A stretch of 58,965 nucleotides of DNA, taken from positions 1 to 58,965 of the forward strand of contig JAUSOY010000083.1 in assembly GCA_030656615.1 (NCBI GenBank). Reading direction: 5' to 3'. How positions within the stretch are numbered: position 1 is the first letter of the stretch; every line of letters begins with the position of its first letter. Source of the stretch: Bacteroidales bacterium (GTDB lineage: Bacteria; Bacteroidota; Bacteroidia; Bacteroidales; TTA-H9). Below are positions 1-58,965 of the stretch, in pieces. The position numbers and the translations under genes were made by a program. A model generated the notes under the pieces. It saw only the letters and a program-made list of their open reading frames with translations. It had not been told where the DNA came from and did no database searches.

Positions 1-138
1 AACTGGTATGCATATGCCGGAAAATTATCGGGAACAAAAACAATTATCAAAGCTTGGCTTTATTCAATACTAGCTTCTTCAGAGGCTTATGAATTGTTCA
101 AGCTTTTTAAAGAAAATGCTGTATTAATTAGAACATAG
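1..138 (+). CDS. C-terminal end of an unidentified protein (partial)
   Basis: An open frame enters from the left edge and stops at a TAG at 136-138, giving 45 residues that end in ...KENAVLIRT. The composition (hydrophobic and aromatic residues mixed with lysines) looks like a real protein tail, but no family motif is visible. The next 274 bases hold no gene, only the promoter of the following gene, so this is the last gene of a unit lying outside the window. I do not recognise it. Confidence 0.4.
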   Translation, partial: NWYAYAGKLSGTKTIIKAWLYSILASSEAYELFKLFKENAVLIRT

Positions 139-311
139 CCGAAATTATTAAGATTTTGAATTCGTTATAATAATAACCTCCATGACGTTATGTCTATTAA
201 ATAATGCTTGTTAATGCTGGTGTTCGTAATGGAATTTCATTTATAATCGATAATTATTAACGCATAAATCGAATAATAAACGGTCGATACGGACTTTGTT
301 TTTCAAAAAAA

Positions 312-343
312 TTTGAATTTCTGAAAGATTAAGCTTACATTTG
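312..343 (+). promoter_or_regulatory. Bacteroidetes-type promoter of the first Asp-box gene
   Basis: TTTG at 312-315 and TACATTTG at 336-343 are separated by 20 bases, which fits the Bacteroidetes consensus TTTG-N(19-21)-TAnnTTTG. Transcription would begin near 350. This makes a TTG start at 341 impossible and supports the ATG at 413, which is followed by a signal peptide. Confidence 0.65.
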
Positions 344-412
344 CCATTACTGTATGTGAAATTATGCAAATCATTTGATTTTGAAACCATTTCTAACCTA
401 AAATTTAAATTT

Positions 413-2263
413 ATGAGAAAGTTTTTTACTCTTTTATTGGCTGTAGCTTTTGCTTTTCCCGTAATAGCTCAGCATAAGGTACTAACTACCAAAGCTCAAC
501 GCGATCTTTCTGTTAAGGTTCAGTATGAGAAACCCATCAAAGATATGGGTCAGTCTCAGGCTCTACCTTCCAATCCTTCCCTAAAATCAGGCATCGCCTG
601 GACCGAAACGGAAATTGGTTTAACCAAATACGATTTACAAACTAACCGCACCGTTGGAAACCGTTTTTACCGTTATGCTGATGGTAAAATGGCTTTCGTT
701 TGGACTCGTGGTATGGTAGAAACCGCTTTTTCAGATCGTGGTACCGGGTATAATACCTTTAATGGAACCGCTTGGGGCGCTCCACCTGCAGCCCGCATAG
801 AATCCGTCCGTACCGGATGGCCTTCCTATACTCCTACCAGCCAGGGCGAACTTGTCGTTACCCATACAGCCGATGCTATGCATATGGCTAAACGTACTGG
901 TTTTGGAACCGGAGCATGGACTGAGTCTGATCATAGTGGACCTGCAGGCGCCGAAGGCTTAACATGGCCCCGCGTTGCTGCATCCGGTGATAATAACCAG
1001 TATGTGCATATTGTTGCAAATACCTATGATCCTTATCTCGGACAAACTTCGGGTATCCTTTACTGGCGCTCGGATGATGGTGGACAATCTTTTGGCACTC
1101 AGAATGAATATCTGCCTGGTACCGATATTAACAGTTATCTCGAAGTTGGTGCCGACGAATATGTATGGGCCAGCCGCGGTAATACCATCGCTCTTCTGGT
1201 AGCCAGTGCATGGCACGATCTCTTTATGTTGAAATCAGACGATAATGGCAATACCTGGGATAAAACAGTAATCTGGGAGCATCCTTATCCATTTTTCGAT
1301 TGGAATACCACCATCGCCGATACCTTCTATTGTGTTGACAATTCAGCAGCCATCGCTATCGACGCCGATGGTATGGCACACGTAGCATTCGGTATTAATA
1401 AAGTTTCCCACCTTGAGGTTGGAACTACCTATAGCTATTATCCATATGTGGATGGTATTGGTTATTGGAATGAAGGAATGGCCAGATTTTCGAGCAATCC
1501 AGCAGCATTAAATCCTTTCGGTTTTGAAGGCGGCGAATTGGTAGAAAATGTAAACCTCATCGGTTGGACACAGGATACTGATGGAAATGGTCAGATTGAT
1601 TTCCTTGATCAGCCATTGTCATACCGTTCTATTGGAGTTTCAACCATGCCTACTATTCATGTAGATGATTTGGGCGGTGTTTATGTTGGTTGGTCAAGTA
1701 CTACCGAAGGTTTTGATAACGGAACCCTCAATTATAAACACGTTTGGGTAAGAACTTCACCTGATTACGGTGTAACTTGGGGTGATTTTACGGATATTAC
1801 CGGTGATATTTTCCACATCTTCGATGAAAGTATTTATCCAATGTGGGCGAACACTAGTTCCAATGATGACGTATACCTGGTGTATAATGCCGATAACGAA
1901 CCAGGTCTTGCTCTTGACAGTGATCATGGTTATATTGATAATCGTGAAATCGTTGCTACCATTGCTAAACCCGAAATCATGGGTGTTAACAATGCTGCAA
2001 AAGCTAAATTCAGTGTTTCTCAGAACCACCCAAATCCTGCTGACGGACTTACACGTTTCAGCATCGAAAGTGCAAGTTTGCAGAATGTTGTTGTTGAAGT
2101 TACTTCCATCACCGGACAAACTTTACAAAGCATCAATCTGGGTAATGTGAATGCCGGAAAACGCCTGGTAGAAATCAATACTACTAATCTGACCTCCGGA
2201 ATTTATTTTTATACCGTTCGTTCTGGCAACAGCAGTGTTACCAAAAAGATGGTTGTTAAATAA
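413..2263 (+). CDS. T9SS-secreted Asp-box beta-propeller protein, copy 1
   Basis: This 616-residue protein starts with a signal peptide (MRKFFTLLLAVAFAFPVIAQ). It ends with a T9SS type A sorting domain of about 85 residues (SVSQNHPNPADG... to ...SGIYFYTVRSG...KKMVVK). The body carries Asp-box motifs typical of sialidase/BNR propellers: RSDDGGQSFG, KSDDNGNTWD and SPDYGVTWGD. It should therefore be exported across the outer membrane and either anchored at the surface or released. The sialidase catalytic arginine triad cannot be assigned by eye, so I claim the fold and not the enzyme activity. The next gene (2836-4677) is a close paralog over the whole length, so this is a tandem duplication. 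ATG 413 is chosen because the promoter at 312-343 and the signal peptide both fit it. Substrate or ligand unknown. Confidence 0.85.
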   Translation: MRKFFTLLLAVAFAFPVIAQHKVLTTKAQRDLSVKVQYEKPIKDMGQSQALPSNPSLKSGIAWTETEIGLTKYDLQTNRTVGNRFYRYADGKMAFVWTRGMVETAFSDRGTGYNTFNGTAWGAPPAARIESVRTGWPSYTPTSQGELVVTHTADAMHMAKRTGFGTGAWTESDHSGPAGAEGLTWPRVAASGDNNQYVHIVANTYDPYLGQTSGILYWRSDDGGQSFGTQNEYLPGTDINSYLEVGADEYVWASRGNTIALLVASAWHDLFMLKSDDNGNTWDKTVIWEHPYPFFDWNTTIADTFYCVDNSAAIAIDADGMAHVAFGINKVSHLEVGTTYSYYPYVDGIGYWNEGMARFSSNPAALNPFGFEGGELVENVNLIGWTQDTDGNGQIDFLDQPLSYRSIGVSTMPTIHVDDLGGVYVGWSSTTEGFDNGTLNYKHVWVRTSPDYGVTWGDFTDITGDIFHIFDESIYPMWANTSSNDDVYLVYNADNEPGLALDSDHGYIDNREIVATIAKPEIMGVNNAAKAKFSVSQNHPNPADGLTRFSIESASLQNVVVEVTSITGQTLQSINLGNVNAGKRLVEINTTNLTSGIYFYTVRSGNSSVTKKMVVK

Positions 2264-2287
2264 TTCGGAAATTATTTAAGTTATTAA

Positions 2288-2318
2288 AAAGGACATCCAT
2301 TGCGGATGTCCTTTTTTT
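2288..2318 (+). terminator. Intrinsic terminator after Asp-box copy 1
   Basis: An 11-bp stem, AAAGGACATCC (2288-2298) with GGATGTCCTTT (2304-2314), encloses a 5-base loop and runs into seven T (2312-2318), 24 bases after the stop codon. It separates the two Asp-box paralogs into two transcription units. Confidence 0.85.
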
Positions 2319-2400
2319 GTGATGCCTTGATTTTATTACCCTAAGAAATGATTAAAACCCTGCAATTTATTACAGCACTTTAGTTTCTATAAATTTTCTT

Positions 2401-2494
2401 CAAAGGTTGCAAGGTGAACGCAAAGAGCTGCAAAGTATGAATTTTTACTCTTTGCGTTTCTCTGCGATGTCTTAGCGTACTTTGCGGTTAAAAG
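2401..2494. repeat. CGCAAAG/CTTTGCG-type imperfect inverted intergenic repeat
   Basis: The left half is rich in GCAAAG/CGCAAAG words and the right half in CTTTGCG/TTTGCGG words, so the 94-base stretch can fold back on itself around an AT-rich centre (TGAATTTTTAC). Elements rich in these words are, to my memory, frequent between genes in Bacteroidetes genomes. No coding potential is seen. The function and the exact ends are unknown. Confidence 0.5.
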
Positions 2495-2523
2495 AATAAA
2501 AATTTCATTTTTTTGTAAAACCT

Positions 2524-2611
2524 ATGGATTTTTAATCCATTGTGGCTTAGTTGGGTACTTTTTATAGTAATGGTCTGATTACGAAAACACCGAATGCATT
2601 TATTGCATTCG
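2524..2611. repeat. Two short perfect hairpins in the gap between the Asp-box genes
   Basis: Within the 517-base gap after the terminator there are two perfect palindromic hairpins: ATGGATT-TTT-AATCCAT at 2524-2540 and CGAATGCA-TTTAT-TGCATTCG at 2591-2611. Neither has a T run, so they are not terminators. They resemble the paired palindromes of REP-like intergenic repeats, but no transposase is present. The remainder of the gap to 2835 shows nothing else I can name; no good TAnnTTTG box precedes the second paralog (the nearest is CAATTTTG at 2780-2787). Confidence 0.4.
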
Positions 2612-2835
2612 TATATCAGGTAGTCAAAAATTTGTGCATTCTCGAATTTTAATCCGAAGTTGATTCCTTACTTTTTTCTTTTTTACGATATCTGTTTGAA
2701 AGTGAGCAGCAGAGTTATAAACACGAATTAATTACGTCAATTTTGACCCTTTTATGTAGATAATATCAAATCTTTTAAGCAATTTTGCCGCGATTTTATT
2801 TTTAAATAAGTCACTAAAACGTTAACTAACTGTCT

Positions 2836-4677
2836 ATGAAGAGATTTTTATTCGCTACACTGGGTGTGGTGTTCGCCGTATATGCTATCGGCCAGAACAG
2901 ACCCACCGTTTCCAAGGCAAATCGTAACACTGTCAGCACAGCTGTTCACGTAAACCTTGATGAAATCAAAGAAAACAATATGCCCGTTAATTCAGCACTG
3001 AGAGGTGCTTTAGCACCTGTTGAATCCGAAATTAGCAAAACCCGCTACGACCTGCAGTCGAATGCCGGCGTTAGCAATCGTTTTGTAAGGTTCGACGATG
3101 GTAAAATGGCATTTGTTCACACTTTTGGCCTGGTTGAAACCGCTTTCGCTGACCGTGGAACAGGTTACAACTTTAACAATGGAAGCACTTGGGGTGCTAT
3201 GCCCGCTGCCCGTATCGAAGATGTTCGTACCGGATGGCCTTCATACGTTCCTAATGGTGACGGTGAAATGGTAGTTGCTCATGGAGCCAACGGCCTTCGC
3301 CTGACTAAACGTGCTGTTCGTGGTATCGGTGCATGGACTGGATCCGATTTACTCGGTCCTACCACTGCTCCAAAACTGACATGGCCCCGCGCTATCGCTT
3401 CGGGCGATAACAATCAGTACTTACATATTATTGCCAACACTTACGATCCATATTTGGGTCAAACTTCTGGTATTGTTTACAATCGTTCTGATGATGGTGG
3501 TATTTCATGGCAGGAAAGTAATGTTACCCTTCCTGGTACCGGCATTGATGATTATTTCGAAATCAGCGCTGACCGTTACGCATGGGCTGCAAATGGTAAT
3601 ACCGTTGCTTTGTTGGTTTACAGTGCATGGACTGATATGTTCATGCTGAAATCGACCGATAATGGCGAAACATGGAATAAAACCACCATTTGGGAGCATC
3701 CTTATCCTTTCTTCGATTTTAATACCACGATTGCTGATACGTTTTATTGTGTTGATAATTCAGCGGCTATCGCAATCGATGCAAATGGTGATGCACATGT
3801 AGTTTTCGGTATTAACAAAGTATCTCACCTCGAAGTTGGTACTTCATATAGCTATTATCCTTATGTTGATGGTATTGGTTATTGGAAAGAAGGAATGGCC
3901 ACATTTTCAAACAATCCTGCAGCTTTGAATCCTTTCGGTTTCGATGGCGGCGAATTGGTCGAAAACGTGAACCTCATTGGTTGGACTCAGGATGTTGATA
4001 ACAATGGCCAGATCGATTTTCTTGATCAGCCATTAGCATACCGTTCGATTGGTGTTTCTACCATGCCTACCATTCATGTTGATAATAATGGCGTTGTATT
4101 TGTTGGTTGGGCTTCAACCACCGAAGGTTATGACAATGGTACTATCAATTTCAAACACGTTTGGATGCGCACTTCGCCTGATTTTGGTGTAACCTGGGGC
4201 GAATTCACAGACCTTATGGGAAATATCTTCCATATTTTTGATGAAGGAATTTATCCACAACTTGCTCAGACTTCGGATGATAAAGTATACCTGGCATACA
4301 ATATTGATTCTGAAATCGGTCTTGCTCTTGATGATGATCACGGTTATGTTGATAACAAACAGGTGATTGCTGCTATAGCCAAAGACGAAATCGTTGGAGT
4401 TAGTAATGTTGCAAAATTTTCATTCGCTGTATCGCAAAACTATCCTAACCCAGCTACCACTAACACCTTTTTTAGTGTTGAACTGAAAAAAGCTTCTGAT
4501 CTACGCGTTGTTGTAAGCAACATGACCGGACAGAATGTACTTGTAATTAACAATGGAAAAACCACTGCCGGCACTCATAACATCAGCCTTGATGTTACCA
4601 AACTGCAGGATGGCGTTTATTTCTATACTGTATATGCCGGTACTGAGAAAGTTACCCGCAAAATGATAGTTCAGTAA
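2836..4677 (+). CDS. T9SS-secreted Asp-box beta-propeller protein, copy 2
   Basis: This 613-residue paralog of the preceding gene is colinear with it from signal peptide (MKRFLFATLGVVFAVYAIGQ) to the T9SS type A sorting domain (AVSQNYPNPATTN... to ...GVYFYTVYAG...KMIVQ). Asp-boxes are again visible (RSDDGGISWQ, KSTDNGETWN, SPDFGVTWGE). The central part, for example IWEHPYPFFDFNTTIADTFY and the stretch around NPFGFDGGELVENV, is almost identical to copy 1. The first 60 residues after the signal and the sorting domain differ most, as expected for a duplication whose body is under constraint. It has its own downstream terminator. The export route is clear; the biochemical role is not. Confidence 0.85.
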   Translation: MKRFLFATLGVVFAVYAIGQNRPTVSKANRNTVSTAVHVNLDEIKENNMPVNSALRGALAPVESEISKTRYDLQSNAGVSNRFVRFDDGKMAFVHTFGLVETAFADRGTGYNFNNGSTWGAMPAARIEDVRTGWPSYVPNGDGEMVVAHGANGLRLTKRAVRGIGAWTGSDLLGPTTAPKLTWPRAIASGDNNQYLHIIANTYDPYLGQTSGIVYNRSDDGGISWQESNVTLPGTGIDDYFEISADRYAWAANGNTVALLVYSAWTDMFMLKSTDNGETWNKTTIWEHPYPFFDFNTTIADTFYCVDNSAAIAIDANGDAHVVFGINKVSHLEVGTSYSYYPYVDGIGYWKEGMATFSNNPAALNPFGFDGGELVENVNLIGWTQDVDNNGQIDFLDQPLAYRSIGVSTMPTIHVDNNGVVFVGWASTTEGYDNGTINFKHVWMRTSPDFGVTWGEFTDLMGNIFHIFDEGIYPQLAQTSDDKVYLAYNIDSEIGLALDDDHGYVDNKQVIAAIAKDEIVGVSNVAKFSFAVSQNYPNPATTNTFFSVELKKASDLRVVVSNMTGQNVLVINNGKTTAGTHNISLDVTKLQDGVYFYTVYAGTEKVTRKMIVQ

Positions 4678-4696
4678 TTTTAAATTACTGATTTTG

Positions 4697-4725
4697 AACC
4701 GGCCTTTTTCAGGGCCGGTTTTTTT
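4697..4725 (+). terminator. Intrinsic terminator after Asp-box copy 2
   Basis: AACCGGCC (4697-4704) pairs with GGCCGGTT (4713-4720) around an 8-base loop, followed by T at 4719-4725. It lies 20 bases after the stop codon. Confidence 0.85.
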
Positions 4726-4822
4726 ATGATATATAGCCTTGCATGGACTAATTCCTATTAGTAAAACACTTGTATAAATCTCATTTAGTACATATATTTA
4801 TCGATCTAAAAAATCATACAAA

Positions 4823-5617
4823 ATGAAAATAATGAGACGTGTTTTTGCCGGCCTTATAGTTCTTGCGGGAGTCGTGGCTTTGTATTCATTTGGGGGAGGA
4901 TACAAATATGCCGGAGGTTCACCCGCAGGATATACGGGTTCGCCATTCGACAATAAAAATTGTGTGCAATGCCACGGAGGCAGCGTGGGAACTGTTGTCA
5001 ATTGGATTACTTCTGATGTGCCCGCAGAAGGATACACCCCCGGTCAAACATATCTTATCTCTGTTAACGTTTCGGGTTCCGGTAAAAAAGGATTTTTGGT
5101 ATCACCGCATGATTTACAAGGAAATTTATTGGGTGTAATTCAAGCGGGGAGTGGGTGTAAATTGGTTGGTAGTGGAAAATACATTACCCAAGCAGCTTCT
5201 ACTTCAGCCAATCCTGCTGTTTGGTCATTTCAGTGGACAGCTCCTTCTGATCCTGTGGCAGAAATCACCTTTTATGGTGCCTTTACCGTTGGGAAATCAG
5301 TTACTAAATTGTCAACGATGACAATTGTCTTAAATACAACGGCCATCGCAGAAAGAAATATTAGTACGGGTGCTGCATATCCAAATCCGGTTCGGTCTTC
5401 TGTATTTTCGCTGCCGATAAAAAGCACGTATTCCGGAAGTATCCGTGTATTTCTGTATGATATAAAAGGCCGGAAGATTGCTTCTTTATATGATGGAAAA
5501 GTTATTGGAGGCGAAGACTTAATTTTTAATAGAGAAAATAGCTGGTTAACTGGTGTTTATATTTTGAGCATTGAGGCAAATGAGAATATTTGCGTTCAAA
5601 AATTGATATTTGATTGA
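4823..5617 (+). CDS. T9SS cargo with a CXXCH haem motif and a Reeler/choice-of-anchor V-like domain
   Basis: The 264-residue protein has a signal peptide, then a GSPAGYTGSPFDNKNC region ending in CVQCH (C47, C50, H51). A beta-sandwich region of about 120 residues follows (YTPGQTYLISVNVSGSGKKG..., VWSFQWTAPSD...), and a T9SS type A sorting domain closes it (AAYPNPVRSSVF... to ...CVQKLIFD). The segment order matches what I know as the choice-of-anchor V / Reeler-like family of Bacteroidetes, where a CXXCHG motif sits before the beta domain. CVQCH is the standard covalent haem c attachment motif, so this may be a monohaem cytochrome delivered to the cell surface. That is an inference; the motif might bind another metal. 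The stop codon overlaps an FNR-type site in front of the next gene. Confidence 0.75.
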   Translation: MKIMRRVFAGLIVLAGVVALYSFGGGYKYAGGSPAGYTGSPFDNKNCVQCHGGSVGTVVNWITSDVPAEGYTPGQTYLISVNVSGSGKKGFLVSPHDLQGNLLGVIQAGSGCKLVGSGKYITQAASTSANPAVWSFQWTAPSDPVAEITFYGAFTVGKSVTKLSTMTIVLNTTAIAERNISTGAAYPNPVRSSVFSLPIKSTYSGSIRVFLYDIKGRKIASLYDGKVIGGEDLIFNRENSWLTGVYILSIEANENICVQKLIFD

Positions 5618-5627
5618 TTTTTGTCAA
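5614..5627 (+). promoter_or_regulatory. FNR-type palindrome before the FNR-like gene
   Basis: TTGAT-TTTT-GTCAA is one base away from the TTGAC-N4-GTCAA palindrome found at two other loci in the window. A near-consensus -7 box (TAACTTTA, 5636-5643) lies 8 bases downstream, so the site would cover the -33 region. That position suggests negative autoregulation by the adjacent FNR-like protein. The site overlaps the stop codon of the preceding gene. Confidence 0.5.
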
Positions 5628-5692
5628 TTTATAGTTAACTTTAGGGAATGTTAATAACAGAAAACAGTATTAATTCTTATCCAAAACATCAT

Positions 5693-6388
5693 ATGGCGGA
5701 ACACATCCATCCAATCAATTGTTCGGATTGTATATGTAAGGCGGATTTGTTTTCCGACTTACCTCCGGACGATTTCGATATAATCTGCCGTACCAAGCAG
5801 GACGTAGAATTCAATGCCGGTGAAATTATTTTTAAACAAGGCGCTGTGCTTACCCATGTGGTATGCTTAACTCAGGGCCTTGCCAAGATCTATTTCGAAG
5901 GTATTGAGAAGAAAAATCTGATTCTTCGGCTGGTAAAACCATCTGAATTGGTGGGTGGGCCCGGAATGTTTGTCGACAGGCGACATCACTATTCCCTGGG
6001 TGCTGTGGCCGATTGCAAGGTTTGTTTTATTGATGTGGCAGCCTATCGCGAAGTCGTATTTAAAAATAAAAAGCTTGCCCATGAAGTGATGAACCGCGAA
6101 AGCCAACATCGCATCGAATTATATACAAAACTGGTTAATCTGACACAAAAACAGATGCCCGGAAGGATAGCTGAAGTTCTCATGTATCTGTATGGCGAAG
6201 TATATAATTCTACTAAGTTTAACTGTGCATTATCGCGGCAAGAAATTGCAGATTTATCGGCCATGTCGAAAGAAAGTGCTATCCGGATTTTAAAGGATTT
6301 TAAAGACGAGGGATACATTACCTTGGATGGAAACGATTTCGAAATTTTTAATGTAGAAGCTCTAGCACAGATAAGTAACCTAGGGTAA
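5693..6388 (+). CDS. Crp/Fnr-family transcription regulator, probably FNR-like
   Basis: This 231-residue regulator has an N-terminal cyclic-nucleotide-binding-type beta-roll (about residues 20-115), a dimerisation helix and a C-terminal winged helix-turn-helix (LSRQEIADLSAMSKESAIRI). The recognition helix keeps E and R in the ESAIR arrangement, equivalent to the base-contacting E and R of E. coli FNR (ETISR) and CRP (ETVGR). Cysteines at 10, 13 and 15 near the N terminus and at 108 and 111 echo the four FNR [4Fe-4S] ligands, so oxygen or redox sensing is plausible but unproven. ATG 5693 is preferred over the in-frame ATG 5648: the predicted transcription start is near 5650, and the cysteine cluster then lies close to the N terminus. 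FNR-type sites occur at its own promoter and before both multihaem loci. Confidence 0.8.
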   Translation: MAEHIHPINCSDCICKADLFSDLPPDDFDIICRTKQDVEFNAGEIIFKQGAVLTHVVCLTQGLAKIYFEGIEKKNLILRLVKPSELVGGPGMFVDRRHHYSLGAVADCKVCFIDVAAYREVVFKNKKLAHEVMNRESQHRIELYTKLVNLTQKQMPGRIAEVLMYLYGEVYNSTKFNCALSRQEIADLSAMSKESAIRILKDFKDEGYITLDGNDFEIFNVEALAQISNLG

Positions 6389-6411
6389 CATCAACTGAAT
6401 GTATATAAGTA

Positions 6412-6446
6412 TTGACATTTGTCAATGTAAACCTGATCTTTGTCAA
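6412..6446 (+). promoter_or_regulatory. Tandem FNR-type sites before the hexahaem cluster
   Basis: Site A is a perfect palindrome, TTGAC-ATTT-GTCAA (6412-6425). Site B is CTGAT-CTTT-GTCAA (6433-6446), with 3/5 and 5/5 matching half-sites. Their centres (6418.5 and 6439.5) are exactly 21 bases apart, so both lie on the same DNA face. The better site is distal to the gene. A TAGTATTTTGG stretch near 6486-6496 might be a degenerate -7 box, which would put the sites near -62 and -83, an activator-like position. Confidence 0.6.
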
Positions 6447-6556
6447 TCATAAAGTGATTTCTTTCATTCATAATTAGTGGATTTCTAGTATTTTGGCGTT
6501 GATCTGTTACTAAAAAAACAGTAATATTGTATAAGTCGAACTAACACTAAATCTTT

Positions 6557-7606
6557 ATGAAGAGAATTACATTATTTTTAACAGTTATTGCTCTGTTTAT
6601 CGGATCAGCAGTGATGATAAACGGATGTACAAAAGAAGGCCCTCAGGGTCCTGCCGGTACCAATGGTACCAACGGTGTTGATGGTATAAATGGAACCGAT
6701 GGAACCGCTGCTTGCAGTGCTTGTCATAATTTCGGTACTACCGTTAAATCTGCGGTTACTCAATGGGAAGCTTCATTACATGCCACTGGTGGTCACTTTG
6801 ACCGGAATGGTACCTCATGTGCTCCATGTCATACCCACGAAGGTTTCCGCGAAACTTTTGCCACAGCTGCAACAGCTACTGCTGCGGCTATTGAAAATGC
6901 CACTCCCCCCAACTGTTACACCTGCCACGATGTACACAAAACGTACACCGCTGCTGACTGGACAATCGTTGGAAACGATGCTCATCCCTTATGGATTAAT
7001 GGTGTAAGCATTAATTTAGCATCCGGAAACAATTGTGCCCATTGCCATCAGGCTCGCATCCCTTCACCTACAGTTACTGTTGGTGGTGCTGATGTTGTTA
7101 TTACCTCTGACCGTTGGGGACCCCATTACGGTGGACAGTCACTCATTCTTTATGGTACAGGTGGATTCGAAATTGCTGGTAGCATGGCTTATCCTGCTGC
7201 TGGAAGTTATGTTCACGCAAAAGATGCCGGTTGTGTTAAATGTCATATGGCTCCTGCCTATGGAAATAAAGCCGGTGGTCATACCACAAAAATGTCGTAT
7301 GAGTACAATGGTGCAACCGTTCAGCATTTGGCTGGTTGTAAAGAATGCCATAGCACTATTACTACTTTCGACCACAACAGTCGCCAGACTGAAATCACTG
7401 CGCTTAAAGAAGAGTTGTTTAACAAACTGGTTGAAGTAGGTATTGGAGATCCCAGCCATGGTAGAAACAAAAAAGGAACTTTCACTGCTACCGTTGCCGG
7501 TGCTTATCTCAATTACGCATTGGTTAAGTATGATGCCAGTATGGGTGTTCATAACTATCCTTACACTTATGCACTGTTGAAAAACAGTCTTGAATCATTG
7601 CAGTAA
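6557..7606 (+). CDS. Hexahaem c-type cytochrome lipoprotein with a collagen-like linker
   Basis: This 349-residue protein has a lipoprotein signal (SAVMINGC, lipid cysteine C24) and a Gly-X-Y tract at about 28-49 (GPQGPAGTNGTNGVDG...). Six CXXCH motifs follow: CSACH (53-57), CAPCH (88-92), CYTCH, CAHCH, CVKCH and CKECH. It should be a periplasmic or surface-facing outer-membrane lipoprotein with six covalent haems. The collagen-like tract would act as a spacer from the membrane. It is the first gene after the tandem FNR-type sites and is followed by a terminator, so it may be transcribed at higher level than the genes after it. I cannot assign it to a named multihaem family. Electron transfer is the safe call; a catalytic role, such as nitrite or sulfur-compound reduction, cannot be excluded. 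Confidence 0.85.
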   Translation: MKRITLFLTVIALFIGSAVMINGCTKEGPQGPAGTNGTNGVDGINGTDGTAACSACHNFGTTVKSAVTQWEASLHATGGHFDRNGTSCAPCHTHEGFRETFATAATATAAAIENATPPNCYTCHDVHKTYTAADWTIVGNDAHPLWINGVSINLASGNNCAHCHQARIPSPTVTVGGADVVITSDRWGPHYGGQSLILYGTGGFEIAGSMAYPAAGSYVHAKDAGCVKCHMAPAYGNKAGGHTTKMSYEYNGATVQHLAGCKECHSTITTFDHNSRQTEITALKEELFNKLVEVGIGDPSHGRNKKGTFTATVAGAYLNYALVKYDASMGVHNYPYTYALLKNSLESLQ

Positions 7607-7621
7607 AATTCACAAAAATTC

Positions 7622-7655
7622 GGAAGGCTTCCGGCTTATGGGAGCCTTCCTTTTT
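7622..7655 (+). terminator. Intrinsic terminator after the hexahaem cytochrome
   Basis: GGAAGGCT (7622-7629) pairs with AGCCTTCC (7643-7650), with a 13-base loop and five T after it. The next gene begins only 21 bases later, so partial read-through is likely. Confidence 0.75.
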
Positions 7656-7675
7656 ATTTAACAAACTGTAAACGT

Positions 7676-8053
7676 ATGAAGTACAATCCTTTTAAATTAA
7701 TTTGCCTGGTGATGCTGATGTTTTCACTGGCTGCCTGCGAGTACGAATGGATAGAGGCCGAACCCATTCCACCTTTACCTCCGGAAGAAGTAAGTTTTCA
7801 AAATGAAATTATGCCATATTTTGATGCTAGTTGCAATATGGCGGGTTGTCATGCCACCGGCGGATTTAGTCCTGATCTTTCAGCAGCTAACGCGTATAAC
7901 GTCCTTACAACCAAAGGCTGGATAGATACCACCACTCCGGCAAACAGCAAAATCTATAAAGCTGTTACCTCGGGAAGTATGAAGACATTTAGCACAGCTA
8001 CTAATTCGGCTATTTTGCTAAAGTGGATCAAAGAAGGAGCAAAAAATAATTAA
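7676..8053 (+). CDS. Small lipoprotein with a CX4CH cytochrome-like motif
   Basis: This 125-residue lipoprotein (lipobox region FSLAAC) has a Pro-rich linker (IPPLPPEEV) and a single domain: FQNEIMPYFDASCNMAGCHA at the front and ILLKWIKEGAKNN at the end. That layout resembles the planctomycete-type cytochrome c domain (PSCyt1), in which a haem or haem-like site sits early and a WI-x-x-G helix ends the domain. Here the motif is CNMAGCH, with four residues between the cysteines instead of two, so attachment of haem c is possible but non-standard. It lies between the hexahaem lipoprotein and the beta-barrel gene and is probably part of the same complex. Confidence 0.7.
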   Translation: MKYNPFKLICLVMLMFSLAACEYEWIEAEPIPPLPPEEVSFQNEIMPYFDASCNMAGCHATGGFSPDLSAANAYNVLTTKGWIDTTTPANSKIYKAVTSGSMKTFSTATNSAILLKWIKEGAKNN

Positions 8054-8073
8054 GGATCGAAAAATACATTACT

Positions 8074-8943
8074 ATGAAACGAATAATACTGATTCTTTCT
8101 TTTTTCATTCTGCCTTTATCATATATTCTGGCACAGGATGAAGCTGAAACTCAAAGCGTACCGGTGAGAGCACCATTCGAAAGCGGCGTTCTTATCGATA
8201 ATCAAACGGTTCAAATCCCCACCAAGGGAACTCTGGAATTTCTGATTCATCATCGTTTCGGAATTGTAGATAATGGCATTACCGATTTATTTGGTATTTA
8301 TGCGCCCGGTGCCAATGTTCGTCTCGGACTCAATTATAGTCTGAGAGATAATCTAGTTGTTGGCTTCGGAACCACAAAAAATAAAAAGATGCAGGATTTC
8401 CAGTGGAAATGGCTCATCTTTGAACAGACCAGGGACTATAAATTTCCTGTTTCATTGGCGTATTACGGAAATTTTGCGATAGATGGCCGCTCCGATGATG
8501 CCTTCGGTATCAGTTATAAATTTGCCAATCGCTTTTCATTTTTTAATCAGCTGATTTTTTCTCATCGTATTAATGATATGATCAGTATTCAGGTTTCGCC
8601 AAGTTATACGCATTATAATATTGCAGATTCTGTGAGCGATCATGATAAAATAGGTGTTTCATTCAGTGGACGCGTTAAAATAAGCCCTCAATCATCTATT
8701 ATGATTCAGGCCGATATTCCACTGAAAATTAAAGGCATTTCAGAACAACTCGAGTTTACGAATCCTTCCAAGCCCAATTTTGGTATTGGTTGGGAAATTT
8801 CTACCAGCACACATGCTTTCCAGATTTATGCAGGCAGCGCTGCCGGCATTCTTCCACAGGAAATTATGATGAATAATCAGAATAATTTCTTCGATGGCGA
8901 CTTTATGATAGGTTTCACCATCACCCGTTTATGGAGTTTCTAA
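8074..8943 (+). CDS. DUF5777-like outer-membrane beta-barrel protein
   Basis: The 289-residue protein starts with a signal peptide (ILSFFILPLSYILAQ). It consists mainly of alternating amphipathic beta-strands and ends in ...FDGDFMIGFTITRLWSF, with the terminal phenylalanine typical of outer-membrane barrels. The N-terminal features TLEFLIHHRFG, LFGIYAPGANVRLGL and LVVGFGTTKNKK match my memory of the DUF5777 beta-barrel family of Bacteroidetes, which is often found near cytochromes. It follows the two lipoprotein cytochromes by 20 bases and precedes two small cytochromes c. This arrangement suggests an outer-membrane partner for the haem proteins, by analogy with porin-cytochrome conduits. That role is inference. 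Confidence 0.75.
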   Translation: MKRIILILSFFILPLSYILAQDEAETQSVPVRAPFESGVLIDNQTVQIPTKGTLEFLIHHRFGIVDNGITDLFGIYAPGANVRLGLNYSLRDNLVVGFGTTKNKKMQDFQWKWLIFEQTRDYKFPVSLAYYGNFAIDGRSDDAFGISYKFANRFSFFNQLIFSHRINDMISIQVSPSYTHYNIADSVSDHDKIGVSFSGRVKISPQSSIMIQADIPLKIKGISEQLEFTNPSKPNFGIGWEISTSTHAFQIYAGSAAGILPQEIMMNNQNNFFDGDFMIGFTITRLWSF

Positions 8944-8996
8944 AGTTTGGCTGGGTTTTTGCCTGTATTGTGGTATTAACCAACTAATTTTTTATT

Positions 8997-9407
8997 ATGA
9001 AAACCAGATTCTTGTCTTTTTTCGTTGTTTTCTTCGGAGCTGTATTACTGATGTCGTTTACCCCTCAGGATCAAAAGAAGGGTAGTGCCTGGGATATCCC
9101 GGCGAAATATCAGAAAATGAAGAATACAACGAAGGCGGATGACGCTTCATTGCTAAAAATTGGTAAAATGATGTGGGCAAAGCATTGCAAATCGTGCCAC
9201 GGGAGTGAAGGCAAAGGCGAGGGACCCAAAGCGAAGATGTTAAAGACTTCTATAGTCGATTTTACGGCTAAGGATTTTAAATCCAATGCCGATGGTTCTT
9301 TGTATTTTAAAAGCTTCGTTGGACGTGACGAAATGCCAAATTTTGAAAAGAAAATTACCAGCGAGGAAGATCGTTGGGCAATCATCAATTATATTAAAAC
9401 ACTATAA
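8997..9407 (+). CDS. Small monohaem c-type cytochrome, copy 1
   Basis: This 136-residue class I cytochrome c has a signal peptide (to about residue 25), CKSCH at 64-68 and a likely distal ligand M113 in DEMPNF. It ends with the usual C-terminal helix (DRWAIINYIKTL). It is a soluble periplasmic electron carrier. The next gene is a near-identical tandem copy. The cytochrome domain of the anchored protein at 31776-32699 has the same ending pattern (MPRF...DKWNIINYIRSL), so the three are related. Confidence 0.9.
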   Translation: MKTRFLSFFVVFFGAVLLMSFTPQDQKKGSAWDIPAKYQKMKNTTKADDASLLKIGKMMWAKHCKSCHGSEGKGEGPKAKMLKTSIVDFTAKDFKSNADGSLYFKSFVGRDEMPNFEKKITSEEDRWAIINYIKTL

Positions 9408-9514
9408 ACAAATTTCTTTTAAGCAGTTATTTCTGTTTTTAGGTAGTCGTTTTTATATTTTGGACTGATTTTTGAATTGTAAGTAATATTCATTTATTTA
9501 AATATACAACTATT

Positions 9515-9925
9515 ATGAAAACTCGAATTTTATCCGTTTTAGTCGTATTCTTCGGAGCTGTTTTGTTGATGTCGTTTACACCACAGGATCAAAAAAAGGG
9601 TGGTGCATGGGATATTCCAGCAAAATACCAGAAGATGAAAAATCCTACAAAGGCTGATGATGCATCGCTCCAGAAAATTGGAAAAATGATGTGGGCAAAG
9701 CATTGTAAATCATGCCACGGTGGTAATGGCGAAGGCGATGGCCCCAAAGCCAAGCAGCTGAAAACCTTCCCCGGCAATTTCACATCAAAAGATTTTAAAG
9801 CAAATTCAGATGGTGCTCTTTATTTTATGAGCTTTGTTGGCCGCGATGAAATGCCAAACTTCGAAAAGAAGTTAACCACCGAAGAAGATCGTTGGGCTAT
9901 TGTTAATTACATTAAAACCTTTTAA
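9515..9925 (+). CDS. Small monohaem c-type cytochrome, copy 2
   Basis: This is a tandem paralog of the preceding gene, also 136 residues. It has the same signal peptide, CKSCH (64-68), DEMPNF ligand motif and C-terminal helix (DRWAIVNYIKTF). Differences are concentrated between the haem site and the ligand loop (for example KQLKTFPGNFTSKDF against KMLKTSIVDFTAKDF). Two copies suggest either gene dosage or two partners. A strong terminator follows and ends the cluster. Confidence 0.9.
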   Translation: MKTRILSVLVVFFGAVLLMSFTPQDQKKGGAWDIPAKYQKMKNPTKADDASLQKIGKMMWAKHCKSCHGGNGEGDGPKAKQLKTFPGNFTSKDFKANSDGALYFMSFVGRDEMPNFEKKLTTEEDRWAIVNYIKTF

Positions 9926-9951
9926 TCAGATTATTCTATAAAGGTTCGACG

Positions 9952-9986
9952 AAAGCGGCTTCCTATTTATAGGGGGCCGCTTTTTT
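9952..9986 (+). terminator. Intrinsic terminator ending the cytochrome/barrel cluster
   Basis: AAAGCGGC (9952-9959) pairs with GCCGCTTT (9976-9983), followed by T to 9986. It closes the unit that runs from the FNR-type sites at 6412. Confidence 0.85.
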
Positions 9987-10251
9987 GTGTATTAGCGACT
10001 GTTTTTAGTGATTAGCAATATCAATAATTGATGCAGGACTTGTTTGTATATAGAGCAATCAGGTTTGAATAACGAGAGTGAATATTTGTTTTCCATAACT
10101 TTTTGCGACAAGCAGATAACTATCTAAAAATCAAATTGTACCTTTTTAATATTCGGTGTTGCATATCGATTCGTAAGTTTGTCTGCAAATGTGATGCAGA
10201 AGTTGGGCGTATATTTGAAATTGTAAAAATCATAGTGATTCCCTCAATGGC

Positions 10252-10459
10252 ATGAAATCGATAAGCGGCTTTACATTGCCATACGGAAGATTGAAAATTA
10301 AAGAGACTACCCAAATTATTTCTTAAACAAGGTAATACTATATTGAATTGGCCTGATAATTCTGCCTGTAGCTTATTACATCGGAGTAGATTAATCAAAA
10401 ATGAAATTCCAGAACTATCTTCCACTGAAATTTATGACTTTTCTTTAAGTGAGTATTAA
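10252..10459 (+). pseudogene. Possible decayed ORF with one frameshift
   Basis: A reading frame from ATG 10252 (MKSISGFTLPYGRLKIKE...) stops at 10326. A second frame that overlaps it continues (RLPKLFLKQGNTILNW... to ...STEIYDFSLSEY) and stops at 10459. The second piece has protein-like composition and a natural-looking C terminus, so the pair may be the remnant of a gene broken by a frameshift. Nothing is recognisable. The 9987-10251 stretch before it contains only a short palindrome (ATCAATAATTGAT, 10020-10032). Confidence 0.2.
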
Positions 10460-10460
10460 A

Positions 10461-10493
10461 TACTTTCTTTTCCCTACGGGCAAAAAGAAAGTA
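10461..10493. repeat. Strong hairpin next to a 13-T run
   Basis: TACTTTCTTTT (10461-10471) is perfectly complementary to AAAAGAAAGTA (10483-10493). The inner CCC (10472-10474) and GGG (10478-10480) extend the stem around TAC, with a 2-base bulge. A run of 13 T follows at 10502-10514. On the plus strand it could terminate transcription. Similar CTTTCTTTT/AAAAGAAAG hairpins are, from memory, common between genes in this phylum. Confidence 0.5.
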
Positions 10494-10519
10494 TCAAAGA
10501 ATTTTTTTTTTTTTCGCTC

Positions 10520-10698
10520 TGAGCCTGTTACCTGAATTACTACGGAATTCCTCCCTAGCGCAACCCAAGCCGTTCAGGTGAATAGGTCTTTGATTTTAGT
10601 AATGGTTTATCATCCCTCACTCGTGGGTTGCTTTACGGGCAGGAATACTCATTCAGGAGCTTGGGGCGAAATTCTTTGAATGCATGGCAACAGGCTCA
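10520..10698. repeat. Structured inverted-repeat element of about 180 bases
   Basis: The element is bounded by a perfect 10-bp inverted repeat, TGAGCCTGTT (10520-10529) and AACAGGCTCA (10689-10698). Inside are GCAACCCA (10560-10567) with TGGGTTGC (10624-10631), ACCTGAA (10530-10536) with TTCAGGT (10573-10579), and the palindrome GGAATTCC (10544-10551). It is visibly richer in G and C than its surroundings and has no open frame. It may be a structured RNA, a MITE-like repeat or the trace of a mobile element. The stretch 10699-10948 shows nothing further that I can name. Confidence 0.5.
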
Positions 10699-10948
10699 AA
10701 TGCTTCATGGTAACACAAAGCGGGACCGCTCTTTTCTTGCAAAAATTGTGAAGTAATGGTTTTTATAGCAGCGTATAAATTATTTGTGTGGAGCATTCAA
10801 AATTACGACTCACAATCATGGATACAGAGCAATCTAAATTAAACGCATTATTATTGAGGTGATGAAATGTGGAAAACAGAAAGAAGTGACTCGAAGGCAA
10901 TTTCACTGAGAGAGCCAATTACAGTCCCTGATCAATTATAACAAATAA

Positions 10949-10982
10949 GGGCAAAAGAAGCAGATGTCTACTTCTTTTGCCC
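10949..10982 (-). terminator. Intrinsic terminator of the minus-strand NrfD operon
   Basis: A perfect 12-bp stem joins GGGCAAAAGAAG (10949-10960) and CTTCTTTTGCCC (10971-10982) around a 10-base loop. On the minus strand it lies 27 bases after the stop codon of the last operon gene and is followed by a T-rich stretch. Confidence 0.75.
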
Positions 10983-11009
10983 CATGGACTAACAGCTTAA
11001 TAGTCGCTG

Positions 11010-11921
11010 TTATTTTCCTGATTTTTTCTCGATTTGTGTGCCTTCTTGGCGTATAAAAAGGAGTTGGACTATGGCGTACATATAATGCGACCATACCCCA
11101 ATGAGAAGAATTGTCAAGGTGACAATCATCCAAACGGGTGCTCCACGAGTCCAAAGAGTGCGCGAAGGCTCGGTATAATCGCTGCTTCGGTGGGTTCCCC
11201 AGGTAGCTTTTTCAATGGCCATGGCCGAGCCATACTCGGAATGGTCTTCCAGACTGGCGAAGATTGTTAGATTACCTACTTCGTCGCCGTTCAGATCTGA
11301 AGGAAATTCAAAGGTGCATTCACCATTATCCATCCAGCCATCACCAATTTTTAACCGGCTGAACAGACCCTGAATATAGAAGTAAATGTCGCTTTCCATT
11401 ACCGGTATGTCTTCATTATTCGGTCCTATGCCCATGGCACTTACCTCTATAGACTTTACACCATCTTCATCGATAAGTTTCATCGAAAACCGAACATCTT
11501 TAAATTCGAGCGTTTCTTCAGCTCCATCCAGTGCAGCGGTTGCTTCAAAAACGATATTGAGCTTTACAGTTCCCTCTTTATCGCGAAGGAGCTTTTGATC
11601 GGGCTGAATTATGAAGGTGGTTTTACCCTGGGCATTGGTCAGGGATTTACCGAGTAGAATTTTTTCGGTGTCGAGTGTGGTGTAGTATAAAATTTCACCT
11701 TTTAATACAGGAAGCTCATCACTTTCACCACTCGCTAGTAGTGTAGCTGTCACGGTTCGGCTACCATCACCGTTTTTAAGTGTGCTGATTTCGAGTGAAG
11801 TGCTGTAGAATACATCCTCCTGAGCGAAAACTTTCGTTATCGGGATGAAAGTAATAACAAGCAAAATAAGCCATATTACCCTTATCCTTAACATTGTATA
11901 TCTTTTCATGTTTGTAGTCAT
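11010..11921 (-). CDS. Membrane-anchored beta-domain protein of the NrfD module
   Basis: The 303-residue protein has an N-terminal signal peptide (to about residue 34), a periplasmic region of repeated beta-rich Ig-like segments, and a C-terminal membrane helix (VWMIVTLTILLIGVWSHYMY) with a short cytoplasmic tail. It is homologous to the C-terminal half of the protein at 31776-32699. Compare GECTFEFPSDLNGDEVGNLT with GEVEVDFPGSLPGDSIGNVL, and the shared GVW...Y membrane helix. In that protein the same anchor carries a cytochrome c domain, which is absent here. It is the last gene of the operon, 14 bases after NrfD, and is probably a structural or docking subunit of the FeS/NrfD complex. No named family recognised. 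Confidence 0.7.
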   Translation of the reverse strand: MTTNMKRYTMLRIRVIWLILLVITFIPITKVFAQEDVFYSTSLEISTLKNGDGSRTVTATLLASGESDELPVLKGEILYYTTLDTEKILLGKSLTNAQGKTTFIIQPDQKLLRDKEGTVKLNIVFEATAALDGAEETLEFKDVRFSMKLIDEDGVKSIEVSAMGIGPNNEDIPVMESDIYFYIQGLFSRLKIGDGWMDNGECTFEFPSDLNGDEVGNLTIFASLEDHSEYGSAMAIEKATWGTHRSSDYTEPSRTLWTRGAPVWMIVTLTILLIGVWSHYMYAIVQLLFIRQEGTQIEKKSGK

Positions 11922-11935
11922 TTTAATGGATGGGG

Positions 11936-13315
11936 TTAATCTTCGTAAAGCGAACTTTTGACGTCATCTTTATCAGCTAATTCTCTGATATGTTTGAATC
12001 TGGAAGCTTCTTCCTGTTCGGCATCCACAACTTCCGAAATGGGAATTATAGGAATAAGTTTTGAGGCAACTGTAAACAGAAGACAGAAAAAGGCGATGCC
12101 CCCGAAGGTTAGCACATATTCGATCCAGGTAGCCCCGTAAAAAATGTATTCGGGGCGGGTGTCCTGAATAGGCATGTATGGAGTTTCTAGGGTAGGAACA
12201 ACAATCAGGTAGCGGTTCATCCATAATGCTGCTACAGCAATAGCCGCGGCGATGGTAATTGAATTGATGGTTCTGAATTTTGGGATGCCGAGGACAATAA
12301 TGGGTAGCAGTGTTCCAAAATAGTTCGCCAGGATAAATTCCCAGAAATACCTTGTAAATAAAACATTGATCAGGTCGTCGTCGAGTTTCTTGGAACCGTA
12401 CCATTTTGTGAGATATTCACTAAAAGTGAAATAAGCGAAAAACATTGCAAGGACCATCATGATAATTCCAACGCCAACGAAGTGTCTCTTGGTGATATAT
12501 TTTTCGAGGTGATAAACCCTACGGAAAACCCGCATGATTATAATCATCGCACCGGCTCCGCTAAATACGGCAGCAATTACAAAATATGGTCCGAAGATAG
12601 TAGAGTGCCACCCGGGCTGAAGGGTAACACTAAAAATCCATGCCAAAACAGAGTACACAATAATTGCAATGGCAATAATCATGGCCGACATAATGTTGGT
12701 GACATTTTTAATACGTTTCTGTTGACTGGGGGTATTATAATAGCCCAGGGCAAGAAAGGTGTAAAGCTTAACTCTCCACTCCGGGAGTTTAAGGCCTTTA
12801 GCCGCGTCGCGCATGAGTGCAAAGTCGCGAATAAATGATAGCCATAAATAGATTAAGCAGCCAAAAAGGTCAGTGGTAATGGCTATTACGTCCCATGTTA
12901 TTGGTGATTGTATCCGTGGATACAGGAATAGGAAATGCAAACGGTCTAAACGCCCGATACATAGCAGAATGTATAAGGGTCCGATGGAAAGGGCTATAAT
13001 GGTAATAAGTTCCCCAATCCGGAGTATAGGTCCTCTCCAGGGTGTTTTAAACAGGTGCATGGTGCCCGAAATAAGAGCACCTGCATAGCTTAATCCCATG
13101 AAGAATATGAAATTAACGATGTATATACCCCAAACCACATTATCACGCATACCAGTAATAACGTGACCTTTAATTATTTGTAATATTAGTGCATACACAC
13201 TCAATAATACTGCCAATACTAAAAAGATCATCCATGCCATACTCAATTTGCTTGTTTTGAGTAATTGAGGCGAAAATTCTTTCAGTAACTCGAGTTTTCG
13301 GTTTTCTGTATTCAT
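11936..13315 (-). CDS. NrfD/PsrC-like membrane quinol oxidoreductase subunit (module 1)
   Basis: This 459-residue polytopic protein has about ten hydrophobic helices and motifs of the NrfD/polysulfide reductase C family: MRDNVVWGIYIVNFIFFMG near the N terminus, IGRLDRLHFLFLYPRIQSP, and TLQPGWHSTIFGPYFVIAAV. Members oxidise or reduce menaquinol in the membrane and exchange electrons with an FeS partner in the periplasm. That partner is encoded 8 bases upstream (13324-14319). A second, related pair occurs at 29428-31766. No molybdopterin catalytic subunit is encoded nearby, so electrons probably pass to cytochromes, not to a Mo enzyme. The direction of electron flow cannot be read from the sequence. 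Confidence 0.88.
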   Translation of the reverse strand: MNTENRKLELLKEFSPQLLKTSKLSMAWMIFLVLAVLLSVYALILQIIKGHVITGMRDNVVWGIYIVNFIFFMGLSYAGALISGTMHLFKTPWRGPILRIGELITIIALSIGPLYILLCIGRLDRLHFLFLYPRIQSPITWDVIAITTDLFGCLIYLWLSFIRDFALMRDAAKGLKLPEWRVKLYTFLALGYYNTPSQQKRIKNVTNIMSAMIIAIAIIVYSVLAWIFSVTLQPGWHSTIFGPYFVIAAVFSGAGAMIIIMRVFRRVYHLEKYITKRHFVGVGIIMMVLAMFFAYFTFSEYLTKWYGSKKLDDDLINVLFTRYFWEFILANYFGTLLPIIVLGIPKFRTINSITIAAAIAVAALWMNRYLIVVPTLETPYMPIQDTRPEYIFYGATWIEYVLTFGGIAFFCLLFTVASKLIPIIPISEVVDAEQEEASRFKHIRELADKDDVKSSLYED

Positions 13316-13323
13316 GAGACGGA

Positions 13324-14319
13324 TTATTTAGAATCTTCTTTGGATTTCTTATCTTTCATGTAAGGCACATTATTGTAGCGTTCGGCAACTTCTTCATCCA
13401 AATCGTTTAATCCACGATCGATGGGGAATTGACGATTAACCGGAGGTAGATAATATACACTGGGCTGAGTACCTAAATCTTCAAGATGTCTGTATCCTGC
13501 TCTGTTTTTAATCAGTTCGGAGAAGCGGATGGTTTCATCACCATTGGTAACAATATCTTCCAGTATATCACCATAATATATAACACCCATAGGACAGGAA
13601 GAAACACAATATGGCAATTTGCCTTCACGTACCAAATCAGGGCAGAAATCACATTTACTAACGGTACCTTCTACTCCAGGCACACTGGTTTCGGGCGAAT
13701 AAGGCTGGTCTTTTCCTAGTTCGAATTGCGGATAGTGCTCCCAATTGAAAACCCTAGCAGAATATGGACATCCGGTCATACAGAATTTACAACCAATGCA
13801 TCGTTCATTATCTATTAATACGATCCCATCACTTCGTTTATATGTAGCACCAACCGGGCAAACACTTACACATAGAGGTTTGTCACAATGAAAACAGGGC
13901 TTTGGAAACCAATAAGGTGCCGAATCTTTCGATTCCTGCATCATGTAAACCTTCATAAATTCCTGATGGGGCGGAAGATTATGCCCCTTTTGGCATTTTT
14001 CTACACAGGCACGGGCATTTTTGCATTTTGCCAAATCGATCACCATTACAAATTTACGATGTGGAATTCCCTGACGGGCAGCGGCAGGTGAGATATATTC
14101 CTGGCCTTCGGAAGGGTAAACGTGGGTTTTATCCACTTCCACAAGTTTACCGTCGGGGGTGAGGAGGCGCATTTTTTCGCCTGAAGTTTGCTCTTCTTCA
14201 GCACTTGCCAGCCTCGAAATGACGGATGCTCCTGCCAATGCCGATATCCCTGATATGATTCCCATTTTCAGAAATTTCCGGCGATCGGTTGATTGGTTTT
14301 TCAAATCTTCATTTTCCAT
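13324..14319 (-). CDS. Tat-exported ferredoxin-type FeS subunit (module 1)
   Basis: The 331-residue protein has a twin-arginine signal (DRRKFLK, R13-R14) and cysteine groups typical of the NrfC/PsrB/DmsB electron-transfer subunits. The groups are CKNARACVEKC, CFHCDKPLCVSVCP, CIGCKFCMTGCP and CDFCPDLVREGKLPYCVSSCP. The first group has only three cysteines: the usual second ligand is alanine (CKNA). One cluster may therefore be [3Fe-4S] or have another ligand, as in the iron-sulfur domain of alternative complex III subunit ActB. It would sit on the periplasmic side bound to the NrfD protein encoded next. A gap of 91 bases with a terminator-like hairpin separates it from the cytochrome b gene upstream. 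Confidence 0.9.
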   Translation of the reverse strand: MENEDLKNQSTDRRKFLKMGIISGISALAGASVISRLASAEEEQTSGEKMRLLTPDGKLVEVDKTHVYPSEGQEYISPAAARQGIPHRKFVMVIDLAKCKNARACVEKCQKGHNLPPHQEFMKVYMMQESKDSAPYWFPKPCFHCDKPLCVSVCPVGATYKRSDGIVLIDNERCIGCKFCMTGCPYSARVFNWEHYPQFELGKDQPYSPETSVPGVEGTVSKCDFCPDLVREGKLPYCVSSCPMGVIYYGDILEDIVTNGDETIRFSELIKNRAGYRHLEDLGTQPSVYYLPPVNRQFPIDRGLNDLDEEVAERYNNVPYMKDKKSKEDSK

Positions 14320-14372
14320 AGTGATGTGAACTTATAATGATATATGTAGTTAAGTACATGGGTTGAGATAAA

Positions 14373-14400
14373 AAGATAACCCTGCTCAGAGGGTTATCTT
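14373..14400 (-). terminator. Terminator-like hairpin inside the minus-strand operon
   Basis: AAGATAACCCT (14373-14383) pairs perfectly with AGGGTTATCTT (14390-14400) around a 6-base loop. On the minus strand it is followed by more T. It lies 10 bases after the cytochrome b stop codon and before the FeS gene, so it may end or attenuate transcription between the cytochrome pair and the FeS-NrfD unit. Confidence 0.65.
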
Positions 14401-14410
14401 AATCGCGATA

Positions 14411-15028
14411 TTATTTTGAAACATGCCAGCCGTCGATCATCGACTTGAAATTGATATAGAAGGTAGCTCCAATGGTGCAAAAATACACGTGAATGATTAG
14501 GAAAGCGGAGACTAAAAAGGCCATAACAACATGAAGCAAATCAGCCCAAAAAATGCCACCCAATCCAAATATATTATGAATTACGATACCAGGGAAAAGA
14601 AGTCCCCAGCCCGATAGAATTAAAACGGGCAAAAACACATACATGGCCAACACATAAGTGAATCTTTGCAGAGGATTAAATTTATTTTCGGCAGTAATGG
14701 GAAATGGGGAGGTTTTTCCTGTGAACATTCCCCAGGTATAATAAATTAATTGGGTAGTGATTCGATTAAATAATCCTTTGATATGGAGGTAATAATGCAC
14801 CACGTTTTTTGTATAAATGTTGGAAATGATGAACCAGATATAAGTAAGAGTCAATAATATCCCGGCAACATTATGAATGCTGACCGCTAAATCGAATCGC
14901 ATCAGAGGATATTCCAAGTTTGAATATTGAAGGCTTGCGCCTGTAAATATCAGCGTTAGGATCAACAGGGCATTACATCCATGCCAAAGCCTGATAATAA
15001 GTGGGTATAGATAAATACGTCCAGACAT
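14411..15028 (-). CDS. Membrane cytochrome b (cytochrome b561 / FdnI-like)
   Basis: This 205-residue membrane protein has four or five helices and histidines placed as haem b ligands: RLWHG in helix 1, VSIHNVAG in helix 2, and DLLHVVMAF and LIIHVYFC in the last two helices. The pattern fits the bacterial cytochrome b561/dihaem gamma-subunit superfamily (PF01292-like), which links the quinone pool to periplasmic redox proteins. It begins 3 bases after the heptahaem cytochrome gene, so the two are almost certainly cotranslated partners: cytochrome b in the membrane and a multihaem c outside. Confidence 0.82.
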   Translation of the reverse strand: MSGRIYLYPLIIRLWHGCNALLILTLIFTGASLQYSNLEYPLMRFDLAVSIHNVAGILLTLTYIWFIISNIYTKNVVHYYLHIKGLFNRITTQLIYYTWGMFTGKTSPFPITAENKFNPLQRFTYVLAMYVFLPVLILSGWGLLFPGIVIHNIFGLGGIFWADLLHVVMAFLVSAFLIIHVYFCTIGATFYINFKSMIDGWHVSK

Positions 15029-15031
15029 ATG

Positions 15032-16012
15032 CTATTTTTTTATAATAATTCGTAATAAAACATGAATTGCAATTCCCCCGAAAGCCAACATCATAAAAAC
15101 AATGCTGATAACATTCAGGTAATAATTCCGGTTAGCTCCAATAACGAAGGTATCGCCAAGGATGGCACCGTTAAAAAAGCCGAGCTTACTTCGTTCTTCT
15201 TTTGCTCTGAATTTGTAGAGTGTTGTCATTAATATCGAATTCTGTGAATGACATTCCACACATTTTTTCACGGCTTGAGCTTTCGGACGAATCTTGTGAG
15301 CGACCAGTACATCATTGGTGACTTCTGTATGGCACTCGATGCATCGTACACTGCTGAAATGAACCTTCTGATTGGGTAACCAATCATGGCTGGTCACAAC
15401 ATTCGGGTTAATATTATCAGTAAGTAACTGATACTTATCTAAATTAGCATGACAACTTAAACAGATACTGTTATCGTAAGCAATAATCTCTTTGATGTTT
15501 TCTGTTGTACGTGCATTAATCTTGTAACTGTGGGGATCGTGACACATCCAGCAAGAAAAATCCTCACTAAAAGAATTAGAATGAACACTTTCACCAAACT
15601 CCCTATCGATTTCCTCAAAGTTGAATTTGGCATAATTTTCATCACCGCCATGACAGTCCATGCAGGTCGATTTGGGCTCCATGCGCAGTTCACCGGAATG
15701 CGGGAAGTTTAAATACTCTTCCGAATGGCAATCGGTACAACGAAAACTTTTGTGATTGGAAACATAATACTCTTCAGGATTTACTTGATGTTCAGAACAC
15801 ATTCGATGCCTTTCAACCTTTTCGGTCATCGTATTCTCAAAAGTATACTTGCTTTTGGAATGGCACTTTAAACATTCCTGATTGTCGATTTTTACCGATT
15901 CATCAACGTCGGGAAACTGACCATCTTTCAATTCCCCGGCAGCAACCAGCACTGAAATTATCAGTATCGAAAGCAGGAAGGGCTTTTTGATTTTTGATAG
16001 AATTGAACTCAT
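15032..16012 (-). CDS. Heptahaem c-type cytochrome anchored in the inner membrane
   Basis: This 326-residue protein has an N-terminal hydrophobic signal/anchor (FLLSILIISVLVAAG) and seven CXXCH motifs in order: CLKCH, CTDCH, CMDCH, CWMCH, CLSCH, CIECH and CVECH. A C-terminal membrane helix (VISIVFMMLAFGGIAIHVLL) and a basic tail complete it. Both ends anchor it with the haem domain in the periplasm. Many free histidines (for example SVHSNS, VTSHDW, VAHKI) could give bis-His ligation. It is the first gene of the operon under the tandem FNR-type sites at 16257-16291. It probably accepts electrons from the cytochrome b encoded next, from the FeS/NrfD pair, or from both. Confidence 0.88.
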   Translation of the reverse strand: MSSILSKIKKPFLLSILIISVLVAAGELKDGQFPDVDESVKIDNQECLKCHSKSKYTFENTMTEKVERHRMCSEHQVNPEEYYVSNHKSFRCTDCHSEEYLNFPHSGELRMEPKSTCMDCHGGDENYAKFNFEEIDREFGESVHSNSFSEDFSCWMCHDPHSYKINARTTENIKEIIAYDNSICLSCHANLDKYQLLTDNINPNVVTSHDWLPNQKVHFSSVRCIECHTEVTNDVLVAHKIRPKAQAVKKCVECHSQNSILMTTLYKFRAKEERSKLGFFNGAILGDTFVIGANRNYYLNVISIVFMMLAFGGIAIHVLLRIIIKK

Positions 16013-16256
16013 AAGATTTTATACGTATTATTGGATTCGCTTATAAATTTACAATAATTGTAGAAAGTTTTCAGGAGACTTTCAGAGCATTTATTGAAGT
16101 TCGTTTGTTTGTCAGTCTAACGATACTTTGTGCAGTTTTCATACCTTTTACAAAGAAGTTTTGGCTTTTCACTTCTAACACCCACGCCCATATACAAAGA
16201 ACGGAATTTCGGTTGAAATTTTATAGTATGTTTTTCCGAAACAAAATCGCTATTGA

Positions 16257-16291
16257 TTGATATTAATCATGCTGTGATTGACATTTATCAA
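16257..16291 (-). promoter_or_regulatory. Tandem FNR-type sites between the heptahaem operon and ccmB
   Basis: Site C is TTGAT-ATTA-ATCAT (16257-16270) and site D is TTGAC-ATTT-ATCAA (16278-16291). The centres, 16263.5 and 16284.5, are exactly 21 bases apart, as at 6412-6446. Read toward the minus-strand operon, the better site is distal and the weaker proximal, again as at the hexahaem locus. The proximal centre lies 251 bases before the heptahaem start codon and site D lies 237 bases before ccmB, so the regulated promoter is not certain. The rest of the 509-base gap shows one candidate promoter element for ccmB. Confidence 0.6.
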
Positions 16292-16432
16292 TAGAAAGTC
16301 GCATAATTTTATAATTATTAGCGGTTTTATATGGGTAAAATATTAAGCTTTTACGGAACTTCTTGGTATTGTGAGCCTTTATCTCCGATTCAGAAGGTAT
16401 TTTTGTTCCGGAATGTGCGATATTGGATGGTG

Positions 16433-16440
16433 TAACTTTG
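16433..16440 (+). promoter_or_regulatory. Candidate -7 box for the ccm genes
   Basis: TAACTTTG is a perfect TAnnTTTG box 82 bases before ccmB. The nearest TTTG upstream (16402-16405) is 27 bases away, longer than the usual 19-21. A second box, TACTTTTG (16504-16511), is too close to the start codon to be convincing. Confidence 0.4.
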
Positions 16441-16521
16441 TTTGGTTTCCGAATGAAAAATTCAAGCCAACATACCACTTAGCAGAACCACCATGTTTTT
16501 ATTTACTTTTGCCAACACCTT

Positions 16522-17181
16522 ATGGTAATACATCAATTAAAAATATTATTACTGAAAGACATCCGTCTTGAATTGAAGCAAAAATATGCCATCAATGGGA
16601 TATTGCTTTATGTTCTTTCAACGGTGTTTGTTTCATTTTTATCCTTTGAACGAATTCTGGACGGAAAAACATGGAATGCCCTTTTTTGGATAATTCTGTT
16701 ATTTTCTGCCGTTAACGCGGTCAGTAAGAGTTTTGTGCAAGAAGGTCAGCCACGACAGTTGTATTATTATACCATTGTTAGTCCATTGGCCTTAATACTT
16801 TCTAAAATTCTTTATAATGCCTTACTGATGGGTATTATTTCACTTCTATGTTTTGGAGCCTTCGTGGTGTTTCTGGGTAATATGGTCGAGAGTACACCTT
16901 TGTTTCTCTTCACGATACTATTGGGTGGATGGGGATTTTCGGGTGTATTAACCATGGTTTCGGCCATTGCATCGCGTACCAGCAATAATTTTGCCTTGAT
17001 GGCGATTCTGAGTTTTCCGGTGGTTTTACCGATTTTGCTTATTGTAATGAAAGTTACAAATGCTGCTTTAAATGGTGGCGGTTTCGCTGACAACTGGAGT
17101 CCTTTGATGGCTTTGTTCTTGCTCAATATTATGATAGCAGCGCTGGCTTCGGTATTGTTTCCTTATTTATGGAAGGATTAG
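16522..17181 (+). CDS. ccmB: Haem exporter protein CcmB
   Basis: The 219-residue protein has six hydrophobic helices and the CcmB pattern. A cytoplasmic LLLKDIRLELKQKY start is followed by SFERILDGKTWNALFWIILL, then SFVQEGQPRQLYYYTIVSP and a Gly-rich SGVLTMVSAIASRTSNN segment. CcmB is the membrane part of the CcmAB transporter that, with CcmC, loads haem on to CcmE in System I cytochrome c maturation. The ATPase gene ccmA is not in the window. The order ccmB-C-D-E follows, with gaps of 48, 16 and 19 bases. Confidence 0.92.
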   Translation: MVIHQLKILLLKDIRLELKQKYAINGILLYVLSTVFVSFLSFERILDGKTWNALFWIILLFSAVNAVSKSFVQEGQPRQLYYYTIVSPLALILSKILYNALLMGIISLLCFGAFVVFLGNMVESTPLFLFTILLGGWGFSGVLTMVSAIASRTSNNFALMAILSFPVVLPILLIVMKVTNAALNGGGFADNWSPLMALFLLNIMIAALASVLFPYLWKD

Positions 17182-17229
17182 CGGTCAACATTATGACTGT
17201 TTCCTTGTTATTGAACTAAACGTTTGTAT

Positions 17230-17910
17230 ATGGAATTTAAAAAAAACTGGTGGAAATATCTTGGGGGATTATTAATCCTGTACTCTATCATAGCGGGGCT
17301 TTTGATGAAAGTGCCTGAGTTACCGATTATTCGTGAAAGTATTCGTAACCTGTTCTTTCATGTTTGTATGTGGTTTGCCATGATTGCTATTATGGGCGTT
17401 TCGGCAGTACAAAGCATTATGTATCTGCGAAATATGAAACGTGAAACCGACATCGCGGCCTCAGAAGCTGCCTTTACAGGTTTGCTTTTTGGATTTCTGG
17501 GAATTACTACCGGAATGATTTGGGCAAATTTTACCTGGGGAACTCCCTGGACGAACGATCCACAATTAAACGGTGCAGCGGTAAGTATACTCATCTACCT
17601 CGCATACGCAGTTCTCCGGAGCAGTATTGATGAAGAGCAGAAGCGAGCAAGGATTTCTGCCGTGTACAATGTTTTTGCTTTCGTGCTTTTTATTGTTTTT
17701 GTGGGCGTGTTGCCACGCATGGCGGCGGCATCCATTCATCCCGGAAAGGGTGGAAATCCTGCACTGGGTGCTACCTCACTCGATAGCATGATGCGTCTGG
17801 TATTTTATCCTGCAATTATAGGATGGATCATTGTTGCAATCATTATATGGAATATTCGCCGTCGCCTTAAAATGGCACAGATGGCTCAAATGGAAATGGA
17901 AGAAGAATAA
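17230..17910 (+). CDS. ccmC: CcmC-type haem-handling membrane protein
   Basis: This 226-residue six-helix protein matches CcmC/CcsA. It has NLFFHVCMWFAMIAIMGVSA (a haem-ligand histidine next to a membrane helix), the tryptophan-rich segment WANFTWGTPWTNDPQLNGAA in place of the usual WGTxWxWDxRLT, and ASIHPGKGGNP with the second histidine. CcmC presents haem to CcmE on the periplasmic face. A TTG lies two codons upstream of the chosen ATG at 17230; the ATG is more likely. The NDPQ sequence is a departure from the usual WDxR core. Confidence 0.88.
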   Translation: MEFKKNWWKYLGGLLILYSIIAGLLMKVPELPIIRESIRNLFFHVCMWFAMIAIMGVSAVQSIMYLRNMKRETDIAASEAAFTGLLFGFLGITTGMIWANFTWGTPWTNDPQLNGAAVSILIYLAYAVLRSSIDEEQKRARISAVYNVFAFVLFIVFVGVLPRMAAASIHPGKGGNPALGATSLDSMMRLVFYPAIIGWIIVAIIIWNIRRRLKMAQMAQMEMEEE

Positions 17911-17926
17911 GAAAAGAACAAAAGAT

Positions 17927-18058
17927 ATGGAAAATAAAATGTTCGTCGTCGTGGCTGTTATGAGCCTGATTTTTATCGGAGTTTTTGTGTATCTGCTGTA
18001 TCTCGATCGTAAAACGTCAAAACTCGAGAAATACTACAAATCACAGAAAAAGGATTGA
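17927..18058 (+). CDS. CcmD-like small membrane protein
   Basis: The 43-residue peptide has one membrane helix (FVVVAVMSLIFIGVFVYLLY) followed by a charged tail (DRKTSKLEKYYKSQKKD). Size, topology and position between ccmC and ccmE fit CcmD, which helps release haem-loaded CcmE. ATG 17927 is chosen over an in-frame start inside ccmC because it lies 16 bases after the ccmC stop codon. Sequence similarity alone would not identify so short a protein. Confidence 0.75.
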   Translation: MENKMFVVVAVMSLIFIGVFVYLLYLDRKTSKLEKYYKSQKKD

Positions 18059-18077
18059 CTTAATAATTTGACAGAAA

Positions 18078-18488
18078 ATGAAAACTAAACATATTATCAT
18101 CTTGCTTATAGCTGTTTTGGCAGTTGGTGTTATCATAACAACCTTCGCTGATGCCAGTACATATACCAATTTTAGTGATGCCGCCAAACATCCTACTAAG
18201 GAGTTTCATGTAATAGGTAAGTTAAAAACAGATATGCCTGTAACCTACGATCCGTCAAATCCTGATTATCTTGATTTTTATCTGACAGACGATAAAGGGA
18301 ATGTAAAAAAAGTGGTGTATCATGGTGCCAAACCTCAGGATTTTGAAAAATCGGAGCAGGTTGTACTCACGGGGTATATGGATAATGATGAGTTTCAGGC
18401 GACAGGAATGTTATTAAAATGTCCTTCGAAGTATAATGATCAGGAAAAGCCGGAGGCATTTGAGAACAAGACTTACGGAACCAATTAG
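18078..18488 (+). CDS. ccmE: CcmE haem chaperone of the CXXXY type
   Basis: This 136-residue protein has an N-terminal membrane anchor (HIIILLIAVLAVGVIITTF) and an OB-fold beta domain (KEFHVIGKLKTD..., DFYLTDDKGN, VVLTGYMDNDEFQATGMLLK). It ends in CPSKY (C115, Y119). Classical CcmE binds haem through His in HxxxY; here cysteine replaces the histidine (CxxxY). This matches the variant described for Desulfovibrio-type and archaeal CcmE in systems reported to lack CcmH. It receives haem from CcmABC and passes it to CcmF, which is not encoded here. A strong terminator follows. Confidence 0.9.
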   Translation: MKTKHIIILLIAVLAVGVIITTFADASTYTNFSDAAKHPTKEFHVIGKLKTDMPVTYDPSNPDYLDFYLTDDKGNVKKVVYHGAKPQDFEKSEQVVLTGYMDNDEFQATGMLLKCPSKYNDQEKPEAFENKTYGTN

Positions 18489-18503
18489 ATATTTTGGTTT
18501 TTA

Positions 18504-18547
18504 AATAATGCGAGGCTGATTCGGAACCGAATCAGCCTCGCATTATT
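18504..18547. terminator. Bidirectional terminator between ccmE and tpx
   Basis: A perfect 21-bp stem (18504-18524 with 18527-18547) with a minimal AA centre lies between the convergent ccmE and tpx stop codons. The outer part is A/T-rich on both sides, so it can act in both directions. Confidence 0.85.
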
Positions 18548-18565
18548 ATATGCCTGAAAGTTTTA

Positions 18566-19075
18566 TTATAACTGCTTCACCGCATCCAGGGCGGAATCAA
18601 AATCAGGTTCATGGGTATTTTCTTTCACGTACTCCACATATTTTACAATGCCTGATTTATCAATAATGATAACGCCGCGGTTAAGCAAACGTAGTTCCTC
18701 AATAAGAAAACCATACTTAATACCGAAATCGGTATCCTTATGATCCGATAGCGTAATTACTTTATCGATGCCTTCAGCGGCACAAAAACGACCCAAAGCG
18801 AAAGGAAGGTCACAGGAAATGGTAAGAATGACCACATCGCCTAAGGCTGTTGCTTCTTTATTAAAACGGCGGGTTTGAGCGGCGCAAACACCTGTATCTA
18901 CCGATGGTACAGAACTGATAATAACGGTCTGACCTTTATAATCGCTGAGTTTAACGGGTTTCAGCCCTTCGCCAATAACGGTGAAGTCAGGAGCCATGTC
19001 GCCAAGCTTGATCATGTCGCCAAGTAAGGTGAGTGGATTTCCAAGAAAGGTGGTAATGCCTGTATTTTTTTTCAT
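18566..19075 (-). CDS. tpx: Thiol peroxidase (atypical 2-Cys peroxiredoxin)
   Basis: The 169-residue protein has the Tpx signature: peroxidatic C64 in PSVDTGVCAAQTRRFN and resolving C98 in SCDLPFALGRFC. The 34-residue spacing is the same as C61/C95 of E. coli Tpx. It reduces hydrogen peroxide and alkyl hydroperoxides in the cytoplasm using thioredoxin. It converges on ccmE and is transcribed alone from a promoter that shares its -7 element with the divergent ubiD-family gene. Confidence 0.95.
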   Translation of the reverse strand: MKKNTGITTFLGNPLTLLGDMIKLGDMAPDFTVIGEGLKPVKLSDYKGQTVIISSVPSVDTGVCAAQTRRFNKEATALGDVVILTISCDLPFALGRFCAAEGIDKVITLSDHKDTDFGIKYGFLIEELRLLNRGVIIIDKSGIVKYVEYVKENTHEPDFDSALDAVKQL

Positions 19076-19251
19076 CTGAATAAGTATTTAAATGCTTGAA
19101 TATATTTTATATATAAGAAAATTCCCTTGAATTTAATATGCTAATTTAACACGTTTTTCGGTTCATATTCCGGTATGAAATGATTTTTAGGCTTTCTGAA
19201 CCGTTCAATTAAATAGTGTTGATGATTATGTGTTAACTATGGCATTAAAAA

Positions 19252-19285
19252 CAAAGCTATTTTTGCATTGTTCATATTTTTCAAA
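19252..19285. promoter_or_regulatory. Overlapping divergent promoters of tpx and the UbiD-family gene
   Basis: CAAAGCTATTTTTG (19252-19265) contains two TAnnTTTG boxes back to back that share the central TA. On the minus strand it reads TAGCTTTG (19252-19259), with its TTTG partner as CAAA on the plus strand at 19282-19285, 22 bases away. On the plus strand it reads TATTTTTG (19258-19265), with no clear TTTG upstream. The plus-strand start would be near 19272, which excludes the in-frame start at 19268 and supports ATG 19295. Confidence 0.5.
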
Positions 19286-19294
19286 ATTATTCAT

Positions 19295-21175
19295 ATGACT
19301 TACCGCAGCCTTTCCGATTTTGTAAAAACCCTTGAAAATGCTAATGAATTGTATAGGGTTCATTCCATTGTTTCTACACAGCTCGAAATGACTGAAATTG
19401 CCGATCGGCTGGTAAAAAAGGGAAGCAAGGCGGTGCTTTTTGAAAATAATGAAAGTGGATTTCCGGTACTACTTAATGCGTTCGCTTCTGAAAAACGAAT
19501 GTGTTTATCGCTGGGAGTTTCTGATTTCGACGAAATTCCACAGCGCATCGACGCTCTTTTTAAGCAATTAACGACTCCAACTCCCGGATTTTTAGCAAAA
19601 ATGAGGCTTTTACCTTCTTTGGGTGAAGTGGCTTCATGGATGCCAAAAACCATTCGCGGAAGAGGCGCTTGTCAGGAAATTGTTATGGAAAGCCCTGATT
19701 TGCACAAACTCCCGGTTCTGACCTGCTGGCCCCACGATGGTGGCCCATTCATTACCCTTCCACTGGTTCATACCATTCATCCGGAAACAGGTCACAGGAA
19801 TACAGGCATGTACAGGGTTCAGGTTTTTGATAGCAAAACAGGTGGTATGCACTGGCAATTGCATAAAACAGGTGCTAACCATTTCGAAGCCTACAAAAAA
19901 CTTGGAAAGAAAATGCCTGTAAGCATCGCACTGGGAGGCGACCCGGCATATACCTACGCGGCTACGGCACCTTTGCCAGAAAATATTGATGAATACCTTC
20001 TTGCCGGTTTTCTCAGACGTAAAAAGGTAGAATTGGTGAAATGTCTCACCAACGAATTGTTTGTTCCCGGCGATGCTGATATTATTATTGAAGGATGGGT
20101 TGATCCATCCGAAGATTTGATTCTCGAAGGCCCCTTTGGTGATCATACGGGATATTATAGTCTGGCCGATATGTATCCACGCTTTCATGTCGAATGCATA
20201 ACTCACCGACGCGATGCCATTTATCCTGCTACCATTGTCGGGATTCCTCCGCAGGAAGATGAATGGCTGGGAAAAGCCACCGAACGTATTTTCCTTTCAC
20301 CCATACGTATTACCATGAATCCCGAAGTACAGGATATGGATTTGCCGGTGGAAGGGGTTTTTCATAATATTGCTCTGGTGAGTCTTAAAAGCACCTACGC
20401 CGGACAAGCTTTTAAAGTCATGACTTCTTTGTTGGGTGCCGGACAAATGATGTTTACAAAAAATCTGATGGCTTTTAATGAAGATGTAGATGTACACAAT
20501 TACACATCTGTTATGAAAGCTGTTTCGGATAGGGTCGATCCGCTGAATCATATTGTTTTCTCAAAAGGCCCTGTAGATGTTCTTGATCATGCTTCAACCG
20601 AATTCGCATACGGTTCCAAGCTGATGATGGATGCAACGGGTCCGGTTTTATACCAGCAATCGGGTTCTTTTTCAGAGAAAAATGCTATCGCATCGTTTCC
20701 AGAAATCCTTTCCGTGAATACCAGTCTCCTCGATTCGGGGATTTCCTGCCTGATTATCCGTATTAAAAAATCACGTACGAGGCATATCCGTGAACTACAT
20801 CAGCAGATGTATACGAATGCCTGGATGGATGGTATTCGATTCGTGGTTTATATGGAAGACAAAGCGGATATTAATAATCTTCCTGAGGTGGTCTGGCGCG
20901 CTTCCAATAATCTGGATCCCATTCGTGATTGTTTCTTCGCAATGGATTCTTCCTTCCAGCCTATGCCATGTATGGCGATAGATGCTACCCGTAAGACCGA
21001 AAAATTGGATGGATTCAAACGCGAATGGCCGAATATTGTCACTATGGATGCTGCAACCATTCTGAAAGTGGATGAACGATGGGCGGATCTCGGTCTGGGT
21101 GAATTTGTTGAATCACCATCTGCTCCTTTTTTGGATCGTTTATATCCGGGTAAGGCAGTAGCGGAAGAAGACTAA
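19295..21175 (+). CDS. UbiD-family (menaquinone biosynthesis-type) decarboxylase
   Basis: The 626-residue protein has the UbiD architecture: an N-terminal domain with IVMESPDLHKLPVLTCWPHDGGPFITLPLV, then TGHRNTGMYRVQVFD and MPVSIALGGDP. The segment EGPFGDHTGYY and a final ATILKVDERWADLGLG region follow. UbiD enzymes use prenylated FMN to decarboxylate aromatic or polyprenylated acids. At over 600 residues it resembles the menaquinone-pathway members (futalosine route) found in Bacteroidetes more than E. coli UbiD, and menaquinone is the quinone expected for the NrfD modules here. The substrate is inferred. Confidence 0.85.
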   Translation: MTYRSLSDFVKTLENANELYRVHSIVSTQLEMTEIADRLVKKGSKAVLFENNESGFPVLLNAFASEKRMCLSLGVSDFDEIPQRIDALFKQLTTPTPGFLAKMRLLPSLGEVASWMPKTIRGRGACQEIVMESPDLHKLPVLTCWPHDGGPFITLPLVHTIHPETGHRNTGMYRVQVFDSKTGGMHWQLHKTGANHFEAYKKLGKKMPVSIALGGDPAYTYAATAPLPENIDEYLLAGFLRRKKVELVKCLTNELFVPGDADIIIEGWVDPSEDLILEGPFGDHTGYYSLADMYPRFHVECITHRRDAIYPATIVGIPPQEDEWLGKATERIFLSPIRITMNPEVQDMDLPVEGVFHNIALVSLKSTYAGQAFKVMTSLLGAGQMMFTKNLMAFNEDVDVHNYTSVMKAVSDRVDPLNHIVFSKGPVDVLDHASTEFAYGSKLMMDATGPVLYQQSGSFSEKNAIASFPEILSVNTSLLDSGISCLIIRIKKSRTRHIRELHQQMYTNAWMDGIRFVVYMEDKADINNLPEVVWRASNNLDPIRDCFFAMDSSFQPMPCMAIDATRKTEKLDGFKREWPNIVTMDAATILKVDERWADLGLGEFVESPSAPFLDRLYPGKAVAEED

Positions 21176-21180
21176 ATCGA

Positions 21181-21777
21181 TTAGAAATAGTATGAATACT
21201 GAATATTCCCACCAAGTACGGTACCATTATTAAAGCCCTTACTGCTGAAAAGCGGAATGTAAAAGACTTTGAATGCCAATGACGAACGTTTGGATTCGGT
21301 AAACTTCATTCCCGCCTGGTACTGAAACATAGGCCCCGCTGAGAAAAATGATTCTCCTCGATTATTTAGATCGGAAGTGTAATCGGGTCCGTAGTTTAAA
21401 CTGATTCCCATACCGGGTCCCGAAAACCAAATCCTTCCGCTGGCGGAAGGATGCTCCCATAAATAAGCGACTTCCGGCTCAAACTGTAGCATGTCAAATG
21501 CGGCGGCAAATAGAATGGGACGCATAAATGGAATGTTTATAATGAGTGATTGGTCGGGACTTATTGTGCGTTTGATGGAAAACATAATGTCGGCGATGGG
21601 GCCACCTTTAACACCAGCAGCGCTGGCTACACACATCCTGAGGTCATCATAACGTCCTCCGCTCATGGCCAACACGCCATAGTGTATGTTCTGTGAATGT
21701 GAATTTAAAGGAAGAAAAAGTATGAACAATCCGATGATTGTCAGATGTATGAATGATTTTTTGAAAAGATTTTTCAT
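21181..21777 (-). CDS. Hypothetical exported protein, probably a small beta-barrel
   Basis: This 198-residue protein has a signal peptide (IIGLFILFLPLNSHSQ). Alternating beta-strand patterns run to an aromatic C terminus (GGNIQYSYYF), a common feature of outer-membrane beta-barrels. Its stop codon lies 5 bases from that of the convergent decarboxylase gene, with no terminator hairpin between them. No family recognised, and no functional partner is apparent. Confidence 0.6.
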   Translation of the reverse strand: MKNLFKKSFIHLTIIGLFILFLPLNSHSQNIHYGVLAMSGGRYDDLRMCVASAAGVKGGPIADIMFSIKRTISPDQSLIINIPFMRPILFAAAFDMLQFEPEVAYLWEHPSASGRIWFSGPGMGISLNYGPDYTSDLNNRGESFFSAGPMFQYQAGMKFTESKRSSLAFKVFYIPLFSSKGFNNGTVLGGNIQYSYYF

Positions 21778-21986
21778 AATAGATTTATTTGGACAAAAGG
21801 ATAATTTCTACCGCTTAAAAGTTAATTCATTTGATAAACTCCGATATATATAATATAAAAATAAGGAAAATGTTTATGAAATCATGAATTAATTTTTTGG
21901 TTCGTCCTTAATCCTAAGACAATCCCATTTCGATTTTAGAATAAAAGTCTTTTTTCGATCGAATTCTCTTGTATTAAGTACGTCAT

Positions 21987-22019
21987 TTTGTCAGCCTTTT
22001 TGTAATGGCACGACCTTTG
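21987..22019 (+). promoter_or_regulatory. Promoter of htpG
   Basis: TTTG (21987-21990), 21 bases of spacer and GACCTTTG (22012-22019, one mismatch to TAnnTTTG) lie 37 bases before the start codon. No heat-shock inverted repeat was seen in the 279-base gap. Confidence 0.5.
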
Positions 22020-22056
22020 AGAAGCAAAATCTCAGAAACCTAAAAATCATTATAGC

Positions 22057-23961
22057 ATGCAAACCGGAAAAATCAATGTTCAAACCGAGAACATTTTCCC
22101 CATTATTAAGAAATTCCTGTATTCTGACCATGAAATTTTTCTACGTGAACTGATTTCCAATGCCGTAGATGCCACCACTAAACTCAAAGCCCTGTCATCC
22201 ATGGGTGATATAAAAGGTGAACTTGGCGATGTTCGTATTGAAGTTTTATTGGACAAAAAGAAAAAAACGCTGACCATTCGTGATCGTGGTATTGGAATGA
22301 CAGATGCCGAGGTTGATAAATACATCAACCAGATAGCTTTTTCGAGTGCCGAAGAATTTTTGGAAAAGTTTAAAGGCCATAGCGAAACCGATGCTTCACA
22401 GCTTATCGGACATTTTGGATTAGGATTTTATTCGTCGTTTATGGTAGCCGATAAAGTTGATATTGAAACCTTATCATGGCAAGACGATGCCAAAGCTGTA
22501 AAATGGAGCTGCGATGGCTCACCCGATTATACCCTCACCGATTCGAAAAAGAAAAAACGCGGAACCGACATTGTTTTGCATATCAACAAAGACAATGAAG
22601 AGTTTCTCGAAGAATCACGTGTTTCGGGCTTACTCAATAAATATTGCAAATTTCTACCCGTCGAAATCGTTTTCGGTACTGAAAAAAAACAGGAAAAAAT
22701 CGAAGGAGAAAAAGACGATGAGGGTAACGATAAATACAAAGAGGTTGAGACCGAACGCATCATCAACGATACAAAACCTGCCTGGACCATCAAGCCCACT
22801 GAACTGAAAGACGAGGATTATAGGGAGTTTTATCGTAAACTGTATCCGTATAATTTTGAGGAACCCCTTTTCTGGATACATCTGAATGTAGATTATCCCT
22901 TTAATCTCACCGGTATTTTATACTTCCCCAAGGTAAAAGAACGTCTCGAAGTTCAGAAAGATAAAATCCAATTATACTGTAATCAGGTGTTTGTAACCGA
23001 TTCGGTGGAAGGCATTGTCCCTGATTTTCTGACCTTACTTCATGGCGTTATTGATTCACCGGATATTCCTTTGAATGTTTCGCGTTCGTATCTGCAGAGC
23101 GATCCTCAGGTGAAAAAGATTTCAGGACATATAATGAAAAAGGTTGCTGATAAACTCGAAGATATGTTCAAGAATCAGCGTGAGGAATTTGATAAAAAAT
23201 GGGATGATATCAAAGTATTTATCCAGTACGGCATGATATCAGAAAATAAATTCTTTGAAAGAGCGGAAAAATTCTGTCTGTTGAAAAACACCGAGGGAAA
23301 CACGTTTACTTTCGAAGATTATAAAGAGAAGGTTAAAGATGTACAAACCGATAAAGAAAAACAGTTGGTTTATCTGTATACCTCCGACAAAGTGGCTCAG
23401 CATAGTTATGTACAGGCTGCCAACGATAAGGGTTATGATGTATTGCTGATGGATGGCGTTCTGGATAACCATTTCGTTAATTCACTGGAACAGAAGTTTG
23501 AAAAAACCCGTTTCGTTCGTGTTGATTCGGATGTGGTTGACAAATTAATTCCTAAGGAAGAATCTGTTCCATCTAAATTAACGGATGAACAAAAAGAAGC
23601 TCTTAAACCAGTTTTCACCAAATCGGTAGACAATGCTTCATTCACCGTTGTTTTTGAAAATCTGAGTGAAACTGATTTGCCCGTTCTCATCACACAACCA
23701 GAATTTATGCGCCGTATGAAAGATATGCAGGCGCTTGGTGGTGGCGGTGGTATGGGATTCATGGGTAATATGCCCGATTACTATAATCTGGTTATTAACG
23801 CCAATCATCCGGTCGTTTTTACGCTGAGTGAAGAAAAAGATGAAGCTCATCGCGATGGAATGGCCAAACAGTTGACCGATCTTGCATTGCTCTCGCAAAA
23901 CCTCCTGAAGGGTGAAGCACTGACTGGCTTTATACGCCGCAGCGTTGATTTAATAGCATAA
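22057..23961 (+). CDS. htpG: Molecular chaperone HtpG (Hsp90)
   Basis: The 634-residue protein matches HtpG along its full length. The N-terminal ATPase domain carries FLRELISNAVDATTKL, TIRDRGIGMTDAEVDKYINQ and SQLIGHFGLGFYSSFMVADK. The middle domain carries GILYFPKV and the NVSRSYLQSDPQVKKISGHI region. The C-terminal dimerisation domain includes a Gly/Met-rich stretch (MQALGGGGGMGFMGNMPDY). It is an ATP-dependent cytosolic chaperone. It has its own promoter and terminator, so it is a single-gene unit. Confidence 0.97.
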   Translation: MQTGKINVQTENIFPIIKKFLYSDHEIFLRELISNAVDATTKLKALSSMGDIKGELGDVRIEVLLDKKKKTLTIRDRGIGMTDAEVDKYINQIAFSSAEEFLEKFKGHSETDASQLIGHFGLGFYSSFMVADKVDIETLSWQDDAKAVKWSCDGSPDYTLTDSKKKKRGTDIVLHINKDNEEFLEESRVSGLLNKYCKFLPVEIVFGTEKKQEKIEGEKDDEGNDKYKEVETERIINDTKPAWTIKPTELKDEDYREFYRKLYPYNFEEPLFWIHLNVDYPFNLTGILYFPKVKERLEVQKDKIQLYCNQVFVTDSVEGIVPDFLTLLHGVIDSPDIPLNVSRSYLQSDPQVKKISGHIMKKVADKLEDMFKNQREEFDKKWDDIKVFIQYGMISENKFFERAEKFCLLKNTEGNTFTFEDYKEKVKDVQTDKEKQLVYLYTSDKVAQHSYVQAANDKGYDVLLMDGVLDNHFVNSLEQKFEKTRFVRVDSDVVDKLIPKEESVPSKLTDEQKEALKPVFTKSVDNASFTVVFENLSETDLPVLITQPEFMRRMKDMQALGGGGGMGFMGNMPDYYNLVINANHPVVFTLSEEKDEAHRDGMAKQLTDLALLSQNLLKGEALTGFIRRSVDLIA

Positions 23962-23972
23962 CTTATAAACAC

Positions 23973-24013
23973 AAAAAGAAGCCGACTTCTGAAGAGGAGA
24001 CCGGCTTCTTTTT
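23973..24013 (+). terminator. Intrinsic terminator of htpG
   Basis: AAAAAGAAGCCG (23973-23984) pairs with CGGCTTCTTTTT (24002-24013), a 12-bp perfect stem ending in T, 11 bases after the stop codon. Confidence 0.85.
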
Positions 24014-24216
24014 AAAAATACTGTCAGGGATATTGTAACCCCTGACATTTTTTAGCGTCGATGTATTGCCGAATCAGTATGAAACATTTCATAGATACTT
24101 GTTTGAAAATTCTGCCTGTTGTATCTTGCAGAAAATAAGGCTATGAAGTTTAATTAGTGAATTTATCGCATACAAAATGGGCGTTTTTATTGTTAACCAA
24201 AATTAAAAAACTGAAA

Positions 24217-24807
24217 ATGAAAAAAAATCTGATAATTATTGGTGTGGTGGTATTGATCATCTTCATCATGGGAAGCTGGGTTACCGGAATGTACAACTCT
24301 TTGGTAAAATCGCAGGAAGCAGTTGATGGCCAGTGGGCTAATGTGGAAAATGTTTATCAGCGCCGTGCCGACCTTATTCCCAATCTGGTAAATACCGTGA
24401 AGGGTTATGCCGACTTTGAAAAACAAACTTTAACCGATGTTATCGAAGCCCGGGCAAAAGCCACTTCAGTTACCATCGATCCTACCAAGCTTGATGCAAG
24501 TGCCATGCAGCAGTTCCAAAAAGCGCAGGATGGATTGAGCTCTGCATTATCGCGTTTGATGGTCGTTGTTGAAAGATATCCTGATTTGAAGGCTAACCAG
24601 AGTTTTCTGGATCTGCAGGCTCAACTCGAAGGTACCGAAAACCGTATCGCCGTGGAAAGAAGGAAGTTTAATGAAACAGCTCAGACTTACAATACATATC
24701 TAAGAACCTTCCCACGTAATATTTTTGCAGGCATGTTTGGCTTTGAAAAGAAAGCTTATTTTGAAGCTGCCGAAGGTTCTGATAAAGCTCCGGAAGTAAA
24801 ATTCTAA
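24217..24807 (+). CDS. LemA family protein
   Basis: This 196-residue protein has an N-terminal membrane helix (NLIIIGVVVLIIFIMGSWV) and then the helical LemA domain: VDGQWANVENVYQRRADLIP, LVNTVKGYADFEKQTL and RKFNETAQTYNTYLRTFPRN. ATG 24217 is chosen because the anchor follows directly. LemA proteins are membrane-attached and usually occur beside TPM-domain genes, as here (two follow, at gaps of 6 and 10 bases). The molecular role of the group is not settled. Confidence 0.93.
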   Translation: MKKNLIIIGVVVLIIFIMGSWVTGMYNSLVKSQEAVDGQWANVENVYQRRADLIPNLVNTVKGYADFEKQTLTDVIEARAKATSVTIDPTKLDASAMQQFQKAQDGLSSALSRLMVVVERYPDLKANQSFLDLQAQLEGTENRIAVERRKFNETAQTYNTYLRTFPRNIFAGMFGFEKKAYFEAAEGSDKAPEVKF

Positions 24808-24813
24808 GCAATT

Positions 24814-25260
24814 ATGAGTATTTCTGCAAAATCCTTTTTCAGTCACGATGAAAAAGAAAAAATAAAAGCCAGCATTCGGGAGGCTGAAATGAATACTTCC
24901 GGTGAAATCCGTCTGCATGTCGAAAATAAATGCCCTGCAGATGTTCTCGACCGAGCCGCATATATTTTTGGCAAACTGAGTATGCATAAAACAGAACGCC
25001 GCAATGGTGTTCTGTTTTATCTCTCCGTAATCGATCATAAATTTGCCATCATTGGAGATAAGGGCATCAATTCAACCGTGCCGGAAGGCTTTTGGGATGA
25101 AATAAAAAGTGCTATGTTACACGAGTTTCAGTCAGAAGCCTATACCAATGGAATTTGTCTTGGAATGCGCGTGACAGGCGAAGCCCTGAAAAAGTACTTC
25201 CCTTACCAGATGGACGATATAAATGAACTCCCCGACGATATTTCTTTCGGTGAGAATTAA
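24814..25260 (+). CDS. TPM-domain protein without signal peptide
   Basis: The 148-residue protein consists of a TPM domain alone: IREAEMNTSGEIRLHVENKC, GVLFYLSVIDHKFAIIGDKG and YTNGICLGMRVTGEALKKYF. TPM domains occur in LemA-linked membrane proteins and in a thylakoid phosphatase group; catalysis in this form is unproven. With no export signal, it is cytosolic or bound to a partner at the membrane. It is the middle gene of a lemA-TPM-TPM operon. Confidence 0.85.
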   Translation: MSISAKSFFSHDEKEKIKASIREAEMNTSGEIRLHVENKCPADVLDRAAYIFGKLSMHKTERRNGVLFYLSVIDHKFAIIGDKGINSTVPEGFWDEIKSAMLHEFQSEAYTNGICLGMRVTGEALKKYFPYQMDDINELPDDISFGEN

Positions 25261-25270
25261 GATTCAAAAA

Positions 25271-26068
25271 ATGAAAAAATTATTAAGTCTGTTCGTCAGT
25301 CTTCTCTTCTCTACACTATTATTTCCACAAACCGATCAATTTCCGGCAAAACCATCACCACCAAGGTTGGTGAACGATTTTGCTGCGGTAATGAGCCCCG
25401 ACCAGGTTTATGAACTCGAAAATATGCTTGTGGCATACAATGACAGTACTTCAACACAGATTGCAGTTGTAACGGTTACAGATTTAATGGGTTACGATAT
25501 TGCTGATTATGCGAATCAATTGGCAACGAACTGGAAAATTGGACAAAAAGGCGACGATAACGGCATTCTCATTCTTTTAAAGCCCAAAATTGGCAATGAA
25601 AAAGGTTATGCCAGGGTAGAAGTGGGATATGGACTGGAAGATGTAATACCGGATGCCATTGCCCGCAGAATTGTTGATAATGAGATGATACCTTATTTTA
25701 GTAAGGGAGATTATGCTGGTGGAATTAAAGCGGCAGCCATTGTCGTTATGGATTTATCCTCCGGAAAATATAAAGCGGATGATTATGGAAAAGGAAATGG
25801 TTGGATTGGATTATTACCAATTATTTTGATAATTCTTGTGGCTATCTTCTTCAGAGGTTCGTCCAACCGTTATCATGCCGGAGGCAGTAGCCTGCCTTTT
25901 TGGACAACACTCTTTTTATTGAATAGCATGGGCCACGGCGGACAGGGCGGTCAATGGAAAGACTTTTCATCGGGTGGTGGAATGTTTGGCGGCGGAGGCG
26001 GAGGTGGAGGTTTTGGCGGCTTCGGTGGCGGCGGCTTCGGCGGTGGAGGTGCTAGCGGAAGTTGGTAA
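25271..26068 (+). CDS. YgcG-like TPM-domain membrane protein with glycine-rich tail
   Basis: This 265-residue protein has a signal peptide (LLSLFVSLLFSTLLFPQ) and a periplasmic TPM domain (LVNDFAAVMSPDQVYELENM, STQIAVVTVTDLMGYDIADY, VEVGYGLEDVIPDAIARRIV). A membrane helix (WIGLLPIILIILVAIFF) and a C-terminal Gly-rich tail ending in GASGSW complete it. This is the standard YgcG layout. ATG 25271 is chosen because the signal peptide starts there. A terminator follows at 26139, so this is the end of the operon. Confidence 0.9.
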   Translation: MKKLLSLFVSLLFSTLLFPQTDQFPAKPSPPRLVNDFAAVMSPDQVYELENMLVAYNDSTSTQIAVVTVTDLMGYDIADYANQLATNWKIGQKGDDNGILILLKPKIGNEKGYARVEVGYGLEDVIPDAIARRIVDNEMIPYFSKGDYAGGIKAAAIVVMDLSSGKYKADDYGKGNGWIGLLPIILIILVAIFFRGSSNRYHAGGSSLPFWTTLFLLNSMGHGGQGGQWKDFSSGGGMFGGGGGGGGFGGFGGGGFGGGGASGSW

Positions 26069-26138
26069 ATCATAAAAACAGAAACGGCCAATGCCAATTC
26101 TTTAAAGTTATTTGTCGTCATCGCTACGAATAAAATTT

Positions 26139-26164
26139 AATCCGCTGTAATGGCGGATTTTTTT
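26139..26164 (+). terminator. Intrinsic terminator of the lemA-TPM operon
   Basis: AATCCGC (26139-26145) pairs with GCGGATT (26153-26159) around a 7-base loop, followed by a T run to 26164. Confidence 0.8.
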
Positions 26165-26207
26165 ATTTTCTATTCGGACAATTGCACACATTTCAATTAT
26201 TAAATAT

Positions 26208-26215
26208 TACCTTTG
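26208..26215 (+). promoter_or_regulatory. -7 box of the P-domain gene
   Basis: TACCTTTG is a perfect TAnnTTTG box. A TTG at 26182-26184 lies 23 bases upstream as a weak -33 element. The start would be near 26222, leaving a leader of about 46 bases before the TTG start codon at 26268. Confidence 0.5.
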
Positions 26216-26267
26216 GCACCCGTAAAACTTTTTTAATCGCCTGTGAATTCAGGCCAAACGGTACACC

Positions 26268-27815
26268 TTGTCTATTATCCCAACTCAACTGAAAAAGGCT
26301 TTAGCGCTACTGGTCGTTTCCTTATTATTATCAGCATTTTATTCTGTAAATGCTCAACGACCTCCCGATTGTCAAACGGTTATTTCCCTATTTGATACAC
26401 TAAACTGTGAACCAGCTGGCGTTATTGAAGATGGATTTATTTATATTGACGCCATTCAGAACGTTGCTGTTAAATTGGTAGCTAAAGGGCAATATCCTCA
26501 AAATGGGACCACCTACCTTCAGCACGATACAACTTCAACCTATCTTTGGAATTTGGGCGATGGTAATATTGTAGCTACAACACTTCCTTTTATTTATCAT
26601 TCGTATACGGAAGCACGTGGATATGAAATTACCGTAACTATTACCGACGTCAATGGATGTATTGGTAGTCTAGCCTATGCACGGGTAAGAGTAGCCGGGA
26701 GTCCGATTGTTAGTGTCACAAATCCAGCTCCGGTTTGTCAGGGCGATACGGTTTATTTGAATCTCACAGAAATTGTGCAGAGTTTTGCCTTTTATTACTT
26801 TGAATCTTCTTCTCAATATTTCGAACACAAAACATTTATTCCGGATGGCCCGAATTGTGAAATATTATGCTACAATACAGAGGTTGAATTTGATGCCTTT
26901 TTACCTGGCCAAATGGTGACTTCGCCTCTTGATATTTTGGCTGTATGTATCAATATGGAACATTCATATACCGGTGATTTAACGATGCGGATTATATGCC
27001 CCAATGGACAATCTGCATTACTACATAATCAGGGAGGTGGTGGAAATTTTTTAGGGGAAGCAATAGACGATGCAGGTGGAAATGTGTGCGATCCTTCCTT
27101 AAACCCAGCTGGAACCCCCTGGAATTATTGCTGGTCGCAGGTATATAATTCTACCGGGACACTGGCAGCCGGCCCATCCGTTGTTCCTGCTTCCACAGGC
27201 CAGCAGACGAAGGATTCTACGAAAATTGTTATAAATCAGAATTATTTTGTGCCCGTTGATAATTTTTCAAATTTGGTGGGTTGCCCGCTCAATGGGAAGT
27301 GGAATATAGAAGTCTGTGATCAATGGGCGATTGATAATGGTTGGGTCTTTAAATGGTGGCTTGATTTGGATCCTGCATTGCTGCCTATGAACTGGTCATA
27401 TACTGTAGGTATTGATACAATGTATTGTCAGGGCCCTGGTATCATTGCTATTAGTAATAATAATTATACGGTTGTTCCTCCCACTTCTGGTAATTTGATG
27501 TATACGTATCATGTGAGGGATGATTATGAGGGCCTATGGGATACAACCTTCAATTTGATGGTTTTTCCTACGCCAGATTCGGAATTGGGAGCCGATAAAG
27601 AGATTTGCGAAGGCGAATCGGTGCTTTTGGGTCCATCAGCCTGTAGTGATTGTCAGTATTTATGGAGTAATGGAGAACGTAGCAATCCCATTTCTGTTTC
27701 ACTGGGAGGAGAATACAGTGTTGAGGTTACCAGCAAAGATGGTTGTAAGGCTTCGGATTCATTAAATGTGATACTCAATTCATTGCCTATCCCACAGCTT
27801 ATACTTCACGATTAA
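26268..27815 (+). CDS. Secreted PKD and proprotein-convertase P-domain protein, TTG start
   Basis: The 515-residue protein has a signal peptide (ALALLVVSLLLSAFYSVNAQ) and a PKD-like domain (TYLWNLGDGNIVAT). A P/Homo-B domain follows (SPLDILAVCINMEHSYTGDL, MRIICPNGQSALLHN, GKWNIEVCDQWAIDNGWVFK), then a short Ig-like segment typical of gliding-type adhesins (CEGESVLLGPSACSDCQYLW). Translation must start at TTG 26268: a stop codon lies 24 bases upstream in frame and there is no earlier ATG before the signal peptide. It ends at IPQLILHD without a T9SS sorting domain, unlike most proteins of this kind. It may be truncated, or it may be anchored through another protein. No catalytic domain is visible. 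Confidence 0.8.
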   Translation: MSIIPTQLKKALALLVVSLLLSAFYSVNAQRPPDCQTVISLFDTLNCEPAGVIEDGFIYIDAIQNVAVKLVAKGQYPQNGTTYLQHDTTSTYLWNLGDGNIVATTLPFIYHSYTEARGYEITVTITDVNGCIGSLAYARVRVAGSPIVSVTNPAPVCQGDTVYLNLTEIVQSFAFYYFESSSQYFEHKTFIPDGPNCEILCYNTEVEFDAFLPGQMVTSPLDILAVCINMEHSYTGDLTMRIICPNGQSALLHNQGGGGNFLGEAIDDAGGNVCDPSLNPAGTPWNYCWSQVYNSTGTLAAGPSVVPASTGQQTKDSTKIVINQNYFVPVDNFSNLVGCPLNGKWNIEVCDQWAIDNGWVFKWWLDLDPALLPMNWSYTVGIDTMYCQGPGIIAISNNNYTVVPPTSGNLMYTYHVRDDYEGLWDTTFNLMVFPTPDSELGADKEICEGESVLLGPSACSDCQYLWSNGERSNPISVSLGGEYSVEVTSKDGCKASDSLNVILNSLPIPQLILHD

Positions 27816-27941
27816 TACACTTTTTACTTACTGCTTTTTGTGTGTGTACTATCAATGTTTTACGATTTTATCTGGGCTTAGCACCTGGAATTAATTGATT
27901 GATAATCGCAATGACATCTTAGGAAGTTTCCAGTTTCAGAT

Positions 27942-29159
27942 TTATTGCCCTTGAATCAGAATTTTATGGGCTACCTCATGGTCTTGTCTCAGGAGATATA
28001 ATCCATCCTTAATAAACGTGGGGATAGAAATCCTAAAATCTTTCAGACCGTGTTGCAGTCCTCTGATTTCAAAATCCCAAATTACTTTCCCCAATAAATC
28101 TGTTAGGAAAAACCGGCTATCCTTCTGTGGTATTTTATGGAATTGTAGTTCAATATAATTTGTGGCTGGATTTGGAAAAAGTTCCCATGACATAGTGTTA
28201 ACGGTTAGCGGATTATTTTCTAAACCGCTTGAAAAGCTGCTTAAATCGTGGGTATAAAACGTGAAGTTTTCAGCACCATCGATGCTGTGGCCAATGATGA
28301 GGTTCGAATGTAAATCGGGAAGGGAGTCGGGGCGGTCGAAGGCCGTATAAAATTCTCCGGGCTCATTACCAGCCGTAAAATACACATTGTTTATATGGTA
28401 TGGATGAATGCTGTCGGATGTATACACTTTTTCAAATTTTTCCCCGTAATCATTGCTGCGGTATATCAGATATTTAATGCCAAAATCCCAGCCTACGAGA
28501 TATATTTCGCCTGCTCCGGCACCCGGGACAATGCGCGTATGACAATAATAATTGGGAAACATGCTCTCGTCGAGTAGAGTAGAATCGATGGTATTTCCGA
28601 AATCCGGACTATACATAAACCAGTAATCCATCAGACCATACAGACTGCCATTTTCTGTTCCGGTAGAGATATAAAAGAAATAGGGAAGGTTGCGGGTGGT
28701 GGTATCAAAAGTTTGTCCTGAATTATTACTTTTTAGCAGATTTCCACTAAAAGGCCAGGTATCGAAATCGGGTTTATAAAGAATAAACTCGTCCTCCTGA
28801 TATCCCTGCATGATGCTTCCATTAAATTCGAAAAGGTTTTCACCAAACGTATTTCCATAATCGTGACTTTGAGCCATGTGCTTGCCCGAGGCAGTGATAA
28901 CAAACATATTACCTGCTTGATATCCGGGCATCACCAGCCAGAATTGCCCTTCCGATTTCCATTGAAATTTTTCGCCATCCTCTGTCAGATAAAGGATTCC
29001 CCTATGGGCACCGAATTCTCCATTTTTCCAGTAACAGCTCAGGTACAGGCTTCCATCATCGTATCCTTTCGAAAAAGGAGAAAATTGAGCAGAAACCGGG
29101 ATGCTGTTCAACAGCAAGCTTATCGTAAAAAACAGACTCAAAGAATACGCGTATTTCAT
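27942..29159 (-). CDS. T9SS-secreted protein with Asp-box repeats
   Basis: This 405-residue protein has a signal peptide (FFTISLLLNSIPVSAQ). A propeller-like region carries several Asp-box-type motifs (SHDYGNTFGE, SNNSGQTFDT, SPDFGNTIDS, SNDYGEKFEK). A T9SS type A sorting domain (WELFPNPATNYIELQ... to ...DGLYLLRQDHEVAHKILIQG) ends it. It belongs to the same broad group as the products at 413, 2836 and 47259 but is not a close copy of any. Function unknown; surface binding is the usual guess. The 268 bases between its start and the divergent FeS gene at 29428 show no clear signal. Confidence 0.8.
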   Translation of the reverse strand: MKYAYSLSLFFTISLLLNSIPVSAQFSPFSKGYDDGSLYLSCYWKNGEFGAHRGILYLTEDGEKFQWKSEGQFWLVMPGYQAGNMFVITASGKHMAQSHDYGNTFGENLFEFNGSIMQGYQEDEFILYKPDFDTWPFSGNLLKSNNSGQTFDTTTRNLPYFFYISTGTENGSLYGLMDYWFMYSPDFGNTIDSTLLDESMFPNYYCHTRIVPGAGAGEIYLVGWDFGIKYLIYRSNDYGEKFEKVYTSDSIHPYHINNVYFTAGNEPGEFYTAFDRPDSLPDLHSNLIIGHSIDGAENFTFYTHDLSSFSSGLENNPLTVNTMSWELFPNPATNYIELQFHKIPQKDSRFFLTDLLGKVIWDFEIRGLQHGLKDFRISIPTFIKDGLYLLRQDHEVAHKILIQGQ

Positions 29160-29427
29160 GGGATTTTGTTTTTCCAGTGTGTATATTTGTGTTTGCGCAG
29201 TTCGGGGCGGTGAAAATAGTATAATTTAAAATAAAGATCAATAAGGTACTCAATTGCCTGATTAGATTTTGCTGCAAATATTTCCACAACCTCTGAAAAA
29301 CAGCCGGGTTTTAATGAGTTTTTTATTTCAAATAAATAAGTATTTTTATACCTAAATTCGATCGGGTAACGAAAGACATTGAAGAAATATAGAATCTGCC
29401 TGATAAAAGGCTTAATCTCACCATTCT

Positions 29428-30387
29428 ATGGAAGAAAATAATAATTCGAGAAGAGATTTTTTAAAAAAGCTTGGGATTGTAGTGGGTGTAGGTGCTGTTG
29501 CTACAGCCGGAGCAGTATACGTAGGTTACGATTACGAAAAAAAGAAGAACCCTGCAGGGAAAATGGTCAAGGTGCTTACTGCCGATGGTAAATTAATGGA
29601 AGTTCCGGAAGAAGATCTGATTCAAGCTGAGATGGAAGCAGAGACTCAGTTGACAGCCTTAACCAACCGCGGCAGGGAAGGAATAGCAGGTAAAAGCTGG
29701 GTGATGGTCATCGATTTGTCAAAATGCAGAAATGCACGTATGTGTATGGCCGCTTGTCAGGGAGCACATCAGTTGAGACCCGAGCAGCACCATATCAACG
29801 TTCTTCGCATGCAGGATACCGAAAAAACGGCTCCTTATTTTATGCCAAAACCTTGTTACCATTGCGATAATCCGCCTTGTGTAAAAGTTTGTCCGGTGGA
29901 TGCAACTTTTAAGCGTCAGGATGGAATCGTGCTTATTGATAATGAACGTTGCATCGGTTGTCGGTTTTGTATTGCAGGCTGTCCGTACTCAGCCCGTATT
30001 TTCCAATGGTTCGAACCCCGCGATGTGGAAAAATATGCAGATAAAGAATACGATATTGAACTGAATGTCCCACAGAAAAAGGGTACTATTTCCAAATGCC
30101 TATTCAGTGCTGACCGTTGCCGCGAGGGCGAATTGCCATATTGTGTTTCGGCATGCCCCAATGGTGTTTATTATTTTGGTGATATGAACGAAGATGTTGT
30201 AGTGAACGGAACCACCAAGGAAGCCATGCGATTCAGTGAACTCATTCGTAAAAACGCCGGCTATACCGTACACGAAGAATTAGGTACAAAACCACGGGTT
30301 TACTATCTGCCTCCTAAAAACAGACTTTTTGATTATGTTCCGGAGAATCCGGAGCAGGGTGAACAAAACGACACGCATCACGGTTAA
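29428..30387 (+). CDS. Tat-exported ferredoxin-type FeS subunit (module 2)
   Basis: The 319-residue paralog of the module 1 FeS protein has a twin-arginine signal (SRRDFLKKLG, R8-R9) followed by ATAGAVYVGYDYE. Cysteine groups are CRNARMCMAAC, CYHCDNPPCVKVCP, CIGCRFCIAGCP and CLFSADRCREGELPYCVSACP. The first group lacks its second cysteine (alanine), as in module 1. The last group also differs: the second ligand position is serine (CLFS) and a cysteine appears four residues later (DRC). Two clusters may therefore be unusual. It should work on the periplasmic face with the NrfD protein encoded 38 bases downstream, upstream of the cbb3 oxidase genes. Confidence 0.9.
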   Translation: MEENNNSRRDFLKKLGIVVGVGAVATAGAVYVGYDYEKKKNPAGKMVKVLTADGKLMEVPEEDLIQAEMEAETQLTALTNRGREGIAGKSWVMVIDLSKCRNARMCMAACQGAHQLRPEQHHINVLRMQDTEKTAPYFMPKPCYHCDNPPCVKVCPVDATFKRQDGIVLIDNERCIGCRFCIAGCPYSARIFQWFEPRDVEKYADKEYDIELNVPQKKGTISKCLFSADRCREGELPYCVSACPNGVYYFGDMNEDVVVNGTTKEAMRFSELIRKNAGYTVHEELGTKPRVYYLPPKNRLFDYVPENPEQGEQNDTHHG

Positions 30388-30425
30388 TTCGCCGAAGTCA
30401 ATTGCCATATCTAAAATTGCAGATT

Positions 30426-31766
30426 ATGAATCAGACATTGAACCAGGAAGATTCAAAAAATACGCTTCGGAAAATCGAAGATGATTTAATCAGGCCACTC
30501 CGAAACCATAAAGGATTTGAGTTGTGGATCCTGTTTTTACTTCTGATGTTTATCATCGGCGGATATGCGTACATTATCCAGTTAAAAGATGGATTGGGAG
30601 TTACCGGGCTTCGTGATTATGTTTCCTGGGGATTATATATTTCCAATTTTGTATTTTTTGTAGCCGCATCCCTCATCGGAATGCTTATCAGTTCGGTATT
30701 GGGATTGCTAAAAATCAAGTGGATAACGCCCATTTCACGCATTGCTGAAATGATAGCTCTTGCTTTTGCCATGTGGGCGGGTTTGGTTATTATTATTGAC
30801 ATGGGGCGCCCCGACAGGTTTCCATATGTATTACTTCATGCCCGGCTTCAGTCGCCCATTTTGTGGGACGTAACGGTTGTAACGACCTATGTTGCTATAA
30901 GCACTCTCCTTTTGGTTTTACCATTGATTCCGGATGCTTCCATTCTGAAGCGCCGTATGACGGATGCTCCTAAATGGCAGCAGTTTATCTATACCATGGT
31001 TTCATCCGGTTGGATAGCTTCTCCTGAGCAATACGCGATTATTCGTAAATCGATGCGTATACTGGCAATATTAATTGTTCCGGTGGCACTCGCCATTCAT
31101 ACAGTTACCTCCTGGCTTTTTGCGTCAACATTACGTCCCGGATGGGATACAACCATTTTTGGGCCGTATTTTGTTACGGGAGCCTTTGTAGCTGGTGTGG
31201 CCGCTGTAATTATCGGAATGTATTTTTTCAGGGTTAATTATCGCTTGGCTAATTATATTACCGATTTTCATTTTAACCGAATGGGCCAACTATTGGTTTT
31301 GGTAAGCCTGGTGTATTTCTATTTTAATATTAACGAATTCCTGGTGCCGGCCTATAAAATGAAGACCATGGATGTACATCATCTTCATGGCCTTTTTGCC
31401 GGAAAACACGCTGTTATGTTTTGGTCTGTTCAGCTTTTTGGCCTTATTATCCCACTTATTCTTCTGATATTTAGACCCTTTCGCAAGCCTTTACCTATCA
31501 TGGTCATAAGTATTTTTGTTATCATTGGGGCATGGCTTAAACGATATTTAATTGTTGTACCGGCTCAGGAGCATACATTCCTGCCAATACAGAATGTTCC
31601 AGAAAACTTTATGGTGTATCAGCCCACTGCTGTTGAAATTATGTTAACCCTATTGCCTATTGCAGGGGTTCTGTTGATCATCACAATCATAGCAAAACTT
31701 TTCCCTGTAATTCCTATATGGGAAATCGCTCATGAAAAAGGAGTAGACGAATCCATTCTTAAATAG
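30426..31766 (+). CDS. NrfD/PsrC-like membrane quinol oxidoreductase subunit (module 2)
   Basis: This 446-residue polytopic protein is colinear with the module 1 NrfD. Shared motifs are GLRDYVSWGLYISNFVFFVA, IDMGRPDRFPYVLLHARLQSP and TLRPGWDTTIFGPYFVTGAF. ATG 30426 is chosen over an upstream TTG (30402). It should bind menaquinol and exchange electrons with the Tat-exported FeS protein. The next gene, 9 bases away, encodes a membrane-anchored cytochrome c, so the three form a quinol:cytochrome c module resembling a reduced alternative complex III. That similarity is inferred from subunit types, not shown. Confidence 0.88.
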   Translation: MNQTLNQEDSKNTLRKIEDDLIRPLRNHKGFELWILFLLLMFIIGGYAYIIQLKDGLGVTGLRDYVSWGLYISNFVFFVAASLIGMLISSVLGLLKIKWITPISRIAEMIALAFAMWAGLVIIIDMGRPDRFPYVLLHARLQSPILWDVTVVTTYVAISTLLLVLPLIPDASILKRRMTDAPKWQQFIYTMVSSGWIASPEQYAIIRKSMRILAILIVPVALAIHTVTSWLFASTLRPGWDTTIFGPYFVTGAFVAGVAAVIIGMYFFRVNYRLANYITDFHFNRMGQLLVLVSLVYFYFNINEFLVPAYKMKTMDVHHLHGLFAGKHAVMFWSVQLFGLIIPLILLIFRPFRKPLPIMVISIFVIIGAWLKRYLIVVPAQEHTFLPIQNVPENFMVYQPTAVEIMLTLLPIAGVLLIITIIAKLFPVIPIWEIAHEKGVDESILK

Positions 31767-31775
31767 CATCGCATC

Positions 31776-32699
31776 ATGAACAGACATATATACTTAATTT
31801 TTGCCCTGATTTTTTTCGGATGTTTACCTGTATTAACGTATTCACAGGCGGTCTGGACTGTTTCTTCTGCCGATGCGGCCAAAAAGAATCCCGTTCCGGC
31901 CAACGATAAAAGCGTTAACAGCGGAAAAAGTCTGTATAATGCACAATGTAAATCCTGCCATGGCGATCCGGGTAAGGGCAATGGACTTCCGCTCGTTCCC
32001 AAACCCCAGGATCCTACTTCAGATATTATTCAGAAAAATTCTGATGGGGCTTTATTATATAAAATTTCCAATGGAAGAGGTGCCATGCCTCGTTTTAAGG
32101 ATGTTATCAAAGATGAGGATAAATGGAATATTATCAATTATATACGAAGCCTTAAGAAAGGTAAAACAGCATCCTCTGAAACATCAGTACCTGATGCTAT
32201 TATACAGAGCTTTGAAGGAAAAGTGGAATTAGCTTTTCGTTTTGTGGATTCTACTAAAACGATTATTGTAAAGGCCGTAAACCCCAAGGAAGGCGTTTTA
32301 ATTCCTGTTCCCGGCCTGGGTATCACTGTTTTTGCCAAACGATATTTCAGAGATCTGAAATTAAATGCCGATGCTCTGATAACGAATGCTGATGGCGAAG
32401 TAGAGGTTGATTTTCCAGGCTCTTTACCCGGTGATTCAATAGGAAATGTTTTACTGCTTGCCCGGGTCACGGAGGGAGTATCCGATTCGGTTGCAGTTTC
32501 AGCTCAAATTGGATGGGGCAAACCCTTTGTTTATATAAATCCCCGTTCTGAGCGCTCATTGTGGAATTCTACATGGATGGCTCCCTGGTGGTTATTGCTC
32601 TCCTATTTTGGTGTGGTGATAGGCGTTTGGGGAACAATTTTCTATATAGTACTGGAAGTAGGAAAGTTAAAGAAAATCGGAAGTCAGCAAGCCAGCTAG
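31776..32699 (+). CDS. Cytochrome c fused to a membrane-anchored beta domain (module 2)
   Basis: This 307-residue protein has a signal peptide and a class I cytochrome c domain (CKSCH near residue 60, ligand loop GRGAMPRF, ending helix DKWNIINYIRSL). A beta-rich domain (GEVEVDFPGSLPGDSIGNVL) and a C-terminal helix (PWWLLLSYFGVVIGVWGTIF) follow. The second half is homologous to the whole anchor protein of module 1 (11010-11921). The cytochrome half resembles the small tandem cytochromes at 8997-9925. It is therefore a fusion that places a haem on the NrfD complex, and is a natural electron exit toward the oxidases encoded next. Confidence 0.85.
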   Translation: MNRHIYLIFALIFFGCLPVLTYSQAVWTVSSADAAKKNPVPANDKSVNSGKSLYNAQCKSCHGDPGKGNGLPLVPKPQDPTSDIIQKNSDGALLYKISNGRGAMPRFKDVIKDEDKWNIINYIRSLKKGKTASSETSVPDAIIQSFEGKVELAFRFVDSTKTIIVKAVNPKEGVLIPVPGLGITVFAKRYFRDLKLNADALITNADGEVEVDFPGSLPGDSIGNVLLLARVTEGVSDSVAVSAQIGWGKPFVYINPRSERSLWNSTWMAPWWLLLSYFGVVIGVWGTIFYIVLEVGKLKKIGSQQAS

Positions 32700-32740
32700 T
32701 CTTTCTGTCGCAATCTGAGTATTGCGGAAAAACAATTCTG

Positions 32741-35131
32741 ATGAGTGATCTGAAATGCGTGCATTGTGGTCTCGATTGCGGCAACAAACCGGTTTGGCAA
32801 AATGAAAACCCTTTTTGTTGTGAGGGATGCAAAACCGTTTACAATATTCTGCAACACGGAAAGCTTAAAAAGTATTATTCATTGATGGAAACTCCGGGCA
32901 TTCGGCTGGAAGCTCCCGAAGAAGGCGGAAAATATGCCTGGCTCGACCGGGAAGAAATTATTCAAAAACTTCTCGAATACCGACAGGGCAACGTAAGCCG
33001 GGTGCGGCTGTTTATTCCATCCATCCATTGCAGTTCTTGCATTTGGTTACTCGAAAATCTATCAAGACTGCGGGCAGGGATTATTCATTCTGAAGTGAAT
33101 TTTCCGGCACGTGAAATTACTGTCACCTTTAAGCATGATATGATAAGCCTTCGGCAATTAGCCGAGTTGCTTGCATCCATTCATTATCTTCCTGAAATCA
33201 ACCCCGATATTGATAAATCGGAAGCAAAACAAAAAGAAGGAAACCGATTGCTAAGACAATTAGGTGTGGCAGGGTTTTGTTTTGCCAACATTATGCTCCT
33301 TAGTCTCCCCGATTATTTTACCGTAGGCTACCGCCTCGATTATGAATATCGTCTGGTTTTTGGGATTATTAATTTCCTTCTTATTATACCAGTAATTCTG
33401 TTTAGTGGTGTTGATTATCTTTTGTCGGGTTTTCGTAATCTTCGAAAAGGCATCATTAACATAGACCTTCCGATTTCAATCGGTATCTCAGCATTATTGT
33501 TTCAGAGTATTTTTGTTTTAGCGAGTGATACCGGCCCCGGTTATTTTGATTCACTGGCCGGATTTGTATTCTTCCTGCTCATCGGAAAATGGTTTCAACA
33601 ACACACCTATGATGCATTGTCGTTTGAAAGGGATTACAAATCCTTTTTTCCTGTAGGCGTATTACGCATTGAACCGGATGGTAAAGAAAGCAATGTATTA
33701 CTCGATGAATTGAAGATGGGTGATAGGGTTCGCATACGAAGCCAGGAAATTATTCCGGCAGATGGCCATCTGGTAAGTGATAAGGCTCATATTGATTATA
33801 GCTTTGTTAGTGGTGAATCTGAAATTGTGGAATGTGTGCGTGGTGAAGAAGTTTTTGCAGGCGGCAGGCAGAAAGGGAGTTCGATCGATATTGAACTATC
33901 TGCAGCCGTTGAACAAAGCCGTTTGACCCGATTATGGAATCATGATTTGCAATCGAAAAAAAAGGATAAGAGCTTAAAAATGTTGATAGATCAAGTATCG
34001 AAATATTTCACCCTTGTAGTTATTTTGATTGCATTAGTAAGTCTTGGTTATTGGTGGATATTCAATTCGTCGCTGGCATTGCTTTCGTTTGTTTCCGTAT
34101 TAATTGTTGCCTGCCCCTGTGCTTTAGCCTTAACCTTGCCATTTACATACGGAAATGCGATGAGGCAAATGGGCATTGTCGGATTTTTTCTGAAACACTC
34201 CGGTGTGGTGGAGGTTCTGTCATCGGCCGATACAATCGTATTCGATAAAACGGGTACTTTGACTGAACAAGGCAACTTTCAGGTAATATATTTTGGTAAA
34301 ACGCTTTCGGAGGATGAAAAGATGCTTTTGCGCTCGAGTTTCAGACACTCAACCCACCCGTTGAGTAGGGCCGTATCCGATTTTCTTGGCGAAGGAAAGA
34401 GTGTGGAGCCGGAGTTTTTTCAGGAACTCCCTTCTTTGGGTATTTTCATGAAGTATAAAGATACCTGGATAAAAGCAGGATCTGAAAGCTTTGTAAGAAA
34501 TGAAAAATCGGATATTGAACCCGGAAGCAAGGTTTACATTTCTACCAGCTTTGGTACCAATTCGTATTTTCAGGTAATATCACAATTACGAAATGGCTTG
34601 GATGAAGTTTTTCAGAATATTAAAGAAAAGTACGACATTCACTTGCTTTCAGGTGATGGACCTGCAGACGCCAGCCGGATGGGGAATTTTTTCAGGAAAG
34701 AAAACATGCATTTTGGCATGCTTCCCGCTGATAAACACACATACATTCAAAAGTTAAAACAACAAGGCAAAAAAGTGATAATGATAGGCGATGGGTTGAA
34801 TGATGCGGGTGCCCTGGCCGCCAGCAATGCCGGAATATCTGTTGCAGGAAGTGTATATCATTTTTCACCGGCCTGCGATGCCATCATGAAGGCTTCGCAA
34901 TTCGAGAAAATTCCAGGAATTCTTGGATTTGCCCGACAATCAAAAATAATCATTCATTTAAGTTTTCTGTTTTCGGTGCTTTATAATATTGCCGGATTAT
35001 GGTTTGCTGTACAGGGCTTACTTACGCCGGTTATTGCTGCTATTTTAATGCCTTTGAGTTCCCTCACCATCGTGGTCTTTACGACCTTCACCACACGTTG
35101 GCTTGGAATTCGTTGGTTAAATGTAAATTAG
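32741..35131 (+). CDS. ccoI: cbb3 oxidase copper-transporting P-type ATPase CcoI
   Basis: The 796-residue protein starts with a cysteine-rich module (CVHCGLDC, FCCEGC) and a metal-binding domain with HCSSC. It then has P1B-ATPase features: the CPC membrane motif (458-460, VACPCALAL), the phosphorylation site DKTGT (502-506) and the hinge GDGLNDAG. The N-terminal layout is that of CcoI/FixI, which supplies copper for cbb3 oxidase assembly. ATG 32741 is chosen because the cysteine motif follows it at once and because upstream starts overlap the previous gene. ccoS follows after a 111-base gap with its own promoter. Confidence 0.93.
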   Translation: MSDLKCVHCGLDCGNKPVWQNENPFCCEGCKTVYNILQHGKLKKYYSLMETPGIRLEAPEEGGKYAWLDREEIIQKLLEYRQGNVSRVRLFIPSIHCSSCIWLLENLSRLRAGIIHSEVNFPAREITVTFKHDMISLRQLAELLASIHYLPEINPDIDKSEAKQKEGNRLLRQLGVAGFCFANIMLLSLPDYFTVGYRLDYEYRLVFGIINFLLIIPVILFSGVDYLLSGFRNLRKGIINIDLPISIGISALLFQSIFVLASDTGPGYFDSLAGFVFFLLIGKWFQQHTYDALSFERDYKSFFPVGVLRIEPDGKESNVLLDELKMGDRVRIRSQEIIPADGHLVSDKAHIDYSFVSGESEIVECVRGEEVFAGGRQKGSSIDIELSAAVEQSRLTRLWNHDLQSKKKDKSLKMLIDQVSKYFTLVVILIALVSLGYWWIFNSSLALLSFVSVLIVACPCALALTLPFTYGNAMRQMGIVGFFLKHSGVVEVLSSADTIVFDKTGTLTEQGNFQVIYFGKTLSEDEKMLLRSSFRHSTHPLSRAVSDFLGEGKSVEPEFFQELPSLGIFMKYKDTWIKAGSESFVRNEKSDIEPGSKVYISTSFGTNSYFQVISQLRNGLDEVFQNIKEKYDIHLLSGDGPADASRMGNFFRKENMHFGMLPADKHTYIQKLKQQGKKVIMIGDGLNDAGALAASNAGISVAGSVYHFSPACDAIMKASQFEKIPGILGFARQSKIIIHLSFLFSVLYNIAGLWFAVQGLLTPVIAAILMPLSSLTIVVFTTFTTRWLGIRWLNVN

Positions 35132-35186
35132 GTATTTTCATACTTAATTAAAATTGTTATAAATTAGAGGATTAATGAACAATTTC

Positions 35187-35216
35187 TTTGATTTTTCTTT
35201 CAATAGTCTAACTTTG
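35187..35216 (+). promoter_or_regulatory. Promoter of the ccoS-NO-Q-P operon
   Basis: TTTG (35187-35190), 18 bases of spacer and a perfect TAACTTTG (35209-35216) lie 26 bases before ccoS. No FNR-type palindrome was found in this gap, so the oxidase operon does not share the tandem-site control of the multihaem loci. Confidence 0.6.
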
Positions 35217-35242
35217 TAAGTACCCAAAAACAAACTGCGAAA

Positions 35243-35428
35243 ATGACGACAATTTTTTTTCTCATCGGAGCGAGTTTACTGGTTGCATTAGGTTTTCTGT
35301 TTGCTTTTTTGTGGGCTGTAAAGAGTGGACAATACAAAGATTTATATACCCCATCAATCCGGATTCTATTGGATGATGATGGGGACATGCAGGAAGATGA
35401 TCCGAAGGATGAAAGTGTAAAAAATTAA
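35243..35428 (+). CDS. ccoS: cbb3 oxidase assembly protein CcoS
   Basis: This 61-residue protein has one membrane helix (FLIGASLLVALGFLFAFLWA) and the conserved SGQYKDLYTPSIRIL segment seen in CcoS (usual form SGQFDDLxxPAxRIL), then an acidic tail. CcoS is needed for insertion of cofactors into cbb3 oxidase. It lies between ccoI and ccoNO. Confidence 0.92.
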   Translation: MTTIFFLIGASLLVALGFLFAFLWAVKSGQYKDLYTPSIRILLDDDGDMQEDDPKDESVKN

Positions 35429-35439
35429 ACATCAGCTAT

Positions 35440-37929
35440 ATGGAAGTCGAAAAGTTTTACTACGATAATAAAATTGTGAAGTTCTTTGCCTATGCCACCA
35501 TTTTTTGGGGAGTAGTAGGAATGCTGGTTGGTCTCCTAATTGCATTACAGTTGGCATTTCCGTTTTTTAATTTCAAAATTGAGTACCTGACGTATGGCCG
35601 GATTAGACCCATACACACCAATGCAATGATTTTTGCTTTTGTAGGCAATGCGATTTTTACCGGCGTATATCATTCCATGCAGCGTTTGCTTAAAACCCCC
35701 ATGTATAGTAAAGTATTGAGTTATATCCATTTCTGGGGCTGGCAAATTATTATCGGATTGGCGGCAGTTACGCTTGCATTAGGTTTTACCGTTTCCAAAG
35801 AATACGCAGAACTCGAATGGCCTATTGATATTCTGATTGCCATCGTGTGGATAATTTTCGGTATTAATATGTTCGGAACCATTGCGAAACGCCGGGTAGA
35901 TCATTTGTATGTTGCCTTATGGTTCTACATAGCTTCATGGGTTGCTGTTGCTATACTTCATATTTTTAACTCGTTTGCGATTCCTGTTTCATTCATGAAA
36001 TCATATCCAATATACGCAGGCATTCAGGATGCACTGGTTCAGTGGTGGTATGGCCATAATGCGGTTGCATTCTTTCTTACCACGCCATTTCTTGGTCTTA
36101 TGTATTATTATTTGCCCAAAGAAGCCAATCGCCCGATATATTCATACCGAATGAGTATATTGCATTTCTGGACATTAATCTTCATTTATATATGGTCAGG
36201 GCCACATCATTTGCTGTATCAGGCAATTCCTGACTGGGCTCAAACACTGGGAGTCGTATTTTCTATCATGTTGATTGCCCCCTCATGGGGAGGAATGATT
36301 AATGGATTACTCACCCTCCGTGGTGCCTGGGATAAGGTACGTCAGTCACCGGTTCTTAAATTTATGGTGGTTGCGGTTACGGCCTATGGGATGGCCACCT
36401 TCGAAGGCCCGATGCTTGCGATTAAAACAGTGAATTCGTTAACCCATTTCACCGACTGGACGATTGCTCATGTTCATATCGCCGGAATGGCATGGAACGG
36501 ATTTCTTACATTCTCAATGTTATACTGGCTGGTGCCAAATATTTTCAGGACTAAGCTGTATAGCATAAAACTGGCCAATTACCACTTCTGGATTGCCACG
36601 CTGGGTATCGTTTTGTATGCCATTCCATTGTATTGGGCTGCAGTTACCCAAAGCCTTATGTGGAAAGAATTCACAGAAGAAGGTTTCCTGCGTTATCCTA
36701 ACTTTATGGAGACAGTGGTCCAAATTCTTCCCATGTACTATACACGAGTTATTGGAGGCGTTTTGTATCTGACGGGAGCTGTGTTTTTTATCGTTAATAT
36801 CGTTAAAACAATTCGCCAGGGTTCCTTTTTGGCTTATGAAGAAGCATCTGCAGCCGCTTTGCCGCCTAAGCGTGGCAAGCGATTGATGGGTGAAATGATT
36901 CATGGATGGCTTGAACGTAAACCCATTCGTTTTACTTTTTGGGTTATTATTGCCTTACTGGTAGGTTCCGTTTTCAGCAATATTCCTTTTATGATTATTA
37001 AAACGAATGATCCGTCGCTGGCAGCTGTTAAACCATACACGCCTCTTGAATTACAAGGTCGTGATATCTATGTGCGAGAGGGTTGCTATACCTGCCATTC
37101 TCAAATAGTCAGACCTTTCCGTTCCGAAACGGAGCGATATGGGGAGTATTCAAAATCCGGTGAGTTTATCTATGATCATCCTTTTCAGTGGGGATCAAGA
37201 AGAACAGGTCCTGATTTGGCCCGGACAGGTGTTGTAGGAGGGAAAATGTATAAGACGGCGGCCTGGCATTTTAATCATATGTATAATCCACAGGAAATGA
37301 ATGAGCAGAGTATCATGCCAGCCTATCCGTGGCTCATTTCTAATAAATTGGATATTTCGAGTACTCCGGCAAAAATCCGAGCGATGTTGATTCTTGGGGT
37401 TCCTTATGCCGATGATTATCCTGAACGCGCCAATATGGATTTGATGAAACAGGCCGATAGCATCGCGGCCGATTTAAAAGTCAATGGAATTGAAGTGAGT
37501 TCTGACCGCGAGATTATTGCGATGATTGCCTATTTGCATAAGCTGGGCCGCGATTTAATTCCTATGACGAAGAATACTCCTGAAAAAGAAATTGATACGC
37601 CGGCCTTACTTTCCGATCAACCATCGCTGGAAGCCGGAAAACTGATTTTCACCAATAACTGTGCAGCATGTCACGGTGCATTGGGTCAGGGAAATGCGAT
37701 AGGTCCTAATCTGATTGATAATTTCTGGTTGCATGGAAGCAAGGATTCGGAAATTTATAAATCGATACATAATGGTATTCCTGCAAAAGGGATGCAAGCA
37801 TGGAAAGATTTACTTACTCCAGCTCAATTACAGCAGGTTTATAGCTTTACTGTGAGTATAATAGGTACTACGGCCCCGGATTCGCGAGCGCCTCAAGGCT
37901 CGGAAAGTATTAGAACTAAAACCGAATAA
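35440..37929 (+). CDS. ccoNO: cbb3 oxidase fused subunits I and II with an extra C-terminal cytochrome c domain
   Basis: The 829-residue protein has three parts. Residues 1 to about 470 are CcoN, with haem b/CuB histidines in RPIHTNAMIFAF, WWYGHNAVAFF, GPHHLLYQ and HVHIAGMAWNG. After a membrane segment comes CcoO with its single haem (CYTCH, C549-H553, in GCYTCHSQIVRPF). From about 715 an additional class I cytochrome c domain follows (CAACH, 741-745; GQGNAIGPNLIDNFWLHG; end AYDSRAPQG-type tail). The CcoN-O fusion is common in Bacteroidetes. The third domain closely resembles the one in the separate CcoP (38124-38699), so it looks like a duplicated CcoP haem domain. The complex reduces oxygen at low concentration and pumps protons. 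Confidence 0.93.
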   Translation: MEVEKFYYDNKIVKFFAYATIFWGVVGMLVGLLIALQLAFPFFNFKIEYLTYGRIRPIHTNAMIFAFVGNAIFTGVYHSMQRLLKTPMYSKVLSYIHFWGWQIIIGLAAVTLALGFTVSKEYAELEWPIDILIAIVWIIFGINMFGTIAKRRVDHLYVALWFYIASWVAVAILHIFNSFAIPVSFMKSYPIYAGIQDALVQWWYGHNAVAFFLTTPFLGLMYYYLPKEANRPIYSYRMSILHFWTLIFIYIWSGPHHLLYQAIPDWAQTLGVVFSIMLIAPSWGGMINGLLTLRGAWDKVRQSPVLKFMVVAVTAYGMATFEGPMLAIKTVNSLTHFTDWTIAHVHIAGMAWNGFLTFSMLYWLVPNIFRTKLYSIKLANYHFWIATLGIVLYAIPLYWAAVTQSLMWKEFTEEGFLRYPNFMETVVQILPMYYTRVIGGVLYLTGAVFFIVNIVKTIRQGSFLAYEEASAAALPPKRGKRLMGEMIHGWLERKPIRFTFWVIIALLVGSVFSNIPFMIIKTNDPSLAAVKPYTPLELQGRDIYVREGCYTCHSQIVRPFRSETERYGEYSKSGEFIYDHPFQWGSRRTGPDLARTGVVGGKMYKTAAWHFNHMYNPQEMNEQSIMPAYPWLISNKLDISSTPAKIRAMLILGVPYADDYPERANMDLMKQADSIAADLKVNGIEVSSDREIIAMIAYLHKLGRDLIPMTKNTPEKEIDTPALLSDQPSLEAGKLIFTNNCAACHGALGQGNAIGPNLIDNFWLHGSKDSEIYKSIHNGIPAKGMQAWKDLLTPAQLQQVYSFTVSIIGTTAPDSRAPQGSESIRTKTE

Positions 37930-37930
37930 A

Positions 37931-38131
37931 ATGAAACTCATCCAATACGCCATGGGAGATATGGATGTGCCTGCAATTTTTCCAATTTTGGCAATGCTGA
38001 TATTTCTCGCACTTTTTATTGTCATTGTGTGGCACACCTATTCTTTGAAAAAAACCTTTGTGGACCAAATGGCTGATATGCCTTTGATTGATGAATTAAC
38101 TTCAAATGAAAACACATCCAAAGATGAATAA
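37931..38131 (+). CDS. ccoQ: CcoQ-like small cbb3 oxidase subunit
   Basis: This 66-residue protein has one membrane helix (IFPILAMLIFLALFIVIVWH) and the sequence YSLKKTFVDQMADMPL, which fits the CcoQ/FixQ layout (helix, then a short basic-acidic tail). It begins 1 base after ccoNO and overlaps the start of ccoP. CcoQ stabilises the assembled oxidase. The short length limits certainty, but the position is diagnostic. Confidence 0.82.
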   Translation: MKLIQYAMGDMDVPAIFPILAMLIFLALFIVIVWHTYSLKKTFVDQMADMPLIDELTSNENTSKDE

Positions 38132-38699
38132 TACGGAAAATCCAAAAGAAGATAAAGAAGAAAAAGGTCTTTTGCTTGATCACGATTTCGATGGAATTCA
38201 GGAACTCGATAATGCAATTCCGCGATGGTTTATGTACCTGTTTGTGATTACTATATTTATCTGTGTTTTTTATGTTTTTCATTATCATTTTTTTAAACAG
38301 GGACCAAATCAGGATGAAGAGTATGCCATGGAAATGGCCGCTGCCGCAGCGGCCGATTCAAGTCGGGCAAATCCGGTTGAAATGATTGTTCTTAATGATC
38401 CCGCCAGTTTAGAAGCCGGGAAGAAACTTTTTCAGGATAAACTTTGTTATTCATGCCATGGTAATTCCGGAGAGGGAAATGTTATTGGCCCCAACCTGAC
38501 CGATGTTTATTGGATACATGGTGGAAAATTTGAAGACATCCTTAAACTGATAACTTCCGGAGTTCCCCAAAAAGGCATGGCACCTTTTGGGGATCAACTT
38601 TCGGAGAAAGCCATCCATCAGGTTGCAAGTTTTGTATTATCACTGCAAGGAAGTAATCCTCCGAATGCCCGTGACCCGCAAGGCGAAAAGGCAGAATAG
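38124..38699 (+). CDS. ccoP: cbb3 oxidase subunit III (CcoP), monohaem form
   Basis: The 191-residue protein has the CcoP N-terminal signature (HDFDGIQELDNAIPRWFMY) followed by a membrane helix (VITIFICVFYVFHYHFF). A single cytochrome c domain (CYSCHG, EGNVIGPNLTDVYWIHGG) comes next. Proteobacterial CcoP has two haem c groups; this one has one, and a similar domain is fused to CcoNO. ATG 38124 gives an 8-base overlap with ccoQ; an in-frame ATG at 38106 is possible. Confidence 0.92.
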   Translation: MNNTENPKEDKEEKGLLLDHDFDGIQELDNAIPRWFMYLFVITIFICVFYVFHYHFFKQGPNQDEEYAMEMAAAAAADSSRANPVEMIVLNDPASLEAGKKLFQDKLCYSCHGNSGEGNVIGPNLTDVYWIHGGKFEDILKLITSGVPQKGMAPFGDQLSEKAIHQVASFVLSLQGSNPPNARDPQGEKAE

Positions 38700-38765
38700 A
38701 CCTATGTCCTTGTTATTCAATCGCCTTGATGGCGTGTTAACAATTACAACTATAAAATCTGTTTT

Positions 38766-39569
38766 ATGAGAAAAATATTTATTGCCGCTGCCCTTATTCT
38801 GAGCTTCAGTTCATGGAGCCAGACCCAGCGCACATTCGATCCGGCTAAATTTAGTGAGGATGGGAAAGTCGGGATTTTTGAACATCTCGATGAATACATT
38901 CCCAATGATATATGGTTGACAAACGAGGATAGCAACCAGGTGAATTTAACAGGTCTGTTTAATAAGCCAACAGTTATCTCTTTTGTTTACTATACCTGTC
39001 CGGGTTTATGCAGTCCATTACTCGATGGTATTGCGGAGGTGATCGATCGATCAGAACTGGTACTTGGGAAAGATTATCAGGTGATTACAATTTCCTTTAA
39101 TCCCTTGGATGGCCCTACCCTAGGACTCAAGAAAAAAGCAAATTATGTCAAGCAAATTAAGCATTCATTTGATACAACTCAGTGGATGTGGTTTACCACG
39201 GATAGCGTCAATATTGCTAAAATAACCCAAACGGCTGGCTTCAGGTATCTTCAGGATGGAAAGGATTATGTTCATGCAGCGGCAATCATTGTTACCAGTC
39301 CTGATGGGAAAATAACCCGTTACCTCCATGGTACATATTTTCTGCCATTTGATTTAAAAATGGCCATCATTGAAGCACGACAGGGAATTTCAAATCCCGC
39401 CATCAATAAGGTTCTTAAGTTTTGTTTCAGCTATGATGCAAAAGGGAAAAAATATGTCTTCAACATCACAAAAATTACCGGAGTGCTGGTTTTAAGTGGT
39501 GCCTTGGCCATATTCCTGATACTGGTGTTAAAACCTAAAAAGCGTAAAACCAAAACCGATTCATTATGA
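38766..39569 (+). CDS. SCO1/SenC-family copper chaperone
   Basis: The 267-residue protein has a signal peptide and a thioredoxin-like SCO domain with the CPGLC copper motif (C78, C82) and the distant ligand H170 in KDYVHAAAI. A C-terminal membrane helix (TKITGVLVLSGALAIFLILVL) follows. SCO proteins help build the CuA centre of oxidase subunit II. The stop codon overlaps the ctaD start by 4 bases, so it is translationally coupled to the aa3-type operon. The chaperone therefore joins the cbb3 and caa3 gene sets. Confidence 0.92.
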   Translation: MRKIFIAAALILSFSSWSQTQRTFDPAKFSEDGKVGIFEHLDEYIPNDIWLTNEDSNQVNLTGLFNKPTVISFVYYTCPGLCSPLLDGIAEVIDRSELVLGKDYQVITISFNPLDGPTLGLKKKANYVKQIKHSFDTTQWMWFTTDSVNIAKITQTAGFRYLQDGKDYVHAAAIIVTSPDGKITRYLHGTYFLPFDLKMAIIEARQGISNPAINKVLKFCFSYDAKGKKYVFNITKITGVLVLSGALAIFLILVLKPKKRKTKTDSL

Positions 39570-41179
39570 TAGAGCAGGAAGAAAAACAAAAACCCCTGAA
39601 TTTTTTTCAGGATAGTGGAGGCAAGAAAGGAATTCTTGCCTGGATAACATCCACAGACCATAAGCGTATTGGGTTATTGTACCTGTACTCCTTGAGTGTC
39701 TTTTTTCTGGTTGGCGTTACCCTGGGCCTGTTGATGCGTTTGGAATTGATTAACCCTGGGAAGGATATTGTAGAAGCCCAAACCTATAATGGGTTTTTTA
39801 CCCTCCACGGCGTTATCATGATTTTTCTCTTTGTTATTCCAGGAATTCCCGCCGTTTTTGGAAATATCGCTATGCCATTAATGCTGGGTGCCCGTGATGT
39901 AGCTTTTCCAAAGCTGAATCTCCTATCATGGTATCTATATATTTTTGGTGCCGCTCTGGCACTTAGCACACTTTTGGTTGGTAAAGGAGCACCGGATACC
40001 GGATGGACATTTTATGCCCCCTATAGTATTAAAACCGGGACGAATGTTACCATGGCTGTTTTTGCTGCTTTCATCCTTGGATTTTCATCCATATTAACCG
40101 GACTTAATTTCCTCACAACCATACATCGTATGCGATGCGAAGGAATGACTTGGTTTCGTATGCCATTATTTGCCTGGGCATTGTATGCCACCAGCTGGAT
40201 TCAATTGTTGGCAACACCCGTTATAGGTATCACACTACTCATGATTGCCGCCGAAAGAACGCTGGGCGTCGGTCTTTTCGATCCTACGCTTGGAGGGGAT
40301 CCCATTTTATACCAGCATTTGTTCTGGATATACTCGCATCCAGCAGTATATATCATGATTTTACCGGGAATGGGTGTTATTTCGGAAATTCTTCCTGTTT
40401 TTGCCCGCAGACGCATTTTTGGTTATACGGCCATCGTTTATTCTTCGCTTGCGATTGCCTTTATTGGTTATTTTGTTTGGGGCCATCACATGTTTACTTC
40501 CGGAATGAGCGGTCCTGCACGGATTATTTTCAGCATTCTGACTTTCTTGGTTGCCATTCCTTCCGCTATAAAAGTATTCAACTGGCTAGCAACGCTTTAT
40601 AAGGGCTCCATCGATTTAAAACCACCCATGCTATTCGCCTTGGGATTCATCTTTTTGTTTTTGATAGGTGGGCTTACAGGTTTGGTTAGTGGTGCCCTGG
40701 CAACAACGGTCCATCTGCACGATACATATTTTGTTGTGGGTCACTTTCATTACGTGATGTTTGGCGGAACAGGTTTTGCATTCTTTGCGGCTATTCATTA
40801 TTGGTTTCCTAAAATATATGGACGGATGTACGACATAAAGGCAGCGACCAGGAATTTTTGGATAATATTCGGTGGTTTCAATGTGTTGTACTTTCCGATG
40901 CTTTGGGCAGGAATGATGGGTATGCCTCGTCGTTATTACGATTACCTCCCCGAATTCCACATCCCAAATATCATTTCTACCCTAGGTTCATGGATTGTGG
41001 CTTTTGGAATCATCATGATGATTATCACGTTGGTCAAAGGATTCAGGAATGGAAAGCCAGTAGGAAAAAATCCTTGGAATGCACTTACCCTTGAATGGCA
41101 GGCCGATTCACCACCCATCACTGAAAATTTTGAAGAATTACCGGTGGTTACCGAAGGACCTTATGAATATAAATCTTAA
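39566..41179 (+). CDS. ctaD: Cytochrome c oxidase subunit I, A2-type (YS motif)
   Basis: The 537-residue subunit has twelve hydrophobic helices and the catalytic ligands. TLHGVIMIFLFVIP carries the low-spin haem ligand, IYSHPAVYIMILPGMG the CuB histidine, FVWGHHMFTSGM the CuB histidine pair, and VVGHFHYVMFGG the two haem ligands. In place of HPE the sequence is YSHPA (Y256, S257, H258): the D-channel glutamate is missing and the Tyr-Ser pair of A2-type oxidases is present, as in Rhodothermus caa3. The start overlaps sco by 4 bases. It reduces oxygen using electrons from subunit II. Confidence 0.95.
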   Translation: MIEQEEKQKPLNFFQDSGGKKGILAWITSTDHKRIGLLYLYSLSVFFLVGVTLGLLMRLELINPGKDIVEAQTYNGFFTLHGVIMIFLFVIPGIPAVFGNIAMPLMLGARDVAFPKLNLLSWYLYIFGAALALSTLLVGKGAPDTGWTFYAPYSIKTGTNVTMAVFAAFILGFSSILTGLNFLTTIHRMRCEGMTWFRMPLFAWALYATSWIQLLATPVIGITLLMIAAERTLGVGLFDPTLGGDPILYQHLFWIYSHPAVYIMILPGMGVISEILPVFARRRIFGYTAIVYSSLAIAFIGYFVWGHHMFTSGMSGPARIIFSILTFLVAIPSAIKVFNWLATLYKGSIDLKPPMLFALGFIFLFLIGGLTGLVSGALATTVHLHDTYFVVGHFHYVMFGGTGFAFFAAIHYWFPKIYGRMYDIKAATRNFWIIFGGFNVLYFPMLWAGMMGMPRRYYDYLPEFHIPNIISTLGSWIVAFGIIMMIITLVKGFRNGKPVGKNPWNALTLEWQADSPPITENFEELPVVTEGPYEYKS

Positions 41180-41184
41180 GTCGT

Positions 41185-41790
41185 ATGAGTACACATGTAG
41201 AACATCGCGATGATACGGCCCGAAAAATGGGAATGTGGTTATTTCTTTTTACCGAGTTACTGCTTTTCGGAGGTCTGTTTCTTGTTTACAGTATTTATCG
41301 TTTTGCCAATCCTGAAGACTTTGCGCGCGGCGGTCACGAACTCAATGTGTTTATAGGGGCTGTTAATACCATTGTCCTCATTACCAGTAGTCTTACGGTG
41401 GCTATTTCCATCTCCGCCATGCAGCAGGGGAATAAAAAGCTCGTTTTGCAGATGTTAGGGATTACCATCTTTTTGGCGATTGTCTTTCTGGTCAATAAAT
41501 ATTTTGAATGGGGTCATAAGATTCATTACGATTTATATCCGGGCAGCAATTTATTCCGGGCTTTACCTCCTGGCGAAGGTCTATACTTTCTACTTTACTA
41601 TTTTATGACGGGTTTACATGCCCTTCACGTGATCATCGGCGCTATCATTCTTGGTTTTATGGCATGGTATGTTCACAAAGACGAAATTGATGCCACCAAT
41701 TATGCTCTTCTCGAAAATGGAGGATTATACTGGCATTTGGTGGATTTAATCTGGATATTCCTTTTCCCGCTTATGTATCTCATTCACTGA
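41185..41790 (+). CDS. ctaE: Cytochrome c oxidase subunit III
   Basis: The 201-residue protein has five hydrophobic helices and the subunit III pattern: KMGMWLFLFTELLLFGGLF near the start, YFMTGLHALHVIIGAIILG in the middle, and YWHLVDLIWIFLFPLMYL at the end. It starts 5 bases after ctaD. Subunit III stabilises the catalytic core. Confidence 0.93.
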   Translation: MSTHVEHRDDTARKMGMWLFLFTELLLFGGLFLVYSIYRFANPEDFARGGHELNVFIGAVNTIVLITSSLTVAISISAMQQGNKKLVLQMLGITIFLAIVFLVNKYFEWGHKIHYDLYPGSNLFRALPPGEGLYFLLYYFMTGLHALHVIIGAIILGFMAWYVHKDEIDATNYALLENGGLYWHLVDLIWIFLFPLMYLIH

Positions 41791-41806
41791 TTAAAAAACA
41801 GAAATT

Positions 41807-42100
41807 ATGGAAAAGAATCATCATATTGTTGGCTATATTACCAATATTTGGGTTTGGGTAGCACTTGTTGTCCTCACCATTATAACCATTACGGTGGCTG
41901 AACTCGATTTACAAATGTTAACAGTTACTGTAGCTCTTGCTATTGCTACCGTTAAAGCGGGTGTAGTTCTCGCATATTTTATGCATCTTAAATTCGATAA
42001 AATCATCCTGACAATCTTTTTAGGAATTGTTTTACTGGTATTTTTATCGTTTATCGTTCTTACATTCGTCGATTATTCATTCAGAACTACTGCCATATGA
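41807..42100 (+). CDS. ctaF: Cytochrome c oxidase subunit IV-type small protein
   Basis: This 97-residue protein has three hydrophobic helices and the motif KAGVVLAYFMHLKFDKIILT, characteristic of the prokaryotic COX4 family. It lies between subunits III and II and overlaps the next gene by 4 bases. Confidence 0.88.
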   Translation: MEKNHHIVGYITNIWVWVALVVLTIITITVAELDLQMLTVTVALAIATVKAGVVLAYFMHLKFDKIILTIFLGIVLLVFLSFIVLTFVDYSFRTTAI

Positions 42101-43017
42101 ATCAAGACGCATCAAATTTTGTTCAGGGTGTAGATACCGCTTTCGTGGTGATTTTAGGAATCTGCCTCTTTTTTCTGATAGGCATCACCGTTGTGATGAT
42201 CTATTTTGTAGTTAAATATCATAAAAAAAGACATCCAAAGCCAGTCGATGTCAAGGATAATCTCACGCTTGAAATTACATGGACTGTAATTCCAACTTTG
42301 CTTGTTTTGGTGATGTTTTGGTACGGATGGCTTGGCTACGAACCCATGCGAAAGGTTCCTGAAGGTGCATTAACAATAAAGGCTACCGGTCAGATGTGGG
42401 CGTGGATTTTTGAATACGAAAACGGAAAAGTTTCCGATAATCTTGTAGTTCCCATTGGTAAACCGGTAAAATTGAATCTGAGCTCTCCGGATGTTCTTCA
42501 CAGCTTGTATATTCCCGCATTTAGAATTAAGGAGGATGTTGTTCCGGGCCTTAATAATTATATGTGGTTTCGCTCAGACAAACTGGGCGAATATGATATC
42601 CTTTGTGCCGAATATTGCGGTGTTCGTCATTCATATATGCTTTCGAAGGTAATTGTTAAGCCTGTGGATGAATACCTCGAGTGGTATAATGCACCAGCTG
42701 ATACGACTAAAAAGGCACTTCCGGTCGGGCTGCAGGTATTGCAAAGGAACGGATGTGTAACCTGCCATTCTACGGATGGTTCCAAAATAGTGGGTCCATC
42801 TTTTAAAGGATTGTTTGGAAATACGAGTCTTGTGGTGAATGAATCAGGCGATAAGATTAAAATGACCGTGGATGAAACATATATCAGGCGCTCAATTTAT
42901 GAACCCAATACCGATTTGGTGGATGGATATAACAAAGGATTGATGGTCTCTTATAAAGATCGGGTAAATGAAGAGGAGATAAAGGAAATTGTTAAATATC
43001 TAAAAACCTTGAAATAG
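42097..43017 (+). CDS. ctaC: Cytochrome c oxidase subunit II with fused cytochrome c (caa3 type)
   Basis: The 306-residue protein has two membrane helices and a cupredoxin domain with CuA ligands: SSPDVLHSLYIPAF (His) and CAEYCGVRHSYM (two Cys, His, Met). A C-terminal cytochrome c domain follows (CVTCH, GPSFKGLFG, ending EIKEIVKYLKTLK). The oxidase is thus caa3-type and can accept electrons from periplasmic or anchored cytochromes. No clear signal peptide is seen before the first helix. It is the last of the four structural genes here (order I-III-IV-II), while many operons begin with it. Confidence 0.94.
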   Translation: MNQDASNFVQGVDTAFVVILGICLFFLIGITVVMIYFVVKYHKKRHPKPVDVKDNLTLEITWTVIPTLLVLVMFWYGWLGYEPMRKVPEGALTIKATGQMWAWIFEYENGKVSDNLVVPIGKPVKLNLSSPDVLHSLYIPAFRIKEDVVPGLNNYMWFRSDKLGEYDILCAEYCGVRHSYMLSKVIVKPVDEYLEWYNAPADTTKKALPVGLQVLQRNGCVTCHSTDGSKIVGPSFKGLFGNTSLVVNESGDKIKMTVDETYIRRSIYEPNTDLVDGYNKGLMVSYKDRVNEEEIKEIVKYLKTLK

Positions 43018-43087
43018 TCCCGACCGGATGATTTTATGTTGAAAATATGATGCTGTCCTATTCCAAATCACAAAGAATCCGGGGTTT

Positions 43088-43969
43088 ATGATAAAACGAT
43101 CAGAAAAGATATTCCACGGCATTCAGGCATATTTTGCACTTGTAAAAATAAGGATTACATCTGCGGTAGCATTGAGTACGATGCTTGGATATTTATTGGC
43201 CGCTCATATCTTATCCTGGGATCTCGCAGGACCAGTCATTGGAATTTTTCTGCTCGCATGTGCTGCCGCTGCATTGAATCAGGTTCAGGAAAAAGATGTT
43301 GATTCTTTAATGCCCCGAACAGCATTACGACCAATTCCTTCCGAAAAAATCAGTATTAAGAATGCTTTGGTTTTTGTCGTAACGCTGAGTCTCCTCAGTA
43401 TTTATTTTTTATACACTTCTGGTGGATGTGTTTTGGTTGTTTTAAGTGCGCTGGCCATGATTTTCTATAACGCAATGTATACGCCATTAAAACGTATTAC
43501 CCCTTTTGCTGTTATTCCGGGATCGTTTATAGGAGCTATACCGCCTATGGTTGGCTGGGTAGCGGCTGGTGGAAGCATTATGGATTTGGAGATTATTTTG
43601 GTCGCATTCTTCTTTATTATGTGGCAGATACCCCATTTCTGGCTTCTTTTACTTAAAAACGGAGGCCAGTACTCCAAAGCTGGGTTGCCGGTACTTACCG
43701 ATGTGTTTTCCATCGCCTCACTAAGTCGTATCAGTTTTGTGTGGGTTATGATGAGTGTGGCCGCTGCACTTTTCTTACCTTTTTTTGGGTATATCGACTC
43801 GATTTTATTGCGCGTATTGTTGCTTATTAGTTCATTGGTCCTCGTAAGTTTGTGTAGCCCCTTGGTTACCAGGCCAGGATTGATTGTCACTAAAAAATAT
43901 TTTATTGCTATTAATTTTTACCTTCTAGTTGTCATGGTGGTGCTAATTTTGAATTCCGTTATTGAGTGA
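43088..43969 (+). CDS. ctaB: Protohaem IX farnesyltransferase
   Basis: This 293-residue polytopic prenyltransferase of the UbiA superfamily has the first Asp motif in AALNQVQEKDVDSLMPRTALR (N-x3-D-x-D-x-M-x-R-T). It also has YTPLKRITPFAVIPGSFIGA and the second cytoplasmic loop with FWLLLLKNGGQYSKAGLPVL. It converts haem B to haem O on the way to haem A for the caa3 oxidase. It follows ctaC by 70 bases. No haem A synthase (ctaA) gene is visible in the window. Confidence 0.92.
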   Translation: MIKRSEKIFHGIQAYFALVKIRITSAVALSTMLGYLLAAHILSWDLAGPVIGIFLLACAAAALNQVQEKDVDSLMPRTALRPIPSEKISIKNALVFVVTLSLLSIYFLYTSGGCVLVVLSALAMIFYNAMYTPLKRITPFAVIPGSFIGAIPPMVGWVAAGGSIMDLEIILVAFFFIMWQIPHFWLLLLKNGGQYSKAGLPVLTDVFSIASLSRISFVWVMMSVAAALFLPFFGYIDSILLRVLLLISSLVLVSLCSPLVTRPGLIVTKKYFIAINFYLLVVMVVLILNSVIE

Positions 43970-44105
43970 TTTTATTATTTTGGTTATCTAGCCCTAAAAC
44001 GAAAGAATGTATATATTAAAAGTAATTTTATGAATGAAATGATTAATTCATTTAACAGATTTGAAAGCATTTCTTTGAATAGTTATTCACCTTTAAAATT
44101 TATGT

Positions 44106-44435
44106 ATGAAAAAGTTATTTGTGTTCTTAATTCCTCTTCTGTTTATGGCTTGTAACGGAAATCAGGCAAAACAAGAGAAAGCCGATTCTCAAATCATTGA
44201 TTCTATGGCTGTGGCTTCTTATGTTATTGATGTGGAGGGCATGAGCTGTGGCGGATGTGAAAACACCATCCAAAAGGCAATTATGGAATTACCAGGAGCC
44301 GTATCGGTAGATGCCGATCATGCAAGTGGTAAGGTTATGGTGAAGTATGATACCACTAAGATTGAGGTGGCTTTACTGAAAGAAACCATTGATTCAAAAG
44401 GGTATCATTCTGGGAATTGCAAGAAAGCACTCTAA
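44106..44435 (+). CDS. HMA-domain (metal-binding) lipoprotein
   Basis: The 109-residue protein has a lipoprotein signal (LIPLLFMAC, C16) and a heavy-metal-associated domain with the MSCGGC copper motif (C48, C51) and the usual beta-alpha-beta order ending in LLKETIDSKGYHSG. As a periplasmic-facing lipoprotein next to oxidase genes, it may carry copper to SCO or the oxidases. That partner is inferred. The 136-base gap before it and the 197-base gap after it suggest its own unit. Confidence 0.85.
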   Translation: MKKLFVFLIPLLFMACNGNQAKQEKADSQIIDSMAVASYVIDVEGMSCGGCENTIQKAIMELPGAVSVDADHASGKVMVKYDTTKIEVALLKETIDSKGYHSGNCKKAL

Positions 44436-44543
44436 GACGTTCTCATTTGATAGTGGCCTATGCTGCTTTGTTGAAACACATGTATCGATCTTTCCAAATG
44501 TGAATTATCGTTGATGTACTAAGTTATGATTAATATGCAATTC

Positions 44544-44551
44544 TACCTTTG
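44544..44551 (+). promoter_or_regulatory. -7 box upstream of ccoG
   Basis: TACCTTTG is a perfect TAnnTTTG box 81 bases before the ccoG start codon. No TTTG is found at the right distance upstream, so the promoter is only partly supported. Confidence 0.4.
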
Positions 44552-44632
44552 TTATTTACATTTGGAAACTCCTATGTTTGCCAGCATATATTACACCGAC
44601 GCTTATCTTTTTTACCATGTAAATTTGAATCT

Positions 44633-46030
44633 ATGACATTGAATGTAAGTTTCAGAGACAGACTTGAAACCCTGGAGGAGAGTGGTAAAAGAAAATGGGT
44701 ATACGCCAAACTTCCCAGAGGGCCTTTGACGCGATTGAGAACCCTGGTAGCTGGTTTTTTATTGGCAATTTTTTATCTTTTGCCGCATATTCGAATGAAT
44801 GGTGAGCCATTCGTGCTTCTGAACATCGCCAAACGGGAATTCATTATTTTTGGGATGGTTTTTTGGCCACAAGATACGTATCTGCTGGGCATAGCCATGG
44901 TGACCTTTATGGTGTTTATCATTCTTTTTACTATCGTTTATGGCAGGGTTTGGTGTGGATGGGCTTGTCCGCAGACATTATTTATGGAGACCGTTTTCAG
45001 AAGAATAGAAACCTGGATTGATGGCTCACCCAATAAGCAAAAAAAACTCAGGAAAAGTTCATGGACATTTTATAAAATTTATAAGCGGGGTTTTAAATTT
45101 CTCGTTTTCCTTTTCATAATTGGAATAACCGTCAATACTTTTCTGTCCTATTTTGTTGGCGTTAAGGATATTATTCATGCTTGGTCGGTAGGTTTTCAAG
45201 GCTGGCCAGTGACTGCTTTCCTGATGGGTGCCGGAACTTTTTTAGGAATGTTTATCTATGGATGGTTTCGTGAGCAGGCTTGTACAGTTCTTTGTCCATA
45301 TGGCCGATTACAGGGAGCCTTGGTGGATAATGATACAATGGTAATTGCTTACGATTACCTCAGGGGAGAACCCAGAGGCAAATCACGAAATAATGAAATT
45401 CCGGGCGATTGTATTGATTGCAGTAATTGTGTTCAGGTATGCCCCACAGGTATTGATATCCGGAACGGCACTCAGCTCGAATGCATCAATTGTACTGCTT
45501 GCATCGACGCCTGTAATAAAGTAATGAAGCAAGTTTCAAAACCGGAAGGTCTGATTCGTTTTAGTACGGAGAAGGGCATCGAAAACCGGCAACAAATAAC
45601 TTTTACGCCCCGAATTATTTTGTATTCGACCCTACTGTTATTGCTTTTAGGTTTTCTGACTTATTTGAGTTTAAACAGGAATATCGTTGAAACAACCATA
45701 CTTCGCACTCCGGGTTTTCTGTTTCAGGAACAGCCCGATGGACGAATTAGTAATCTGTATAATATTCGGCTGGTTAATAAATCGCGTGAAGATATTACTC
45801 TGGAATTAAGAGCATTAAATATTGATGGGGAGGTTCGCCTGCCTGATGGAAAAATATTTGTAAATGCGGGTTCAAGTTCGGAGTATATCTTTTTTTTCTA
45901 TCTCAAATCTTCATTACTCCATTCAAAATCTTCAAAAATCCGTTTTGGAGTATTTAAGGACAATACTTTAATTGAAACCTTCTCAACCACGTTTGTGGGA
46001 CCAAACGAACTTCAAATCCATGAAAAATAA
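44633..46030 (+). CDS. ccoG: cbb3 oxidase accessory ferredoxin-type protein CcoG
   Basis: This 465-residue protein matches CcoG/FixG. It has helices with VYGRVWCGWACPQTLFMETV, then WFREQACTVLCPYGRLQG. Two ferredoxin clusters, CIDCSNCVQVCPTGIDI and CINCTACIDACNK, follow, and an Ig-like C-terminal domain comes after the last helix. CcoG is linked to copper reduction for cbb3 assembly. ATG 44633 is chosen because the usual RDRLETLEESGKRKWVYAK start follows it directly; an in-frame upstream ATG gives an unlikely 28-residue extension. Confidence 0.93.
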   Translation: MTLNVSFRDRLETLEESGKRKWVYAKLPRGPLTRLRTLVAGFLLAIFYLLPHIRMNGEPFVLLNIAKREFIIFGMVFWPQDTYLLGIAMVTFMVFIILFTIVYGRVWCGWACPQTLFMETVFRRIETWIDGSPNKQKKLRKSSWTFYKIYKRGFKFLVFLFIIGITVNTFLSYFVGVKDIIHAWSVGFQGWPVTAFLMGAGTFLGMFIYGWFREQACTVLCPYGRLQGALVDNDTMVIAYDYLRGEPRGKSRNNEIPGDCIDCSNCVQVCPTGIDIRNGTQLECINCTACIDACNKVMKQVSKPEGLIRFSTEKGIENRQQITFTPRIILYSTLLLLLLGFLTYLSLNRNIVETTILRTPGFLFQEQPDGRISNLYNIRLVNKSREDITLELRALNIDGEVRLPDGKIFVNAGSSSEYIFFFYLKSSLLHSKSSKIRFGVFKDNTLIETFSTTFVGPNELQIHEK

Positions 46031-46469
46031 ATTCACCTGGGGAACTGGAATATTTTCGGCAATTGTCTTATTTATGATACTGGTAGGCATTATGGTTTTT
46101 ATTGCATCTCGTCAGGACCGCTCGCTGGTGAACGATAACTATTATCCACTCGAAAAGGAGTATGCTGCCAAAAGAATCAAGACTTCAAATTTTGATGCTT
46201 TGGGTGAGTCGGTTGTAATAAACCAACTGACAGATTCTTTACAATTGATTTTTCCATCCACTATTGCCGATGGAAGTACTCATGGTAAAATTTCCTTTTA
46301 TCGCCCATCAGATGCTTCATTGGATATGAAATTCGTTTTTCAAGCAGATAAAAGCAGTTCACAAAAATTTCCGCTGTCTGGATTTCAAAAGGGAAATTAC
46401 TTACTTATAATTGATTGTGAAAAGGAGGACGTACCTTATTATCACGAGAAATCTCTAATTATTAAATGA
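46020..46469 (+). CDS. ccoH: cbb3 oxidase accessory protein CcoH (FixH)
   Basis: This 149-residue protein has one N-terminal membrane helix (GIFSAIVLFMILVGIMVF) followed by DRSLVNDNYYPLEKEYAAKR, the typical FixH segment, and a periplasmic beta domain with FYRPSDASLDMKF. The start overlaps ccoG by 11 bases, so the two are cotranslated. CcoH is needed for stable cbb3 assembly. Confidence 0.88.
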   Translation: MKNKFTWGTGIFSAIVLFMILVGIMVFIASRQDRSLVNDNYYPLEKEYAAKRIKTSNFDALGESVVINQLTDSLQLIFPSTIADGSTHGKISFYRPSDASLDMKFVFQADKSSSQKFPLSGFQKGNYLLIIDCEKEDVPYYHEKSLIIK

Positions 46470-46470
46470 C

Positions 46471-47199
46471 ATGCAATTTGAATTAACCACTGCATTAATG
46501 ATGGGCCTGATTGGCAGTTTTCATTGTGCGGGAATGTGCGGTCCCATTGCTATTGCACTTCCGTATGGTAAAAAAGTTATAATTCGTGGGCTTCTTTATA
46601 ATATTGGACGTACCTTTACATATGTTCTTCTTGGAGTTATCTTTGGCATTTTAGGGAAAGGGCTCGACTTGGGTGGTTTTCAGCAATATACCAGTATAAT
46701 TGCCGGCGTACTGATGATTTTAATTGCAATTATTCCTTTACTGGCAGGTAAGCAATATAGTGTAGAAAGACTGGGAGGAAAAATATCTTTACTTTTTGGA
46801 AAAATTTATTCGCGGCTGGTGACAAATGTAAAATCCATATCTTTTTTATGGATTGGTTTGTTAAATGGACTATTGCCTTGTGGTCTGGTGTATGCCGCAC
46901 TTGCCGGTGCAATTTCTTCCGCTGATGCCGCAGGTGGAGCATTGTTCATGCTTGTTTTCGGACTGGGTACCATCCCCATGATGCTTTTACTTGGAATGGT
47001 ATCCGGTGTAATAAGTTCCCGATTACGTAACCGTATGAACAAAATAATTCCTATTTTTGTCGTCATTATTGGTATGCTATTTATTATCAGAGGCTTAGGC
47101 TTGGGTATTCCGTACCTGAGTCCGGTCACCGAGAAGCTACACATTAATGCCAAAACAGGAGATATTCACAAACCTGCATGCTGCTCCGGGAGTAATTAA
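46471..47199 (+). CDS. SafE/DsbD_2-like membrane transporter linked to cbb3 assembly
   Basis: This 242-residue six-helix protein has the paired motifs of the DsbD_2/SafE superfamily: MGLIGSFHCAGMCGPIAIAL at the start and NGLLPCGLVYAALAGAISS in the second half. The tail carries adjacent cysteines (HKPACCSGSN). Members next to ccoGH are usually annotated as sulfite exporters, but the FHCAGMC motif and this position favour copper handling for the oxidase. The start is 1 base after ccoH. Confidence 0.85.
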   Translation: MQFELTTALMMGLIGSFHCAGMCGPIAIALPYGKKVIIRGLLYNIGRTFTYVLLGVIFGILGKGLDLGGFQQYTSIIAGVLMILIAIIPLLAGKQYSVERLGGKISLLFGKIYSRLVTNVKSISFLWIGLLNGLLPCGLVYAALAGAISSADAAGGALFMLVFGLGTIPMMLLLGMVSGVISSRLRNRMNKIIPIFVVIIGMLFIIRGLGLGIPYLSPVTEKLHINAKTGDIHKPACCSGSN

Positions 47200-47258
47200 G
47201 ATTTGAGATTCTTTCCAAACAATCCAATGATTTTTTAAGCTTTAACCTTTATCAATTA

Positions 47259-50200
47259 ATGAAAAAAATTCGCGTTCTTTTGTTGGCACTGCTGACATGC
47301 GTGATGGTTTATGCCAGCGCTCAAAACCTTCCGGCTCCAGCCGGTGATACTGCTACTTATCCATACTGGATCGAAATGATGCAGGACCAATCGGTCAACT
47401 TTTATCAGGTGCAAAGTGCATTTGAAACGTATTGGAAGGATAGAACCATAACCAGGGGTTGTGGGTACAAACCTTTTAAACGTTGGGAATATAATATGAA
47501 GAATGGCCGGATAAATCCGGATGGTAGTCGTAAACCAGCTGATTTTAATTGGAATCAGTATTATTCATATATGTCTAAAAGTGCTGTTTCGATTAGCGGA
47601 AATTGGAAATCAATTGGCCCGGTAACCTTCACAAGTCTTGGATATAAAGGCCTTGGACGTGTAAATGCGATTGGCTTTCATCCAACCGATCCCAATGTAT
47701 TTTATATAGGTGCTCCAGCGGGTGGAGTTTGGAAAACCCTAGATGGTGGAAATTCATGGAATTCGACAACGGATGAATTACCAACCTTAGGGGTTTCATC
47801 GATTGTTGTCAGTTCATCGGATGCTAATCTGGTATACATCGGAAGTGGCGACCGTGATGCTGGTGATGCCGCTGGGATGGGCGTATTGCGCAGTACCAAT
47901 GGTGGCTCTACCTGGGAATTATGGAATAATGGTATGGGAAATAAGACGGTTGGTCGATTGATTCAACATCCCACAAATGCCAGCATTCTCTTTGCAGCTA
48001 CAAGTGGTGGAATTTATAAAACCACAAATGCAGGGACTCTTTGGACATTGGTTCAGGGAGGAAATTTTAAAGATATCGTATTTAAACCGGCCAATCCTGC
48101 AATTTTATATGCCATTTCAGGTTCCTCATTTTTTAAGTCAACCAATAGTGGTGATAATTTTTCGGTTGTTACTTCCGGACTTGAGGGCGGCCAAAGAGCC
48201 GTTATTGCTGTTACACCGGGTAATCCCGAATATGTTTATTTATTGGCTTCCAGTAATGATAGTGGTTTTAAGGGATTATACAGATCGACCAATGGGGGCA
48301 CAAGTTTTGTAAAACAAAGCAGCACTCCCAATATTATGGATTGGTCATGCACCGGTAGTGGTACTGGCGGACAAGCCTGGTACGATCTTGAAATCGCCGC
48401 CGATCCCGTTAATCCTGAAGTTATTTTTACAGGTGGTGTGAATGTTTGGAAATCGACCAACGGAGGAATTAACTGGTCGATTACCGGCCACTGGTATGGT
48501 GGATGTGGCGTTGCAGAAGTGCATGCCGATCAGCATATTTTTGAAATTAATCCGCTAAATAATAAATTATTTGTTGGGAATGATGGCGGTGTGTATTCTT
48601 CGGCTAACCTTGGAGGTACATTTATAGAGCATACTAATGGACTGGTGATTACGCAAGCCTATAAAATTGGTCAAAACCGGAACGATTCAACCAATATCAT
48701 TATGGGTACACAGGATAACGGAACGTCGAGCCTTATCAGTAATGTATGGCAGGATACGCATGGCGGAGATGGAATGGAATGCATTATCGACCATATAAAT
48801 CCTTCTTATTCATATGCTTCGTTGTATTACGGCGAAATTGTCAGGCATTTTAATAATGGTGGCGATTATACCGTAGCTAAGCAAGGTGCTTTTGGAATAA
48901 CTGAAGATGGAGATTGGGTAACGCCGTATATCCTTAGCGAAAACGATGCTACTAAAATGTTTATCGGGTATAAAAATATCTGGCGTGGGAGCAATATTCG
49001 TAATGTACCTACTTGGACAAAGATATCAGACAATCTTGGTGGAAATAATTCAAGCAATATCCGGGTGGTTGAACAATCGCCGGTAAATACCAATATTCTG
49101 TATTTTGCACGCTATGACAAAAAGCTTTTTCGTACGGATAACGCATTAGACGCTACACCTGTCTGGATTAATCTTTCTTCCTCTTTACCTAGTGTATCCA
49201 CAACTCCTTCGGCTCTGGAAGCTCACCCTTTCAATGCGGAAATTGTTTACATGGCTCAGAACGGATACATTTTTAAATCGATTGACAGAGGACTTAGCTG
49301 GACAAATATTTCCGGAACCCTTCCTCAGGTTGAATTTACCAGCATTGCCTGTTATAACAATGCAAATGAAGGTGTTTATATCTCATCCGATATCGGTGTT
49401 TTTTATCGCGATTCAAGTTTGTCTGATTGGGTGTTCTTTAGTGACGGCCTTCCCGTGGATGCATCTGTTCGTGAAATTGAAATTTATTATCATCCACAGA
49501 ATAATGAATATGATCTCATAAGAGCAGGAACTTTTGGCCGTGGTATCTGGTCATCAAAGGTGTATCGCACGACCCCGGTTGCTGATTTTACAGCCAATGC
49601 TTTTACGATTCCGCTAAGTGGGAATGTAAGTTTTCAGGATCTTTCAACAGGAGTTCCCTCCACCTGGCAGTGGACTTTTGAAGGTGGTACACCGGCCACA
49701 TCCACAGCGAAAAACCCGACTATTGCATATAACTCTGCAGGTACCTGGGATGTTAGCCTTACAGTTACCAATTCATATGGTACGAGCAGCAAAACCATGA
49801 CCGATTATATTACATCAAGCGGTAGTATTTTGCCCAACGTGGGATTTTATAGTGAAAAACCTGCATATTGTTCGGGTTCTACTGTACGCTTATATGATAC
49901 AACTTTATATAATCCCTTAAGTTGGAATTGGGTATTCACTCCTGCTGATGTAACCTATCTTGAAAGTACATCAGCCACTTCTCAAAATCCGGTGGTAAAA
50001 ATGAACTCAAATGTGCCTTATACCATCAAGCTAACAGCAACCAATGCAAATGGTCCGGCAAGCATTACCAAAGAATCCTATGTTGCAATGGGTGGGTTTA
50101 AACTGCCTTTTGAAGAAGGATTTGAAGAAGGATTTGATATAAAAGGTTGGGAGATTGTTAATCCTGATTTCCTTGTAACATGGGAATTGGCTGATGTTGA

Positions 50201-50909
50201 GGGTAACGGATCCTTGAAAGCAGCACGTATGCCTTTTATCACTTACAATCGAATGAATGAAAGGGATGAGCTTATTTCGCCACCAATAAATCTTACCGGT
50301 TATACCAATGTTTATATGGATTTTAAACATGCGTATGTTCAAAGATATGCCCAGAAGGATTCTCTGATAGTATATGTTTCAGAGGATTGTGGCTCAGCCT
50401 GGACACGTATTTATGCCAACGGCCCCGATGGCAATGGCATTTTTGAAACAGCTCCCAATTCCGATATCAGTTTTGTTCCTGCTACTGCTGATGACTGGTG
50501 TGGTATGGGTTACGGAGCTGATTGTATTACCCTCGACTTAAGCCCCTGGACTGGTAAAAAAGATATTAAAATTAAATTCCAGACATATAACCGTTTTGGC
50601 AATAACCTTTACATTGATAATATTGTGATGCGGAGCTCCCCGGTAGGTATAAATCAGAATTCAAATCAGACGGAACTTAGTGCGCAACCGAATCCATCGG
50701 ATGGCCGTTTCGTTGTGAAACTGAATACAATTGGAGAAGTTCGTTTATTTGTTACCGACATTCAGGGAAAAAGTGTTTATAGTCAAACACTTACAGGTAA
50801 TGGAATTCTGACACACGAAATGAATCTGAACAGTCTCATGCCGGGCATATACATGCTTCGCGCTGAAACTTCTATAGGAACTTCTTTCGTTAAATTATTA
50901 ATACAATAG
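47259..50909 (+). CDS. Giant T9SS-secreted Asp-box/PKD protein
   Basis: The 1216-residue protein has a signal peptide (VLLLALLTCVMVYASAQ) and a long N-terminal propeller region with at least seven Asp-box-type motifs (TLDGGNSWN, STNGGSTWE, TTNAGTLWT, STNSGDNFS, STNGGTSFV, STNGGINWS, SIDRGLSWT). A PKD domain (TWQWTFEGGTPAT) follows near residue 800, then a beta-sandwich segment (PFEEGFEEGFDIKGWEIVNP) and a T9SS type A sorting domain (LSAQPNPSDGRFVVKL... to the end). The propeller part resembles sortilin/VPS10-like repeats. It is exported to the surface; adhesion or glycan/protein binding is possible, and no active site is recognised. Confidence 0.85.
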   Translation: MKKIRVLLLALLTCVMVYASAQNLPAPAGDTATYPYWIEMMQDQSVNFYQVQSAFETYWKDRTITRGCGYKPFKRWEYNMKNGRINPDGSRKPADFNWNQYYSYMSKSAVSISGNWKSIGPVTFTSLGYKGLGRVNAIGFHPTDPNVFYIGAPAGGVWKTLDGGNSWNSTTDELPTLGVSSIVVSSSDANLVYIGSGDRDAGDAAGMGVLRSTNGGSTWELWNNGMGNKTVGRLIQHPTNASILFAATSGGIYKTTNAGTLWTLVQGGNFKDIVFKPANPAILYAISGSSFFKSTNSGDNFSVVTSGLEGGQRAVIAVTPGNPEYVYLLASSNDSGFKGLYRSTNGGTSFVKQSSTPNIMDWSCTGSGTGGQAWYDLEIAADPVNPEVIFTGGVNVWKSTNGGINWSITGHWYGGCGVAEVHADQHIFEINPLNNKLFVGNDGGVYSSANLGGTFIEHTNGLVITQAYKIGQNRNDSTNIIMGTQDNGTSSLISNVWQDTHGGDGMECIIDHINPSYSYASLYYGEIVRHFNNGGDYTVAKQGAFGITEDGDWVTPYILSENDATKMFIGYKNIWRGSNIRNVPTWTKISDNLGGNNSSNIRVVEQSPVNTNILYFARYDKKLFRTDNALDATPVWINLSSSLPSVSTTPSALEAHPFNAEIVYMAQNGYIFKSIDRGLSWTNISGTLPQVEFTSIACYNNANEGVYISSDIGVFYRDSSLSDWVFFSDGLPVDASVREIEIYYHPQNNEYDLIRAGTFGRGIWSSKVYRTTPVADFTANAFTIPLSGNVSFQDLSTGVPSTWQWTFEGGTPATSTAKNPTIAYNSAGTWDVSLTVTNSYGTSSKTMTDYITSSGSILPNVGFYSEKPAYCSGSTVRLYDTTLYNPLSWNWVFTPADVTYLESTSATSQNPVVKMNSNVPYTIKLTATNANGPASITKESYVAMGGFKLPFEEGFEEGFDIKGWEIVNPDFLVTWELADVEGNGSLKAARMPFITYNRMNERDELISPPINLTGYTNVYMDFKHAYVQRYAQKDSLIVYVSEDCGSAWTRIYANGPDGNGIFETAPNSDISFVPATADDWCGMGYGADCITLDLSPWTGKKDIKIKFQTYNRFGNNLYIDNIVMRSSPVGINQNSNQTELSAQPNPSDGRFVVKLNTIGEVRLFVTDIQGKSVYSQTLTGNGILTHEMNLNSLMPGIYMLRAETSIGTSFVKLLIQ

Positions 50910-50927
50910 AAAAGTCCACTTTTTTAT

Positions 50928-50997
50928 TAATGCCTGCTTCTATTTTGTAATTTTAAGCCATTATTTAGATCGCTTATAGTTCTGGAAGCAGGCATTA
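50928..50997 (+). promoter_or_regulatory. Long inverted repeat just before the carboxypeptidase gene
   Basis: TAATGCCTGCTTC (50928-50940) is perfectly complementary to GAAGCAGGCATTA (50985-50997), 13 bp around a 44-base loop. The right arm ends 11 bases before the ATG at 51009. It lacks a T run after the stem on the plus strand, so it is not a typical terminator. It could fold in the leader of the M14 gene and affect ribosome access. Confidence 0.4.
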
Positions 50998-51008
50998 TTA
51001 TTTAATCC

Positions 51009-53771
51009 ATGAAACAGTTATATACTATTATTTTTCTCATAATATCCATGTGGGTCAACGCACAGGGATGGCGTCAGGGCGAATCGGAAGTTTCTGTCTA
51101 TCTGAATACACCATCCGATATACAATATATATCACAACAACATTGGAACTATGATGCTCCATCAGGTATCCCCGGTAAATGCCGCTTATACCTTACTCCG
51201 GACGAACTTAAAGATTTATCGGTTTCAGGATTGAAATACGATATCAGTATTTCTGATTTGAATGCGTATTATAGAAACTTTTGGTCGGCCAAGGTTCCAT
51301 CAGGATATTATACGTATCAACAAATTATCAGTATTGCCGATAGTTTGCAGACGGCTTTTCCAGCGATTTGTAAAAAGCTGGTGATAGGATATTCAATGGG
51401 TGGACGCCAATTGGCTGTCCTTAAAATAAGTGATAATGTGAATGCGGATGAAGCCGAACCCGAAATATTTTTTGAGGCTGGTATTCATGGCGATGAAATC
51501 GGTGGGTCCGAAAATCTTATCCGTTATGCTCGTGAAATTTGTAAAGGTTATGGTATTAATTCTCAGTATACTACGATGATTAACCAATCAGAGATTTTTT
51601 TATTGCTGATGGCCAATCCCGACGGACGTGAGGGCATGACCCGTTACAATAATAATGGGGTGGACCTTAACCGCGATTGTGGTTATATGTGGAACGCCGA
51701 AGGAAATAGTACCGGACCATTTTCACAGCAAGAATCCAAACTCATTCGTGATTTTGTTTTTTCAAATCAGTTTACATCTTTTACTGATTATCATAGCGGG
51801 ATTGAAATTGTTAGTTGTCCATGGAGTTACAGACCACAGTCCCCTCCTGATATGCAGCATATTCTTTCTTTGGCATCTGTTTATTCAACAAATTCGGGCT
51901 ATTCAAGCCTGACGTATGGCCAGGGATATTCGCTGATGTACCCCATTAACGGCAGTACAAAGGATTATTCGTATGGTAGCATGGGCGGTGTCAGTTGGTC
52001 CATGGAGATTTCAAATGAGAAACAACCACCTTCGTCACAGATATATTCATATTACGCTAAAAACCGTTCTTCAATGTCGGCGGTTATCAATCATGTTTCT
52101 TATGGCCTTAGAGGGACAATTAAAGACTCTGTTAATGGTAACCCCATTGCTGCAACAATAATTGTAAATAACGGATTACCCGTTTATTCTGATCCTTTGG
52201 TGGGCGATTATTTTAAATATGTTATGGCTGGTTCTTATTCCATCAAGGTGATGGCTAATGGGTATAAATCCAAAACCATTACGGGCGTTTCTGTCCCCGC
52301 TCTCGGATTTTCAAGCAATGATTTTCTTCTGAGTAAAAAGGATGAGGCTTATGCTTATAAAGTGCTTATTTCGTATATTTCAGGAAACAATAATTATGAT
52401 GAAGGATACACATGGGCCTCTCTTGGTGAGTCGGACGGGATTCGATATTCGCTGGGTAAGAGTGGCTATATTGTTTTGGATATGGGCGATACACTCCGTA
52501 ATATCCAGGGTAACGATTTCCGGATTATTGAAGATGATAATAGCCCGGAGGGATATTCGGTTTATATAAGTTCAACCATGGATGGCCCATGGACGTTTGT
52601 TGGTAATGGTACAGGAACAACCAGCTTCGATATGCAGTCGATCGGAGTTAGCAAGGCCAGATATTTAAAAATAGTTGATGATGGCGATGGACCAACGCTT
52701 GGTGCTGATGCGGGTTTCGATTTGGATGCCGTTCAAAATCTTTATATTATGCCAAGTGCTGATTTTGCCGCTTCTTCAACGATGCCTTGCGTGGGATCTG
52801 CTGTCAATTTCACAGATTTGAGTACAGGAAATATTACTGCCTGGAAATGGACATTTCAGGGGGGTACACCATCAACATCTCTTCTTCAAAACCCAACAGG
52901 TATTGTTTACTCAAACCCGGGAAACTTTGATGTGTCGCTTAGAGTTTTCGATGGAGTTTCATATCAGACCAGAAATACGGTGTCGTATATACAGGCATTT
53001 ATGCCACCACTAACACCGTCTGCCCCAACGGGTAATACACAAATATGTCAGGCTCATACAGCCTCATTTGCTATTAATCCTCCCGCCAATTGGCAAAGTA
53101 TAGGTTGGCAGGTTCAACCCGAATCGGCCGGATTATTCTCAGGAAACGAACCGAATGTTATGTTCTATGCATCCGCGACCTTTACCGGACAAGCAGCAAT
53201 TAGTGCTCAGGTTCTGACTGAATGCGGGATTTCTGCCTTTTCTCCTTCTTTGTTATTGAGTGTTATTCCGGGTCCTGTTGTCGATTTGGGTGCAGATACG
53301 CTTCTTTGTCCCGATCAGAGTATTGTATTGGACGCTTCGTATAATGGGGCTTCCTATCTATGGAGTAACGGGGCTATTACGCCAACAATTACTGTTGACC
53401 TGTCCAGCCAGGGTTACGGACTTGCGAGTTATTATGTAAAAACTACAGCGCCAAATCTCTGCGCAGATACCGATACGATTCGTATAACCTTTGATGAGTG
53501 TACCGGAAATGGTGAATTGAATAATAATGACATGTTTAGCCTATATCCCATTCCGGCATCGTCCAGCTTGTTCATTGCATCGAAAATATTGCAAGGAGAA
53601 ACATTTATCGAAATTATTGATATTTCAGGGCAACATAAAAATCGCGTACAAGTATATTTTCAGAAAAATTCGTACGAATTAAATGTAAGTAATTTAAAAT
53701 CTGGTATTTATTTCCTTCGGGTAAGTAATAATATTGGAAGCATTGTTAAGAAATTTTCGGTAGTACGTTAG
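51009..53771 (+). CDS. T9SS-secreted M14 zinc carboxypeptidase
   Basis: The 920-residue protein has a signal peptide and an M14 peptidase domain: zinc ligands H160 and E163 (GIHGDEIGG) and H262 (DYHSGIE), with the likely catalytic E333 in SMEIS. Substrate-binding residues lie around NPDGREGMTRYNNNGVDLNR. A carboxypeptidase-regulatory-like beta domain (LRGTIKDSVNGNPIAATIIV) follows, then a discoidin-like segment, a PKD domain (AWKWTFQGGTPST), an Ig-like segment and a T9SS type A sorting domain (SLYPIPASSSLFI... to ...VKKFSVVR). It would release C-terminal residues from extracellular peptides at the cell surface. Confidence 0.9.
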   Translation: MKQLYTIIFLIISMWVNAQGWRQGESEVSVYLNTPSDIQYISQQHWNYDAPSGIPGKCRLYLTPDELKDLSVSGLKYDISISDLNAYYRNFWSAKVPSGYYTYQQIISIADSLQTAFPAICKKLVIGYSMGGRQLAVLKISDNVNADEAEPEIFFEAGIHGDEIGGSENLIRYAREICKGYGINSQYTTMINQSEIFLLLMANPDGREGMTRYNNNGVDLNRDCGYMWNAEGNSTGPFSQQESKLIRDFVFSNQFTSFTDYHSGIEIVSCPWSYRPQSPPDMQHILSLASVYSTNSGYSSLTYGQGYSLMYPINGSTKDYSYGSMGGVSWSMEISNEKQPPSSQIYSYYAKNRSSMSAVINHVSYGLRGTIKDSVNGNPIAATIIVNNGLPVYSDPLVGDYFKYVMAGSYSIKVMANGYKSKTITGVSVPALGFSSNDFLLSKKDEAYAYKVLISYISGNNNYDEGYTWASLGESDGIRYSLGKSGYIVLDMGDTLRNIQGNDFRIIEDDNSPEGYSVYISSTMDGPWTFVGNGTGTTSFDMQSIGVSKARYLKIVDDGDGPTLGADAGFDLDAVQNLYIMPSADFAASSTMPCVGSAVNFTDLSTGNITAWKWTFQGGTPSTSLLQNPTGIVYSNPGNFDVSLRVFDGVSYQTRNTVSYIQAFMPPLTPSAPTGNTQICQAHTASFAINPPANWQSIGWQVQPESAGLFSGNEPNVMFYASATFTGQAAISAQVLTECGISAFSPSLLLSVIPGPVVDLGADTLLCPDQSIVLDASYNGASYLWSNGAITPTITVDLSSQGYGLASYYVKTTAPNLCADTDTIRITFDECTGNGELNNNDMFSLYPIPASSSLFIASKILQGETFIEIIDISGQHKNRVQVYFQKNSYELNVSNLKSGIYFLRVSNNIGSIVKKFSVVR

Positions 53772-53936
53772 TACGGGCAGGATTGATTTATTTCTGGCAT
53801 GATATTCGTAAACACTTGGAAACATTTTGCAAATAAGTTAGAATGATGATTTAATATTTCTTTCACAAAAATAACAGGTAATAATAAAAGATAGTTTTTA
53901 AAAAATCGCTCTTCATCGGTTTATCAGAATAAAGTT

Positions 53937-53944
53937 TATTTTTG
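53937..53944 (+). promoter_or_regulatory. -7 box of pyrE
   Basis: TATTTTTG fits TAnnTTTG and lies 70 bases before pyrE. No well-spaced TTTG is seen upstream. Confidence 0.35.
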
Positions 53945-54014
53945 CATACATAAAGAGAGTTTATGCAATAGTTTTCATTGCTGAGCCGTTGATTACAATA
54001 ATACATATTGAATT

Positions 54015-54656
54015 ATGGTCGTAAATAATGGGATCGCCTCAAATATCGCTCATTCATTGCTTCAGGTAAAAGCCGTGAAACTAAGTCCAAATAAACCGTA
54101 TACTTGGGCTTCCGGCTGGAAATCACCCATATATTGTGATAACCGGGTTACGCTATCCTATCCAAAAGTCAGAACTTTTATACGGCAGTCGTTTGCCAAA
54201 GTCATTATCGATGAGATTGGTTTGCCTGATGTTATTGCAGGAGTGGCTACTGGTGGCATAGCACAAGGTGCACTTGTAGCTCAGGAACTCGGACTTCCTT
54301 TTGTTTACATTCGTTCCGAAGAGAAGAAACACGGCATGGGTAATGTCATCGAAGGCGTTGTGGAAAGCGGGCAGTCTGTGGTTATCATCGAAGATTTAAT
54401 TTCAACCGGTGGCAGCAGCCTGAAAGCTGTAAAAGCGCTTCGTGAGGCTGGTTGCGTTGTAAAAGGGATGGTTGCCATTTTTAATTATGGTTTCCAGGTA
54501 GCAACGGATGCATTTGCTGATGCAAAAGTGCAACTTATTAGTCTCTCTGATTATGAGAATCTGGTCAAACTTGCACTCGAAGAAGACTTTATTACTGAGA
54601 AAGATATGGAATCCTTGGTTAAATGGCGTGAAAACCCCGCCGAATGGGGTAAGTAG
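54015..54656 (+). CDS. pyrE: Orotate phosphoribosyltransferase
   Basis: The 213-residue enzyme has the PyrE core: KPYTWASGWKSPIYCDNR (orotate/phosphate end), VIAGVATGGIAQGALVAQEL, and the PRPP-binding loop VVIIEDLISTGGSSLKAV. It converts orotate and PRPP to OMP in pyrimidine synthesis. The following SRPBCC gene starts 8 bases later and is probably cotranscribed. Confidence 0.96.
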   Translation: MVVNNGIASNIAHSLLQVKAVKLSPNKPYTWASGWKSPIYCDNRVTLSYPKVRTFIRQSFAKVIIDEIGLPDVIAGVATGGIAQGALVAQELGLPFVYIRSEEKKHGMGNVIEGVVESGQSVVIIEDLISTGGSSLKAVKALREAGCVVKGMVAIFNYGFQVATDAFADAKVQLISLSDYENLVKLALEEDFITEKDMESLVKWRENPAEWGK

Positions 54657-54664
54657 ATATTCCG

Positions 54665-55069
54665 ATGACAATTATTGAAAGCAAAATTCAGCAAACCGAC
54701 TGCAATGCTCAGGAGTTGTATGTAAAGCTCTCTGATTTTAACCAGTTTAGAGAAGTTTTGCCCGAGCAGGTCGAAAATTTTATTTCGGATACTGATACCT
54801 GTTCGTTTACAATTAAAGGGATGGCCGATGTTTCACTAAGAATAAGTGAAAAAATTCCAAATTCAAAGGTGAGTTATTCCAATATTGTCGACAAACCTTT
54901 TCCATTCAGTCTGGTTTTTAATATTAACCAGTCAGAAGAAGATTCAAAATGCACCGTACAGGTGAGTTTTCATGGTGAGTTAAACCCGATGCTTGCTATG
55001 ATGGCGAAGGGTCCCCTGACACATTTTGTAAATTCGATAGCGGAAAAAATTGCAGTTTTTAACTTCTGA
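54665..55069 (+). CDS. SRPBCC-fold protein of unknown ligand
   Basis: This 134-residue cytosolic protein fits the START/polyketide-cyclase fold. It has an N-terminal strand (TIIESKIQQTDC), a helix, a central sheet (CSFTIKGMADVSLRISEKIP, KCTVQVSFHGELNPML) and a long C-terminal helix (HFVNSIAEKIAVF). Such small proteins commonly lie beside pyrE in Bacteroidetes. The ligand is not known. It converges on birA with 34 bases between them and no visible hairpin. Confidence 0.75.
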   Translation: MTIIESKIQQTDCNAQELYVKLSDFNQFREVLPEQVENFISDTDTCSFTIKGMADVSLRISEKIPNSKVSYSNIVDKPFPFSLVFNINQSEEDSKCTVQVSFHGELNPMLAMMAKGPLTHFVNSIAEKIAVFNF

Positions 55070-55103
55070 TTTTAAGCCTGACATACTGGCAGAGCTCCAT
55101 TGG

Positions 55104-55841
55104 CTATACAAAACTGATTTCCCTTACATCGCAGGTAATAATGGTATTCTGCTTTTTTAAGAGCAGACGTCCATATTCGTCAATTCCAATGATACAGGCA
55201 CGTATGCGCTTTCCTTCGTAGATGTAATCCGATAAAGTATCAAAACGGTACATTTTTCCCAGGTACGCTTTTAAAAAATGGTTTGGTCCATTTTTCTTTA
55301 TCCATTCAAGGTTCGTTTCAAGTTTAGAGCATATTTTCGGCAATAATTCGCTTGGATTGATTATTCTCTTGGTATACTTAATCATCGAAACAGCCATTGA
55401 CAGGTTTTCCGGAAAATCGGATTCATTGACGTTAAGACCTATTCCAATGATGCTTGCTGCAATCTGATTGCCTTTAATTTGATTTTCGATGAGAATACCA
55501 GCGATTTTTTTTTGATTAACATAAATATCATTAGGCCATTTAATCTGAATATTTTCTTCGGGCATTATTTCAGATAAAACATCACAAATACTCAAGGATA
55601 CTGCCTGTGTGATTGAGAATTGATCCTTAGCTTCAATGTAATATGGATATATTAATATGCTGGATAATAGATTCTTACCCCGACTGCTGAACCATTTATT
55701 GGACCCTTGCCCTCTGCCAGCTTTTTGCCAAAGGCTTGTAATTGTGCTAAATTCAGGAAGATTTTTTTGACGTAATCGTTCAGCCAAATCAGCGTTGGTG
55801 GATTCTGTTTCCTCCAAAAAGATGGTTTCAGGAATTTTCAT
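55104..55841 (-). CDS. birA: Biotin-[acetyl-CoA-carboxylase] ligase
   Basis: This 245-residue enzyme has the BirA catalytic core: ETESTNADLAERL, the biotinyl-AMP loop AGRGQGSNKWFSSRGKN, and KWPNDIYVNQKKIAGILIEN with GIGLNVN. It lacks an N-terminal helix-turn-helix, so it is a monofunctional ligase without repressor activity. A small C-terminal SH3-like domain (GKRIRACIIGIDEYGRLLLK) is present. It is divergent from rsfS, with 87 bases between the starts. Confidence 0.94.
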   Translation of the reverse strand: MKIPETIFLEETESTNADLAERLRQKNLPEFSTITSLWQKAGRGQGSNKWFSSRGKNLLSSILIYPYYIEAKDQFSITQAVSLSICDVLSEIMPEENIQIKWPNDIYVNQKKIAGILIENQIKGNQIAASIIGIGLNVNESDFPENLSMAVSMIKYTKRIINPSELLPKICSKLETNLEWIKKNGPNHFLKAYLGKMYRFDTLSDYIYEGKRIRACIIGIDEYGRLLLKKQNTIITCDVREISFV

Positions 55842-55928
55842 GCTTCAATCTGTTCAATACATTTTTACGACTTTAAAACAATGATGGCAAAATTCACTAA
55901 TTTCGCATGTTAAACCAAATTATATTGG

Positions 55929-56294
55929 ATGTCTAGAAAGAAGATTCATGACGATTCGGCAGTAATGGTAGAAAATGCAATCGCAGCCATGCAGGATCAA
56001 AAAGCGGAGGACATTGTAGTTCTCGATTTTAGAAAAATTAAAAATGCACTTTGCGACTATTTTGTCATTTGCCATGCGAACAATAAAACTCAGGTTCAGG
56101 CTATTGTGAATACCCTTGAGTTTAAAATGCGGAAAGATGCAAATTCTCACGCGTGGTCTGTGGAGGGTGAAGCAAATGCGGAATGGATTTTGATGGACTA
56201 CGGCAGTGTTATAATTCACGTTTTCGAAGAAAGTATTCGTCGGTTTTATCAAATTGAAAATCTTTGGGGCGATGCTGAAGTTTCTCGTTATTAA
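55929..56294 (+). CDS. rsfS: Ribosome silencing factor RsfS
   Basis: The 121-residue protein matches the RsfS/Iojap family: MVENAIAAMQDQKAEDIVVL, CDYFVICHANNKTQVQAIVN, and AWSVEGEANAEWILMDYGSVIIHVF near the C terminus. It binds ribosomal protein L14 and blocks subunit joining under starvation. ftsH follows 49 bases later, a common Bacteroidetes order. Confidence 0.95.
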   Translation: MSRKKIHDDSAVMVENAIAAMQDQKAEDIVVLDFRKIKNALCDYFVICHANNKTQVQAIVNTLEFKMRKDANSHAWSVEGEANAEWILMDYGSVIIHVFEESIRRFYQIENLWGDAEVSRY

Positions 56295-56343
56295 TGCGTG
56301 AATGGATTTTTTATTAATTTTAATATGTCAATCAAAAAAATTT

Positions 56344-58401
56344 ATGTCTGACAAGGATACAAAACCCAATACAAAACCGGACAACCCAAAAGCGAATCCA
56401 CAAAAGAAAGCCTTTATGTCGGGTAACCGTCCTAAATTTAATTATTATTGGATTTATGCCCTGATGCTGGTGGTATTTCTGGGGATGCAGTTTCTTCCTA
56501 CGGACGCGGAACCAGATAAAATTACCTGGGCTGATCTTCGCGAGAAAATTGTGAAGAAGGAAGTTCTCAAGATCGATCTGGTCAATATGGAAACGGCCGA
56601 AATATATGTAAAACCAACAGCTGAAGCCTTGAAGAAGGATGAAAAAAAGGCTAATGCCAATAGTACAAAAGTCCCTGCATTTTACTATACCATTGGTTCT
56701 GTTGAAACTTTTGAGAAGGATGTTAAGGAGGTACAAACCGACGTTGCCGCTGATCAATTGGTGTATATAGAATATATAAAACGAAAAAACTGGGGCGGCG
56801 AAATAATTGGATATATACTTCCCATCGCTCTACTGGTGGGTCTTTGGTTTTTATTGATGCGCATGATGAACCGCGGTAATGGTGGTGGTCAGATATTCAA
56901 TATAGGAAAATCAAAAGCACAGCTATTTGATAAAGATACCCGCGTTTCAGTAAACTTTACTGACGTGGCAGGTCTTGTAGAAGCTAAAGTTGAAATAATG
57001 GAGGTGGTTGATTTTCTTAAGAATCCTAAAAAGTATACAGAACTTGGTGGCAAAATCCCCAAAGGAGTACTTCTTGTAGGCCCTCCGGGAACTGGAAAAA
57101 CATTACTTGCCAAAGCTGTGGCCGGAGAAGCACAAGTGCCTTTCTTTTCATTGTCAGGTTCCGATTTTGTTGAAATGTTTGTGGGCGTTGGGGCTTCTCG
57201 CGTACGCGACCTATTTAAACAGGCCAAGGAAAAATCTCCCTGTATTGTCTTTATTGATGAAATTGATGCCATTGGCAGAGCCCGTGGTCGAAATCAGATT
57301 ACCGGCGCCAATGATGAAAGAGAAAACACACTGAATCAGCTCTTGACAGAAATGGATGGTTTTAGTACGAATTCAGGTGTTATCATTCTTGCTGCAACAA
57401 ACAGGGCTGATATTCTTGACAGGGCGCTTATGCGTGCAGGTCGTTTTGACAGACAGATTCAGGTTGAATTACCGGATATTGAAGAACGTAAAGCCATTTT
57501 TGGTGTTCATATAAAAGGTCTTAAAAAGGACGATACGGTAGATAAGGATTTCCTTGCCCGTCAAACTCCTGGATTTAGTGGCGCCGATATAGCCAATGTA
57601 TGTAACGAAGCAGCTCTGATTGCAGCTCGTAACGGAAAAGGTGCCATCGGGAAATCGGATTTTATTTCAGCGATTGATAGAATTATTGGCGGACTTGAGA
57701 AGCGCAATAAACTCATCACCGTTGATGAAAAGCGTGTTATCGCTTTTCATGAATCGGGTCATGCTGCCGTTAGCTGGTTGCTCGAACATGCTCATCCTTT
57801 GGTTAAAGTAACAATTGTTCCCAGAGGAAAAGCCTTGGGTGCCGCATGGTATTTGCCCGAAGAACGGCAGATTACGACCTTTGAACAAATGTTTGATGAA
57901 ATGACGGCCGCTTTGGCTGGTAGAGCCTCAGAGGAGGTAACTTTTGGCAAGATTTCTACAGGTGCTCTCAACGATTTGGAAAAAGTTACAAAACAGGCAT
58001 ACAATATGGTTGTCTTTTTTGGTTTGAATGAACGTATCGGTAACATCTCGTATTACGATTCATCCGGTCAGAACGAGTATAATTTCCAGAAACCGTATAG
58101 CGAATATACTGCCCAGATTATTGATGAAGAGATATCTAAACTCGTTGAACTGGCATATGACAGAGCTAAAACAGTTCTAAGGGGAAATATGGAAGGGGTT
58201 ACAAATCTGGCGAATGTGCTCCTTGAAAAAGAAGTTATTTACAGGGAAGATCTGGAATTGATTTTTGGACCACGTACCTTCGAAAAATCGAATCCGGCTT
58301 TGCTTGATAAATTGAAAGAAGATATTGTGGATGCGGTAACTGTTGAGCCAGAAGTTATAGCTCCGAATCAAACAGATAATACAGATCCGAAACCGGAATA
58401 A
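56344..58401 (+). CDS. ftsH: ATP-dependent zinc metalloprotease FtsH
   Basis: The 685-residue protein has two membrane helices ([18 protein letters not shown] and [18 protein letters not shown]) flanking a periplasmic domain. The AAA domain carries Walker A GPPGTGKT, Walker [13 protein letters not shown] and the second region of homology ([20 protein letters not shown]). The zinc-protease motif HESGH starts at H469. It degrades membrane and short-lived cytosolic proteins. ATG 56344 is chosen over 56302, which would add a 14-residue hydrophobic extension; the cytoplasmic N-terminus is lysine-rich. Confidence 0.96.
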
Positions 58402-58412
58402 ATCATCTACGT

Positions 58413-58965
58413 ATGGAGGAAAGTACGTCTAAGGAGAAAATTCTGAAAAACATCAGAAACGCCCTTATAAATAAACTCGAAAATCCATTTCAGAATGTTG
58501 ATTTTGAGTCTCCTTTGTATACTCGTGAAGATGAGGCTGATGACGTTATTTTTGCCACCGAGTTTTCGCGAATAGGTGGAAAGTTCCTCTATTGTGCAAA
58601 TGAAATGGAACTTTTAAACGGTCTGGCTGAATTAATACCCGCTGAAGGTTTGAAGTCGATTAGCTCTTTCGATCCTGGAATCAGAGCCTTGCTTGAGTCA
58701 GCGGAAATTGAAATACTACCATTGAATGCTGATTTTGTTGATATAAAGGTCGGGGTAAGTTATTGTCAGGCTTTATTGTCGCGCACAGGTTCAATATTAA
58801 TGACTTCGGCACAAGCTTCAGGCCGTCGGCTGATGGCTTTTGCCAATGTTCATATCGTTATTGCATTTGCATCACAACTTGTTCCTGACATTAAGGACGC
58901 CTTGGTAAACTTACGAGAACAGTATCTGGATGACCTGCCGTCTATGATTACAGTAATTTCTGGTC
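58413..58965 (+). CDS. LUD-domain (LutC/YkgG-like) protein, 3' end missing
   Basis: ATG 58413 opens 12 bases after the ftsH stop codon and the frame stays open to the window edge (184 residues). The sequence MEESTSKEKILKNIRNALIN resembles the start of LutC, and VGVSYCQALLSRTGSILMTS plus SGRRLMAFANVHIVIAFASQ match the LUD domain core. LutC forms part of an iron-sulfur lactate oxidation complex, but stand-alone LUD genes after ftsH are a common Bacteroidetes arrangement and may have another role. Confidence 0.85.
   Translation, partial: MEESTSKEKILKNIRNALINKLENPFQNVDFESPLYTREDEADDVIFATEFSRIGGKFLYCANEMELLNGLAELIPAEGLKSISSFDPGIRALLESAEIEILPLNADFVDIKVGVSYCQALLSRTGSILMTSAQASGRRLMAFANVHIVIAFASQLVPDIKDALVNLREQYLDDLPSMITVISG

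Follow-up and report, generated by a model that had tools for sequence, protein, structure and literature searches.

The paired FNR-type sites at two multihaem cytochrome loci of the window (the whole stretch of DNA analysed, 58,965 nucleotides) are real, and they belong to a longer row of regularly spaced operators, up to four in number. Many Bacteroidales keep this row in front of the same multihaem respiratory genes, and this suggests that they have an anaerobic switch in common. The best explanation, to which we give a probability of roughly 0.7, is that an FNR-like regulator and its phased operators would activate a conserved multihaem cluster under anoxia. In our judgement, little is known of anaerobic gene control in environmental Bacteroidota, and most of their multihaem clusters have yet to be characterised. 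A conserved regulator-operator-target unit would help to tell when these bacteria turn to multihaem respiration, and its phased sites lend themselves to testing how CRP/FNR dimers cooperate.

The regulator gene and the sites of the window are the following:

5614..5627, plus strand: exact FNR-type site found by sequence scan, preceding the regulator gene (candidate autoregulation)
5693..6388, plus strand: FNR-like regulator of CRP/FNR fold (Pfam cNMP_binding and HTH_Crp_2, FNR alignment, AlphaFold2 model and structure comparison)
6412..6425, plus strand: operator A of the hexahaem array, 10/10 match
6433..6446, plus strand: operator B of the hexahaem array, 9/10, 21 bp from A
6454..6467, plus strand: operator C of the hexahaem array, GTGATTTCTTTCAT, 7/10, 21 bp from B, absent from the preliminary description
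16257..16270, minus strand: operator B of the heptahaem array, 9/10, 21 bp from A
16278..16291, minus strand: operator A of the heptahaem array, 10/10 match

Against the consensus TTGAYNNNNRTCAA, the sites at 6412-6425 (TTGACATTTGTCAA) and 16278-16291 (TTGACATTTATCAA) have no mismatch and their partners at 6433-6446 (CTGATCTTTGTCAA) and 16257-16270 (TTGATATTAATCAT) have one each; the site upstream of the FNR-like gene, at 5614-5627 (TTGATTTTTGTCAA), is the third exact match of the window and has a 7/10 partner at 5635-5648. A re-scan returned the coordinates of both pairs as the preliminary description had given them, with the centre-to-centre distance of 21 bp, the strong-distal, weak-proximal order at the hexahaem gene and the heptahaem operon, the third site at the FNR-like gene, and the 6 and 7 CXXCH motifs of the two cytochromes. 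Two further claims hold in part: the strong sites are identical at 13 of 14 bases on the plus strand, and at 11 of 14 once they are oriented towards their respective cytochrome genes, and the TTGAC-N4-GTCAA pattern said to be common to the pairs is strict at 6412, not at the other three paired sites. The proposed unit, a pair bound by two dimers, gives way to up to four positions that repeat every 21-22 bp and keep a constant distance from a -7 box; in the window, the weak site at 6454-6467 extends the 21-bp register before the hexahaem gene.

The three exact sites exceed the shuffle mean of 0.54 (three were reached in 2 of 200 shuffles), and none of 200 shuffles contains what the window has twice, an exact site and, 21 bp away, a partner with no more than one mismatch. 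Sites with at most one mismatch are at chance level over the whole window (13 observed, 13.85 expected), so that the meaning of the weak sites comes only from their spacing and conservation. This chance number speaks for a simpler explanation, in which the sites are single, ordinary FNR or CRP sites and the 21-bp partners are due to chance or are a by-product of A+T-rich intergenic DNA.

The genes behind the first array, whose promoters were compared across orthologues, are:

6557..7606, plus strand: hexahaem lipoprotein-like cytochrome with collagen-like N-terminal repeats, 6 CXXCH
7676..8053, plus strand: small lipoprotein-like protein, with one CXXCH in most labelled orthologues and none in the window copy
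8074..8943, plus strand: DUF5777 membrane beta-barrel protein
8997..9407, plus strand: monohaem cytochrome c
9515..9925, plus strand: second monohaem cytochrome c

The comparison of orthologous upstream regions, which the preliminary description had called for, finds the sites conserved. Of 80 hexahaem orthologues, 26 are preceded by an exact site (0.25 expected from shuffles) and 49 by a site with at most one mismatch (7.5 expected from shuffles); the remaining 31 promoters lack any such site. None of 80 control 300-bp stretches inside the hexahaem genes contains an exact site. Spacing was assessed in 43 non-redundant promoters (five near-duplicates out of 49 were dropped, as was L133, by choice, its site being unusually near the gene), with the single best 14-mer as anchor and a match of 7/10 or better as second site. 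Second sites are found at -21 in 10 promoters, +21 in 8, +22 in 7 and +43 in 11; when the same flanks are shuffled by dinucleotides, 500 times, no shuffle reaches any of these counts, and no other offset exceeds all shuffles. This argues against the partners being due to chance or base composition. A second site lies 21-22 bp to either side in 21 of 43 promoters, versus 5, 3 and 3 of 43 at 16-17, 26-27 and 31-32 bp. The promoters were also registered against one another (81, less six near-duplicates and L071, whose upstream region is short); this registration is unsettled, with 3 of 74 rows moving each round, and the spacing claim therefore rests on the counts anchored on the best 14-mer. As a side observation, the weaker neighbour operators often keep just their promoter-proximal half.

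The 21-bp spacing is also specific across the order. In 393 genomes, exact 21-bp core pairs were sought, leaving out the window's own two pairs and three genomes with tandem-repeat matches (G136, G325 and G097); "coding" here means inside a mechanically called open reading frame of at least 100 aa, so that the pairs of G047 and G225, in frames of 76 and 81 aa, count as intergenic. Outside the source genome, 55 pairs were found, 26 intergenic and 29 coding. Seventeen of the 26 intergenic pairs adjoin a regulator or multihaem gene and nine lie elsewhere, versus none of the 29 coding pairs beside such genes. At the in-frame control spacing of 24 bp, 2 pairs are intergenic and 25 coding, none beside regulator or multihaem genes (21 versus 24 bp, Fisher p 0.0004 for the intergenic share and 0.0008 for the association); the 26-bp control gives 2 intergenic and 2 coding pairs, again none beside such genes, and is unfair for coding DNA, 26 not being a multiple of three. 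Pairs occur in 52 of 393 genomes at 21 bp, 27 at 24 bp and 4 at 26 bp, so that the total at 21 bp is unremarkable by itself; the 24-bp control shows that coding 21-bp pairs are background, and the claim rests on the intergenic ones. A 21-bp pair also stands at each of the two promoters of L203, a second lineage in which the hexahaem and heptahaem units have promoters of their own.

In the source genome, 21-bp pairs with at most one mismatch occur at just the two loci of the window; a third pair, with two mismatches (1914-1948), lies inside the open reading frame 341-2263 and was taken as chance. Exact sites outside the window number 27, of which 6 are intergenic and 21 coding (inside frames of at least 80 aa); for none of them does a gene that flanks or surrounds the site encode four or more CXXCH motifs. 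The enrichment of single sites upstream of multihaem genes, for which the preliminary description had proposed a whole-genome test, is not seen (0 of 27), and a regulon drawn from single sites was rejected; the candidate regulon stands for the phased pairs, at two genomic loci. Likewise, when judged by how often they occur in coding DNA, as the preliminary description had proposed, single sites fail and phased pairs pass. Three other multihaem regions, found with Pfam PF14522 only (PF13435 has no match in this genome), have no intergenic site within one mismatch beside their multihaem genes, and the sites therefore do not define a general multihaem regulon there. The many coding single sites, and the similar numbers of coding pairs at 21 and 24 bp, favour ordinary single sites with chance partners, but the shuffled flanks and the intergenic excess at 21 bp make that explanation very improbable.

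Downstream of the array, the hexahaem promoters share an element at a fixed distance. TAnnTTTG with at most one mismatch is found 89, 90 and 91 bp downstream of the anchor in 7, 5 and 12 of 42 promoters (mean 0.65 per offset over 20-149); in the registered set, the box lies outside the columns used for registration, and 34 of 48 promoters have it, with one mismatch or none, at d 86-94. Promoters of the sigma-ABfr type also carry TTTG near -33; with two mismatches allowed, TTG-N20-TAnnTTTG peaks at d 66-68. The corresponding elements of the window are:

6499..6501, plus strand: candidate -33 element, TTG, 20 bp before the -7 box (consensus of Bacteroidota promoters as excerpted from PMC7366714)
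6522..6529, plus strand: candidate -7 box, TAATATTG, one mismatch to TAnnTTTG, at the conserved distance (d = 89 from B)

As read here, the hexahaem gene of the window has operators A at 6412, B at 6433 and C at 6454, followed by a candidate promoter at 6499-6529 whose -7 box is of the sigma-ABfr (Bacteroidota) type; position D is not recognisable in this array. Assigning 6412 to position B was rejected, since no -7 box then lies at the conserved distance. The operators are estimated to lie at about -51 to -116. The classical FNR site is centred at -41.5, and the estimated operators sit upstream of it, a point that we count against the best explanation. Their position alone leaves the sign of the control unfixed, and FNR-family proteins can activate or repress; the bound regulator could thus switch the genes off. 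We hold repression to be quite unlikely, as the sites were found without overlap of the candidate -33 and -7 elements, and respiratory cytochromes of this kind are usually needed without oxygen.

The second array precedes a unit on the opposite strand:

15032..16012, minus strand: heptahaem cytochrome, first gene of the unit, 7 CXXCH
14411..15028, minus strand: cytochrome b561-type membrane subunit
13324..14319, minus strand: DsrO-like iron-sulphur subunit
11936..13315, minus strand: NrfD/DsrP-like membrane subunit
11010..11921, minus strand: 303-aa protein, without Pfam or NCBIfam match at E 0.001
16522..18488, plus strand: ccmB, ccmC and ccmE (cytochrome c maturation)

In L131, L230 and L054, too, the gene for the 303-aa protein follows that for NrfD. 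The ccmB-ccmC-ccmE genes are divergent from the heptahaem unit and have the intergenic region in common with it. This array has two sites only, and no -7 box within one mismatch was found at the expected distance in either direction.

The array often adjoins the FNR-like regulator gene, whose start at 5693 was picked by alignment (the open reading frame extends from 5648). The protein has a cNMP-type sensor domain and a Crp-type helix-turn-helix, a fold common to CRP and others; in the structure comparison, FNR is one of many CRP-family chains with equal Z, so that the fold does not decide the family. C20, C23, C29 and C122 are the cluster cysteines of FNR. The regulator has a C-x2-C near its N-terminus and a C122 equivalent, and C20, C23 and C122 are invariant in ten sequences aligned with E. 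coli FNR, hand-chosen from 23 and including the window's own; in all 23, they are present in 22, 21 and 22. No equivalent of C29 is found in the aligned regulators, which thus lack the complete four-cysteine set. R213 is invariant and E209 kept in at least 90% of that alignment, and the TTGAT-N4-ATCAA-type sites and the recognition residues of the predicted binder fit the FNR pattern at the level of sequence. YCGAY-N4-RTCGR operators occur at L061, L064, L091 and L094; a specificity switch there was rejected, as recognition helices compared by eye, at those loci with a regulator, have no consistent change.

The array could alternatively be real and be bound by another CRP/FNR paralogue, e.g., HcpR-like or carbon-sensing, and not by the product of the neighbouring gene. 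The source genome has five regulator-like matches, the delta-proteobacterial HcpR motif is given as wyTTGACnnnnGTCAArw in the part consulted of PMC1274295, and CRP/FNR homologues from bins of Ignavibacteria, Flavobacteriales and Saprospiraceae are predicted to be MalR-like carbon sensors in the excerpted text of PMC8510549. A regulator-like gene is found in 33 of 80 hexahaem loci. Of these 33, 29 have a site within one mismatch, versus 20 of the 47 without regulator in the fetched stretch (Fisher p 5e-5, a test confounded by descent, since some of the 47 come from other phyla or from short contigs). Those 20 loci fit another binder; the joint occurrence of regulator and site, the kept E209 and R213 equivalents, and the position of the regulator gene next to 14 of the 17 intergenic pairs that the blind scan placed by regulator or multihaem genes speak for the neighbouring gene, and we find a paralogue unlikely.

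Under the activation reading, the 5693-6388 regulator would bind FNR-type operators placed two helical turns (21-22 bp) apart on a single face of the DNA, in a row upstream of a Bacteroidota-type promoter. Under anoxia, the bound regulator would activate the conserved multihaem electron-transfer cluster, which in the source genome is split into hexahaem and heptahaem units, each with its own phased sites; the site before the regulator gene may serve autoregulation. The strong palindrome would nucleate binding and the weaker neighbours would fill through contacts between adjacent dimers, which would make the switch steep. Cooperative binding of the row is plausible; regulator binding, sensing of oxygen or redox state through a cluster, and activation are what we infer from the DNA. 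A more tentative and rather doubtful extension is that four dimers, two turns apart, bend the DNA in phase into a loop of about 80 bp, the three-cysteine Bacteroidota FNR acting as a threshold switch. If true, the CRP/FNR operator architecture would be an undescribed one, and it would set the threshold for a respiratory chain, multihaem and possibly extracellular, that is shared across Bacteroidales. A limited search of open-licence literature, partly in excerpt, returned no description of such a regulon or operator array.

OmpR- and PhoB-type operators bind rows of dimers at intervals of two helical turns, through strong sites and weak ones; the present row resembles them in both respects, the protein families being unrelated. 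With FNR of Escherichia coli and Aliivibrio fischeri, the system has in common the CRP/FNR fold, the TTGAT-N4-ATCAA-type site (consensus in the excerpted PMC1274295) and equivalents of C20, C23, C122, E209 and R213; it differs in lacking C29, in having up to four phased operators further upstream, and in its sigma-ABfr-type promoter. Several conserved FNR-type sites per promoter, known from sequence alone, recall class III promoters such as Vibrio tfoX, where the text consulted (PMC4595672) places tandem CRP sites at -84.5 and -41.5, 43 bp apart. Several dimers of one activator of the family would act per promoter in both, the dimers here being predicted from the sites; tfoX has two sites, the proximal one at -41.5, whereas the present repeats are adjacent, 21-22 bp apart, up to four in number, and none lies on the candidate -33 element. 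In the HcpR regulon, as covered by the excerpt of PMC1274295, a CRP/FNR-family regulator also adjoins its target and the operator is TTGACnnnnGTCAA in some groups; its targets are hcp and frdX, and phased arrays are not part of that account. In Bacteroidetes_1 of a bioanode community, six multihaem cytochromes are clustered with one beta-barrel, a set put forward as a route of extracellular electron transfer (PMC8258643, whose consulted part does not describe its regulation); its likeness to the present cluster, Bacteroidetes multihaem cytochromes combined with a beta-barrel, is one of description. Finally, Shewanella omcA and mtrC belong to another phylum, encode other cytochromes and have one putative CRP site at about -61 per promoter (PMC4417206, in excerpt), unlike the row described here; in both cases, outer-membrane multihaem cytochromes are placed under a protein of the CRP/FNR family, a control that is predicted for the present cluster.

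The results point to a phased array of FNR-type sites, best read as a cooperative activator array. The preliminary description had located four paired sites and a third one at 5614 in the window, and a re-reading of the sequence confirms these positions. The window has three exact matches to TTGAYNNNNRTCAA, where dinucleotide shuffles average 0.54, and two of them have a partner with at most one mismatch 21 bp away, a combination seen in 0/200 such shuffles. When spacing is ignored, the number of sites in the window within one mismatch is at chance level. Two further 21-bp pairs (1914-1948 and 4328-4362, with 2 and 3 mismatches) lie within T9SS-tail ORFs (341-2263 and 2836-4677), in what seems to be a similar stretch of peptide, and are taken as chance.

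The array was scanned before hexahaem genes by anchoring each promoter on its single best site and searching the flanks for sites of at least 7/10. Among 43 promoters, second sites are found at -21 in 10, +21 in 8, +22 in 7 and +43 in 11, against a top count of 6 at any offset over 500 shuffles. Offsets -28, +42 and +44 have minor counts of 4, and spacings of 16-17, 26-27 and 31-32 bp are seen in 5/43, 3/43 and 3/43. Operator positions are lettered from A, the farthest from the promoter. At the most downstream one, D, with promoters registered on reference site B, the promoter-proximal TCA is kept in 39/48 and the TGA half in 9/48, counts biased towards the pattern because registration used those same columns. 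The Bacteroidota -7 box consensus is TAnnTTTG, as given in PMC7366714. Such a box lies outside the columns used for registration, at a distance of about 90 bp from B: 34/48 promoters have it at 86-94. With single-site anchors it occurs in 7/42, 5/42 and 12/42 at 89, 90 and 91, and a lesser peak (5) is seen at 112, one further 21-bp step. As this distance is kept in orthologues, the register of the hexahaem array in the window is fixed:

6412, operator A
6433, operator B
6454, operator C (7/10)
6499, TTG
6522-6529, TAATATTG, candidate -7 box
near 6533, estimated transcription start
6557, plus strand, ATG of the hexahaem gene

Position D is unrecognisable in this array.

Searched in 99 genomes, the source genome included, the regulator is matched in 87 at E 1e-10. 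Of the relatives' best loci fetched (n=29, L017-L045), a hexahaem gene is nearby in 13 and the monohaem lipoprotein in a further 4; the weaker matches are paralogues whose neighbours differ. We analysed 80 hexahaem loci from named records, of 366 relatives found. The comparison of orthologous upstream regions, proposed in the preliminary description, shows that the sites are kept: within 300 bp upstream, 26/80 loci have an exact site (0.25 expected) and 49/80 one with at most one mismatch (7.5 expected), one locus offering just 193 bp, whereas a 300-bp stretch inside the hexahaem gene has an exact site in 0/80. Most relatives are metagenome assemblies related to one another, and near-duplicate removal was limited to 80% identity over 54 bp or shared 12-mers. 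Upstream of four hexahaem genes (L061, L064, L091, L094), candidate operators read YCGAY-N4-RTCGR, not TTGAY-N4-RTCAA, possibly a change of specificity.

In a blind scan of the order, exact 21-bp core pairs occur in 52/393 genomes (reversed pattern 4), which is weak evidence alone because 21 is divisible by three and the 24-bp in-frame control reaches 27/393 (reversed 7); the 26-bp out-of-frame control gives 4/393. Once three tandem-repeat genomes and the source genome are excluded, 55 pairs at 21 bp are left. Sorted by mechanically called ORFs, 29/55 are coding, 0 of them adjoining the regulator or a multihaem gene, and 26/55 intergenic, 17 adjoining one. The 24-bp pairs (25 coding, 2 intergenic) and 26-bp pairs (2 and 2) adjoin such genes in 0 cases. 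Coding pairs are thus background and the excess is intergenic. After the 24-bp control, the intergenic result is clearer and the raw genome count weaker, with overall confidence unchanged. Outside regulator-hexahaem spacers, 21-bp pairs are found, among other places, at a 16-haem gene (L196), at six-haem genes that carry a NapC/NirT domain (L192, L204) and at an eight-haem gene adjoining a distant regulator relative (L222). Locus L203 has, as in the window, separate hexahaem and heptahaem units, with a pair at each.

The source genome (3.56 Mb, 90 contigs, 96.8% complete) contains 30 matches to the single consensus and 10 to the reversed pattern. Of the 27 consensus matches that lie outside the window, 21 are within called ORFs and 6 are intergenic, and none of these 27 exact sites has a neighbour gene with at least four CXXCH. 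Only two places, the hexahaem and heptahaem pairs, have 21-bp pairs with at most one mismatch; the next-best, at 1914, has 2 mismatches and is coding. With up to 3 mismatches, 14 places are found, and 0 for the reversed pattern. A Pfam PF14522 search, giving a non-exhaustive gene list, adds three multihaem regions:

NrfA with a NapC/NirT-type neighbour (by Pfam)
four-haem gene ahead of FeS and NrfD-like genes (by eye)
11-haem gene

No intergenic site with at most one mismatch was found adjoining their multihaem genes. At L259 (G000 C57), about 3 kb separate a second paralogue of the regulator from an 11-haem gene and iron-sulphur/NrfD-like genes.

The heptahaem array has two operators:

16291-16278, minus strand, operator A
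16270-16257, minus strand, operator B

At this array, neither a third in-register site nor, in either direction, a -7 box at the expected place was found. The distance to the heptahaem ATG is about 245 bp and that to ccmB about 231 bp, so the array could serve the heptahaem unit, ccmB or both. The ccmB, ccmC and ccmE genes (16522-18488) have this intergenic region in common with the array and might be co-regulated.

In larger loci, the usual order is hexahaem, monohaem lipoprotein, DUF5777 barrel, often a monohaem cytochrome, heptahaem, cytochrome b and a tail. The tail is swapped among three electron-transfer modules: FeS-NrfD-303-aa protein (window, L131, L230), a 500-aa six-haem protein with a NapC/NirT domain (L226, L221, L062), or a 19-haem and a 4-haem protein (L204, L111). 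Behind the DUF5777 gene, two 136-aa monohaem cytochromes c stand in tandem (8997-9407 and 9515-9925). The small lipoprotein (7676-8053) has CX4CH in place of the CXXCH of most labelled orthologues; its haem attachment is uncertain. The cluster seems to couple the oxidation of menaquinol to haem chains of the periplasm or outer membrane; extracellular electron transfer would be a guess.

The regulator (5693-6388) has CRP/FNR domains. Its structure model, a confident one (pLDDT 88.5), matches holo-FNR of A. fischeri, wild type and variants, with Z 24.7-25.4 over 222-224 residues; the Porphyromonas protein 2gau (Z 26.4) and cAMP receptor proteins score equally high, so that the fold cannot single out FNR. 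For an alignment with E. coli FNR we chose 10 from the 23 regulator sequences of set A2, including the window's and leaving out two that lack a cysteine: C20, C23, C122 and R213 are invariant, E209 is present in at least 90%, and C29 of E. coli FNR is not kept in the 10. Among all 23, C20, C23 and C122 are found in 22, 21 and 22. As one of four cysteines is absent, the regulator is not classed as FNR.

Direct evidence supports the sites, their spacing, the promoter geometry and the gene association; we infer that this regulator binds and senses, as well as the sign of control and the cooperativity. The regulator would bind the phased operators cooperatively and activate the multihaem genes. 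Such an array works similarly to tandem-CRP promoters and, likewise, to OmpR/PhoB rows.
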